A DNA stretch of 64,000 nucleotides from Bolinopsis microptera. Taxonomy: Eukaryota > Ctenophora > Tentaculata > Lobata > Bolinopsidae. Both the position numbers and the translations under genes were made by a program. The stretch spans positions 1,888,001 through 1,952,000 of the forward strand of contig NC_087082.1 in the NCBI RefSeq assembly GCF_026151205.1, written 5' to 3'. Below the pieces are notes generated by a model, which had not been told where the DNA came from, made no database searches, and saw only the letters and a program-made list of their open reading frames with translations. Positions 1 to 64,000 of the stretch are shown piece by piece (position 1 is the stretch's first letter; each line of letters begins with the position of its first letter).

Positions 1-204
1 CTAACTCTGCTAAACTGAACAAATTCTGAAACTTAGGTGAATAAGTGTACAACGTGCTAAACCGAAGTTCAGACTGACCAGTGAAAATGGGCGAGCGTAC
101 CAAGTGTCATTTTAATTAGAAGTTTTAGTCAGTGATTTATTATTGAAGCTTGTAATTACAATAACTAATGCTCCTATAAATACTTTAATTAATTGTTTGT
201 TCCG
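1..204. other. No gene recognised
   Basis: This is AT-rich sequence downstream of the stop of the minus-strand membrane-protein gene. It presumably holds its 3' UTR. No clear signal was seen. Confidence 0.4.
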
Positions 205-440
205 TTATTCTTTTTCCTTCCTCTTTTCCTTGTCATCCCCTTTAGTTTTAAGATTCTTGCTATAAATGGCTACAGCTAACACTATTAATGCTAAGTACGA
301 AACAACAAGTGGGAGGTGGATCGTTGGTATACCATTAAATCGATTTAACACCGCAATTCCAGTCGCAAGCCTGGGACCACTACTAGCATAGTCACAACAT
401 CGACAAAGCTGCCATATAGCCTGACTGACAATTTTCTCGA
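205..440 (-). CDS. Terminal exon: transmembrane segment and basic tail
   Basis: The acceptor at 441-443 gives a phase that matches the donor at 639. The exon encodes VEKIVSQAIWQLCRCCDYA, then a hydrophobic stretch (HLPLVVSYLALIVLAVAIY) and the tail SKNLKTKGDDKEKRKEKE before a stop. Another AG a few bases upstream is possible but breaks the phase. Confidence 0.6.
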
Positions 441-3400
441 CTGACTGACAATGTTTCTTCTTTTTCCCCATTTAGAATACAAAGATTAGTACATTTTAGC
501 TTATGATTAATATTATATTTTTACCTATAGTTTACCTAGATGCACATGGTGTATAATAGTATACAGTATGATAAACTATGCACATGGTGTACAGTATACA
601 GCGTGATAAACGCAGTAAATATGCTTTATTTCTCTTACCAAACACTGCATATTTTCCAGGACCCTCTTCGGTCATTGTTCTAAGAGACTCATTCACATCT
701 TCTATATCATACTCAGCATCATCTTCTACATCATCCTCAGCATCATCTTCTACTTTCTTCACTTTAAGAAACATCAAATCTCTGTGATTATTAGATGTGA
801 GGAGAGGGCTCAGCGGAAACGGCCGCTTCATGCGGGGGGGGGGGGGGGAATCATACACTTAGTACCTGCTCCCCCCGGCCCCCGCTCCATGATATTAAAA
901 GTGCCATCACATGATCATAGTTGTGACGAGCGAATAAACCTCGTCTATAACTTGGAAAATATTGTTAATTAAATTGATTGATTAGATGTTAAATCAATAT
1001 TCAAATTACTTGATATAAGCTAGATTAGCTGAAATACTCTTAGTTTGAGTGCCCTTCTGTTCCGAGATTTCTTCCTTGAATTTTGTCAGCTGTGATTGTA
1101 CGTCATCTTCCAATGTTGAAGAAAACTGGCCCTCCGCATCCGTCAATGCTTTAGTATATTCTGAGAAAAAAATTCAGACTTATCACTATCAGCCTCGTCA
1201 GGTATTATTAAATCCAACCTTAAAAAGCACTTGCTATCCTTACAAAATCGAGATGACCCTAATTAAAATACATGGTAACTTAATTATATTACCTAAGGGC
1301 CAATAAATTTAGTTCACAATAAATTTGGCTACCATAATTTTGATTACCATAATTTTAGTCACAAATGTTTTGTCTACAACAATTTTAGTCACATTTTTTC
1401 GACTTTTCGAGACTATTTTCCATTCCATTTTTCCATTTTTTCAGTTTTTCAAATTTAATTAAACTTCACAATTATTATTTAGGGAGAGATAAAGTAAAAT
1501 AAGAAATATTATACCCCATGAAACTGGAGTATATTATACCTTTTCTATAATATAAATAATACTTTCAACACTACTATATAACAAATAATTTTAGGTCCCA
1601 ATGTCAAAGCGATAGAAGAGACTATGACGTGACCGTTTGTATCCTAAGCAACGCATCTACTTCCTGGGCTACAGTATTGACTTCGCCATTTTCTCCTCCC
1701 TCACCGCCATTTTCTCCTCCCTCTTCCTCACATCACTATGGATCTGAATTCTGTTACCAATGTTTTAAACTCGTTTTCATTAAATGAGCTGAAAGCTCTC
1801 AAGGCCAGTGTTGAGAATGTCATGAAACTTAAGAGAAATTCTGTTAAATGCGAGGACTTCTTGGAGTTGCATTCAGATTTTGTTCAGAACAAGAGTGTTC
1901 AACATGGCACGTTGATGTCTGAACTTGAAACACTTATGGCCAAGCAAACTGCTGTGAAAACTGCCACAAAGTGGCTCACTTCGACTGGAGAAGAATATGT
2001 ATGGTCTTCCTCAAATGGACACACCACGACTAAGGAGCCAATCGATATTTTAAATTATCCTGGGATATCAGAGCTTATGCATGATATCAACTCCAAGTTT
2101 GGCTGCAAGCTAAACTCATGCCTAGCAAGCATGTACAAGTCTGGTTCTTGTGCAACTAGGTACCACAACGACGACGAGGTGTCTCTTGACCAGTCGCAAG
2201 GTATTTATGTAGTTTCATTTGGAGCTGAGAGGACCATCGACATAATTCCAGAAAATGGGGATAAGCGATGTAACAGTAAATGCTATATCACCCCAAAGGA
2301 CTGTAGTTTGTATATTATGAAACCGGGGTGTCAGGAATATTGTCTTCACAAGGTTCGTGCAGAGAGCTCAGTTAAGGGGACTCGGTATAGCTTATCTTTT
2401 CGCTGCCAGATACCGAAGACAGATACAAATGTAGTCAAGGAGCAGATTGCCCGCACTACAATTCCTATGCCGCCCACCACCACCTCAACACCAACCCTTT
2501 ACTACCGAAATACTCCAAGAAAACCGAAGAGCAGGAAAAACCACTGTCCTGTTTGGTACGTCAATGACAAAATTCGTACGGACAAATAAGTTGGGATTCC
2601 GGGGAAGGAAAGTAATCAATGTGTCTCAAAGTGGTGCAAAAATTAGAGACATCACTGAAAACATTCATAATTTTCATAAAACTCATGCAGCTGCAGAAGC
2701 TGACGATATTGAAAAAATTATATTGAGTGTTGGTACAAATGACATTAAACATTCTAAGAATGGGGTTCAGTTCCTTAGGAAGTATCTTACTGAATTAATT
2801 GACACCACTAAGCAGTTATTTCCCGCTGCAATTATAATTATCCAATGTTGTCTTCCTATTAAATGTTTATATTCCTACATAGCAAAGAATGTTCTAGATT
2901 TTAATAATCTACTTAAAGACTTATGCCTAAATAATAATTGCGTGTTCTTAGACTGTTTCTCAGTCTTTTTAACTCGAGACTTTAGATCATGTAATGAACT
3001 TCTATACCATGATTGGCTTCATCTCAACATGAGAGGAGTAGGTTTACTGTCCACTTGGCTTAAGTTTGTTGTAAACGAACACAGTTTTGACAGGGTTGTA
3101 AATAATCTTCTGGGAATTTAAATCTTTGATCTTTTCTTCCATTTAATATTTTGATTAAGACGTTGCGCCTAAAATTAAAACTCAAACAAATCTCTGATTT
3201 AATCTTTTTCTCAATTTTATGCCTCCCATTTCAGGTACATTCGGTCACTGTCCATTTTCCAATATGTTAGACAATGAATCGTTTAGACTTAGAATAGGTC
3301 TTTTTGCATGCAAAAGGCCTCGTACACAGTCAAGAAATGCACTTATACATATCAACACGTTTATACCTAACAAAATTTACACATTTAAGTATCCATACAC

Positions 3401-6400
3401 CCCACACATCAACTACAATTATCATAATCATATGTTTCTCTTCTATTCTCTCATCATGACTTACTTTCTCCCAATTCTTCTCTCCACGGTTAGGTCCATG
3501 AACACCGTATTCCCCCTAGATTCTAATATTCATTCCTCTCTACTCCTTGACAGCCCACGTTATCTTATACCATTTCTTGCTTGCTCCCACATCAAACTTT
3601 TCTTTGTAATTATCTCCTCATGGTTTATAAGAAATGTTCTTCTCCCTGGTAAGATGAATAGAGTCAAGTATTCCAGCCGCCTCGGGCGTCTAGTCTCTTT
3701 ATTCATTCTTTGGGTTTTCTCTCTTAACTTTCTTTTGATAACTCTTGTTAATCCTTCTATGCTTAATCCAGGTCCCAACTCCCTATCTGTACTCTACCAA
3801 AATGTCCAAGGTCTCATTCCTTTCAGTAACCTAAGCTCCTCCCATCCCCTTCTTGATGGTAATAAGATTTCCGAACTTCAATCCTTTGCTAACATAGAGC
3901 AGCCTGACATAATTGCCCTAAATGAGACTTGGCTCAAAAAATCTATTTCTAGCAACGAAATCTTTCCTTCTTCTCAATATGAAATCTTCCGCAATGACCG
4001 CACGAGAAAGACTCATCCTCAAGATCCTAATAACCCTAAAAAGTTTAGGGAAAATGGAGGTGGTGTTCTTTTGGCTGTTCGGTCTGATCTCGACGCCACT
4101 ACAACCCGACTACCAGTTAGCCTAGGTGCAGAAATGCTTGCCGTTAAAATTTCTTTTCCTAACAAAGAGAGTATTGTAATCTGTACTTGTTATAGAGTAG
4201 GAACTCTTGGGTTACCTAATCATGATGTCATAGTTAGTTATATTCGCAAGCTAGTTTCCAAAAAGAATCCCCCTAAAATCTATGTTATTGGTGATTTTAA
4301 TCTCCCCCATATAGACTGGCTATCTTCATCCAGTACCGTACCTATTGAGCAATCCTTCATAGATTCTTTCAGTGATCTTTCTCTCTCCCAGTTGATCACA
4401 TCACCCACCCATAAAAGTGGTAATACATTAGACATTCTTCTCAGTAATTATGATAACACAATCGATAACTTGAATGTCTGTGATCCTCATTCCGTGTGCA
4501 AATCTGATCATTTTCCTGTCACTTTTTCAATTAAAAGCTCCTTTTCCCGTAAGAAAACTCCTAAACGTAAAATCTATAATTTTAAGAAAGCAAACTGGGA
4601 CATGATTAATCGTGAATTATGCTCGATTAATTGGCAAGTCCTAGAATGCCTAGATCCTGATTCGTCTTGGAAGTTAGTTAAAGACTGCATTATGAATTTA
4701 GTTGATATACATATTCCTAAAGTAATTATTAAATCAGAGTTCCAACCCCCGTGGTTCGATAGTGAACTTTTTTCTTCATGCCGTAAAAAAGATAGACTCA
4801 GAGCTAAATTTAAAATTTCTGGTTCTATTTCTGATGAGTTAAAGTTTGTTACTAGCCGTAAAGATTTTAAGAGGCTCTCATCAGCCAAAATAAGAGATAA
4901 TCTTTTTAATAGTGATGATCCAGCGCTTATAACTAAGAAGTTTTGGTCACATGTTAAGTATAAATCTAACTCCTGCCGTATTCCTAATTGTGTTAGTTAT
5001 TCTGGACAGCTTCGGTTCAATCCCAAAGATCAAGCTGAACTTTTCAATTCTTTCTTTTATAACCAGTTTTCGGATCCTTCACTTTATGACACTGACATCT
5101 CCTATGTCAATGATGTTGATTTTGATATTGACTTCGATCATCGGGATGTTCGTAAGCTTCTTTCAAATATTAATTCAAATAAAGCCCAGGGACCAGATGG
5201 CATACACGGTAAAATTCTAAAAAATTGTTCCGTAGGTTTAGCTTACCCTCTAACATGCATTTTTCGTGGATCCTACAACAGTGGCTACATTCCACAAGAA
5301 TGGAAACTTGCAAATGTTGTCCCAATATTTAAGAAAGGTAAGAAAAGTGAGGTTGAAAACTATAGACCAATATCCCTTACTTGTTTAGTCATGAAAGTTT
5401 TTGAGCGCATTGTTAAACGTAAACTGCTTTCTTTGACAAGTACCCTTCTTGATCCCAGGCAGCATGGTTTTCTAGAGCACAAGTCATGCACAACCAATAT
5501 GGTTGATTTTTGTGATAGCCTGGCATTGTCTCTTAACGAAAACATTATCAATCATGTTGTGTATTTTGATTTTGCTAAGGCATTTGATTCTGTAAATCAT
5601 GATATCCTTCTTCATAAGCTAAAGACCTTATATAACATTGATGGTACACTTCTCAAATTTCTTACCAATTACCTTCAAGGCCGTTACCAAAGAGTGGTTA
5701 TTGGTAATGAGATGTCATCTACCCTCTCAGTTAATTCTGGTGTCCCCCAGGGCTCTATCCTTGGTCCTTTACTTTTTGTATTGTTTATCAATGATATTCC
5801 TCTTGGCCTTTCGGATAATACTGATATTGTTTTGTATGCCGATGATACAAAAATCTGGCGTAAAATACATTCATCTTCTGATAATACTAATTTACAAATG
5901 GATATAGACTATCTCTCTGACTGGGCACTTAGAAACAAAATGCGATTCCATCCAGCAAAATGTAAAGTGCTTATTGTTTCAGGAAAACCATCTTTATCTC
6001 CTCCATTCGCATATAATCTTGATGGCTCTCCTCTTGTGTATGTAGAGTTAGAAAAAGATCTTGGAGTCGATGTTACTCCTAAGCTCAGTTGGAATAGTCA
6101 GTGCGACAGAATTTATACTAAGGCCTGCCAACAACTTGGTATGGTCAGAAGAGATGGCCATATTGTCATTGATCAGAAACGTCGCCGGGCGCTTTACCTC
6201 TCCCTGGTTCGTAGCCAATTCGAAAATTGTTCCATAATCTGGCGCCCTTGTAATAAATCACTTAGTGATAAATTAGAAAGTCTCCAAAAGAGAGCTATTA
6301 AATGGATTCTGTCTGAAGAGGGCCGCAGTTATCCACCTGAGCAATATGTCAAAAAGTGCAAGCTTGTCGACATTCTCCCTTTGTCTCAAAAGTTTGACTT

Positions 6401-9400
6401 GAATGATCTTATTTTTTTCCACAAAGTTCTGAACAATTTAATTCCTGTATGGCTGCCTCACTATCTCACTTTATATCAGGGCACTTCTCGACTAAGACGT
6501 TGCCACCTCGACAGTCTGTCTATTGTGTCATCAATTTTACCTAAGTTAAGTCAGAATTCACACACCTTATGTACCTCAAATAGCCCACTGGCAAAATCAT
6601 TTTTCTACAGAACTCATATACTGTGGAATGGACTCCCTTTACAGGTAAGACAGATTGTGTCTACAAGTGTTTTCAAAGCTGAGGTCACTAAGCATCTATG
6701 GAAATGTTTATTGGATAGTGAAACAACAGCCTAGCCTAGTCTCTTTGCTCCCCATATTATTATTATTTTTATTTTATTAATTTTTTTATCTACCTTCCTA
6801 TACTTTCAACATCATATCACACTTCACCCGCACACCTCACACATTAATGACCATATCAGACCTGTATCTAATGTATCTGGAATTTGACGTATTGAAATAC
6901 CAATTTTGACTATATATCCACAGTTATTCACCATGGATTTGTTTGTTATTAAATAGTTTTTCATAAATTTTTGGATTTAGATTAATTCGATGTAATGGGT
7001 CCAAGTTACTGCGGACATAGTTCACTATGTGTTTACCGTGTTTGGGTGCCCATCATATTTTACAGATGGGGGCGATATTTTGAACGATTCTATTTTATAT
7101 TCATCTATTGCTGTACTCTGTAAAATTTGAAAAGTATTTAATAAAAAAAACTGAACTAAATCTCGATAACATACCTTTGATGGCATCTGCGATGTCTGTG
7201 TTGGCTACGATGTCGGTATACAGTCCGTCCCACGTGTTTTGGACGAAGGTTGCCCATTCTTGTAGACTCTTACCATCTGTTTCCGGAAAACTCTTGAGTT
7301 TGTTTAAGCTGGTTTTAGCATCTTCAATTTTATCTGCATTTAACTGGGACAGAATTATAGAGATTAGTTACGAAACTACAGAATTATAGAGATTAGCTAC
7401 GAAACTACAGAATTATAGAGATTAGTTACGAAACTACAGAATTATAGAGATTAGCTACGAAACTACAGAATTATAGAGATTAGTTACGAAACTACAGAAT
7501 TATAGAGATTAGCTACGAAACTACAGAATTATAGAGATTAGCTACGAAACTACAGAATTATAGAGATTAGTTACGAAACTACAGAATTATAGAGATTAGC
7601 TACGAAACTACAGAATTATAGAGATTAGCTACGAAACTACAGAATTATAGAGATTAGCTACGAAACTACAGAATTATAGAGATTAGTTACGAAACTACAG
7701 AATTATAGAGATTAGCTACGAAACTACAGAATTTTAGAGATTAGTTACGAAACTACAGAATTATAGAGATTAGCTACGAAACTACAGAAATATAGAGATT
7801 AGTTACGAAACTACAGAATTATAGAGATTAGTTACGAAACTACAGAAATATAGAGATTAGTTACGAAACTACAGAAATATAGAGATTAGTTACGAAACTA
7901 CAGAAATATAGAGATTAGTTACGAAACTACAGAAATATAGAGATTAGTTACGAAACTACAGAATTATAGAGATTAGTTACGGAACTGCAGAAATATAGAG
8001 ATTAGTTACGAAACTACAGAATTATAGAGATTAGCTACGAAACTACAGAATTATAGAGATTAGCTACGAAACTACAGAATTATAGAGATTAGCTACGAAA
8101 CTACAGAAATATAGAGATTAGCTACGAAACTACAGAATTATAGAGATTAGGTACGAAACTACAGAATTATAGAGATTAGTTACGAAACTACAGAATTATA
8201 GAGATTAGTTACGAAACTACAGAAATATAGAGATTAGCTACGAAACTACAGAATTATAGAGATTAGCTACGATACTACAGAATTATAGAGATTAGCTACG
8301 AAACTACAGAAATATAGAGATTAGCTACGAAACTACAGAATTATAGAGATTAGTTACGAAACTACAGAAATATAGAGATTAGCTACGAAACTACAGAATT
8401 ATAGAGATTAGTTACGAAACTACAGAAATATAGAGATTAGTTACGAAACTACAGAATTATAGAGATTAGCTACGAAACTACAGAATTATAGAGATTAGCT
8501 ACGAAACTACAGAAATATAGAGATTAGTTACGAAACTACAGAAATATAGAGATTAGTTACGAAACTACAGAATTATAGAGATTAGTTACGAAACTACAGA
8601 AATATAGAGATTAGTTACGAAACTACAGAAATATAGAGATTAGTTACGAAACTACAGAATTATAGAGATTAGTTACGGAACTGCAGAATTATAGAGATTA
8701 GTTACGAAACTACAGAAATATAGAGATTAGCTACGAAACTACAGAATTATAGAGATTAGTTACGAAACTACAGAATTATAGAGATTAGTTACGAAACTAC
8801 AGAAATATAGAGATTAGCTACGAAACTACAGAAATATAGAGATTAGCTACGAAACTACAGAATTATAGAGATTAGTTACGAAACTACAGAATTATAGAGA
8901 TTAGCTACGAAACTACAGAAATATAGAGATTAGCTACGAAACTACAGAATTATAGAGATTAGCTACGAAACTACAGAAATATAGAGATTAGCTACGAAAC
9001 TACAGAATTATAGAGATTAGTTACGAAACTACAGAAATATAGAGATTAGCTACGAAACTACAGAATTATAGAGATTAGTTACGAAACTACAGAATTATAG
9101 AGATTAGTTACGAAACTACAGAATTATAGAGATTAGTTACGAAACTGCAGAATTATAGAGATTAGTTACGGAACTACAGAATTATAGAGATTAGTTACGA
9201 AACTACAGAATTATAGAGATTAGCTACGAAACTACAGAATTATAGAGATTAGCTACGAAACTACAGAATTATAGAGATTAGCTACGAAACTGCAGAATTA
9301 TAGAGATTAGCTACGAAACTACAGAATTATAGAGATTAGCTACATCGTTTATAAACGGAGAAAGTATTTTAGAAAAAGTCCATAGTTAATTAATTTTAGT

Positions 9401-10038
9401 CTGACTTGCTATTTATATACAATTACTTACATCGGCGGGATCGAATGATGTTTCGAAATCCGCAGGGTCTAAGCCTGCGTCCGAACGTGCGTTATTGTGG
9501 TCAGTATTACACTTCTCCACGTTAGCCTTACATGTCGCCAGGTGCGTGTTTATACCCGTCAGCGTAGTGCTCAATGAGTTGATATTCGTTGACAACGAAT
9601 CAACATTAGTCACCGCGTTATCAAGAGCTGAAAAAGTTTATCTTCGGTAACATTCTGTAATTACTAATGATATTATTCTTAATTTGTTAGTACAGAATTT
9701 AAACACTACATTAATCAGTTCGTTATATGGGGGGGGGGGGGTTCAGTTCGTTATATTTTACTATAAAACCCTTTCAACAATGTAGTTGTTCCATAGTTCC
9801 ACTTTTTTTGTTGAGAAAAATCCGTTGGACAAGAATCACAGAAATAAACTTTCGTTGAATATAAACCGGAATCATGATATAATAATAGTAAATTTAATTA
9901 ATCTGAATTAATATTAATATGAACTGAAAGACTATGACTTACCAGTGCCAAGACCATTTAAAGCCGTGATAGTGTTCCCGATCTCAGGCTCCAAGACAGT
10001 GTCTGTTTGCACCGCCGTCACAGATGCCTTTATCGCAT
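205..10038 (-). CDS. Single-pass membrane protein with helical ectodomain (3' part of gene; prominin-like is tentative)
   Basis: Six exons join in phase on the minus strand: 9943-10038, 9431-9627, 7175-7343, 1010-1160, 639-781 and 205-440. The roughly 330 visible residues are rich in Leu, Ser, Thr and Asn heptad-like stretches (for example SLSTNINSLSTTLTGI), with a cysteine pair in exon 2, an acidic stretch (EDDAEDDVEDDAEYD), a CRCC cluster, one strongly hydrophobic segment and a basic tail ending at a stop. This is a type I-like C-terminus with a short cytoplasmic tail. Prominins have helical extracellular loops and a final membrane segment of this kind, but I see only one membrane segment and no diagnostic motif, so the family call is weak. 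No exon upstream of 10038 was recognised, so the N-terminus is missing. A full LINE lies in the intron 1160-7175, and a 29-bp minisatellite fills most of intron 7343-9431. Confidence 0.6.
639..781 (-). CDS. Exon with acidic Glu/Asp-rich segment
   Basis: Acceptor CACAG and donor GTAAGAG are clear. The phase (one base in, one base out) agrees with both neighbours. It encodes KVKKVEDDAEDDVEDDAEYD and then a short neutral region. Confidence 0.55.
1010..1160 (-). CDS. Exon, helical ectodomain
   Basis: The acceptor TTTTCTCAG precedes an exon encoding EYTKALTDAEGQFSSTLEDD and a Lys/Glu-rich helix. It joins the previous exon by completing a split GAA codon. The donor (GTAATT) is moderate. Confidence 0.55.
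1738..2589 (+). CDS. LINE-encoded AlkB-family 2-oxoglutarate/Fe(II) dioxygenase
   Basis: This 283-aa ORF has an N-terminal helical part (about residues 1-95) and an AlkB fold. The family signature is complete: iron ligands His143 and Asp145 (RYHNDDE), His204 (YCLHKV), and the 2OG/substrate arginines Arg216 and Arg222 in GTRYSLSFR, plus the VSFGAERTIDI strand and SLYIMKPG strand typical of ALKBH and plant-virus AlkB domains. AlkB enzymes oxidatively remove alkyl groups from nucleic-acid bases. A role in repairing or demethylating the LINE RNA is inference. The start is the first ATG after the CT-rich leader. The dioxygenase ends near residue 225; the last 55 residues are low-complexity and overlap the next ORF in another frame. 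Confidence 0.85.
   Translation: MDLNSVTNVLNSFSLNELKALKASVENVMKLKRNSVKCEDFLELHSDFVQNKSVQHGTLMSELETLMAKQTAVKTATKWLTSTGEEYVWSSSNGHTTTKEPIDILNYPGISELMHDINSKFGCKLNSCLASMYKSGSCATRYHNDDEVSLDQSQGIYVVSFGAERTIDIIPENGDKRCNSKCYITPKDCSLYIMKPGCQEYCLHKVRAESSVKGTRYSLSFRCQIPKTDTNVVKEQIARTTIPMPPTTTSTPTLYYRNTPRKPKSRKNHCPVWYVNDKIRTDK
2447..3121 (+). CDS. LINE ORF1-type SGNH/GDSL esterase
   Basis: This 224-aa ORF lies in the +1 frame relative to the AlkB ORF, with 143 bp of overlap. SGNH blocks are visible: Ser39 in VLFGTSMTKF (the usual GDS reads GTS), block III Gly96-Thr-Asn98-Asp in LSVGTNDI, and the catalytic Asp189/His192 pair in HDWLHLN. Esterase domains of this type are known in ORF1 of CR1/L2-like LINEs, where they are thought to help lipid or RNP interactions. 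The first 30 residues before block I are proline-rich and may not be real. The domain may be made by frameshifting from the AlkB frame, by internal initiation, or the two may be one ORF1 broken by a mutation. Confidence 0.8.
   Translation: MPALQFLCRPPPPQHQPFTTEILQENRRAGKTTVLFGTSMTKFVRTNKLGFRGRKVINVSQSGAKIRDITENIHNFHKTHAAAEADDIEKIILSVGTNDIKHSKNGVQFLRKYLTELIDTTKQLFPAAIIIIQCCLPIKCLYSYIAKNVLDFNNLLKDLCLNNNCVFLDCFSVFLTRDFRSCNELLYHDWLHLNMRGVGLLSTWLKFVVNEHSFDRVVNNLLGI
3219..6734 (+). CDS. LINE ORF2: APE-type endonuclease and reverse transcriptase
   Basis: This intact 1171-aa ORF performs target-primed reverse transcription. Residues 1-187 hold hydrophobic stretches and an NPGP motif (183-186). The endonuclease follows: Asn195 (YQNVQG), Glu236 (ALNETWL), Asp359 (GDFNLPHIDW) and SDH at 429-431. 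The reverse transcriptase has KAQGPDG, NYRPISL, FDFAKAFDS (Asp784), GVPQGSILGPLLF and the YADD catalytic box at 873-876, followed by a CR1/L2-like C-terminus with ILWNGLP. It begins 97 bp after the esterase ORF. The annotated ATG gives a long hydrophobic N-terminus that may be untranslated or cleaved, so the functional start is uncertain. Confidence 0.9.
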   Translation: MPPISGTFGHCPFSNMLDNESFRLRIGLFACKRPRTQSRNALIHINTFIPNKIYTFKYPYTPHINYNYHNHMFLFYSLIMTYFLPILLSTVRSMNTVFPLDSNIHSSLLLDSPRYLIPFLACSHIKLFFVIISSWFIRNVLLPGKMNRVKYSSRLGRLVSLFILWVFSLNFLLITLVNPSMLNPGPNSLSVLYQNVQGLIPFSNLSSSHPLLDGNKISELQSFANIEQPDIIALNETWLKKSISSNEIFPSSQYEIFRNDRTRKTHPQDPNNPKKFRENGGGVLLAVRSDLDATTTRLPVSLGAEMLAVKISFPNKESIVICTCYRVGTLGLPNHDVIVSYIRKLVSKKNPPKIYVIGDFNLPHIDWLSSSSTVPIEQSFIDSFSDLSLSQLITSPTHKSGNTLDILLSNYDNTIDNLNVCDPHSVCKSDHFPVTFSIKSSFSRKKTPKRKIYNFKKANWDMINRELCSINWQVLECLDPDSSWKLVKDCIMNLVDIHIPKVIIKSEFQPPWFDSELFSSCRKKDRLRAKFKISGSISDELKFVTSRKDFKRLSSAKIRDNLFNSDDPALITKKFWSHVKYKSNSCRIPNCVSYSGQLRFNPKDQAELFNSFFYNQFSDPSLYDTDISYVNDVDFDIDFDHRDVRKLLSNINSNKAQGPDGIHGKILKNCSVGLAYPLTCIFRGSYNSGYIPQEWKLANVVPIFKKGKKSEVENYRPISLTCLVMKVFERIVKRKLLSLTSTLLDPRQHGFLEHKSCTTNMVDFCDSLALSLNENIINHVVYFDFAKAFDSVNHDILLHKLKTLYNIDGTLLKFLTNYLQGRYQRVVIGNEMSSTLSVNSGVPQGSILGPLLFVLFINDIPLGLSDNTDIVLYADDTKIWRKIHSSSDNTNLQMDIDYLSDWALRNKMRFHPAKCKVLIVSGKPSLSPPFAYNLDGSPLVYVELEKDLGVDVTPKLSWNSQCDRIYTKACQQLGMVRRDGHIVIDQKRRRALYLSLVRSQFENCSIIWRPCNKSLSDKLESLQKRAIKWILSEEGRSYPPEQYVKKCKLVDILPLSQKFDLNDLIFFHKVLNNLIPVWLPHYLTLYQGTSRLRRCHLDSLSIVSSILPKLSQNSHTLCTSNSPLAKSFFYRTHILWNGLPLQVRQIVSTSVFKAEVTKHLWKCLLDSETTA
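7175..7343 (-). CDS. Exon, helical ectodomain, acceptor abuts the minisatellite
   Basis: The exon encodes LNADKIEDAKTSLNKLKSFP and then a segment with three Trp/Phe-rich turns, ending at a GTATG donor. The acceptor (CTGTCCCAG) is only a few bases from the last unit of the 29-bp array, so the array forms the immediate polypyrimidine and branch-site environment of this exon. Confidence 0.6.
7344..9345. repeat. 29-bp minisatellite, about 69 copies
   Basis: Head-to-tail copies of AGAATTATAGAGATTAGCTA plus CGAAACTAC, with mainly C/T (GCTAC/GTTAC) and A/T (AATTA/AAATA) variants. It lies in an intron of the minus-strand membrane-protein gene and stops at the acceptor of the exon at 7175-7343. On the minus strand each unit contains GCTAATC (branch-site-like), a pyrimidine-leaning stretch and CTGTAG, so each resembles a weak 3' splice site. 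Confidence 0.95.
9431..9627 (-). CDS. Exon, coiled-coil-like with cysteine pair
   Basis: It has a clear acceptor and a consensus donor (GTAAGTAA). It encodes a regular helical segment (VDSLSTNINSLSTTLTGIN), two cysteines seven residues apart (CKANVEKC) and a proline/acid-rich end (DPADFETSFDPAD). Confidence 0.6.
9943..10038 (-). CDS. Most upstream exon recognised of the membrane-protein gene
   Basis: It encodes AIKASVTAVQTDTVLEPEI and a following short helix, with donor GTAAGTC. Its phase fits the next exon. No start codon is present, so at least one exon lies upstream and was not recognised. Confidence 0.55.
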
Positions 10039-10039
10039 C

Positions 10040-10527
10040 TGAAGTTATTTATTTGATGACATTTTTATTCCACTTACTTGATAACATAAATATGTTGTTT
10101 TAAAAAGTTAGCAAATATAAATATATATATATAGCAAGATGGCAATCTATTAAATAGGAGGAGGGAACTCATTAGCAAATGTAGGCACACCAACAAGTTT
10201 ATGCTGAAGAAATGCTTCTAGGAATATCTTATTTTAATTTTAGTTTTTGTTCTTGTATTTCATTTCCGTTTCGTTTCGTTTTATTTTGTTTTTGATTTAG
10301 TTTAGTTAAGATAATTACATTTATTATTTTTTAGCCAAAAAGATTAACAAAGTTGAATCGCTGGAACAAATGAGCTTAACAAATTAAATTTGTAAGCTTT
10401 ATGCACTAATGGCAACCGATAATTTTTTTTTGGAAAACAAATAGAATAATATATAACAATACAATTTACAACAATGTATATCGACCAGATTTGAAACAAC
10501 AATTAATTGAGTCCATGGGACTCATAA
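10040..10527. other. No gene recognised
   Basis: AT-rich sequence with a short TA run (about 10117-10132) and a repeated TTTCGTTT stretch. Upstream exons of the membrane-protein gene could be hidden here, but none has a convincing coding phase. Confidence 0.4.
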
Positions 10528-11172
10528 TTAGCTAAGCTTTGATACAAAGCATGCGAACTCAAAGTCGCTTTCACAACTTTTGTCAACTGAATTGACAGAA
10601 GATCTGGTTCCTCTTATACACAGGAGAACCAGCTTCCTGATAATAAATGATAATTTACATCTTAAAAAATTTACAACATCTGAATAATTTTGTTGCGTCT
10701 TATAAGCTATTTTCTCACACCATAACTGAAAAAATGTTCTCGCTTCTGGCCCGCTGCCACCCGTGACAGAGTACACCAGTGGACAGAAACTCCCATGTTC
10801 GACATTCAATATTCTCTCGTTGTATAACCTCCGCTTCTGAGTCTCAGCTCTCTCGTATATTTTTTCTGTTGATGATGAGAGATACGACTCAGAATTGGGA
10901 TTGAGAAACTTTATGTCGAAATAGGAGTTCTGTCCCGGACGATAGAATCCCCTGGCACGGACGTCAGGGTGGGCATTGTCTCCTGTTAGTGTGGTACTTG
11001 TTGAGAAAGTCTCCCCGTCTAAAGTCTGTAGGTGGGGCTCACATTCTACGTCTTTGCAAACAGTTGATAGTTGTTTGGCTATGAAATCCCTAAAATCCCT
11101 GAAATACCAGATCATATTACTGTATAATAACAGTATTCGAGGACGAGCAGGGAACCAGGGACATAGATGCAT
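10528..11172 (-). pseudogene. C-terminal piece of a mobile-element protein, nuclease-like
   Basis: A 214-aa open frame. The part after residue 40 reads like the C-terminal module of large invertebrate retroelement-like proteins: a histidine/aspartate run (AHPDVRARGFYRPGQNSYFD), then KRRLYNERILNVEHGSFCPL, VYSVTGGSGPEA and a final RCKLSF/CIRGTRSS motif. The Asp...Glu spacing suggests a PD-(D/E)xK-like fold, which is inference. The N-terminal 25 residues overlap a 30-bp inverted repeat and another reading frame, so the frame has been truncated there. No catalytic RT region is present, so this is a remnant. Confidence 0.5.
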
Positions 11173-11625
11173 TACACCCAGGACAGGACATGGAGCTCTT
11201 TAGGAGGTTTTTCTGGAATAGGAAGTCTCTAGCATTCTCTAGTGAGGCGGTGGGTCCATTAATTTCGTCCATTAGACAGAAGAGTACCATGTCAGGAATT
11301 GGAATAGTTGTTGTTGTTGATGATGGCAACTGATAATACTTCACCAAAAACGAACGACTTATATACCACATTTTAATCGTAATCATTTATTTCATTGAGC
11401 AATCAATATTATTCGTAACTAATTATATCCGAGAGACCACATTTGAATCGTAATCAATAGTTTGATCCAGTAATTTACTACGCTACAATTAATTATGCTA
11501 GTCGTAACTAATTGCATCCAAGATACCATACATACCATTCACATGATCTGGTAACCAATCAACTATTCACAAACACCTGTTGCTTGATTCAGGGGATACT
11601 GTTATTATACAGTAATATGATCTGG
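11107..11625. mobile_element. 519-bp element with perfect 30-bp terminal inverted repeats
   Basis: The termini 11107-11136 and 11596-11625 are perfect inverted copies starting CCAGATCATATTACTG. Both are flanked by TA, consistent with a TA target duplication. The interior carries the transposase-like zinc ribbon on the minus strand, but no complete transposase. Confidence 0.65.
11117..11272 (-). pseudogene. Zinc-ribbon N-terminus of a Merlin/ISXO2-like transposase (fragment)
   Basis: The frame from the Met at 11272 encodes an N-terminal helix (LENARDFLFQKNLLKSS) followed by a CPGC half-ribbon and LVPCSSS, the pattern seen at the start of ISXO2-like DDE transposases. The frame stops inside the left inverted repeat, so the catalytic domain is absent. 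The first 38 residues of the longer open frame upstream look unrelated. Confidence 0.4.
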
Positions 11626-11626
11626 T

Positions 11627-11700
11627 AGACAGTGGTCCGCAGACAGTGGTCCGCAGACAGTGGTCCGCAGACAGTGGTCCGCAGACAGTGGTCCGCGGAC
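11627..11700. repeat. 14-bp tandem repeat, five copies
   Basis: Direct copies of AGACAGTGGTCCGC, directly following the right terminus of the 519-bp element. Confidence 0.9.
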
Positions 11701-11710
11701 CAGTGGTCGG

Positions 11711-12635
11711 GCTATCTCGATACTGCCCAATGACCATGAGGACAATGACTTTAATTATAGGTATTAAGTTGTGGGCATGTATATTTCTTTTCTTTTTTTT
11801 TCTTTTTTTTAAATAATTAATTTATTGAATCTTGTGGCAACAAGTCTGTATATCTTAATCATGACACACCAACATTCATACCAGATTTCTGGAAATTCTT
11901 TAATTCCCGATAACGACATTAGTGGCTCTAAATTTCTTAGAAATTCTGAGGTTTTCTGTGCAGATTTAATTAGTCGATATTTTTTAAAGATAAAAACAAA
12001 GGGCATTATTTTATAAAGTTCTTAAATTATAGATAGTTTTGCTATGACGTGGTCGTCATTAATTTTTGATCGGGGAGATGTTAGGTAGGGGTATAGTAAA
12101 TTGAGGGTGAACTGGTTTGCAAATATCTCAGGTTTGCAATATCTCACGGCCTGTATTATAATAATTTATAAAATAGTTTTACTGAAAGACTGGTAGTCGG
12201 TCTAGACTGGTAGTTGGATTAGTTTTGAAGTCTTTATCAATTTAGCAAATATTTGGAGTCAGCGTAACAAGCTGAAAGTTGTAAGGTTTGTATGATTGAA
12301 ATGTCCCACGGCGTGAAGCTGTAGTTATTATTTTAAGCCGTTGTAAATTAGTAGTTATTTGGAATTGTGACGTTCCCGGTGGGAAAAGCAGTGGCTTAAA
12401 GATTGTTAAAGTTTCAAATTTATTAGAACTTATAGTTAAAAGAATACTTACAATTATTTTAACAGCATTGATTGTTGATTATTGTGTTGACGAACTAGCC
12501 GAGGTGTTACAAGAGTGCCATGAGAATCAACTCCCCCTTCAACTCCCCAAAGACCTGCCAACCAGCACTATACAAAAAGGGAAGCTCGCCTGCTGCTCGC
12601 TGCCTTTCGCCTTCTGCATTCACCTGTCTCCTATC
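11711..12635. other. No gene recognised
   Basis: AT-rich sequence with a T-rich tract at about 11786-11810. A small open frame begins near 12468 but lacks any recognisable motif apart from the signal-peptide segment annotated separately. Confidence 0.4.
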
Positions 12636-12699
12636 ATGGCCCGGGGTCTTGTTCTGCTGTGTCCGTTCTCTCTCCACATGTTACTCATTTCTATCATAG
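12636..12699 (+). CDS. Candidate signal-peptide first exon
   Basis: The ATG at 12636 starts MARGLVLLCPFSLHMLLISII, a classic signal peptide, followed by a GTTCG donor after 64 coding bases. The exon therefore ends in phase 1, which is the entry phase of the sushi exon at 15616. Whether the two belong to one secreted or membrane sushi-domain protein is inference. The donor is not strong. Confidence 0.4.
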
Positions 12700-14120
12700 G
12701 TTCGTAATTTAGATTAAGTTCTTGATCATGTTATTGTCATTGCTTGCATTCGTATCAAAGGCTGATGTTAAGATTAATTCGTACTTATGTCAATTTCCGT
12801 CGTATAATGCTTAATATGCTGTTAATATACATAATATCTCATCAGATTCCTCGCACTACTAGTACTACCTGTTCCCGATAGATCCTTCCAGAATTAGGCT
12901 ATGGAGTTCCTTTCCTGAGGTAAAAATCTTACGTAAACCTTAATCCATCGTTCATAATCATAGCACTTTTCCACTTGTTAACGTTGACGATTGTAGTATT
13001 ATAGTTATTTCCTGTGTACTAATTATTAGTTCTAATAGTTATTAATTTCCAGGCAATATGACGGTGATACCCAGCCCACTTGCTCTGCCTGTCCTCACCT
13101 AAGCTCCACCAGTCGTATTGCTTCGTAAGTTTATTACGTCTTCATTAAGAGGTTCCTACGATAGATTTTCCCTTAATTTAACTTAATCAATCTGAATATT
13201 GTCACTACTTAAACGCTCCGTACTTATAATTATCTTACTTCAGATTGATTCCCCCCTCCTTCCTCGAGAACCGTTCGTCACTATGTTAGATCCTCGGGAT
13301 GACCATGCAAGATGGTTCAGTTCTAGTTGACATTCCACTATATGAAAAGACCAGATCGCCACTTTATATTCTTATTCCTTGGTTAGTAAATTATACTTAT
13401 AGTGATTCTAGTTCGTAAGTTATCTAGAAGTAGGAAATTAATACCTATATTCCGTATAATTAGTGTGGTCTATTAAATTTGTATTGATATATGATCTCTT
13501 CAGAAAGAGAGAGAACCGGAACAGCGACCTCGTGAATCATCTTATTTAATCGCTTCACCCTCGCCACATTCGCTACTACTTCAATTATTGGGGTAAATGG
13601 ACATTAAGACTAAGTTATGAGATATGAGAGTTAAATTAATATTGTAGTCCTATTTAACCCAATTATTTTACAACCCTTTATTAATTTGTTTTAATTGGTT
13701 ATCTTCCAGATATGAATTCACCTTAAATTCTGAAATCCATAATTACAATAGAAATTACTGTCCTAAAATTGTATCTGTACAAAGAGAGTTTGGGCTGGGA
13801 CTACTTCCCCGAGAGAGTCTCAAACCGGAGGTATTCCATAATATCGGAACCTGAATTTCCATACTCTAGTTAAAAGGAGCCCATTATACGTAGTTAAATT
13901 AATACCACCACAATTTAATGAAATATAATAAATAAATAATCTCTAGAAGTCATGGAAAATTGGAGCATTAAATAGGCCGTTAAGTAAGTTGTCGTGCTGA
14001 AACCCGAGTACGCCTCTTAACAACCAGCACTCGTGGGCAGATAAGTATAATGAATAAATTGTGTAGAAATTAATAAATGTGACTGTGAGTGTGACATTAA
14101 TTGTGACATGTACATTTGCA
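12700..14120. other. No gene recognised
   Basis: AT-rich intronic or intergenic sequence between the signal-peptide exon and the GC-rich block. No open frame with family features was seen. Confidence 0.4.
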
Positions 14121-14129
14121 TTTGCAATT

Positions 14130-15200
14130 TGGGTACGTGGGCCCGCTCGATCCACGTGCGCGGCGCCCCCGCGCCCATTATGCTTACATCTTCAATTTCA
14201 ATTGCAGTGTGGTGCTTGCGAGGCGCGCGCGGCGGGTCGGGTACTCATGTACTTGATTATTGAGAGTACCCCATCTTATGAACGATAGATGAACTTAGAA
14301 TATATTTTGAAGTTTTTGAAGTATATTATATGTATTGATTATTCTGTGGAAAATAAAATTCTCTTTTTCTTAAATTCTCTTTTTCTTAATTCTTGTTCAT
14401 TGCAATATTACCGCCAGCGAGGAGCCGCAGCTGCGACTGCAAGCCGTGTTACCCACCTCCCTGTACTGTATTGTGATCAGCATAAGTTTAATCAAAGTAA
14501 TGTGTATCACTCGCTTCACTCGATCCGAAATTAAAGTATATGATCCTACAAGTACAACGCCAAGCTAGTAATTGAGTTTTATGAAAGCACTCTAGCCAGG
14601 CCAGAGTGCATGGAATTGGAAGTCAGTGGATTCTCTTTACCTAATTTTACCTCATCCCATTAAGGAACGCGCGCGGGGTAAAAAAAACCTAGCCAGAGTG
14701 GAAGTCGGCGCCCTCATTAAATTTTTGGAGAAAATCGCTCGCGCTCGCCAAAATTTGTTGGACCAGACGATGTCCTAGCCTGGCAGCTCATTGCGCGGCG
14801 CGTCGCAACGAGCTTCGTTGTTCGTCGACGTGCGACGAGCAACGAGAAAAATTGTGTGGCGCGTCGGGTGGCACATCTTAACGGGTGATACGAGTATGAA
14901 TTTCGATCGCTGACGTACAGCGAGCAGCACAGCTGCGAGTGGCGTCAGCTAGTAGGATTTCATCCTACAAGGCACATCGCGTTCACCTAGCTAACCAGGT
15001 CATTTCCGCCTCCGGCGGTCGCGCGTTACTGCAAGCGAGAGGGCTATAGTTAGCGCAACACATCGCGCCACAAGCCAAATATTTATCAACATCTTGACTA
15101 GCTACGCGTTTCTTTTCCGCATGCGCGCGCTCGAGCACGTGGATCGAGCCGGCCGGCCGGCTCGATCCACGTGCTCGAGCGCGCGCATGCGGAAAAGGAG
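14130..15200. other. GC-rich, CpG-rich block
   Basis: Base composition changes sharply, with many GCGC and CGCG strings (for example at 14138-14240, 14665-14960 and 15000-15200). The string CTCGATCCACGTG occurs at 14147 and again in both arms of the palindrome at 15113-15196, so these parts belong to one repeat family. Confidence 0.5.
15113..15196. repeat. 84-bp perfect palindrome
   Basis: A perfect inverted repeat with no spacer, centred at 15154/15155. The arms start TTTTCCGCATGCGCGCGCTC and the centre is CCGGCCGGCCGG. Such GC-rich perfect palindromes are normally unstable. It sits at the 5' break of the damaged sushi exon. Confidence 0.95.
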
Positions 15201-15296
15201 CTGTCATGTAAGAGGGGTTCCTACTAAAAGGCATCAACCCTATCACCTGTACCGAGGGCACCACCTTCTCCACAACTCCTAGTTGTGTAGAATTAG
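15190..15296 (+). pseudogene. Truncated, broken copy of the sushi exon
   Basis: The sequence matches the 3' half of the intact exon at 15616-15807 (GAGCTGTCATGT, GGGTTCCTACT, CACCTGT, GGGCACCACCTTCTCC, TTGTGTAGAATTAG then GTGAGTTTTCAG) but has small indels and frame breaks. Its 5' half is replaced by the palindrome. Confidence 0.75.
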
Positions 15297-15615
15297 GTGA
15301 GTTTTCAGTACTGTAGATTATAATTTCAAAACTGTTAATTCACATCAAGTGGAGCACTGATGCCTATACGATAATAAAGGCGATAAAGGGTCTACATGCT
15401 AGTGCTACAGATATGAAATTGGTAATTCTCATCCATAAAATCTATTAAAGTATTAAGATGTTATATCGTATAACTCGTGCTGAACTTCACATTAAGAAAA
15501 TTATTTGCGTAGTAAATAAGTATACTTTAACACCAAGTTTATTTTGAAGATTTTAAATTCTAAATCGAAATCTTATTTCAACTTTTTCAAATCCACTTAG
15601 ACAAAATTTCCTCAG

Positions 15616-15807
15616 AAAAACTACAGTGCACTGGTCTGGGTCCAGGCTGGAATCAGCTCACAACAGACACAATATACCCGGTAGAGGCAGGAACAGAGCT
15701 GACAGTGTCATGTGAAGAAGGGTTCCTACTGATAGGCAGCATCACTATCACCTGTACTGAGGGCACCACCTTCTCCAGTGCCACAACTCCAACTTGTGTA
15801 GAATTAG
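15616..15807 (+). CDS. Sushi/CCP domain exon
   Basis: A phase 1-1 exon with acceptor TTCCTCAG and donor GTGAGTTT, encoding one complete sushi (complement control protein) module. Four cysteines (KLQC, VSCEEGF, TITCTEG, TPTCVEL) have the usual spacing, and the Trp expected before the last Cys is replaced by Phe in TTFSS. Sushi modules are extracellular adhesion and recognition units. The symmetric phase allows insertion or skipping without a frameshift. No other domain of the parent gene was recognised nearby; the signal-peptide exon at 12636 is a possible start. Confidence 0.7.
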
Positions 15808-15819
15808 GTGAGTTTTCAG

Positions 15820-17150
15820 TCCTCAGGATATAATCTGAGTCCAGATGGCCAGTTGATAGATCTTTTCAATTTGTCGAAACAGAAAATAGTGGGAAAGGAA
15901 AAACATAAAACAAATTTAATGTCACTTAACAAAGATATCTATAGCTATAAGATTATAAAGGAAGATCAACGAGAGTATAAAAGATCATTTAAAAGATACT
16001 TTTGGAGTCAACCATTTAGATGATAAACGTCCGAGATATGGAAACTCAAATTGTTTTCTCTCAATGCACTTAAAAGTTTATAATAGAAGTCAAGTTTCAC
16101 TAAACGAAAATTCTATAAAACAAGATGCGAAAGAAGATTTGTAAACACTCTTCAACAATTTAGATCTAATCCTTCCCAATGGAGAATCGTTTTCACTTAA
16201 AGTAAAAGATCTTCTTTGATAATCTGTTACAGGTAGCAAGTTTCACGACCTATTGTGTAATGTGTAATCTATATTAGGTGTGTTCGGCTGTTTATAAGGT
16301 CTTCCATCGCGTGTCGTAAGCATGACACGTTTATACCTTCTGCCTATATCTTAAAAACCTGTGCTGTGCGGCAGCCTAAACTAAGATTCTTCCTTTAGTC
16401 TCCTTGTTTGAGGAGCATCTGCTATCATATGGAGATATGGAGGTTGTGTCTGTCTGTGTAGCTGTAAACGTCTAATAGGGTCCCTTTGCAGTGCAGGGAT
16501 CATAACTACGCACATCATTACGCACAAAATTTTGAGATAAGCTACTGACTGATAAGCGATACTTATGCGAGAAAATACGGAAAATATGCAGAAAATGCCA
16601 TATTGTTGGAAAATATGCCGTTATTGGCATTTCGTTTAGACTGGTAATGGTTCAGATTTTGATATGGTTAATTTCTCAACTTATATCTCTCAATGTTCAT
16701 CTTGGTAAATAAATGTTCGTTCGCAGACACAACTAATCCAAGTGTCGACGGTATGGGCTGAAATGGTGTAGACTAAGGTTTGGCCAGTCAATTAATTGAA
16801 ATATAACAATAGTGACGCGACGACGGAGGTTTTCGGATTATATTCTATGTGAGTTATAGTATGTGGTGCCCTTAGTAGATTTTAGACTGTTGGCCAACAT
16901 TACGTAGTAGGTTAAGTAGGTTACATTCATATACGTCATCAAACTTTCGTGGGAAAGCAGAAACTACTCGATCAAATCACGAATGAAAGAATTTGTCACG
17001 TTTCGCACGTGGAAACTTTGGGTGGACGTTACGTGCGCATCCAACATTGCAGAATTATTGTAAATTGTGGTATGCGTGTACTTTATATATAATTTGAAAA
17101 GCATGTGAAGTTTTAAAATATTTTTAGCAGTCTTTGTGAAGTTGGGTCGG
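15820..17150. other. No gene recognised
   Basis: Intronic or intergenic sequence after the sushi exon. It includes a stretch (about 16430-16560) with TGTCTGTCTGTGTAG and TGCAGGGATCATAACTACGC, which looks like repeat-derived sequence. There is no coding signal. Confidence 0.4.
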
Positions 17151-17157
17151 GCTTCTT

Positions 17158-19386
17158 TTAAACTGTTTGGTCTTTGTACACCTGTAACATTTCCATGGCA
17201 TTAGGAAACAGCCTCAAGTCTTGACTCCTTGCTCGCTCAAAGATGGGTCTGTAAGACGGCCAGGAAGCAACCGCCAACCCGTCTGCTGCTGTTTTTGAGT
17301 GCACTCCCGAGTACAGCTTGACACCATCTTCCTCCACAATGCTGGTGATCTCCCCCAGATTCCAAACATCTCCAGTAGAGTCACCGAACGCGTAGACCCC
17401 CTGCTTAAACAAAATGCTAGATCCCATTCCGATCATATCATCCGTTGCCATGACATTAATCGCCACTAGGTTGTAAGGCTGAACTCTGCAGCTTGGGTCA
17501 GGATCCTCCCAATCCACTGTGTATTTCAGGGAGTTCTTGTCAAAGCTGGCCACCCTAGCTGGGAAGAACTGCCAGGCAGCGTAGTGAGCGATAACAGAGT
17601 CCCCTACCATAGGAACCGATGCTCGTAGGGAACTTTTACCTTCGGTACCTTCTTCTCTGGACGAGTCTAGTGCCTCCACTTTAATCCTCTGAATAGTTTC
17701 TGTAAGAGCTGTATCCTTCAATATCTTGCAGATCTGTTCGATGGATTCCGTGTATTTATCGGAATCATCAGCTGTGAAAATGTACGGTTCTTTATCAGTC
17801 GGGAGTACCATGCCCACGCTACTCCTCATCCAGTCGTTTCTATCTCCAGTTAGTCCGCTTCCAACCTCCAGCACTATAGCATCTTTATTTAGAGAACGCA
17901 GTGCAAAGTTAGCCTCCATCTGGCAGTTCTGACTGTTTGTATACTCTTTTGAGACACACATCACTACGGTGGCGGAGTCCTTTAGTCCATCAGCGATCTG
18001 TCCGAACATCCCAGAGTCATCCACACTGTTCAACTGCTCGATGTCCAGCCAAACTCTCTCACCAATCCTTTCTTCGATATCTGCTTTTATTTTCCTAGGA
18101 TCGGAGAACTCATGGCCAACATAGCTCCTCAGTTGTCCTGCTTCGAATGAAGACTTAGAGTTACTCCAACAGTAGGAAAGGAACACTCTAGGAGGAGAAA
18201 CATTGGTGGTGACTGCTGCACTTTTACCACTAAAATCAGAGATAACCAGTTTCTCCAAGTTGCTCTGAAGCTCACTGGCCTTCTCGTCGTATACATCCTC
18301 GCTCCCGAACTGTATGTACAGCTGGCCCGCCAGCAGCATACCTGCTGTAGTGTTTAACCAGTTCGAGCTTCTCCCGATCACAACAGGGATTACAGTCTTA
18401 CCCAGTGTTTTCTTTGCGTACAGCAGCTCAGACATTGCCTGAGGGTTATCAATAAAACTGTCACTGAGACACACTAGGTACACGGAACAGTTTTTTATTT
18501 GTCCGACTATCTGCTGTATGTCCCTGGAAGAGGCTCCTTCACTCGACTCTGCTACATTGAACTTGTCTTTCACCTGTCGCATTATCTTTTGCACAGATGA
18601 GCTGTCTTGGTGCACTTTCGATACGAAAATATCACACGCAGCCAGGTCAATACGACTGTTGGCGCTATCTGGAGATGAATCGACGCAGTTAAACACGTTG
18701 GGAAGAGTTCTCAGTTGGGTCAGGGTAAGACCCTCAAATGTGACTGTGTATCCTGCGTAGTTATCACTAGAGACTTGGGGGTCTGATTTATCCACATGTC
18801 TCCCATTGTACACCGTTTCTCCCTCTTGGTTTTTCGTTATACTAGTAATTCTTCCCATGTGCCAGCGGTCTGAGATCTGACCAAGATCTGCTATTTCCTT
18901 CTTTTTCTCCTCGGTCAGGTTCCTTCCCGAGTTGTCACACACTGTTCCATCGTCATTGTGCCCACAGAAAAAGAGACCCTGCTGAAAGAGGACCTTGGTT
19001 CCTACTCCGATAGTAGCAGGATCCGGCACTTTATCCACACACAGATTCTTGTAACTGGCAGCTTCAGCAGACCAGTCCCCGTCAGTCCACTTGATCATGT
19101 AGGTCAGGTCGTCTGGCAGCCAGTCTTTTATAGTGGCAGTGAACCACCCGTATCCCCACCAGTAGACAAACGCGGAGTCTCCTATTTTGGGAGTGTTATC
19201 TCCACTTATAAGTGCAGAGGCAGAAGGAGCTGATGTTGCACTGTTAGTTAGTATTTGTGTTAGTAAAGGGAATGAGGTGTCAGTCTGGCTGCTGAACTCT
19301 ATGCCAGCCAGACTTCCTTGAAAACCATACCTCTCTCTCAACACGTTCTCCAAATCTTTCACAATTGTTTCTCTCTCACAAGCCAT
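17158..19386 (-). CDS. Tudor-like / TIR / TIR / Tudor-like protein
   Basis: A single uninterrupted 742-aa frame with a good start context (AAAG before ATGG) and no signal peptide or membrane segment, so it is cytosolic or nuclear. Residues 66-118 (GDSAFVYWWGYGWFTATIKD) and 127-210 form a Tudor/chromo-like barrel pair, and the same pattern recurs at 593-705 (VGDSVIAHYAAWQFFPARV, then GSSILFKQGVYAFGD). Between them are two TIR domains: about 248-345 (CSVYLVCLSDSFID, KTVIPVVIG) and about 399-530 (PRVFLSYCW, VWLDIEQLN, TVVMCVSKEY). Both keep the glutamate at the position of the NADase catalytic Glu of SARM1-like TIRs (Glu320 and Glu491, the latter in NCQMEANFAL). TIR domains signal in innate immunity or cleave NAD+. 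Which applies here is unknown. Being intronless, it could be a retrocopy or a lineage-specific gene. Confidence 0.85.
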   Translation of the reverse strand: MACERETIVKDLENVLRERYGFQGSLAGIEFSSQTDTSFPLLTQILTNSATSAPSASALISGDNTPKIGDSAFVYWWGYGWFTATIKDWLPDDLTYMIKWTDGDWSAEAASYKNLCVDKVPDPATIGVGTKVLFQQGLFFCGHNDDGTVCDNSGRNLTEEKKKEIADLGQISDRWHMGRITSITKNQEGETVYNGRHVDKSDPQVSSDNYAGYTVTFEGLTLTQLRTLPNVFNCVDSSPDSANSRIDLAACDIFVSKVHQDSSSVQKIMRQVKDKFNVAESSEGASSRDIQQIVGQIKNCSVYLVCLSDSFIDNPQAMSELLYAKKTLGKTVIPVVIGRSSNWLNTTAGMLLAGQLYIQFGSEDVYDEKASELQSNLEKLVISDFSGKSAAVTTNVSPPRVFLSYCWSNSKSSFEAGQLRSYVGHEFSDPRKIKADIEERIGERVWLDIEQLNSVDDSGMFGQIADGLKDSATVVMCVSKEYTNSQNCQMEANFALRSLNKDAIVLEVGSGLTGDRNDWMRSSVGMVLPTDKEPYIFTADDSDKYTESIEQICKILKDTALTETIQRIKVEALDSSREEGTEGKSSLRASVPMVGDSVIAHYAAWQFFPARVASFDKNSLKYTVDWEDPDPSCRVQPYNLVAINVMATDDMIGMGSSILFKQGVYAFGDSTGDVWNLGEITSIVEEDGVKLYSGVHSKTAADGLAVASWPSYRPIFERARSQDLRLFPNAMEMLQVYKDQTV

Positions 19387-19389
19387 CTT

Positions 19390-20550
19390 TCAGTTAAAAT
19401 GGTAAAGGTTTAGATTTAAAGCGTTATACTAATATTTTGCAAGGATCTTTATATAAATTCAAATATCTAAATGAAAATATGTGCGCACTTTGGTAATACC
19501 GAAGCAATTACCTCAGGTCAGCTCAAAGGAACGGCAAACTAACTTCACAATCATAATGGAAATAAATGGAGTTTAGGATCACTGAAAACTTGCAAGCAAA
19601 GTTTATAAATGACATGTCTCTATGTGTTGATAAAACTGCATCATTTTTGTAAACTACTGAATACTTGATACATTATTTGAAACATGATACGATGTACATT
19701 CAAATGTGATAATGAGCGAAAACTAAATCGATTTGAAAGGAAATACGCAGCTGTAAGTGGAATAGAAAATGAGCGGTGATGAAATACTAAATGCTTCGGA
19801 TAAGCAAATTGTGTATTATCATTGTATTTTAGTCTATAAATAACATCAGCTGTGCACGAATTTCCAACACACGTGACTTAAACTAATTATTTTGCGTTGA
19901 AATATCTTTATCAGGTAACATTTAGATTTGGCATCGTTACAACTACAGCTAACGTGTGTTAACTGTTTAAATTTATAACGATATAATGATGACATCAATC
20001 ATGTTTTGATTTGTGGTCGTGTACGATAACACGATCATCATTTATTTTTTTGTGAAAAGACATTTGTCAACAAAAAACAAGAAATTTGTTAAGGCTATTA
20101 TAGCTAGACTAGTGTAAGCCGTGCCTACGGCCGGGCCTTCACTATCGCAGTTGAAATGCAAAAGTATAAACCCGCCTATAATATTCGAAAAGACGCATTA
20201 CATTTTCGTAGACGCATTACATTTTCGTAGTTAAAACGGTGCGAAAGTATGAACTCGCTCATTCCAAACATACGTATATGAGCATATATCATACCACAAT
20301 TTAATTCTGATCAGTGCGCAGGCGACTAGATATTTTATTATTCAGCTATCACATGTTTCTTACAAATCACACAATGCTGATTAGTAAGGCATTCATAATT
20401 TTAGTGGAGAAGTTTTACCAAACAATATACTACTCTTATTGAAGAAGTTAGTAATGATTAAATACCTTTATAGCTTTATGATCTAATGCCATCATGGTTG
20501 ACGTATGTTACTCGTCTAAATTTCTTCGAAGTAGCGCGCAGACCATTAAC
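19390..20550. other. Upstream region of the TIR gene; no other gene seen
   Basis: AT-rich DNA, presumably holding the promoter and 5' leader of the minus-strand TIR gene. It contains a short tandem duplication near 20190-20232 (AGACGCATTACATTTTCGTAG). No TATA box could be assigned with confidence. Confidence 0.4.
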
Positions 20551-20557
20551 AATGGTC

Positions 20558-20869
20558 AACGGGGGGCCAATGAGTATTTTTTTGTGAAACTTGATTTCGA
20601 GATAGCAGTTGACCAACAAACTAGGACCAGTGACCAAACTTTTGAGGGGGTCCCGGACCCCAACCGCCAAACGGTGCGCGCAGGGCAGCCACGCCCATAT
20701 TTGGTCCAAATTAGGCCCAATTTAGCCAAATAGCTTTAACATGCCAAAAACCCAGGTTTGTGGTGCTCTACTTGTAGCTAGTGGTCTCTTGAACTTGTAT
20801 ATGAAATTTCATCAAGATTGGACAAAAAATGACTGAGTTATGAGCCAAAAACCATATGCCCATATTTGG
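20558..20869 (+). repeat. Interspersed repeat, 5' part, split by an RTE insertion
   Basis: Matches the reverse complement of 30183-30575 nearly base for base (TTTGTGAAACTTGATTTCGAG, GGGTCCCGGACCCCAACCG, TGACTGAGTTATGAGCCAAA). The match stops at CCATATTTGG and resumes at 24031 with GGGCATACGCACC. Confidence 0.85.
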
Positions 20870-23800
20870 TTCCTCACTCTGGAGTGGGTCCGAGCAGTAG
20901 ACTCGCGCTACTGACACCCGGGAATGGTAATGCACGGATACAGTTAACGCCGTGTAGCAAAAGCTTCAGAGGATCCTGCCTGCTGCAGGTATGCTGAGTG
21001 GCAGATGCGACAAGCGCACTACTTCCAGCGGACATCAAAATGGCAGTCTGGCCATCAGAGTTATTCAGAACACTCTCCCTTTTAACTAGAAACATGTTGA
21101 TGTCACAGTTTCTAGCCTACTTCTGCTGTAAGAAACTCCTCGCAGCCTGATGACTTACGGTTCTGTGTACTGAGGCACAAAACCCCCTATTGTACTCTCC
21201 CTCACTGTCTGTGTGTGGCTGCAGACCCTCAGTTCTCTTATCAGTCATTTTTAGTTGCCTGAGATCTTGGACTTGTTGCTAGTGGGCTACCAACCCCTAG
21301 CTTTACTCTGGTACTCGCAAAGTTTTTTGCCACGCACCCGTTTATCAACATTACAACGAACTAAACAACTACAGCACTAGGGTTTCAGCCCCTACCTCTC
21401 CTTCTGATAGTCCAGCTCATGATGACGCTGCACCTTTAAACCCTTCGGGGAGAGAAGCAGCTGATGGTATCTGGGTTAAAAGAAGGACCATCAAAAAACC
21501 AAAAATTAACAAAAAAATCTCAGAATCCTTTTACCTTTCTACTTACAATGTAAGATCGCTCACTGAAGAATGGAAGCAATGGGAACTTGTGTGCAAAGCC
21601 AAAACCTTTGACATACCTGTGATTGCTCTTCAAGAGCATCGTATTAAGAAGACTCCTTATATAATGCGTGATGGCTACAAGTTCCTCCTAGCATCTCCTC
21701 CCCCTAAAAGTAGAACACTCCTCGGACTTGGCTTCCTTCTTTCCCCTTGGGCCCAACGCTGCTACATCGACCATAACGTCTTTTCAGACAGGATAATGTC
21801 TGTTTCTTTTACCGGTGAAGTTTGCACACACTTAGTTACTTGTCATTCACCTACTAATGTATCTACAGACCTTGAAGTTGAACAGTTCTATGCAGAGTTA
21901 ACTTCTTGTGTCCGATCTTTTCCACCTCATGACGTAGTAGCTATAGCTGGCGACCTGAATGCTCACCTTGGAAAAGACACCTGCAACACCAACGCGTTTT
22001 ATGAATGTACAAACCGAAACGGACAGCATCTTCTCGATTTTGCCCAAGAAAACGCGTTCACCATCGGTGCGCTAAAGTTTAACAAAAAGCATTCTAAAAA
22101 GGTGACTTGGACAGCACCAAATGGTCAACTGCATCAGAATGACCACATCCTCATTCGCTCAAAATGGCAGAATTCACTTAAAAACTGTGAGTCATACATT
22201 AATCCTTCGGTTCAATCTGACCATCGGATTGTCACAGCGACTATCAAGCTGTCAATAAGGACCAACATCGTCCGACCTAAGGTAAACTGATGACCTCGTC
22301 CAACACAACCAGCATGCATACACCAACATGATAAGTGCTATTAATGACACAGCAGAGAAAGTACTTCCCAAAAGGAAGAAGACTAGTCTAACTGCTCAGA
22401 TTTCATCTAATCCTGAGTACCGGGCTGCTGTCAAGGCACGAGATGCTGCGTTGAAAGATAGTCACAAAAGAAAGACACGAGCTGCTACTAAAGCCCTCCG
22501 TGATGCCACCCTTGAAGTCAGGAAGGTCGAAACCAGCATACAAGAAGCGTTTGTTAATAAGACAATTGATCAAGTAGATCAGCTGTTTATTCCGCAACCC
22601 GCAAACCAACCAGGGTATGCAGCATGGCAGACGAAGTCAAACAGCTCTGGTATTGCTTGGAAGCTTATAAATGACCTTACCAATCGTAAGCCTAAATCTA
22701 TGTCTCCATTACCTGGATACAGAAACAAGGCAGTTTTGAAGTCCAAAAGCCAGAACTCCCAATTGAAACGTCACCATTCTCAGCAGATGAACTATCTACA
22801 GCTCTCAAGCAGACAAAGGACACGTACGGTCATGACGGAATTCCTTCTCTGCTGTACAAGTGTGTTGACTTGGACACTACTTTACTATCTCTGTTCAACA
22901 ACATGCTAGCTACTGGTAAAGCCCCGGAAGAGCTTCTTGTCACTGCCATTCTTCCTATACCCAAAGGAGCTAAAAAGTTTTGTCCTGAAAATAGCAGAGG
23001 CATCTCCATCCTCCCTGTTGCCACGAAAATCTACAACAGGCTGCTTCTAAACCGAATCAGGAGCCACATAGAACCTCGCCTCCGATACAACCAGAATGGT
23101 TTCCGGCCTGGAAGAGGGACTCGTGAACAGATTCTGGCTCTTAGACGTATCATCGAAGAGGTTGTGAACTTCCAGCTTCCTTGTGTCATCTCTTTTATTG
23201 ACTTCTCAAAGGCCTTTGACTGCATCTTCAGATCGCATCTTCCCGACATCCTGGCTTCCTACGGCTTTCCTAAAAAAATCATAAAAGCCATTATGTCACT
23301 CTACATCAACACTAAGGCTAAAATCATGACCCCTGAAGGGATAACCTTAGAATTCCTTACCAACCTCGGAATTCTCCAGGGCGATGTTCTTGCACCTCTC
23401 ATTTTTATCATCGTCCTGGATTTCATACTAAGACTGGCAATAGGCCCACGTGATGGGTTTAAAGTTGGAAGTAACTACATTGCTGATTTGGACTTCGCCG
23501 ATCAGGAAAGGCCTCGCATGGAAAGCTTTGCAGAGTCTAGATGCTTTTTGGAAATCTAATATGTCTAGGAAGATCAAGACTAAGATTTTTCGAACTGCAG
23601 TAGAACCTGTTCTGCTGTATGGTGCAGAAACCTGGACTCTTAAAAAGGCTGATATTAGAGCACTAGACGGTGTTTATACTAGAATGCTACGAAGGGTCTT
23701 TGGTATCTCATGGAAATCACATACACCTAACTCCGTTCTTTACGGAAAGATTCCATCGGTGACAGATACTATAAAGACACGAAGACTTCGTTTTGCAGGA

Positions 23801-24030
23801 CATGTCTACCGTCTACAGGACCAACCTGCTCAACAACTCCTTTTTTGGCAACCATCCTATGGCCAGCGTTATCGAGGACGACCACATAAGACCTTCCCGG
23901 ACGTCCTTCTTGAAGACACTGGACTGGAACCTGACCAGCTGCGTTTACTCATGTGTGATAGGGATAAATGGAGAGAAGCGTTGACACGAAACTCGTTCCA
24001 GATTTCATCTGGATCGACCTAGGCAGGTAG
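20870..24030 (+). mobile_element. RTE-like LINE copy, degenerate, inserted in an older repeat
   Basis: Boundaries come from the unfilled copy of the host repeat at 30140-30575. Inside are an APE-type endonuclease frame, RT pieces in several frames and an RTE-type C-terminal region. The 5' 430 bp are non-coding or untranslated. No long target-site duplication is evident. Confidence 0.7.
21304..24022 (+). pseudogene. RTE-like endonuclease-reverse transcriptase, broken
   Basis: The endonuclease is open from about 21304 to 22290 without an ATG at the domain edge: STYNVRSLTEEW, ALQEHRI (catalytic Glu), AGDLNAHLG, LHQNDHILIRSKW and SDHRIVTATIKLS. The frame then shifts (22328-22750, linker), shifts back for the RT (about 22780-23510: AILPIPKGAK, NSRGISILP, SFIDFSKAFD, GILQGDVLAPLIF, ADLDFAD), and shifts again for the C-terminus (23520-24022: WKALQSLDAFWKSN, LLYGAETWTL, RRLRFAGHVYR). 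The catalytic box reads FADQ rather than FADD and is followed at once by thumb-distal sequence, so an internal deletion of very roughly 80-100 codons removed the region after the active site. At least three frame changes make it inactive. Confidence 0.85.
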
Positions 24031-24075
24031 GCGGGGGCATACGCACCAAATTTGGTAGATTTTGTCCCATAAATT
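24031..24075 (+). repeat. Interspersed repeat, 3' part after the RTE insertion
   Basis: GGGCATACGCACCAAATTTG and the following GGTAGATTTTGTCCCATAAA match the reverse complement of 30140-30180. Confidence 0.8.
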
Positions 24076-24084
24076 GGTCAAATA

Positions 24085-24862
24085 TCAATATTTTTAAATG
24101 AGACTTACTTATTATGAAAGGTTATTACATTAAAATTGTAACGGCCAAATTCCAAAATTTTCTCACCAAAATTTAGAATTTGGCGGCCAAATTTTTTTGG
24201 AGGCCTAAATCAAAAATCCGTGCTCAAAATAAAGTCGAAATGCGAGTTCGAGTCGATTCCGAAAATTTCATGCAAAAATTTTGAAAACTGATTGAGTTGT
24301 TACAATTTTAATGAAATCAATTCCGCGAATGTCGCGAACCAAGATATGGGCAATTTAGTTTATTTTTTTGGTTTTTTCACCTTAGTATCCACATTTAAAC
24401 AAATATAAAGCTATAACTTACAGAGAATATGTATTTTAGACTAACCTTTGGATGATGATTAATCACTCTACACTCGACTGTCACGTGACTTTTTCAACTT
24501 GTTCTCTAGCTGGTTCTGAACGACTTTTCGAAACCCAAACCCTCTAATATGATCCCAACCCTAACCCTAACCCAATCCTTAACAAAAACATATGCTGAAA
24601 CCCTAACCCTAACGAGAAATTAGACTAACTTCCTTATACGGTCATATCACGTGATCGAGACAGTTTTTCGCCAATATCTCGTCAGGGGAGCATTTTAACC
24701 CTATGTCATGGGGGGTGATTCGGAATCAGCGTCCGAAAATACATCGATTGAAGTTGGTTACAACCGTCGGGGGCCCTTTTAGAAAAATCTCGAAGATCGA
24801 CTGTAGAGTGATTTAGCACGCTCGCTAACCTTTCATAATAAGTAAGTCTCATTCAAAAATAT
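24085..24862. mobile_element. Inverted-repeat element with telomere-like core
   Basis: Terminal sequences around AGACTTACTTATTATGAAAG (24099-24120) and its complement (24829-24850) are inverted. The interior has CCCTAACCCTAACCC-like runs (about 24545-24612) and a GC-rich segment 24640-24825 that matches the right half of the element at 38009-38370. There is no ORF; it is probably a MITE or composite of MITEs. Confidence 0.55.
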
Positions 24863-24878
24863 TAATCAATGAAACTAA

Positions 24879-25447
24879 TACCTTACAAGACATTTTTATA
24901 ACGTACGAAATGCGACGGTTTTCCCGAAATTTCGCCATATTTTCGGACCGCCAAGATTTCGGTCGGCGTAATAGAATCCGTCGCATTATTTTTAGCTTAT
25001 TCCAATAATTGTGGCTTCATCGATTCATTTTGTTCTTGAAAAGTTAGCGATATGATGGTGGGACAAATAAACACAATATTCCATGATGAATTTAATGTCA
25101 AGTTATACGTTTTAAATTTACAATAAATTACATTTACGTCTTATAGACTAAGTCAAGATAAACAATTAAATACCAAACTCAATAAGTGAAACTGAAAGAT
25201 TCGAGCCGGACCCCTTAGAGGAAGATGAAGAAATCGATTTATAAGTTTCATTTTGTTTCAACATGATTTTACCGATTTTTATAAAATTTTGAATTTCCTT
25301 TGTGTCAGAAAACAAAATGATGAAAAATACCCTTATTTTCTGTGACGTCCGAAATGTGACGGTTTTTGTTCAATTTCGCCATATTTTCGGACCGCCAAAA
25401 TTTCGGTCGTCGCACATTGGTCCGCCACAAAAATGTCTTGTAAGGTA
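24879..25447. mobile_element. 569-bp MITE with TACCTTACAAGACATTTTT termini
   Basis: About 19-bp terminal inverted repeats. The interior has two diverged copies of CGCCATATTTTCGGACCGCC. A 16-bp direct repeat, ATCAATGAAACTAATA, flanks both ends (24865-24880 and 25449-25464). No coding capacity. Confidence 0.7.
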
Positions 25448-25464
25448 AATCAATGAAACTAATA

Positions 25465-26100
25465 AATCAATGTTTTAGCTCATTTTACAAAGTCAAATAT
25501 TTAAAACAATTAAAATTGTATAGTGCTCAATTTGTAAATGACTAGTTGATCTTTGCTATTGGAAGTTTGTCAAGGACTGGCAGCTAGCGGGGCAAGGAAT
25601 GCACGGGCTTAGGGGCTTTTGTGCACACCAGAACACTAGCTCGGTAGATTTTTGGAAACTAGAAGGACTGAAAACTAAAATTGTTTTTGATGGAGGCTGA
25701 GGCATGTTTTTGAGAGGGACGGTATAATAGCTTGTGGTAACAACTGGCCTTTACTTTAATAGGATGAAGTTTTAGTTTTAGGACAGGAAGAAGGCATTAA
25801 GAAGATTTGCTCTTTGTTTACAAGGCAGAATATAAGCAATGTTGGTTATAATATGTATCAATATCTAGATCTTCGTTTATCAATTTTCACTAAATGGGTT
25901 TAAAATTTTAATAGGGAGGGAAATTCATCAACTTTATTAAGTACCTATCAAAAATAAATCTTATATCAATGTAATATATTAAAAATCATAATCCTAAGTC
26001 TAATAATAAATCTGTTAAAAACACTTTCTCACTACACTGCGCTCACACACGTTAGTAAGACAAAGGAAAATGCACACCCAGCTAATTTTCAATTTCAAGA
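25465..26100. other. No gene; probable LINE 3' flank
   Basis: AT-rich DNA downstream of the minus-strand LINE ORF2. The 3' UTR and end of that element probably lie here, but the boundary is not visible. Confidence 0.4.
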
Positions 26101-26103
26101 TAA

Positions 26104-29100
26104 TCATTTTGGATGTGTGGACCCTAGGGTAGACTTAATGTCAAAATTTAGATTAGAGCATTCGAAATCTTTGTTTGTCCAATCAAGATCAGCATGGTTA
26201 TGCTGGTTGACGAGCAGTGATTGCTTCATCCTAGACTTCAGGCAGGCCACACTTAGACAGTAGTCACGTATACCAAGCTTAGGCACAATTACGTTCCAAA
26301 TACGAGTCGTTCTGCTATTGAAGTTGTCAGGGGGGTCTGCTTGGCTTAGTATAAGGGTGGGTTTCCTACTTGAGCAGGTGAAATTTTCATGGAGGGAAAT
26401 CGGAGCACGGAATTTCATGATTTTATAGAGCTCAAGGAAACAATGGTAAGTGTACAGGTTTTGGACGGCAAGTATTCCGTGTTCCTTGAACAAAGGTTTC
26501 GTGTGCTCTTTCAAGAAAAATTTTTTGTTCAGATTTTGGTTGCCAAACGGTCGAGCACGAGCACAGGTCTTAAATTTATCTAGGTATGCCTCCCTGTCGC
26601 CAAACAGTACCCTGAGACAATATTTTTGTGCTTTGAATACAGAACTTATACGAGTTTTGGCTGCCCCACCCCAAACCGTGATACAATAGGAGAGGTGTGA
26701 TTCAAATAGAGTGTAATACAACTGGCGGTGTAAGAAATCTGGGAGGGAGCAGCGTAGGCGGCAGAGAGTTGATGTTGCATGGCTGAGAGAACGCCTAAGT
26801 GATTTTATATGTTCTTCCCAGGTTAGCTTTTCATCGATGACGACTCCCAGAAACTTAGCAGATGCAACTTGTTTTATTGGAAAGTTATCAATGGTTAGAG
26901 TATATTCAGAATTATTGTCAGTCTGGGAGGACGATGCTGGTTTAAAGTGAATGAAACAGCATTTAGACAAGTTGACATGGAGTTTGTTTGCTCGCATGTA
27001 GGAATATAAACTAGCTAAAAGAGAATTACCACGCATATATGCCTCCTTTTTAGATTTCCCAGTCACAAATATATTGGTGTCATCAGCGAAGGTGACAAAT
27101 GATCCCAAACTGGAGCTGTTGGCGATATCATTAGTATATAGGAGAAATAAGAGAGGTCCAAGAATCGAACCCTGAGGGACTCCAAACTGTATTTTCAAGG
27201 CGTCAGATTTCTCACCAACAACTTCAGTATATTGTGATCTATTTGTTAAGTAACTTTTTATAAGATCATTTGCCACCCCACGTATCCCATAGCCCTGTAA
27301 TTTGACAAGTAATGTACCATGATCTATTGTATCAAAAGCTTTGCTAAGGTCTATGAATATGCCTAAGACATGATGCTTAAGTTTTAGAGATTCAGTTATA
27401 AGGTTTACTGAGTGATTAACTGCATGTGAAGTAGAGTGTGACTGCCTGAAGCCAAATTGTGTTTTAGATATTATACCCTGTGAGCTAGCAAACGAATATA
27501 TTCTTGAGTAAATGATCTTTTCAAAGATTTTACCAAATATAGAGAGAGTAGAGATTGGGCGGTAGTTTTCTATCTCTTCAGGGTTTCCCTTCTTAAATAC
27601 AGGAGTTATTCTACCAGTCTTTAGAACGTCGGGGAACGTGCCATTAGACATTAAGATGTTGATGTATCGACTAAGGATCGGTGTAATTACGTGAGATGAT
27701 CTTTTGATTACACTAACAGGAATATCACTTGCTTTTCCATTTTCAAATCCTTTTATTATTTCCGTTATCTCATAAGGTGTACAGTCTTCTAACATAATCG
27801 ATTTTTCATTAGTCTTTCCAAGGAAATCATAGAATGTTTTTATAGGGAGAATTGGTAAACCAGAGGCCTCACTGCTACTAAGTGTTTCATTGAGCTTAGG
27901 GGCAATAGAAACAAAGTAAGAGTTGAATCCATTGGCTATGACTCTACGATTCATGATTCGTTCGTTGTTTATGATAAAGGGAGGCTTAGTTTGCTTCTTT
28001 TTCTTGCCCCTGAGCTCATTGATTATCTGCCACGTTTTTTTGCTGTTTTCTATATTTTTATGGATTTCATTGCAGTAGTACGATCGTTTGGCGACCTTGA
28101 TAATACTTTTAAGCATTCTTCGGTAGTCACTGAAGACTTTATAGAGCAGTACATTACCCTCAGGGTTTCTATTTGTTACAGTGCTTGACCAGTCTCTACA
28201 GAGTTCATGTTTTCTTTCAACTGAGACAATGATTCCATCGGTAATCCACGGGTTGAGTTTGGGAGTCCTTTTGGTAACTTTTGGTACATCAAGCTTACAG
28301 TGTTTATCAAGTGTTTCATTGAAGCAGTCCAAGAACTCATTGAAGTTTACCGAGGGAGTCAAGTCATTCACCTTCACCTCGAGTTCATTAACAAAATTAG
28401 TGAGTTTGGAACTTGAATAATCATAGTAGCGAACATGTTTAAGTTTTTCAGTACTGTTTTCGGTAGGAATTGACGTGAAGGTGAATATAAAGGCATGGTC
28501 ACCAATCCTATCATTCAATACACCGGAGAGAAGTACATGATCTATCTCTGATGTGAGGATATTGTCAATACATGAGTTTTTACAGTTAGGACGGAAGTGG
28601 GTAGCAAGTGATATAGTAGGATACATATTGTTACGAAGTAACGTGTCCTCAAATAGCTGGCTGGAGGTTTGTACATTGAGGAGGTTAGAGTTAAAATCGC
28701 CAAGAATATGGAACTTTTTACCAGCCAACTGCTTAGATATATCCTCAAGAGTTTGACAAAAGGTCTCACTACAGCCATTTGGAGGACGATAAGCAACCCC
28801 ATATGTCAGTTTATCACCCGAGCTAAGAGTAATTTCAACAAATAAGCACTCAATATCTTTTGTACAGTGAGATAGATTTTCGATTACTACAGCATTCAGG
28901 CGATCAGAGACATATAAGGATACTCCTGTTCCTTTTTTCTTATCAGGGAATGGTGCTTGACAAAATGTTGTATAGGAGGGGATTTGGTATAAGCCTTGTT
29001 GGCTTGGATCGATGTTGGTCTCAGCCAATCCAATGACATCAAAATTACACGGGAGGGTCTTATGTTCTATTAAAAAGCTGTCAAAATTACTAGCAAACCC

Positions 29101-29499
29101 ATCTATATTGAAAAACAGAGCGGGCAGATAAGCAGAATTTTTATTTTTCTCAGGAAAAAGTTTGCTGATTGAGTTTGCTAGTTCTTGTTTTGTGTAACGC
29201 TTACAGTCTTCAAGTATTGAAGATAATTTAGCTATGGTGACATCTTCCTGGTTGTTTGTATCATAGAATTTATCTGAATCATCATATCTTTGGCTGCTTG
29301 GAAATGGGCAATACCTATCTTCTATTGTACTACAGCAATCACTGCACATCCATAGACCGTTTTTGCTTGTAAATTTCGCGGATCTGAAGCACTTAGTATG
29401 AACAACTTTGCTGCAATTTTCACATTCTAAGAGTGGCTGGCCAATATTAATGTATTTACTACAGGGGTCGCACACATCTTTAATAAGTTTCATAATCAT
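26104..29499 (-). CDS. LINE ORF2: PHD finger, APE endonuclease and reverse transcriptase
   Basis: An intact 1131-aa ORF. Residues 10-55 form a C4HC3 PHD finger: Cys10, Cys13, Cys26, Cys29, His34, Cys37, Cys52 and Cys55, with Trp50 two residues before Cys52. The endonuclease follows (ALFFNIDG, GLAETN, YGVAYRPPN, HILGDFNSN, DNIL, GDHAFIF), then the RT (KASDIPVS, NYRPISTLS, TQFGFRQSHST, FIDLSKAFDTIDH, GVPQGSILGPLLF, FADD active site) and a C-terminal region ending near DLDWTNKDFE, typical of the CR1/L2-like group. PHD-like fingers at this position are known from several CR1-group LINEs and may bind nucleic acid or histone tails. The ORF starts two codons after the stop of the upstream SGNH ORF and in the same frame. 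Confidence 0.9.
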   Translation of the reverse strand: MIMKLIKDVCDPCSKYINIGQPLLECENCSKVVHTKCFRSAKFTSKNGLWMCSDCCSTIEDRYCPFPSSQRYDDSDKFYDTNNQEDVTIAKLSSILEDCKRYTKQELANSISKLFPEKNKNSAYLPALFFNIDGFASNFDSFLIEHKTLPCNFDVIGLAETNIDPSQQGLYQIPSYTTFCQAPFPDKKKGTGVSLYVSDRLNAVVIENLSHCTKDIECLFVEITLSSGDKLTYGVAYRPPNGCSETFCQTLEDISKQLAGKKFHILGDFNSNLLNVQTSSQLFEDTLLRNNMYPTISLATHFRPNCKNSCIDNILTSEIDHVLLSGVLNDRIGDHAFIFTFTSIPTENSTEKLKHVRYYDYSSSKLTNFVNELEVKVNDLTPSVNFNEFLDCFNETLDKHCKLDVPKVTKRTPKLNPWITDGIIVSVERKHELCRDWSSTVTNRNPEGNVLLYKVFSDYRRMLKSIIKVAKRSYYCNEIHKNIENSKKTWQIINELRGKKKKQTKPPFIINNERIMNRRVIANGFNSYFVSIAPKLNETLSSSEASGLPILPIKTFYDFLGKTNEKSIMLEDCTPYEITEIIKGFENGKASDIPVSVIKRSSHVITPILSRYINILMSNGTFPDVLKTGRITPVFKKGNPEEIENYRPISTLSIFGKIFEKIIYSRIYSFASSQGIISKTQFGFRQSHSTSHAVNHSVNLITESLKLKHHVLGIFIDLSKAFDTIDHGTLLVKLQGYGIRGVANDLIKSYLTNRSQYTEVVGEKSDALKIQFGVPQGSILGPLLFLLYTNDIANSSSLGSFVTFADDTNIFVTGKSKKEAYMRGNSLLASLYSYMRANKLHVNLSKCCFIHFKPASSSQTDNNSEYTLTIDNFPIKQVASAKFLGVVIDEKLTWEEHIKSLRRSLSHATSTLCRLRCSLPDFLHRQLYYTLFESHLSYCITVWGGAAKTRISSVFKAQKYCLRVLFGDREAYLDKFKTCARARPFGNQNLNKKFFLKEHTKPLFKEHGILAVQNLYTYHCFLELYKIMKFRAPISLHENFTCSSRKPTLILSQADPPDNFNSRTTRIWNVIVPKLGIRDYCLSVACLKSRMKQSLLVNQHNHADLDWTNKDFECSNLNFDIKSTLGSTHPK

Positions 29500-29505
29500 G
29501 ATAAA

Positions 29506-30117
29506 CTAAGTGGGATAAACTCCCACTGGTCGGGTGGCCTTCCTTTGTCTTACTCTCTCCTGTCTCTCCCTCACATACACCCACTGTTTCAGACATCTCA
29601 CAAATTTAGCAATACCAAGCTCTCCGAGATGGATTTCATCACCATTTCTCGTGAGTTTCATAGCAAGCAACCCTTTACCGTCTAAAAAGTGGCCAACACC
29701 AAGGTGCCATACAGTCTGGTTAAAGCTAGAGTACAACATTTCATCAACCAAGCTGTTGAATGCCATAATGTTTTTATTCATCTTAGGGAGTCTAGACGGT
29801 AAAACTGCTGTGACAAACAACTTCGCCTTAGGGCACAGTTTCTGGATCTGCTGGATTTTCAGGTGGAGAATGTCTACCAGCTGGTGTATATCACCAGGTG
29901 ACTGCACATTTTCAACTCGTAGATCGTTGGTCCCACAAACTAAGATGACGTTGCTATAACCAATGCAGAGCTTAGGGTCTATTGCACTGACCTTGTTGGC
30001 TTTAACACGTTCACCTGGGAAGGACTGTCCAAGGGTTCCAGTACCGACACCGAACTTGATGGGCTTGGTGTTAGAGTCGCCCATGATGATGCAGCTCCGG
30101 CTAAACTGTTTGCTCAC
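29506..30117 (-). CDS. LINE ORF1: SGNH/GDSL esterase, probably 5'-truncated
   Basis: A 203-aa open frame with a complete SGNH set: Gly13-Asp-Ser15 (IIMGDSN), Gly62-Thr-Asn64-Asp65 (LVCGTNDL), and Asp160/His163 (GDEIHLG). Its C-terminal 25 residues are very basic (RERQERVRQRKATR), suggesting RNA binding. No ATG exists before the GDS block except the Met directly preceding it, and a stop lies shortly upstream where repeat sequence begins, so the N-terminal part of ORF1 was probably lost at insertion. It ends in TAG, two codons before the ATG of ORF2. Confidence 0.8.
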   Translation of the reverse strand: MSKQFSRSCIIMGDSNTKPIKFGVGTGTLGQSFPGERVKANKVSAIDPKLCIGYSNVILVCGTNDLRVENVQSPGDIHQLVDILHLKIQQIQKLCPKAKLFVTAVLPSRLPKMNKNIMAFNSLVDEMLYSSFNQTVWHLGVGHFLDGKGLLAMKLTRNGDEIHLGELGIAKFVRCLKQWVYVRERQERVRQRKATRPVGVYPT

Positions 30118-30139
30118 AGTTCTCAGTAAAATAGTTGAC

Positions 30140-30575
30140 TAATTTATGGGACGAAATCTACCAAATTTGGTGCGTATGCCCAAATATGGGCATATGGTTT
30201 TTGGCTCATAACTCAGTCATTTTTTGTCCAATCTTGATGAAATCTACCAAATTTGGTGCGTATGCCCAAATATGGGCATATGGTTTTTGGCTCATAACTC
30301 AGTCATTTTTTGTCCAATCTTGATGAAATTTCATATACAAGTTCAAGAGACCACTAGCTACAAGTAGAGCACCACAAACCTGGGTTTTTGGCATGTTTAG
30401 GCTATTTGGCTAAATTGGGCCTAATTTGGACCAAATATGGGCGTGGCTGCCCTGCGCGCACCGTTTGGCGGTTGGGGTCCGGGACCCCCTCAAAAGTTTG
30501 GTCACTGGTCCTCGTTTGTTGGTCAACTGCTATCTCGAAATCAAGTTTCACAAAAAATTACCCATTGCCCCCCCC
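30140..30575 (-). repeat. Interspersed repeat, unfilled inverted copy with internal 86-bp duplication
   Basis: The reverse complement matches 20558-20869 joined to 24031-24075 without the RTE insert. A segment starting ATCTACCAAATTTGGTGCGT is present twice (from 30156 and 30242). It ends in a C run at about 30571-30586. Confidence 0.85.
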
Positions 30576-30591
30576 CCCCCCCCCCCAATCA

Positions 30592-31260
30592 TGTGGAACC
30601 AATCAGAGTACCAAAGGAAAAATAGCTGGTTAGCAAACATCCAAAGATCTACCATCAACCTTGATCATAGGTACTCAAAAGCTAGGGATAAAAAGCCGAA
30701 TGTTCACGTGGTTGAGGAAGAAAAGGAGGAGGTAACTGTTTTACTACCGCCAAGCAATTCCATTTTTAGCGAAGAAGAAATATGTGAGACAACTAATGTG
30801 TGGGAATGTGATGACGTGATTGAAGTGCCTCCTCAAGCGATACCGATGTTAAAAACACCATCCCCTGACACTCTCACAATACCCATAAAAGGTAATCTAA
30901 ACCCTGAGAGGAATGACAAACTCAAAGACCTTTCTAGCTCTTATATAAAAGAAAAAGCGCAGCAAGTTCAACATTGTACACCCAATCCGACAGAGGTCAG
31001 TGCTATGATCGAAAACAAAGCTAAAATCACCGACAAAGCACCTCTTAAAGTAAATACCAATCACCCCGTGAATATCAAAGTTCGTCAGTCCCGGCTGTCA
31101 GGTGCTCCCCAAGCACCCTACAAGACAAGAGGAAGTGCCTAATTGTATACGACAACCTCTTCGATGATTTCGATAGCGATAGATCCAGTGGACAGTTTGA
31201 AATAAACAAGTACAGAGCGTTCTGAGTTGACGACATCCTTTCAAAGCAGCACGAAGCCAG
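30592..31260 (+). pseudogene. LINE ORF1 fragment with degenerate SGNH block I
   Basis: An open frame from the ATG at about 30591 to 31142 encodes about 180 polar, proline-rich, low-complexity residues (SWLANIQRSTINLDHRYSKA and onward). A -1 shift near its end continues into KCLIVYDNLFDDFDSDRSSG and QFEINKYRAF, a stop, then VDDILSKQHEAR. LIV.D.LFDDFD...F..NKYRA..VDDIL is the first block of ORF1 esterases (normally IVGDS), but GDS reads YDN here. With the frameshift, stop and lost nucleophile this is a decayed piece. The minisatellite starts right after it. Confidence 0.5.
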
Positions 31261-31885
31261 GTAAGCTACAAGACAAATAAAATACACATAGACAGCGCCA
31301 GGTAAGCACGAAGCCAGGTAAGCGACAAGACAAATAAAATACACTTAGACAGCGCCAGGTAAGCACGAAGCCAGGTAAGCGACAAGACAAATAAAATACA
31401 CTTAGACAGCGCCAGGTAAGCACGAAGCCAGGTAAGCGACAAGACAAATAAAATACACATGGACAGCGCCAGGTAAGCACGAAGCCAGGTAAGCGACAAT
31501 AAGACAATATAAATAAAATACACATAGACACCACCAGGTAAGCACGAAGCCAGGTAAGCGACAAGACAAATAAAATACACATAGACACCACCAGGTAAGC
31601 ACGAAGTCAGGTAAGTGAGAAGACAAATATAATACACATAGACAGCGCCAGGTAAGCACAAAGTCAGGTAAGCGACAAGACAAATATAATACACATAGAC
31701 AGCGCCAGGTATGCACGCAGGCAGGTAAGCGACAATAAGACAATACAAATAAAATACACATAGACACCACCAGGTAAGCACGAAGCCAGGTAAGCGACAA
31801 CACAAACAAAAGACACATAGACAGCGCCAGGTAAGCACGAAGCCAATCAAGCGAGTCGCGACAAGACAAATAAAAGACACATAGA
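31250..31885. repeat. 57-bp minisatellite, about 10-11 copies
   Basis: Units of AAGACAAATAAAATACACAT plus AGACAGCGCCAGGTAAGCAC plus GAAGCCAGGTAAGCGAC, with TAAGACAATA insertions in some. Fifty-seven is a multiple of three, so long repetitive open frames appear on the minus strand (repeating LTWLRAYLALSMCILFVL). These are by-products. Each unit carries CCAGGTAAGC twice, a perfect 5' splice-site string on the plus strand. Confidence 0.9.
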
Positions 31886-31889
31886 AAGA

Positions 31890-32350
31890 TACAGTAGTAA
31901 ACCCGCGATGGGGTGGCATGTGCCTCAATAAAAATATTACAATCATTTATTATTATATCAATTTATCATTAAATATTTCAACAATATCAATAACGTATGG
32001 TTGATCCTTCTCACTTAGTAAAATATATAAAAATAAAGTTAATCTACACTAAAGAATAAATAATCTATATTATATAAGTCAACAATATTAACTCCCCATC
32101 TTCATTATTCATGTAGTCATTTTATCAATAGCGGTAGAAATCCAAGTAATTTTAGTACGCGGTGCGCAAGGAATTTCGTTTTTTTTAAATGCGTAGGCAA
32201 GATAAGCCTAAGTGTGGCAGTGAAAGTTGAAAAATAAGTTGCAGAATAAATTGCAGTGACTGACTGTCAAATGCATTATCGCAGTTCATTTATTTGACTG
32301 CACTAACGTTTAGGATTCTTACAGCTGTTATATTATTTTGCTAATATTTT
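31890..32350. other. No gene; AT-rich LINE 3' flank
   Basis: AT-rich sequence between the minisatellite and the LINE 3' fragment. Confidence 0.4.
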
Positions 32351-32352
32351 GT

Positions 32353-33238
32353 TTAAAAGTTGTAAAGGACAAAGTTCTTGTCCGTCCACGAAAGGTTTTT
32401 TATGTCAAGTTTTTGTTTGTCCAGTAAGTAACGTACAATGTTGTCCTTGTATGAATTAATAAACTTATCTTGTAACTTAGGTACGTTGAAGGGAAGGATT
32501 TTATTTATTTCGTTTATCGTGTTGTTATATAATCGTGGTCCTACGTTAGAGATGCTATAATCGGTGATACGTAATCTGTTGAACTTAATTTCAAAATACT
32601 TTGGATTTCTCCTTTCCGTTTGTCTAAGCGGTGATTTTTCAAATATGCTACAGATACTCGATGGTGCTACTCCCATATAAACCTTGTGCATCAAAGTTAG
32701 ACAGCTTTTAGCAATGAGATTAGGAAGAGCCAAAATTCCTATTTTGTTGAAGATGGATTTTGTGTGAGATGGTAGTTTACGTTTTTCTTTGTCGTAAAAA
32801 TAGTTATGATATTCTGAATCAGTGGCGCGAATAGCTTTCTTTTGAGCAGAGAATAAAGACTGAATGGAATTTAAAGATTTAGTACCCCAAACAGTAGCGC
32901 AGTAATACAGGTGAGATTGAATTAAGCTATTGTATAGCATTTTTTGAGCTTTATTCGGAATGGAACTTTTAAGTTTCATCATTACGCCTGCATTTCTGGA
33001 TATTTTAGTCTTTAACTGTTTAATGTCATGTCTCCAGCTAAGTTTTGAGTCAATAATAAAACCTAAAAATCGTTCATGTTCACTTTTCAGTAGTCGCTGT
33101 CCTTCTATATTAATATTTATGTCCTCTGGTAATCTGTTAGTGAATATCATGTATTTAGTTTTTCCTACATTAAGTTTAAGGCCGTTGTTTTTAACCCATG
33201 TCTGTACAGTATTTAAAACTCTGTTTACAAGTAAATAC
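32353..33238 (-). pseudogene. 5'-truncated CR1/L2-like LINE: C-terminal RT region only
   Basis: The open frame encodes the post-catalytic part of a LINE RT: VQTWVKNNGLKLNVGKTKYM, then FLGFIIDSKLSW, LIQSHLYYCATVWG, and a C-terminus ending SWTDKNFVLYNF. No endonuclease or YADD box is present. It is open to the stop, so truncation is the main defect. At its 5' border it runs into the 45-bp minisatellite. Confidence 0.8.
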
Positions 33239-33592
33239 GAGGGCATGTGGGCGAGAGGAACTGTATAAAGATACAGGTAAATACGAGGGCAGGTGGGCAA
33301 GAGGAAATGTATAAAGATACAAGTAAATACGATGGCAGGTGGGCAAGAGGAAATGTATAAAGATACAGGTAAATACGAGGGCAGGTGGGCGAGAGGAAAT
33401 GTATAAAGATACAGGTAAATACGAGGGCATGTGGGCGAGAGGAAATGTATAAAGATACAGGTAAATACGAGGGCAGGTGGGCAAGAGGAAATGTATAAAG
33501 ATACAGGTAAATACGAGGGCAGGTGGGTAAGAGGAAATGTATAAAGATACAGGTAAATTCAAGGGCAGGTGGGCAAGAGGAAATGTATAAAA
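33225..33592. repeat. 45-bp minisatellite, about 8 copies
   Basis: Units of AAGATACAGGTAAATACGAG plus GGCAGGTGGGCGAGAGGAAA plus TGTAT. Forty-five is a multiple of three, which explains the repetitive minus-strand frames. The array begins at the 5' truncation point of the LINE fragment. Confidence 0.9.
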
Positions 33593-33605
33593 AAGTCACG
33601 GAGAG

Positions 33606-35056
33606 TTAAGGGGGCATACACCAAATCTGTCCAATCCAAATGACCTCATAGGCAGTTCAGTGACCATCTAGCGCACCGTTTCCACATCAAAAAAAATTAT
33701 TTTGAGAATACCCATTTTTGTAATCGAGCATTTCCTGGTTAGAGTGGAATTTTCGGAAAAACACAATTTGTTTCGTGGAGAGGCTATAACTATAAGTTAA
33801 TCATTTCTTGCGGTATCGGGTTAAAATTTTGCACGCCAACTATTCACATCTATTTCAAGGTGTGTGTAAAATCTTGATATCGTATCTAAAAAGGCTAGTG
33901 TGTTATAAATTTTTTCCCGATCCATGACTCAAAGTGCCGAAGGCACAAAAGAGTCAAGGACAAGGGTTAGCGATCGAGGTTTTTTTTGATATGGTAGCTT
34001 TGCGACCGTGCGACCGTACGTGCGTGCCTGCCCTCGCGCACTGTTATCGCCCACGTGACTACCTGCGCAAAGTTATTTTGCGCACAAATCTGAATTAAAT
34101 AATTGTTCGCGCGCGGCGCTGAACTGACCAAGTACATTATTAATTTCACAATGTACATATCCCACTAGGCACTAGTTGATAGCATACTATTATTATTTTG
34201 AGTTACTATTACTACAGATCCGTGTCACTGTCGGGTGTCAGGTTGCATAAACAATAAGCATATATATACACGATTTTCAAATTCTCTATGGAATTATATT
34301 AACTTGGTGGCGCTCGGCCTGTCACTCCGCTATATCTGCATGCGCCTTATAAACAGTTAAAACTGGGATCTCCAGGTTGTATGGAATATGATAAAATACG
34401 CCATCACGGATCGGGAAATTGAGCGGCCATCCACAAAAAAAGCGGCCGCATTTCTTGTTAAAGTTTAAAAAAGTCAGAAAGTTGAAATTGTCCTTTTCAG
34501 ACTTATTTTAACCAAAAAGTCAGTCAGGGAAGATCGGATTGATTTGATAGTTGACATGAACTTGTTCTCTGAATTCTGGCGCAGTTTTTGATGCCCTCAA
34601 AAATGTTTTTCCTCATTCATCTTCAGATCTATTGGACTTCAAAGCCAAACAACAAATTTAGGCACATTTTTCGTTTTTCATATTTACTGATTTTTCTAAA
34701 ATTTTGATAGGAATGTGCTAGTGACTTTTTGAAGGGTGCTAAATAACCGCAACTAGCACATTTATATATGAGTTATGAACAACAAAACACCCTAAAATGC
34801 TTCCCTTTGAAGTTATGGGAGAAAATGTGATTTTTTATCTGCAAAGCCAAAAACTTATAGCCTCTCCACGAAACAAATTGTGTTTTTCCGAAAATGCCAC
34901 TAAAGCACTAACCAGGAAATGCTCGATTACAAAAATGGGTATTCTCAAAATAATTTTTTTTGATGTGGAAACGGTGCGCTAGATGGTCACTGAACTGCCT
35001 ATGAGGTCATTTGGGTTGGACGGCACAAACCACTGTTTTGGTGTATGCCCCCTTAA
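33606..35056. mobile_element. piggyBac-like non-autonomous element with TTAA duplication
   Basis: Both ends read TTAA followed by GGGGGCATACACC (left) or its complement (right, GGTGTATGCCCCC then TTAA). The imperfect terminal inverted repeats extend roughly 200 bp (for example TTCAGTGACCATCTAGCGCA at the left, complement at the right). The element is 1443 bp without the TTAA. No transposase ORF is seen. TTAA target sites are the hallmark of the piggyBac superfamily. A further pair, TTTCCCGATCCATGA (about 33914) and its near-complement (about 34405), may mark a nested element. Confidence 0.8.
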
Positions 35057-37560
35057 AGCCTGTAAAGAAAAGTTAATAAAAAGAGCCAGGTAGACAGGAA
35101 GGTGGATAAACAGGAAGAAAAGTTAAAAACAAAGCTAGGCACTAAACTAGTTCAGTAGAAGGTTAGATAGCCAAAAGGAAAAGGGGAGAAAGGGCCAATT
35201 AACCATGAAGAAAAATAGTCAACGGACTAGGCCAGGCATAAAACCAGATGGCCAGGTATACAGGGAGCCATTAGCCAGTGCTGCTGAGACAATATATAGT
35301 AATAGAAAAGCATTATGTGAACAAACATGAATTTTACGGTTTTACCGGTAAAACCGGTATACCTTTTTCTGTTGTTGTTGGTTTTTCACAAATGATGACA
35401 AGCTTCTCCTCCGACGAAAAAGCGTTGGGTGATGGGTTACTGACACTTTGCACTCGCCATCCATTCTGGGCCTGGGTTCCTTAACGAAAATCCTTATTTG
35501 CCATCGATGCTGCCTTAATGCTTTCTTGCAGTTGTTAATCAGGTTTTATTTTTATTTGCTTTCCTCCCGGTCTTCATGTTCTTTGTTCAATGCCTGATGT
35601 CCATGCCCTGGTGTTATCACATGCTTCGTTGCGGTTTTGTTACAGTGCAGACACGCCGTCACGCCTCAGTTCGAAAGTGTTATGTACAAATAAATGAAAT
35701 TGTAACAAAATGTTTGTAATAGTAGATAAAAATGTTTGTAATAGTAGATAAACTATAGTAGTTGCTGTTATGTCGCCCACCTGCAATAATGTGAAGCGCA
35801 ACTCATACTTGCCAGGTTGCCTTGACAACGTCGCGCGCACGATTGTTTGCGGAGGGAATATGAATTAAAATTGGCCGCCAATGCCCAATGCTTGGAGGAC
35901 TTCGCCGCTTCAACGCGCCGCGCAAACTAGCATTCTTGCTTTACATCGCGAAGATTGTTGCTTCACATCGTCGATCGTTTGACATCGTCAATCAAGCCCA
36001 ATGCACAGGAGGACTATTATAGTGCAAAGAAACTGCTACTAACTGCTGCTCACTACTGCTCACTGAGCAGCAGTGAGCAGCAGTTAGTAGCAGTGAGCAG
36101 CAGTGAGCAGCAGTGAGCAGCAGTTAGCATTAGTTTCTTTGTGAATGCCTGTGCACGCGGTATCTGTACGTTACATATACTAATACATGGTTAAACTTAA
36201 ATGTTTCCACGAACTAGAACTCGGATTCATCTTCTGTGCAGTCCCAAAAAAACTTACTGCCATGACGGTGTTACTAGAGGTGCTTTAATTTAAACAGACG
36301 GCTTGAGCTCGCGTGCGACATTAAGCATGATTTGCACGCGTGGCGCATTCCAATGTTCAAACAGCTAGCACGTGGCACAATTCAGCCAATCAGAGTACAG
36401 AAATCTGCAAAGTTAAAGTTGCAAACTTTTGATCGGCCCAAAATGACACTTTTCTGGAGATTTGAAGAATAAGATAACTCAAAATCTACGTTGTCTTAAA
36501 TTTTCCCCCTGGAGGGGGGGGGGACGTTACTTTTACAAAACGAACATGTTGCAAAAAACCGGTCGCTATCTTTTTTACTTATTTATTTAACTTGAACAGT
36601 GACAAATTTAAATTTAATTTAAATTTATCACAGATCATAGTAATACTGAAGTGTATGGTGTAGCACAGTTTACCTACCATACTATAAGTTATATCTTGAT
36701 GCAAGCTAGTAAGGTATCTTGATGCAAGAAAACTATAGTGAAATCCTTTTTTGGACTGCCTTATTTAACTTGAACAGTGACAAATTTTAACTTAATTTAA
36801 ATTTATCACCGATCATAGTAACAGACTGAAGTGTAGCAAAGTTTAACTACACTTATAAACTACGAGACTACAGCTAGATATATCTTGATACAAGTAAGCA
36901 GAAAAGGAGGAATGTAGAGCCCAAATGAAATGAGCACAGCTGTCCTTATATTATAGCTGCCTTACTTCCAGTTCACTAATATTCAGTTCTCTTTAAGTTT
37001 AAGTTTTTTGTTTAAGACTCTGGGACGATATTTCAACGGATGATTATTTTTTCATGACTCTCAGTCTCATCCAGACTGTATCCATTTAAGGCACCCGCTC
37101 CCTTCTTTGATTTACGATAATTATCGTGAACAAAAGTAGAGTCTGGTATTTTTCATAAATACTGAGGTCTTCTTCCAAACAATTTTAGATCTCTATTACC
37201 ATGGTTTTTTAGACACCTAAATATGTCGAGTTCCGGTTTTTTTTCCAGCGTCAAATTTTAGCAGCTGGTTCCTTCTTTCCTTTTCATCTTTAAGTTTAAC
37301 AATAGAATAAAATATTTTGATCTACCTTTTGAACGACTTCTGATACGACTGAATTCTCCTTAAAACACGGTGGTATTTGCCTTAATTTTATCACTATCAG
37401 TATCAGGGCTTTAACTTTCAGTCCTGTTCCTTTTACCAGGTTTCAGTCTTTTTAAATATTATTTTCATTTTTATCTGATATCGATTGATATTTGTAAAAA
37501 ACGTTGAACTATTTAAGTATTGTCATATTCGTATCCTATTGTTTTTATCTAAAAAAACAC
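35057..37560. other. No gene; small repeats only
   Basis: Contains a GCAGCAGTGAGCAGCAGT cluster with inverted GCTGCTCACT (36036-36126), able to form a hairpin, and a diverged direct repeat of about 85 bp (36572-36655 and 36755-36838, both with TTTAACTTGAACAGTGACAA). No coding signal. Confidence 0.5.
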
Positions 37561-37573
37561 CAGACCCGCAGCA

Positions 37574-37762
37574 ATGACGAAAGTATTCTGTTTTCTACTA
37601 GTGCTAGGACTGATCGCTCTGACTCAGTGTCAGCCGATCAGACGATCAGCTGAACCCCAGCAGAACGGTGAAGAATTTGTTGATTTTGGAAGACGATCAG
37701 CTGATCCCCAGCAGAACTGGCAATCAGCTGTGCTCCCCAGTGATCCCGTGTATCCCCATTAG
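37574..37762 (+). CDS. Small secreted peptide precursor, neuropeptide-like
   Basis: A 62-aa ORF. Residues 1-19 (MTKVFCFLLVLGLIALTQC) are a textbook signal peptide. The remainder has two copies of RRSA(E/D)PQQN and a third degenerate copy (QSAVLPSDP). Arg-Arg pairs bound one full unit, SAEPQQNGEEFVDF, which ends in Gly before Arg-Arg, the signal for prohormone cleavage and C-terminal amidation. A neuropeptide or peptide-hormone precursor fits best. A small secreted immune or structural peptide is possible. An AATAAA signal lies about 190 bp downstream (37955). I recognise no known family. Confidence 0.55.
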   Translation: MTKVFCFLLVLGLIALTQCQPIRRSAEPQQNGEEFVDFGRRSADPQQNWQSAVLPSDPVYPH

Positions 37763-38008
37763 AAGGGTAAGAAGGGGGAATGAACGAATAAGTACAACAG
37801 ACGTTCATACTTTTTAGTAACCGAAGCTTTAAAAACCATATGTTAATGATACTTGTCTTAAAGAAATGTAGTTGTTCGTTAAGTGACCATAGTTTTAAAA
37901 AGTTACATAGAATATTGAGTTTTATTTCTCTTAGCACTTTACTTTTATATCAAAAATAAAATATACTCCTATCTATGTACCTCGACAAGAGTACAGTCAA
38001 CAGTGTAG

Positions 38009-38370
38009 CGGGCGTGCTAAATCATTCTACTGTCGAACTTCGAAATTTTTCTAAAAGGGCCCCCGACAGTTGAAACCAACTTCAATAGCTGTATTTTCGG
38101 ACGCTGATTCCGAATCACCCCCCATGACATAGGGGTAAAAAACTGTCTCGATCACGTGATATGACCGTATAAGTAAGTTTGTCTTATTTCTCGTTGGGGT
38201 TAGGGTCTCAGCATATTATGCTTTTGTAAAGCAGGGGAGCATTTTAACCCTATGTCATGCAATTCTGAATCAGCGTCCAAAAATACATCGCGATTCAAGC
38301 TGGTTTCAACTGTCGGGGGCCCTTTTAAAACAATCTCGAAAATCGACTGTAGAGTGATTTAGCACGCTCG
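38009..38370. mobile_element. 362-bp MITE with long inverted repeats
   Basis: The ends CGGGCGTGCTAAATCATTCT and AGAGTGATTTAGCACGCTCG are inverted, with further pairing of GGGCCCCCGACAGTTG and CAACTGTCGGGGGCCC. The right half matches 24660-24825. No ORF. Confidence 0.7.
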
Positions 38371-40410
38371 AGTTCAACACAAATTCAAAATTGGGATAGT
38401 TCTTTCATTCAAATTTCTGATTGTTTCTGAATAGACTCAGTGAAGACAAATTCTAACGGAAATAAATAGCTGAATAACGTATCGAAATTTCTACGTAGAA
38501 ATAGTTTAAAACAACCGCATGCAACGATAACGGACGAATGGCCGACTTAAAATCTAGTACACAAGGCTTAATCATTAATGTCGTTGCGCGTATCTCACCA
38601 AATATGGTCATTGTGAGGTCACGCGCATAGCAAAGCATTATTTCTGCAAAGTTATTTTTGTGGCATGCTCCGCGCAGCCCCAAAAACAGTTTTTTGGTAA
38701 TAACTTTTCAAGTTTGAGAGTTCAAAATTTGCTCCTGGGGAGCCAACACGATTTTAATAAGACGATCATTATGCAAAAAAACCAAAGGTCGCTATCTCTT
38801 TTACTTCCGGAGATATAGCTTAGTCGGTAAGGTTTCCTGGGGTGGCACGCGCCTGTCTACTTGTGAAACAACAATAATTATGGAACTAAACTATTTAATT
38901 GGTTTTTTATAGTTCTTGATCTTAAGCTTCAAGCTTGCTCGATTGTGCAGTGTGCACCAAGTTGACGTGTACCGTGTCTCAACCAAAATTGAACGGGGAA
39001 TCGTTTAAGAGGCACCTCGACAAAAGCTACCCACGCTATTTAATTGTGTTTTTTCACGAATAAATAATGAATAAGACAGTAGCGTTTTTGAGCTTGTTAA
39101 TATTTTCTTTCAAAAGTATATTCCAATTGTGATTTATAGTTATACGAATACATACTACTACACATTATAAATGTTGAAGTAACTACTACTGCGCTTAATC
39201 CATTATGATTAACATGTTTGTGTATGGATTTAGTTTTATACTTTAAATTAAAAATAAAATCAAATGCTTATGTTCGCCAAATGAAACAAACTCTGCTTTA
39301 ACATTAGAGTCTCTCTGCGCTTTTTGTTTTTATTAATCTGAGAAGTGAAAACATATTTCATCTGACACTGAAATTAATTTTATTCTTGGTTGAAATAAGA
39401 CACGTAATATCAGTTTTCATAAAATGCTGAACATATCCAAAAATTTAAATATCAAATACAACATAATATACCTTCAAAACAATAAGTATAACTCAGCGAC
39501 GTAAAACAAATTAATCCCTAATCTTACTATATATAAAGCGAGACGATATATATATATGGATCCGTGCCATTTTACTGACACCACGGCATCAACTTTAACG
39601 CGACTTTCCGCAAAAACCGTAAAAGATATACGACTGAAACTTTTTTGACTGGGTCAAATGCTTTTATGCTTTTCAAATCAGCATGAAAAAATAAAAAATT
39701 GGCCAAGGAATAGGAGTTTTAGAGCCCAAAATTTGGACCCCCAAGTGGTGTCAAAAACGCGAATTAAATAAGTAATAATTATTTTAGTCTCTTGAGTCTT
39801 GACACCATTTTAGGGTTATAGGGGTTCCTGCTAGTAAGTGTAATAGGAGCAGGACGGACTTTATTGCAAGTAAGAAAAGTTATGCACGGTGGACGGCCCT
39901 TATAATCATGAGCACTCTAATAATAACCGTCCATGAAGAACCTCTAATGTAAATATTTTATGAACAAAATATTAAAATCAAAAGTCAATCAATGTTTGAT
40001 AATGATATACTATTTGCAACAAATTCTGTGAAATCGAAATCAATGAAATTCAATTAAAAACAAATCTGGTAATCAGCGACTCCAAGCGGTAATGCGGTAT
40101 TCAATTAAAAGTTTTAATAGTTAGCTTGACTCTTGAATTGAATCTTTCGAATTAATTTAATTTTAATCAAACAATCAAGCATTGATCAGAATACGTCATT
40201 AAATAATAAATCTCATGACGTACTTTCCACAATTTTGCCTTTCATTCAAAATATACCAAATATTGCTGTGCTCTGGACCAAACTTCAATACTTCAGTATT
40301 CAAGCTTTAAGTTATTTTCTTAATTAGTCCGGTTAGAGTCATCTTAGTCAGCTGCTGTCCGAGTTAGTATCAAGTGTTCTGTGTGGCCCACGTATATAGG
40401 ACTCCGTGAG
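38371..40410. other. No gene recognised
   Basis: AT-rich intergenic sequence with a short TA tract at about 39548. No family-like ORF, RNA gene or clear repeat was seen. Confidence 0.4.
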
Positions 40411-40416
40411 CTACTT

Positions 40417-44976
<4,560 letters not shown>

Positions 44977-45092
44977 TATAACAGAGACTATCGGTTAATT
45001 GATTACTTCTAAAAAATAACGTTGCTATTTGACAAAGCTAATAAAGTAGTTGTAACGAAAACGAAAATAGAAGACATTGAGCAAGACTCACC

Positions 45093-46143
45093 TGAAAGAG
45101 CCTTTATACCACCACCCTCTAACAACCCTCTCTCTCCGACTCTAGCCAAATTCTCGGAAAATCGTTCGCTCCCGAGGTTGAATTGCTTCTAAGCATGACG
45201 ACCAACTCCGAATTCTTGGAAACGTAGACTCGAGCTCTCTCTCTCTCTCTCTTTCTCCATTGCAATCTTCATGACTGGAGCGAGACCTGCGTGAGCTAGC
45301 CGTCACATGACCCCACCCTATTCACCATAGCAGCACACGTGACAAAGGTTGAGATGGAGGCCGGCACGTGACCAGATTATAAATGAATGAAAGTCTCTTT
45401 TGTTGGAATATTTACGACCATCGATCGCGACCGGCACACGATATATTTTCCGACGTGTTTATTAGGATACTACATACAAATTGAGCTTACTGATAAGGAA
45501 TTTAAAATTCCACCGAACCTTACATTAATGATGTAGTCATGTAATACTACTAGGACCAGAACCTCGTGTCAAGGAAATTTGTAACAGTGCAGCTCATTAT
45601 AAGTTAATACCTCAGAAAGGTGTAGATTGCAGCAAAATAAGGGATAATGACTGGTCAGCTTATTTTAGAGTTTACTTTAGTGCAATATGAACCAGCGATT
45701 ATTCCTTATTTTATGTATTAAATATTTTATAATAAAATTCGCTTAATGCTTTACACAGAAATGAACGGTGTATCAAAGCTCTACGTCAATCTGAGTTACC
45801 ACTTTTACCACGTTTAACATCAAACATGATCGATAAACACTACCATCAGTGGGGGTATTAGGGTATATGAGCCGGTGCGAACTTACACAGCATTGCAATT
45901 TGATTACTATTGCTAAAACTACACACGTACAGTCACAATACCCCGGAAATCCAGAACGTGCGATTCCCAAATTAGATTAAACTTAAGTTGAGGCTAGAGG
46001 GCTACATGACTGGGTTCCGCGGTAATTCAGCTCAGCTGCCATTGGTCGAGCTGATAACACCTTGACAGAGCAAATATTCACGACTGGACTTTCCGTGAAA
46101 TCTGGAGAGAGAACAGGATTATTGAATCACGGTCACACTCACG
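45093..46143. other. Upstream region of the zinc-finger gene; no other gene seen
   Basis: Includes a possible 5' UTR exon border at 45092 and a CT microsatellite (about 45236-45255). The rest is featureless AT-rich DNA. Confidence 0.4.
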
Positions 46144-47385
46144 GGTCACTGTTATCGAAGTTTAAATGTAGACTCCTTGGCCGTCACTAAGTCTAACTTG
46201 TCCCTAATATGCAGTCATTTAAAATGCCCTCATGACAAGTATGCGGGGTAGTTTTTCATAATTTGAAATATAATACGGTTTTGAGCGGTTTTGGCGAAAA
46301 TTTGGACCACGTACACCAGACTTCTCGTTGCAGTATGGGTCTGTATGGGGTCGTTCACATATTATGTAATCACTTTTTGGCCCATTTTTAACCCTCCGTA
46401 ATCAGTTCTAGTTTTACTGGGCCGCGCTCAGCCTGTCATTCCGCCGAATCTCTATGTAAATGTTAATGAACATGATAGCCTGAGGTCCCCAGGTAATTAT
46501 AGTTCTACACATAGCTAGTGTGTCAAAATTACACTAGCGTAATTATTTCGAAAGCCCCCCCCCCCCCCCCCCCCCCTGGCTGATTACGTATTATGTGAAC
46601 GACCCCTATCACTATCAGTGCATTTTTGGTAGGGATTTCTAGAAAAGGCTATGTACAATCAAAAGTTAGGAAAGTGAATTTCATGGAAGATGCCGGTCAT
46701 TGTACCCTACTTTCCGGGGTTCGGCCCCTTTTACTCTGAAGCGGGCTACTCAGCATGCCATTTTACGAAATTATCAGATATCTTTCCCTCTAAAATTACA
46801 TTTAGACACGTGAAATGTAAAATGGGCATATTTGAGATTAAACTCGAACTCAGATTACGAAAATAAATTAGACAATCTCGTAACGTAACAGTGTTAAAAT
46901 TCATCGTATATTACAACAGTCGAATTCAATTTTTACATCAAAGTTAAGTTAATCTTTTGGTACTGCACTAATCCCAGCTTAACCATACCGAAATATTAAG
47001 AAAATTTGAAACAAAATGTTTGTTTCTGAAAATTAATTGAATGTCAAAACAAAAATCTAGGGTGAAATAAAATATTTAAGGAATAGCCAGAATAAAATAT
47101 TGGCTATAATCTAAAAATGATATTTTTAGCGGAATTTACAAAAAATTCAAATATAGCATCAAATTATTTTTGGAAATTGACATATAAGATCTTAGCACAT
47201 ATATTTCTAGATTCTGCAAACTCTATTCAATTGTGCGATTCTATAGGGCCAGCCTGAGACAAAACGGAGTACAAAATATTCTTTAAAGTAATAAATATAA
47301 TTAAAACCGGGAGTGGTTCTGAAGGGGCAGGCGCGAAACAACATCACATCGAATCATTACCAAATATTAAAACACTCTAAAAACT

Positions 47386-47554
47386 CTAATATAATTTGGA
47401 GGGTGGTTTAGATTTGGTACAACGTCCCCCGCAGAATGAGAGCAGAATTAGGAGACATATAGAGAAGCCTATGTAAGCTAACAACTCGTGTTTATATTTG
47501 CTGGATTCTATTGAACGGTAGATGTCGTCCACCATCTCCAACGCAGAATCGTAC
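47386..47554 (-). CDS. GLG1: GLG1 terminal exon, copy A (distal duplicate)
   Basis: Same length, splice acceptor, reading frame and stop as copy B. It is intact and could serve as an alternative last exon if the proximal one is skipped. Confidence 0.8.
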
Positions 47555-50500
47555 CTGTGAAATTATTATCATCAGTTTCGTGGTATTTAAGTTATCAATG
47601 TCAGGTCACTGTTATCGAAGTTTAAATGTAGACTCCTTGGCCGTCACTAAGTCTAACATGTCCCTAATATGACAAGTATGTGGGGTAGTTTTTCATAATT
47701 TGAAATATAATACGGTTTTGAGCGGTTTTGGCGAAAATTTGTACCACGTACACCAGACTTCTCGTTACAGTATGGGTCTGTATGGGGTCGTTCACATATT
47801 ATGTTATCACTTTTTGGCCCATTTTTAACCCTCCGTAATCAGTTCTAGTTTTACTGGGCCGCGCTCAGCCTGTCATTCCGCCGAATCTCTATGTTAATGA
47901 ACATGATAGCCTGAGGTCCCCAGGTAAGTTTAGTTCTACACATAGCTAGTGTGTCAAAATTACACTAGCGTAATTATTTGGAAAGCCCCCCCCCCCCCCC
48001 CCCTGGCTGATTACGTATTATGTGAACGACCCCTATCACTATCAGTGCATTTTTGGTAGGGATTTCTAGAAAAGGCTATGTACAATCAAAAGTTAGGAAA
48101 GTGAATTTCATGGAAGATGCCGGTCATTGTACCCTACTTTCCGGGGTTCGGCCCCTTTTACTCTGAAGTGGGCTACTCAGCATCCCATTTTCACGAAATT
48201 ATCAGATATCTTTCCCTCTAAAATTACATTTAGACACGTGAAATGTAAAATGGGCATATTTGAGATTAAACTCGAACCCAGATTACGAAAATAAATTAGA
48301 CAATCTCGTAACGTAACAGTGTTAAAATTCATCGTATATTACAACAGTCGAATTCAATTTTTACATCAAAGTCAAGTTAATCTTTTGGTACTGCACTAAT
48401 CCCAGCTTAACCATACCGAAATATTAAGAAAATTTGAAACAAAATGTTTGTTTCTGAAAATTAATTGAATGTCAAAACATAGAAAATCTAGGGTGAAATA
48501 AAATATTTAAGGAATAGCCAGAATAAAATATTGGCTATAATCTAAAAATGATATTTTTAGCGGAATTTACAAAAAAATTTCAAATATAGCATCACATTAT
48601 TTTAGGAAATTGACATATAAGATCTTAGCACATATATTTCTAGATTCTGCAAACTCTATTCAATTGTGCGATTCTATAGGGCCAGCCTGAGACAAAACGG
48701 AGTACAAAATATTCTTTAAAGTAATAAATATAATTAAAACCGGGAGTGGTTCTGAAGGGGCAGGCGCGAAACAACATCACATCGAATCATTACCAAATAT
48801 TAAAACACTCTAAAAACTCTAATATAATTTGGAGGGTGGTTTAGATTTGGTACAACGTCCCCCGCAGAATGAGAGCAGAATTAGGAGACATATAGAGAAG
48901 CCTATGTAAGCTAACAACTCGTGTTTATATTTGCTGGATTCTATTGAACGGTAGATGTCGTCCACCATCTCCAACGCAGAATCGTACCTGTGAAATTATT
49001 ATCATCAGTTTCGTGGTATTTAAGTTATCAATGTCAGGTCGTAGGTATCACAAGAAATCAGAAGACCTTCGAAACAGAAAATACGTCTCTTACTAAGGAG
49101 AGTATTTTTTGTATCAGAAGACTCGTTTGTTTTTTCGGAGAGGTAAGAACAGTAAATTGAAAGGTACATTGTACATTTTACATTGTACATTGTACATTGT
49201 AAAGGTATATTGTACATTGTAAAGGTACATTGTACACTGTACATTGTAAAGGTAACTCACTGTTTAGCCCTCTCGTACGCATTGGACCACATCTGTACCC
49301 TTGATTTGAGCATGCTCCCGCAGGTTGGAGTCAGAGCATTAGGGTCTCTAGCCTGATTTGACTGAAATATAGAGTGTTGCAAAATCACGTACATCTAAAG
49401 CTTTTAATAAGCTTTTAGGCTCTATCAAGAAATCTTAAATCCGGGAATATCAAGAGCCTTTAATGCTCTCATTCATTTCAGAGAAATGTTTGACACAGCT
49501 GACCCACAAGATTCACTAGTTTGAGGTAGCGTGTGGAGGTTCAATAACGAATTTGAAGAGGTGGATAAAATATCATTTCCACGAATCCCTCTGGCCTCTT
49601 ATGATAAGGAGGTAGCTGTCAATAATTTAATGGAAATGGTGTTATATCTTGATGTCGCTGACAAAGCAACATTTACTGATATCGCAAGTCTTAAAGGTGC
49701 TTAGAGTGACATCATTTCTAATCTGTTTTTATGAGTACATCTTTTACAATTATAGCAACCATTAAAGAAATAGTAGCCCATGCATTTCAGGGATCACATT
49801 GTTCGGTATTGCGGGTCTAGAGAAAGTAATTCTTGCCGCTCGGACTGGTTGCAGGTTTATGTTTGTAACATACATATAATATCATGTGATATGACAGTCC
49901 TACACTACTATACTGAAGACTCACCTACACTACACGAGTAGAATAATAATTACCACAAGTTCAATCTAAAGTACATGATATTAACCTGAAGGCACTCTAT
50001 AATCTAAAGTACATGATATTAACCTGAAGGCACTCTATAATCTAAAATACATGATATTAACCTGAAGGCACTCTATAATCTAAAATACATGATATTAACC
50101 TGGAGGCACTCTATAATCTAAAATACATGATATTAACCTGAAGGCACTCTATAATCTAAAGTACATGATATTAACCTGAAGGCACTCTATAATCTAAAGT
50201 ACATGATACTAACCTGAAGGCACTCTATAATCTAAAGTACATGATATTAACCTGAAGGCACTCTATAATCTAAAGTACATGATATTAACCTGAAGGAACT
50301 CTATAATCTAAAGTACATGATATTAACCTGAAGGCACTCTATAATCTAAAGTACATGATATTAACCTGAAGGCACTCTATAATCTAAAGTACATGATATT
50401 AACCTGAAGGCACTCTATAATCTAAAGTACATGATATTAACCTGAAGGCACTCTATAATTTAAAATACATGATATTAACCTGAAGGCACTCTATAATCTA

Positions 50501-53500
50501 AAGTACATGATATTAACCTGAAGGCACTCTATAATCTAAAGTACATGATATTAACCTGAAGGCACTCTATAATCTAAAGTACATGATATTAACCTGAAGG
50601 CACTCTATAATCTAAAGTACATGATATTAACCTGAAGGAACTCTATAATCTAAAGTACATGATATTAACCTGAAGGCACTCTATAATCTAAAGTACATGA
50701 TATTAATCTGAAGGCACTCTATAATCTAAAGTACATGATATTAACCTGAAGGCACTCTATAATCTAAAGTACACGATATTAACCTGAAGGCACTCTATAA
50801 TCTAAAGTACATGATATTTACCTGAAGGCACTCTATAATCTAAAGTACATGATATTAACCTGAAGGCACTCTATAATCTAAAGTACATGATAATAACCTG
50901 AAGGCACTCTATAATCTAAAGTACATGATATTAACCTGAAGGCACTCTATAATCTAAAGTACATGATAATAACCTGAAGGCACTCTACAATCTAAAGTAC
51001 ATGATATTAACCTGAAGGCACTCTATAATCTAAAGTACATGATATTAACCTGAAGGCACTCTATAATCTAAAGTACATGATATTAACCTGAAGGCACTCT
51101 ATAATCTAAAGTACATGATATTAACCTGAAGGCACTCTATAATCTAAAGTACATGATATTAACCTGAAGGCACTCTATAATCTAAAGTACATGATATTAA
51201 CCTGAAGGAACTCTATAATCTAAAATACATGATATTAACCTGAAGGCACTCTATAATCTAAAGTACATGATATTAACCTGAAGGCACTCTATAATCTAAA
51301 ATACATGATATTAACCTGAAGGCACTCTATAATCTGGCCCTTGCCAGGCAGCACACGTCCGCACAGATACCCGATATCTTTCTGGCAAGCTCTCATTAAC
51401 AGCGCATCCAGGTGAACGTCCCCGTGAGCCTCTGTGATCAGTCGGACCACCTGTTTTGTGCAGTCTTCTGATTGTACAACCATTATGTAGTCTCGCAAGC
51501 AGGCTTCTACCTGGGAGAGATATTTGTTCGAGTTTACTGGCGACATATTAACTGTATTGGAAGTATTTCTTAGTATTAGGGGTGATAAATATATAACGTA
51601 CCTGCCACCTGGCAAATCGTTTAGCAAATCATCAACCAACCAAAATGGTTACATCTTACATGTAAATTAAAGAGTTATCGAGTGCACTTCTAAACGTCAC
51701 AATTTTTCCGGGAATTTCTTGAACCGGATGGGTGCTCAATGCTAACAGATTGAGGCATAGCGTGAGATTCAGTCGGCAGGAATCAAATTTAATCATGTGA
51801 TAGAGTGATAGGTGTTTTAACTGTAATACTTTAAAGGAATAATCACTAATCGATATTGACTGTTTTAAGAGTTTTAAAATTTTAATATTTTACCTGGTCA
51901 TCAGGTACATCCGGACAGGATGCCTCAATATCATCAGCACAGAATCTGCTCAAAACGGGGTCTAATTTGTAATCAACCACTTCTTGCTCTAATATGGTTG
52001 TCATGGAATCCCCACATTCTATTGAGATCTTATCGAAGTTGTCTTTAAGACATGATATCACTGCTCCTCTTCCATCCTGTATGGTTCCCTTCTTTATTCC
52101 CTCGAGAGTGCTCTTGCAGAACATCTTTATATCGTCTTTACAGGACTGCAATGTTTGGTTATTCATAACAAGAGAAATTGGAATCAAGAAATGAGACAGA
52201 AAGTATCTCATTTCTTTAATCTTAAATTATCTAATTAGAAAACCATTACACTACAACGTAATTTCATGACGGATGAATTAATACAGCAGCAAAAATGTCA
52301 CCAACCTTCCTTAGTCCAATGTTGAGTAAGTAATTAGAATGTTCCTTCAGCATGCGAAGTCTAAGTGTAGTCTTACAATCGTGGGTAACTCCACTCTTGT
52401 GTTGATTGTTTTCAAGACATGACAACAGTTCGTCTCCTTTACTGAAATAGTGTGTTTGTTATTTTAACATTACCGGACTGCAATCAAAGGAAAAATACAG
52501 ACTGTCACGTTCGTTCTAAAAAGGCTGATATATACAATACCTTAGTTCCCAAAAATTTGTGTGCCATTATATTGAGCACAATTTATTTGAGCCCGAAAAA
52601 TTTGGGCAGAAAATTTGAACTCATTTGGGCGACCGAAAATTTGGGCACAAATTCTTCGAAAAATGAACGATTTTCCACTAAAATTTCAGTTAGATATTTG
52701 CCTTAGTTCATTATTATTCCTTATTATTCCAGTCATTTTGCTTTCAATTTTAAGCATGTAGGTGGTAGTCTGAGTTGTTTCACATTATGAAATTTACGAT
52801 CTGCCCAGTAACTACTAAAAAATACAGTGATGATGGCACAGTACAAAATGATAGATGGGTATACATTATACAATAGTGATATTTAGTCTCTCAATCAGAT
52901 AGTTTAGTCTACTTACACTCAGCATAATATCTTATCATACCCCTTTCACATACAATTATCATTATGACGCCTTTCACCAGATGGTCGAAAGGTTTGGAAG
53001 AAAATTAGAAGGTTTACATCATGATCTATCAAACTAAGCGGCACATACGCTTAGCTTTGGGGGAAACAAAGGTGTACATAATTGTGTGTAGCGATTAGCG
53101 AACTACTTTAAACCCGGACCAAAGGTCAAGTCTAATTTTAAATAATCAGACATATAGTAGCTGTTAGCTATTCCGGTTATTTCTATTCATTTAAAATATA
53201 AGCCTTTTTACTTGGTCAAGCCATGAATGACAGATTAGAAAACTAAAATTTCAAATATTATTTCACTTGGATATGAAGAAAAAGCCATCTTTCTATAGAT
53301 TTCAGGGCCACAGGCCAAGTGCCAAAAGTTTGGTTAGCAAAAAATTTAGCAGACGGAAAAGATTTATGCAATTAATTTGGTCTGCAAAAAATTTGGGCGA
53401 GAGGCCCGCTCAAATTTTTTGTCGCCCAAATTTTCGGGAATTAAGGTATACATCTTCTGTCTATTTTTTAAATTCAATTGCTGGACCATTAAAAATAGGG

Positions 53501-56500
53501 CTATCGCTCAGGAGATTATTGTATCTACATTAGCACTCAACTATTACATTGCAATGGACATTGAATGTACCGTGTACCAAAAAGGGTATTTTTATTGCAA
53601 TAAAATCATATTAAATATTCTCTTGACCTTCGTGGCAAGATCTCGTCTTCATTGCAATAAGTTAGGAGGGTTAGCTTAATCGACTTAGCTTCGTTGAGGT
53701 AGGTAAGCTACGTAATACTGAACAAGCTAGTTCGGCTTGGTCAGCTAGCTAGATGGCTAGTATAGCGCGCGCTTATTCATTAATAATGTACATATAATAT
53801 AATTAATGCGCGCAACGCAATTTAATGCAATGCAGCGTATTGCGTATGCATGCATGCATGCATATATGGCCGCGCACATATGGTACGTAGTCATAACTGT
53901 TACTTGATACGAAATATTTTCTTCGCGCGTTCCATAAAATCGCTAAGACGAGATCTAAAGCCCCTAAATTAGATTAAGGATTCTTGTGCGATCGCCACGT
54001 CACACAAAAAGCAGCATGTGCCACCGAATCTATCTTAGCACGCTTGCTGGAAAGTAGAACGTTAATGGTACATAAAGAGCCATTAAGCACTGCAGGAGTA
54101 TGAGACACAATGACACAGGCTCTACATTATTGACCTGAATACCACTTAGTTACTCACTGTAAAGACAGAGGTCAAAACAGACGAATATAAATGCAATTTT
54201 TGTCATACGTGGAATTTACTTTAAATTGCGAGTAACCTTTGTTCAACTTACAAAGACAGAACATGTAGTACATTATTTACTTTTTCTGTGCGCTAAATTT
54301 AGAATGATCACAACAAACACAGATCTCAGAATGCAATATCATATATTGTGAATACCTGTCGGAACAATATTTGCTGATGGCGACGGAACAACTTTTCTGC
54401 AAAACTGGGTCAATGTCAGGATCTTCAGCTTGTTGAACTTCTCTAACAAATACTTTCTGAAAGAGATTAATATTGGAAAATCGAAACTACTTGATATTAT
54501 ATTATCTTATGATATCAAAACCAACTTAAAACTTTAACATCATCTGACATGTTTAATATCAGATATTAAAACTCACATCTTTGCAGCTGGGTGTAAGTTT
54601 TAACTCGTTTTTCCTCAAACATTCCATAACTTGAGTTTTGTCATCAAATCCATCCAACCGGCAGGTATCTTTAAGGTCCACAGCACATGCAGTCAACAGT
54701 TGGGGGTCCAGATCAAGGTCTGACATCTGAAATTTAATTGTAGATTTAAAAAGATTTCACTTGTTGGGGAGGTGATGTACATTTACTTTTAAAATGTAAA
54801 GATGGAGGGTGGTAGCTTCAGAAGGTATGGCAGCATCTTCCCAAATTTGGTCTAATTTATTCTAACTTAAGGAGCAACATTTGTTCTAAACACCCGTTCA
54901 ATTCAAAGTTCAATTATTTTCGTCTCCTAACTAAACTCTTAACTAAACTCTTAACTAAACTCTTAACTAAACTCTTAACTAAACTCCCCCATGACTATTG
55001 ACTATGGCCTTGACGTCTTGAGGAAAATTAAGATATGGTGGTTTCAAAAGCAAAGCACTAAGTAATATACTCCATTGGATGTAATATGTGGTGTTATAAT
55101 GTTATTTGCCCGGTATCACTGAAATAAACGTAACTTGGACATATTCTGGCACCTCAGAAAGTATGTTAGTGGCCTGCCGTTAAATATATTCATTAACTCT
55201 TATAGCACACCGAAATAGAGATAATTTATTAACAGATAGTCCCATAAATTTCTATTCTTACCATAACTATAACTTAACATTTCCTGTCCTGAGATCAGGG
55301 TGCAATATTAAATATTAAACTATTTTCACAACTGCAATTAAATACATTTACTGAGGAGCGATGTAGCAGAGTCGAGATATTTTAATGCAGCCATGGGGTG
55401 GCAAGTCCCCATTCATCGCAGTCCTATAGTTGTTCTGCCTCTCAATATACTAATATATACAAATAGTTAAAACACTGAAAGATAGAAACCTGTTTCAAGA
55501 ATTCTGCCCGGAGTTGATTTTTACACTCATCAGAGATGGGTTCCTTGTTTTTGGGGGTAGGTTGGGTCAGCTGGTTCCTCAGACAGTACATCACATCTTG
55601 CCTGGGCGAGTTTAAAAAGTCAGACTTAATAGTTAATAATAGTTAATATTAGTACTATGTTAACAGTAGTACACTACAATGTAGATTTACTGAAGGGGTA
55701 ACCTAGTAAGATTCTCGATCTTTAAGCAGGTACCCCTCCTCATTTAACCCTAAATCAAGTTTCCTATCATTCGGCTGAGTAGACCGAGGAGATCGCATAG
55801 ATCCAATGGAACCTTAGCTACTCCCTAGACCGGAGCTTACAGGTGCAATACGTATTACAGCCCACATAGGAGCTCTTTTAAGGGCTATACAGGAGTACTT
55901 TTAAACGGTCTTATAGTGGTAGCTAAGTGCAATGGGCGCTCTTTGTCATACCTCTGGTTACACTGTTTATATGGCAGCCACACTTAGCCATTACCACTCA
56001 AAGTGGTTCTGGAATAGCCCGAATTGGAACTCTACTGCATTATATAATTTCCGTACTGAATGCTTCACATTTAATCTTACAAATGTAAGTTTAGTAGAAG
56101 TAAGATCTATAGTCTACACAATATTTACTTCCTGATTTGGAGTTTGTTTGTGTTCAGTGGTACACGTCAGTGCTTTACAGTTTACATGTTTTTCTTACGG
56201 TTCTTTCTTCTGTAAACATTCTACACATTCTACAAATTCATCACATACTACGTTTTGTTATGACTTTTCATCTAATATAATATTGTATTAACTGCATACA
56301 TGTTAGTACAATTAAAATACCATTTGCATACGTCATAAGTCATAACAGTACACGCTATAAAATAGGAAGAAAATTAAGGACACTAAAAGAGGACAGTGTA
56401 CCACGTACTATGTCACTCAGATCTAGTTTTAAAACTATTGTTCTATTCTGTTACATTGATTGGGAGTCCCTAACACACTAACACAGTGTCTAACATGGTT

Positions 56501-59500
56501 TCACTATAAACCAATAATAATGTCACCTAAATTCCTACTAATTATCTCATCCGCCAGAATGTACACGTGTGTAAGAGTCAGGCCACTAATTGTCACTCCT
56601 CTCATTAATTTCACAATTAGCAGTTAGTCGGAGCTCAGCTGGGTGCTAGCACTTAGCACCTAGCACTTAGCAGGTAGCACCTAGCACTTAGCAGGAAGCA
56701 CTTAGCACCTAGCACCTAGCACCTAGCACTTAGCAGGTAGCACCTAGCACCTAGCACTTAACAGGTAGCACCTAGCACCTAGCACTTAACAGGTAGCACC
56801 TAGCACTTAGCACTTAGCACCTAGCATTTAGCAGGTACAGTGATTGTTATAAATGTAGAGGGTGGCAAATTTATATCGCTAATACGTGTCCCTTGAGGAT
56901 CAAATTTAGCGAAACTGTCATCAAATTAATTATCTAGTGTAAATCATTTAGCGAAACTGTCATCAAATTAATTATCTAGTGTAAATCATTTGCGTGTACC
57001 TCAAACTGTCATCAAATTAATTATCTAGTGTAAATCATTTGCGTGTACCACAAACTGTCATCAAATTAATTATCTAGTGTAAATCATTTGCGTGTACCAC
57101 AAAGAGTAAACTAATTATAGAATCCGATAATTTGGAGACCGAGCTATACAAATAAAGTTATAAAACTATGCGAGTGCTCATAGCAACTCTGCGAGTGCTC
57201 ATAGCAACTATGCGAGTGCTCATAGCAACGACGTATGATTAGAAGTAGTAAAGTTATAAAACTATGCGAGTGCTCATAGCAACGACGTATGATTAGAAGT
57301 AGTAAAGTAGTATGACTGCGTTCTCGTAATAATGTAGTAAATTTTCAATATGTTTTTAAACAGCTCTACTTTATAAATAAGTTATCTAATAACCAGGCTA
57401 TTATTATTCGCGGTTAATAATGAAGAGTATTTTATCAGAGGTGTAATCAGAACAGAATAAACTTTAGAATAACGAAGTAGCTGGGATAGCTAACATAAAA
57501 CTGTATATAATAGCTTTATATATTATAATGATCCTGGATCTAAGTAGCGAGTAGCTCTGTGTAAAAAAAACCAACAAAAAAACATGAAACTAACTTGATT
57601 TCGCGACCATAATCAGAACAGAATAAACTTTACAATAACGAAAAAATTAGGTGGGATAGCTAACATGATGAAACTAACTTTTTCTTGATTTCTCGACCAT
57701 AGTCATCAGCCTTACAGTAAGTCTGCACCGCCCCGCTACACATCATCAGAAAGTCGTTGTTAAACTTGTAGTCGAATAGAGACACTAGCTGTAAGTCTTT
57801 AACATGTTTCAAACAGGATCCTGGAATGTGTTTATTGTTAGTTGGTATGTACAATGGGGAAATTGGTAGATCACCGACCGGCTATAAGCCTGTTATAAGC
57901 CGGCTATAAACCGGCTTATAGCCGGCTACAATTTTTATAGCCGGCTATAAGCCGGCTTATAGCCGGTTAGTAGCCGCTTACATTTGTTGTTGAGCGACGG
58001 CTATTAGCCGGTTATAAGCCGGCTATTAGCCGTTTAGGTATCGGCTATAAGAAATTCAGTGAAAACGGCTATTAGCCGGTTATAAGCCGGCTATTAGCCG
58101 TTTAGGTATCGGCTATAAGAAATTCAGTGAAAACGGCTATTAGCCGGTTATAAGCCGGCTATTAGCCGTTTAGGTATCGAAAGTGGTTATAAGCCGGCTA
58201 TAAGCCGGTTATAAGATATTAACTCAACTTCATCGTACTGAACGATAGTCAGGAGCCGGCTATAAGAAATTCAGCGAAAACGGCTATTAGCCGTTTAGGT
58301 ATCGAAAGTGGTTATAAGCCGGCTATGAGCCGGCTATAAGATATTAACTTACTGAAATGAGTTAATATCTTATAACCGGCTTATAGCCGGCTTATAACCA
58401 CTTTCGAAACCTAAACGGCTAATAGCCGGCTTATAACCGGCTAATAGCCGTCTTCACTGAATTTCTTATAGCCGGCTCCTGACTATCGTTCAGTACGATG
58501 TAGTTGAGTTAATATCTTATAACCGGCTTATAGCCGGCTTATAGCCGGCTTATAACCACTTTTAATACCAAAACGGCTAATAGCAGGCTTATAACCGGCT
58601 AATAGCCGTCGCTCAACAACAAATGTAAGCGGCTACTAACCGGCTATAAGCCGGCTTATAGCCGGCTATAAAAATTGTAGCCGGCTATAAGCCGGCTTAT
58701 AGCCGGTTAGTAGCCGGCTTATAGCCGGTCGGTGATCTACCAACTGGCCGTACAATGTATGGTATATAATATGTAGTATGTAGTGTGTATGGTATGTAGT
58801 ATGTAGTATGTAGTATGTAGTGTGTCTAATATGCAGTATGTAGTATGTAGTATGTAGTGTGTAGTGTGAGGTATGTAGTATGTAGTATGTAGTATGTAGT
58901 ATGTAGTATGTAGTATGTAGTATGTAGTATGTAGTATGCAGTATGTAGTATGTAGTATGTAGTATGTAGTATGTAGTATGTAGTGTGTCTAATATGCAGT
59001 ATGTAGTATGTAGTATGTAGTGTGTAGTGTGAGGTATGTAGTATGTAGTATGTAGTATGTAGTATGTAGTATGTAGTATGTAGTATGTAGTATGTAGTAT
59101 GTAGTATGTAGTATGTAGTGTGTCTAGTATGTAGTATGTAGTATGTAGTATGTAGTATGTAGTATGTAGTATGTAGTATGTAGTATGTAGTATGTAGTAT
59201 GTAGTATGTCTAGTATGCAGTATGTAGTATGTAGTATGTAGTATGTAGTATGTAGTATGTAGTGTGTATGGTAACATGTACTGTGTAGTGAGTATGGTAT
59301 GTATGGTATGTATGGTAGTAAAGTGGTTATGGTAGTGGTACAACAAAAGGTTTGATTATTGTTAGTTGGTATGTACTATGTAGTATGTATGGTATATAGT
59401 ATGTAGTATGTAGTGTGTATGGTATGTACTGTATAGTGTGTATGTTATGTATGGTATAATAGTAGTGGTTATGGTAGTCGTACTTCACTCCAACCAAGGT

Positions 59501-62273
59501 TTGATTCCTGATGGGACTAACAAATAAACGCACCTCCACACTTAAACTACGGGGCGCTACATAGTTAGAAAAGAATTGGAAAATATGTGGATAAACTCGT
59601 AATGTGAAGTGTTTCACTGCAGAAATATGTGTACTAGCAGGTTTATTGCTGTCTGAACATGTTATGAAATACACATTCAAAAGTACCGTAGTTGGATATT
59701 ATCTAATTTAATCTCCATCTAAACACGTACTACTAATACGTGTCTATTTACAAAAGGTGTGATTGTTTTAAAGATATTACCTTTAAGAGTTGGCTTCTGA
59801 TCCTCAAGGCAACCCAATAAGTTGCCGTGGTACTTGTCTCTCATTTCACTCTTACAGTTCCGGCTGATTGGCTCTTTGCAGGCTTTCATTAATCTAAAAA
59901 TGATAGAAATGATTAATGAATACATGGTTTGTTAAAGGACGTGTCTATCTTAATAATGCAGTAATATTGAACTTTATAGGCTGACACCTAGCAGTTTTAT
60001 GTCACATTTAAAGTTAACCAGTGTGCAGTGCCTCCCAGCTGTAGCATTACCTGTAATCGTTCCTGACATCTTCAGAGACCAGCTTAGCGTGGTGTAGTAT
60101 GTAGTGTGTCTAGTATGCAGTATGTAGTATGTAGTATGTAGTATGTAGTATGTAGCATTACCTGTAATCGTTCCTGACATCTTCAGAGACCAGCTTAGCG
60201 TGGTGTAGTATGTAGTGTGTCTAGTATGCAGTATGTAGTATGTAGTATGTAGTATGTAGTATGTAGTATGTAGCATTACCTGTAATCGTTCCTGACATCT
60301 TCAGAGACCAGCTTAGCGTGGTGTAGTATGTAGTGTGTCTAGTATGCAGTATGTAGTATGTAGTATGTAGTATGTAGTATGTAGCATTACCTGTAATCGT
60401 TCCTGACATCTTCAGAGACCATCTTAGCGTGGTGTTCCATCTCTTTAGCGCAGTTTGGGCTCAGCTTCTCACCGTGGTTGGGTCCATCTCCCATCAGTAA
60501 GCGTTGCTGTAGAATGTAGTACAGTTAATAATATTATCTCTACACAAAAAATAAAATTACCATGAAACTTCAAGCACAAGAAGTGTAACATTGTTGATAT
60601 ATCCACAACTAAAGTAAACAATCCAGAAAGTTCCTGGTGTACCTGGAGACATCCCCAGTCGTCCTTATCTTTCTCATATCCAGCACAGTACGTGACGAGA
60701 TCCTCAGCACAGGAGGAAACCACAGATGGGGACAGGTTGACACTTTCACCTTGTGCGATTATTGTCGCTTTAACTCGGGCAAACACTTGGTCGACAGCTG
60801 GGAGATCATGGGGTTTAGAATAAAGTTTTTTTGACATTTTTTAAGACAATTCTATTTTGAAAAATGTGGTGGAAAAAATGTAGGTAAACCTTTGATAATC
60901 TGTTTCATGAGACGTTGAGACACCCTATAGTGTGAAGTTGATGATAGTATTGATAATCTATACTATATTTTAAACTTGACGAAATCCCCCTGAAAATTGA
61001 CCAAAAACCGACCCTTTTTTTGTGGCCAATTTCAGCTCGCAAATGGAGTTGGAACCTCGCGATTTTTAACAGGGTTGTAGAAAAAGGATAAGAATAGGAC
61101 ACTGCATTCTTAAAATTTTGATTTAGGCTTTAGTTCATTTATAATTAACGTCGGATGTGAGGAAAGATTTGCGATAGAATAATGGCGTAATTTCATCAAA
61201 GGTTAACTACGTCGTCATGCTTAAATTAATGATACGTCATGACTAGCTCACATTTACGCTCATGCTATAACTCCTTAACTATTCATAACTTTGGTTGTGA
61301 TCGATGTTTTTCGATACGGTAAAAAGTATAATTTATGGAATCCAAATACTTACAACGTTGTCGTCATCGTCAAATAAAATCCATGCTTCCTACAGTACAG
61401 AGAAGAGAGCTAGATGATGAATAGAAATTAAAACATAACTTATTTTTGAAATTTCCTCGAACAAAGCTTTCGACTAGCGGGTTTCACTTTCTAGTGATAA
61501 CCTCTCCTTAACATTTTAAATAAAAACTAAAAAAGGTCAAGTTAACTTGTACCACTTACCCATGCTTTACATGTTTTAGTATTTCTACAATATGGTCTAC
61601 GACTTTTACACAGCATAATACCCCATGATGTCGCTTATTTTAAATTCTATTTGCTGTATTGTATAATGTATATTATGTACTATTTGTAAAAGTTTCAAAT
61701 CAACAAACTGACCTTCTCGTTGCTATCAGAGAAGATGTGATGATACAGACACGAGATAACAGCCCCGTGAGGCTTGTGCTCTAACTTCTCTTCCTCCTCC
61801 AACTCTGTCATACACAACTTCTGTGCGTCTTCTCGACACGCGTTTAACAGGGGCTTGTCCAATCTGATTTGATTAATTGATTATTCTCGTTTTCTAACAC
61901 TTTATATGGCACTACAAACTGAGAGATTTCTCGAGCGATTCAGGGAAACGGGTGATTCCTCGGTATTGCCATGGCCATGATTGTTTCCAACTTTCCAAGA
62001 ATTCGAGGAATGACAGCTTGAGAAGTGAGATCGTTGGTATTGTCCCCCAGAACAGTTCGATTAAATCTCATTATTGTAATATTATCTAATACCTGGTATC
62101 AAACTTAACCATGAGAAATATGTTGGGTCCTGTGATATTGGATCACCTTGATTAAACTTACTTTATGGAACGAGACATGAAGTACTTATAGCTGAGAACT
62201 TGCTGGTGGCACTCAACGTTAAACTCCACTTCCAGTTCCAGATCAATCAAACACTTCATTACTTCCCCTTCGC
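47386..62273 (-). CDS. GLG1: GLG1: Golgi apparatus protein 1 (3' part, cysteine-rich repeats and membrane anchor)
   Basis: Fourteen repeat-coding exons plus a terminal exon encode the C-terminal part of GLG1 (also called ESL-1 or CFR-1), a type I Golgi glycoprotein with many cysteine-rich repeats that binds FGFs and selectin ligands in vertebrates. Repeat hallmarks recur: a paired-cysteine helix such as DPVLSRFCADDIEASCPD, then a CL.......C segment such as GQIIECLQ. The end (LTPTCGSMLKSRVQMWSNAY, a membrane span, then GGRCTKSKPPSKLY) corresponds to the known GLG1 C-terminus with its CGRxTK tail. Exon phases agree throughout except between 61713 and 60797, where an exon is missing or misread. 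The N-terminus is outside or unrecognised. Introns are full of minisatellites. Two copies of the last exon exist. Confidence 0.9.
48819..48987 (-). CDS. GLG1: GLG1 terminal exon, copy B (proximal)
   Basis: Acceptor TTTCACAG. Encodes YDSALEMVDDIYRSIESSKY, a membrane span (LLAYIGFSICLLILLSFC) and the tail GGRCTKSKPPSKLY before TAG. It is the first terminal exon reached in transcription. Confidence 0.9.
49261..49361 (-). CDS. GLG1: GLG1 penultimate exon
   Basis: Encodes SNQARDPNALTPTCGSMLKS and RVQMWSNAYERAKQ. Donor GTGAGTT. It joins either copy of the last exon in phase. Confidence 0.9.
49486..49704 (+). pseudogene. Unidentified coding-like fragment, one in-frame stop
   Basis: A frame of 73 codons reads EMFDTADPQDSLV, a stop, GSVWRFNNEFEEVDKISFPR, IPLASYDKEVAVNNLMEMVL and YLDVADKATFTDIASLKGA before a stop. 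Amino-acid composition and codon use look protein-like, unlike the neighbouring intron. I do not recognise the family. It lies antisense inside a GLG1 intron and is probably a decayed gene or transposon piece. Confidence 0.35.
49966..51340 (-). repeat. 38-bp minisatellite, about 36 copies, each with the GLG1 exon end and donor
   Basis: On the minus strand each unit reads AGATTATAGAGTGCCTTCAG followed by GTTAATATCATGTACTTT. The first half equals the end of the exon at 51316-51510, and CAG-GTTAAT is its donor. Variation is low: mainly A/G in AAAGTAC versus AAAATAC, and a few CAC/AAC changes. Confidence 0.95.
51316..51510 (-). CDS. GLG1: GLG1 exon, cysteine-rich repeat; donor merges into minisatellite
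   Basis: Encodes VEACLRDYIMVVQSEDCTKQ, LLMRACQKDIGYLCGRVLPG and GQIIECLQ, with donor GTTAATATC. The last bases plus donor (ATTATAGAGTGCCTTCAG then GTTAATATC) are repeated about 36 times downstream. Confidence 0.9.
51894..52145 (-). CDS. GLG1: GLG1 exon, cysteine-rich repeat
   Basis: A 252-bp phase-0 exon encoding SCKDDIKMFCKSTLEGIKKG, GAVISCLKDNFDKISIECGD and DPVLSRFCADDIEASCPD. Acceptor ACATTGCAG. Confidence 0.9.
52306..52441 (-). CDS. GLG1: GLG1 exon, cysteine-rich repeat
   Basis: Encodes KGDELLSCLENNQHKSGVTH, DCKTTLRLRMLKEHSNYLLN and IGLRK. Donor GTTGGT. Confidence 0.85.
52538..53448. mobile_element. 911-bp MITE with TACCTTA termini
   Basis: The ends TACCTTAGTTCCCAAAAATT and the complement of AATTTTCGGGAATTAAGGTA are inverted. 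Internal AAATTTGGGC strings occur near both ends in inverted orientation. TA is included in both termini. It lies in a GLG1 intron. The plus-strand frames of 85-100 aa inside it have no family features. Confidence 0.65.
53450..54355. other. GLG1 intron, no other gene
   Basis: Contains an ATGCATGCATGCATGC run (53846-53863) and GC-rich CGCGCG strings around 53765-53935. No coding signal. Confidence 0.4.
54356..54456 (-). CDS. GLG1: GLG1 exon, cysteine-rich repeat
   Basis: Encodes KVFVREVQQAEDPDIDPVLQ and KSCSVAISKYCSD. Donor GTATTC. Confidence 0.85.
54577..54726 (-). CDS. GLG1: GLG1 exon, cysteine-rich repeat
   Basis: A 150-bp phase-0 exon encoding MSDLDLDPQLLTACAVDLKD, TCRLDGFDDKTQVMECLRKN and ELKLTPSCKD. 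Donor GTGAGT. Confidence 0.9.
54925..54990. repeat. 12-bp tandem repeat AACTAAACTCTT
   Basis: About five copies in a GLG1 intron. Confidence 0.85.
55490..55601 (-). CDS. GLG1: GLG1 exon, cysteine-rich repeat
   Basis: Encodes QDVMYCLRNQLTQPTPKNKE and PISDECKNQLRAEFLKQ. Donor GTTTCT. Confidence 0.85.
55602..56640. other. GLG1 intron, no other gene
   Basis: AT-rich intronic sequence. The 67-aa plus-strand frame near 55932 has no recognisable feature. Confidence 0.4.
56640..57310. repeat. Cluster of tandem repeats in a GLG1 intron
   Basis: 56645-56835: TAGCACC/TAGCACT/TAGCAGG heptamers. 56888-57105: about four copies of a ~54-bp unit containing CATCAAATTAATTATCTAGT. 57168-57305: repeats of GCGAGTGCTCATAGCAAC. 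Confidence 0.9.
57679..57820 (-). CDS. GLG1: GLG1 exon, cysteine-rich repeat
   Basis: Encodes GSCLKHVKDLQLVSLFDYKF, then DFLMMCSGAVQTYCKADDYG. Acceptor ACATTCCAG. The donor GTTAGT is in phase. A damaged duplicate of its 3' end lies near 57590-57610. Confidence 0.85.
57863..58743. mobile_element. 881-bp foldback element
   Basis: The ends TTGGTAGATCACCGACCGGC and its complement are inverted, and most of the interior is made of CCGGCTATAAGCC-type units, so the whole element can fold on itself around about 58340. It lies in the GLG1 intron between 57820 and 59781. No ORF. Confidence 0.85.
58740..59470. repeat. TAGTATG heptamer array
   Basis: Long runs of TAGTATG with TGTGTCTAATATGCAG interruptions, to about 59265, then a looser region to 59470. 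Because 7 x 3 = 21, a long minus-strand frame repeats ILHTTYY, which is a by-product. Confidence 0.95.
59781..59893 (-). CDS. GLG1: GLG1 exon, cysteine-rich repeat
   Basis: Encodes LMKACKEPISRNCKSEMRDK and YHGNLLGCLEDQKPTLK. Donor GTAATA. Confidence 0.85.
60046..60430 (-). repeat. About 114-bp tandem repeat of an exon end plus donor plus heptamers
   Basis: Four copies (about 60046, 60155, 60271 and 60385) of CACGCTAAG(C/A)TGGTCTC through GATTACAG and the donor GTAATGCTACA, separated by TAGTATG-type heptamers. The copy at 60391-60430 is the real exon end. The others carry A to C (Met to Leu) in that segment. Confidence 0.85.
60391..60506 (-). CDS. GLG1: GLG1 exon whose 3' end is tandemly copied
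   Basis: Encodes QRLLMGDGPNHGEKLSPNCA and KEMEHHAKMVSEDVRNDYR, ending at GTAATG. Three further copies of the last ~45 bp plus donor lie downstream (see the array at 60046-60430). Confidence 0.8.
60643..60797 (-). CDS. GLG1: GLG1 exon, cysteine-rich repeat
   Basis: Encodes VDQVFARVKATIIAQGESVN, then VVSSCAEDLVTYCAGYEKD and WGCLQ at a GTAC donor. Its entry phase does not match the end of the previous exon, so a small exon is missed between them. A 36-bp candidate (61354-61389, encoding EAWILFDDDDNV) does not fix the phase. Confidence 0.75.
61713..61863 (-). CDS. GLG1: GLG1 exon, cysteine-rich repeat
   Basis: Encodes LDKPLLNACREDAQKLCMTE, an acidic stretch, then GAVISCLYHHIFSDSNEK. Acceptor AATCAG, donor GTCAGT. 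Confidence 0.85.
62162..62273 (-). CDS. GLG1: GLG1 exon, cysteine-rich repeat
   Basis: Encodes GEVMKCLIDLELEVEFNVEC and HQQVLSYKYFMSRSIK. Donor GTAAGTTT. It splits a Lys codon with the next exon. Confidence 0.8.
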
Positions 62274-62739
62274 CTGATAATAATATTATTATAAATCTGA
62301 CACGGTTCAGAGACTCGAAAGGGGGAAGATGGCGTCATTTTTGTGGAAAAAAAATGCGAAAATCTGATAACCTTTTTTAGCAATTTTTCGGCCAAAGAAA
62401 ATATAAATTTTGGGCACATACGGATTACGGGTATATGCCTCACAGAATGGCTAGCCTCACAGAATGGCCAAATTTGTAAATGTTTTTGTAACTAATTTTT
62501 TATATAAGACTGGTAGGTTTTGTGGATACCATATGAAACAAAAGTCTTCTGGCAACACTTCCTGTGGTGAAATCATTAACTAGGACCACATTTTCTGACA
62601 TAAACAGTCGTATTTATGTTTTCAAATTTTTGAACTAAGTTTGCATTTTGGTGAGAACTTCTGGCACCAGTATGACAGAAGATGTTTAAAGAATAGTATT
62701 CATCAAACAAAACGAACATTGTTCAATATAGGAAGAAAA

Positions 62740-63120
62740 AAATGCTAAAATGGCTACACGCCTCACAAAATGGCCAAAATATGCCTCACAAAATGGCCAA
62801 AATTTAAAACTCCTTTTATTGATGTAGACATGTTAGTTTTGATGGTCTAAAGTATTCACAAGCTATTTATCATACAATAATACCCCAATCTAGCCGAATG
62901 GAGGTTATAAATCATGAAATCAGGGAATATGAAGAACGCCTCACAAAAAAATGCTAAAATGGCTACACGCCTCACAAAATGGCCAAAATATGCCTCACAA
63001 AATGGCCAAAATTTAAAACTCCTTTTATTGTTGTAGACATGTTAGTTTTGATGGTCTAAAGTATTCACAAGCTATTTATCATACAATAACACCCCAATCA
63101 TGAAATCAGGGAATATGAAC
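62740..63120. repeat. Direct repeat of about 145 bp (CCTCACAAAATGGCC family)
   Basis: Two near-identical copies (about 62742-62890 and 62950-63095) containing CCTCACAAAATGGCCAAAAT and GATGGTCTAAAGTATTCACA. Related strings in both orientations between 62435 and 63485 suggest a larger inverted-repeat element. Confidence 0.75.
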
Positions 63121-63868
63121 AACACCTCACAAAATGGCCATTTTTGGTGTAGGAAATTATGCCCTTTTTATTCAGTTCTAAGAAATTTCACCTATATGGG
63201 GGTGTTAACAAGGCATATTTATACCAGCAGCATGCCTGAAACAAGAGCCAAAGGTTTTAGAAAAATAAAATTTTCTCGTTTTCTTTTTTTTTGGCCATTC
63301 ATTTTGTGAGGCATTTTTTTTTGTGAAATAATATTTCACAGCTCAGTTTTTTCGTGAGTTTTAGGTTATTAGGTTATTACCCCATTCCTTAATAGGTTTT
63401 CTAACAACGTGTGGTGATAGAAATTTAAAAAGTATCTCCATCAAAAAATTATAGAAATTCAGATTTGGCCATTCTGTGGGGCATGTTTTTTTGGAGGAAG
63501 ATTTTCCGGCCAATTTTTCTCAAAGAAAAAATGGTTATGAGATTAAATCAACCCCCGGGAAGAAAAATATGAGTGTCAATCTCATTAAACTATATAAAAA
63601 ATAAGTATAAAGAATAAGGAAAGGGAACGGGAATGAAGCCAATACCAGAAGTGAAACCCCACCAAAGAATAATTGATCCTTAGGTAGACCTGGTGAAATA
63701 AAGTAACTGAACTGTAAGTTTAAGAAAAGACGGAAGGAATAAAGGAGAGAGGAAATAATGTTATGTGAACATCATCAGCAGATGACTTGGCACACCGGTT
63801 TCGGGGGTTTAATACCTGTACCGGTTTAATGTGCCAAGACCCCCTAGCAATCACTCGTCAGTGATCAC

Positions 63869-64000
63869 CTGTTCACGTTAAATGTGATGTCAAGGATGTC
63901 GCTGACATCAAGTATACTGTATTTGTACAGAATACTAGGTCGGTCCTTCAGAAGCTTTCTGAATTTACTCTTCAGGAGTCTGTCATTATAACATCTTGAA
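63869..64000 (-). CDS. Possible exon running off the window (upstream GLG1 exon?)
   Basis: On the minus strand an open frame from the window edge reads CYNDRLLKSKFRKLLKDRPS and ILYKYSILDVSDILDITFNV, ending at AACAG-GTGATC. The position and helical style would suit an upstream GLG1 exon, but only one Cys is visible. Confidence 0.35.

Follow-up and report, generated by a model that had tools for sequence, protein, structure and literature searches.

An AlkB dioxygenase fused to the SGNH esterase in the ORF1 protein of several LINE families of Bolinopsis microptera, with a counterpart in Helitrons of the same genome

We find that an ORF1 protein joining an AlkB dioxygenase to an SGNH esterase is common to several LINE families in the genome of Bolinopsis microptera and has a parallel in the Helitrons found there, which makes the phenomenon larger than first described. 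The element under study lies in a stretch of 64,000 nucleotides (the window), for which a preliminary description had claimed a complete AlkB ORF ahead of the SGNH esterase of a LINE; the domains, the catalytic residues and the other copies of the element all confirm this claim. The element belongs to an APE-type LINE family with a fusion ORF1 protein, of which it is a young copy (Table 1). It has the composition of an esterase-type LINE, with an SGNH domain in ORF1 (PF13472) and an APE endonuclease and a reverse transcriptase in ORF2, and its ORF1 protein runs from a short helical N-terminus through the AlkB dioxygenase and a low-confidence linker to the SGNH esterase.

Table 1. Features of the AlkB-bearing LINE and other observations in the window (window coordinates).
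Feature	Position	Strand	Remarks
Whole LINE copy	1557..7150	+	about 5.6 kb; limits from comparison with other copies
5' untranslated region	1557..1737	+	common to the copies compared
First part of ORF1, containing AlkB	1738..2589	+	open here; ATG at 1738; 283 aa
AlkB dioxygenase domain	1948..2415	+	residues 71-226 (H143, D145, H204, R216, R222)
Second part of ORF1, SGNH esterase	2435..3121	+	next frame; PF13472 1.8e-13; domain about 2537-3118
ORF2	3198..6734	+	1178 codons stop to stop
APE-type endonuclease domain in ORF2	3840..4520	+	PF03372 and PF14529
Reverse transcriptase domain in ORF2	5340..5972	+	PF00078 1.3e-28
3' untranslated region	6735..7150	+	A-run at end
Tandem array	7349..9343		29-base unit, about 69 copies; 200 bases beyond the LINE 3' end
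743-aa frame	17158..19389	-	by eye, resembles a pair of TIR domains flanked by repeated modules
Broken frames	21301..24022	+	resemble endonuclease and reverse transcriptase of a third LINE kind (by eye)
Other LINE	26104..30138	-	esterase-like ORF (weak PF00657), then PHD-like finger and reverse transcriptase; without AlkB
Tandem array	49963..51335		38-base unit, about 36 copies

The limits of the element were set by its relatives in the genome: identity with 27 other copies ends at a median of 181 nt upstream of the ATG, and most of 39 other matches end at window positions 7150-7163, at or near the A-run. Positions 6735-7100 have at least 40 matches at 98-100% identity in the genome (the best 40 of 410 candidates), and no second copy of the LINE was found within the 64 kb. 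Target-site duplications were not seen by eye at 1557 and 7150. In three copies (L006, L008 and L021) the 5' end diverges from that of the other copies upstream of a common GGTCCC, about 142 nt before the ATG; beyond this point the sequence is similar but diverged in L006 and unrelated in L008 and L021, and these represent either two types of 5' end or truncations.

In the window copy, the frame of ORF1 changes near 2.54 kb and the last residues of the first part lie out of frame after about 2538. These split frames are the sole support for supposing that an AlkB gene was inserted by chance upstream of one LINE copy, or that the arrangement is an annotation artefact, a reading to which we give practically no credence: AlkB and SGNH are fused in frame in 26 of the 29 best other genome copies, AlkB stands in front of 37 of the 39 full-length esterases of the family (53 window-family SGNH rows entered, some family fragments being left out), six more LINE families carry AlkB, and relatives occur in other contigs. 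The first two of these counts rule out a chance upstream insertion. A strict test, namely a 460-aa ORF from ATG to stop, is passed by 24 of the 29 copies; L028 also has a 460-aa ORF, L014 has an open frame of 481 codons that continues through the esterase, and the remaining three are interrupted (L005, L024) or cut by the contig end (L026). The ORF that had been described as open in one copy is therefore open in many. The 23 other copies passing the strict test are 97.1-99.9% identical to L002, which indicates that the family was recently active. A search among 5.8 billion proteins gave 31 relatives; a precomputed esterase domain is present in 22, and most of these 22 are of 445-496 aa.

The preliminary description had pointed to copies of the same LINE lacking the AlkB ORF as a sign of chance insertion; such copies were looked for, and those without AlkB resemble 5' truncations. 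More specifically, the two exceptions among the full-length esterases start at esterase residue 1 or 4, which is what 5' truncation would leave. Similarly, AlkB lies upstream in 40 of the 67 family endonuclease matches entered (142 of all 145 endonuclease matches were entered, three fragments being left out). The other 27 comprise 16 that also lack the esterase and 11 that retain a piece of it, starting at residue 1 to 151 and reaching residue 194 in 10 of the 11 cases, and we read this nested pattern as 5' truncation.

The fusion extends to more distant LINEs. Twenty more divergent AlkB loci were taken, and in 15 of them AlkB is followed by SGNH in one frame and then by endonuclease and reverse transcriptase, whole or in pieces. 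These 15 loci make up six further LINE families (L031; L032/L042/L046; L037; L038/L039/L041/L050; L040; L043/L044/L045/L047/L048), whose ORF2 proteins are 47-53% identical to that of the window; L049 has AlkB and SGNH pieces only, and four of the 20 loci are Helitron-like. All seven AlkB-LINE ORF2s checked (window, L031, L032, L037, L038, L040 and L043) share a hydrophobic stretch just before the endonuclease that ends in NPGP (window 3765-3776). 2A motifs usually come with acidic residues; this stretch is 2A-like, without the usual acidic residues, and it was not found in the ORF2 at 26104-29505.

A search of the 264.65-Mb genome with PF13532 gave at least 151 matches (the best 150 of 587 candidates, 150 listed). 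These 150 places overlap at 4 with the 96 places of the protein search (96 of 137 matches entered, most of those left out being second pieces or degenerate places with several stops), and both lists together hold at least 241 distinct places, host genes included. Frames of 551, 593, 644-646, 707 and 777 aa and others are represented among the 150 places listed, at least 23 of which have an SGNH match 160 or 172 nt downstream of AlkB (27 of 148 SGNH matches entered, belonging to the 611- and 676-aa families, plus a few more) and none an SGNH match upstream. Esterase frames of 521-523 aa (then endonuclease) and of 630 aa, e.g., C9:5173360-5175431 and C10:12156130, have no AlkB among the matches listed; they may be without AlkB or have one too divergent to detect. 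Esterase LINEs without AlkB do exist, as the LINE at 26104-30138 demonstrates, so AlkB is not required by every esterase LINE; the reverse transcriptase of that element is 29.7% identical to that of the AlkB LINE.

In the loci L033-L036, the domain order is opposite to that of the LINEs: SGNH comes first and AlkB follows (PF13532 1.3e-17 to 1.7e-21), the SGNH of L034 and L036 being detected by a custom profile only. After AlkB, L034 and L035 carry DUF6570 and Helitron_like_N (PF14214 1.8e-23 and 2.3e-22, respectively) and L034 also a PIF1 helicase (PF05970 1.3e-25); the Rep of L033 is listed with the same 3226-aa frame as AlkB, and no Rep or helicase was seen in L036. Taken as a group, L033-L036 show the Rep and PIF1-type helicase of Helitrons. 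For at least eight AlkB places, a Helitron_like_N match is found 3.2-3.9 kb further downstream. Conversely, AlkB lies within 6 kb upstream of 9 of the 41 Helitron_like_N matches listed, so that most Helitrons listed are without AlkB. Fish Helitrons with texim likewise have an SGNH hydrolase in or beside the Helitron, related to CR1 esterases; texim has introns and adjoins the Helitron gene (PMC4021074, in excerpt), whereas here AlkB and Rep fall in one same frame length (2225-3388 aa) at six of the eight AlkB-Helitron places. The word 'oxygenase' is absent from the available part of PMC4021074. Of the proteins from a further search, P0057 and P0059 both have AlkB and SGNH Pfam domains. In the Mnemiopsis leidyi protein P0058, Pfam detects AlkB, and the start looks SGNH-like by eye; the protein opens with the stretch LLLAGDVESNPGP, which resembles a classical 2A peptide (by eye).

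The history of these domains was examined using trees. The AlkB tree (49 rows; near-identical rows removed; P0041, P0050 and P0055 dropped for their long branches; no named ALKBH reference) contains a clade TE1 with the window family and most LINEs (30 rows, support 99/99), a clade TE2 with LINE L043, the Helitrons, P0034 and P0036-P0038 (7 rows, 97/98), and a cellular AlkB clade (7 rows, 92/98) that includes the host genes L051 and L052, named ALKBH2-like and ALKBH3-like by resemblance. None of the transposon AlkBs groups with the cellular rows, as an orthologue of ALKBH2 or ALKBH3 would. As they fall into two clades, both with support and both separate from the host-type AlkBs, this tree rules out a recent capture of the host ALKBH2 or ALKBH3. 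In the ORF2 tree (8 rows, quick method), L043 pairs with L037, a bearer of TE1 AlkB (SH-aLRT 97); the type of AlkB is thus in conflict with the history of the reverse transcriptase, and on these sequence comparisons an exchange of AlkB between elements is likely. The esterases of the Helitrons cluster by themselves on a long branch, away from those of the LINEs, a separation that is likely rather than proven because long branches meet there (program warning). Viral contigs gave relatives in 0 of 28 stretches in one search and in 2 of 219 in another, the two being phage-like contigs whose AlkB lies inside a large protein; the phage-like contig L053 (21-8387) has an AlkB domain inside a 2788-aa protein. 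A phage search gave nothing close (10 records, 21.8-33.3% identity) and scans of prokaryote genomes gave no relative (0 of 11 stretches, then 0 of 23). A viral origin of the transposon AlkB finds no support in these searches.

The domain itself has the HxD...H metal site and the RxxxxxR of the AlkB family. The catalytic residues said earlier to be all kept (HxD at 143/145, His204 and Arg216/Arg222) are conserved in the alignment, with H143 in 23 of 24 rows (P0032 left out) and D145, H204, R216 and R222 in 24 of 24, down to rows as low as 29% identity. The position of E. coli AlkB Asn120, which we take to be a 2OG contact, is Ser in 21 of the 24 rows, and Tyr133 is lost in 5. In the esterase (21 rows), G299, N334 and D335 are found in every row, S275 and H428 in 20 and D425 in 18. 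This pattern bears on the idea that AlkB is mainly a nucleic-acid binding module, replacing the RRM of other ORF1 proteins, with its chemistry minor. Such a role would fit with the finding that the ORF1 proteins scanned have no RRM or zinc-knuckle match, and with the ZfL2-1 esterase itself being without oligo(A) RNA binding (PMC3905857, in excerpt). However, conservation is highest at the columns of the metal and 2OG residues, and HxD, H and RxxxxxR are invariant across the TE1, TE2 and Helitron rows, which makes the idea improbable.

The Pfam score of the window-family AlkB is below the cut-off; its fold is that of AlkB, a double-stranded beta-helix with a nucleotide-recognition lid. ALKBH2 and ALKBH3 are nucleic-acid repair demethylases of animals. 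They are the nearest relatives by both fold and sequence and the only AlkB proteins among the sequence matches, yet the transposon AlkBs lie outside the clade of the host ALKBH2-like and ALKBH3-like genes. The matched ALKBH3 and ALKBH2 structures were solved with ssDNA and dsDNA bearing 3mC or 1mA. With these two as the nearest structures, the label 'virus-type' of the preliminary description finds no support. ALKBH5 chains are also among the fold matches, and the AlkB of an orchid Ty3/gypsy element is reported as an m6A RNA demethylase (PMC9289625, in excerpt); both would suit a function in which AlkB erases a host regulatory mark (RNA m6A or DNA 6mA) by which the element is recognised or silenced, instead of removing blocks to copying. 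We consider such mark erasing a serious but unlikely alternative, given that ALKBH3 and ALKBH2 outrank ALKBH5 by fold and alone match by sequence.

The preliminary description had also held that AlkB was under selection until recently. Between sister families this stands: in the contrast of L032/L042 with L038/L039/L041/L050, the only between-family contrast with unsaturated synonymous sites and one whose pairs are not independent, the dN/dS of AlkB is 0.16-0.21, or 0.29-0.34 when the decayed L046 is included. The values near 1 that had been named as contrary evidence are thus not seen at this one informative distance, between two sister families. In the same contrast SGNH gives 0.09-0.12, AlkB being the less constrained. 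The young window family gives a less clear picture: AlkB dN/dS is 0.11 for B x B, 0.52 for A x A and 1.0 for A x B (L013 and L015 belong to neither group), the last with a mean of 1.6 synonymous and 5.9 nonsynonymous differences. Four nonsynonymous and no synonymous AlkB changes are fixed between A and B, and distinct changes in the family give 0.37 for AlkB, 0.24 for SGNH and 1.17 for the linker. Other small AlkB contrasts range from 0.10 to 0.76 (two at 0.76), and L032 or L042 versus L046 gives 1.6 (two contrasts). Counts are few within young families, and the window family does not settle selection by itself. In our reading, AlkB is under purifying selection overall, weaker than that on SGNH, and the recent excess of AlkB amino-acid changes may reflect drift, small counts or positive selection.

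Esterase-type ORF1 LINEs of the CR1/L2 lineages were reportedly treated by Kapitonov and Jurka in 2003. These LINEs with a type IV ORF1, e.g., ZfL2-1, likewise have SGNH in ORF1 and APE and reverse transcriptase in ORF2 (PMC3905857, PMC4120745, both in excerpt); here, in contrast, the esterase shares its protein with an AlkB dioxygenase located N-terminal to it, and the available part of PMC4120745 contains neither 'dioxygenase' nor '2OG'. The nearest published case, going by the excerpt of PMC9289625, is the orchid (Phalaenopsis) Ty3/gypsy demethylase, likewise a retrotransposon with an acquired AlkB and intact cofactor residues. That element is a plant LTR element with an AlkB/ALKBH5-like protein in its own ORF, nearest to RNA (m6A) demethylases, whereas here a LINE has AlkB fused to the esterase and nearest to ALKBH3/ALKBH2. 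Plant RNA viruses, mainly Flexiviridae, likewise carry AlkB in a mobile or infectious element with HxD, H and RxxxxxR kept, within the viral replicase polyprotein (PMC544882, in excerpt); our tree was built without plant-virus AlkB. A literature search found no LINE or Helitron with AlkB among the papers listed, subscription papers and Repbase being outside its scope and an entry there possible. The earlier statement that no established CR1/L2-type LINE family is known to be defined by an AlkB agrees with what we met in print.

We think it somewhat probable that the AlkB-esterase ORF1 protein accompanies the nucleic acid of its own element, where an ALKBH2/3-like AlkB would demethylate single-stranded intermediates and the esterase would provide contact with membranes or lipids. 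AlkB proteins act on base methylation by repairing or erasing it; by analogy with ALKBH2 and ALKBH3, the AlkB of a protein that stays with its own nucleic acid would strip methyl groups, most likely those of N1-methyladenine and N3-methylcytosine and possibly those of m6A or 6mA, from the RNA template in LINEs and from single-stranded DNA in Helitrons. If left in place, such marks would stall copying or be recognised by the host. RNA demethylation and RNA binding in vitro have been described for the orchid AlkB (PMC9289625, in excerpt). The part assigned to the esterase, by analogy, is the one proposed for other esterase LINEs, and the esterase of zebrafish ZfL2-1 binds phospholipids (PMC3905857, in excerpt). 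Alternatively, AlkB could render the cell permissive by acting on host molecules such as tRNA, mRNA or chromatin, a possibility that the authors of the orchid study weighed for their element (PMC9289625, in excerpt); here the fusion within ORF1 would favour action in the element's own particle, and we regard a host target as very improbable.

A broader possibility, which we put forward tentatively and would not call probable, is that, in this lineage, mobile elements constantly face methylation of nucleic acids as an obstacle. LINEs and Helitrons, two unrelated classes, would each have joined an ALKBH2/3-like demethylase to a lipid-type SGNH esterase, in opposite orders, with esterases seemingly of different ancestry and with AlkB exchanged between the classes, and the pair may be a counter-defence or template-repair module for single-stranded RNA or DNA intermediates. 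The puzzling esterase of LINEs here gains a partner that acts on nucleic acid, and the near-identity of copies with open frames makes the role of AlkB testable. That AlkB became fixed in ORF1 of an animal LINE both abundant and recently active, and a second time in Helitrons, suggests that transposons are held in check by methylation of their single-stranded intermediates and have evolved a remedy.
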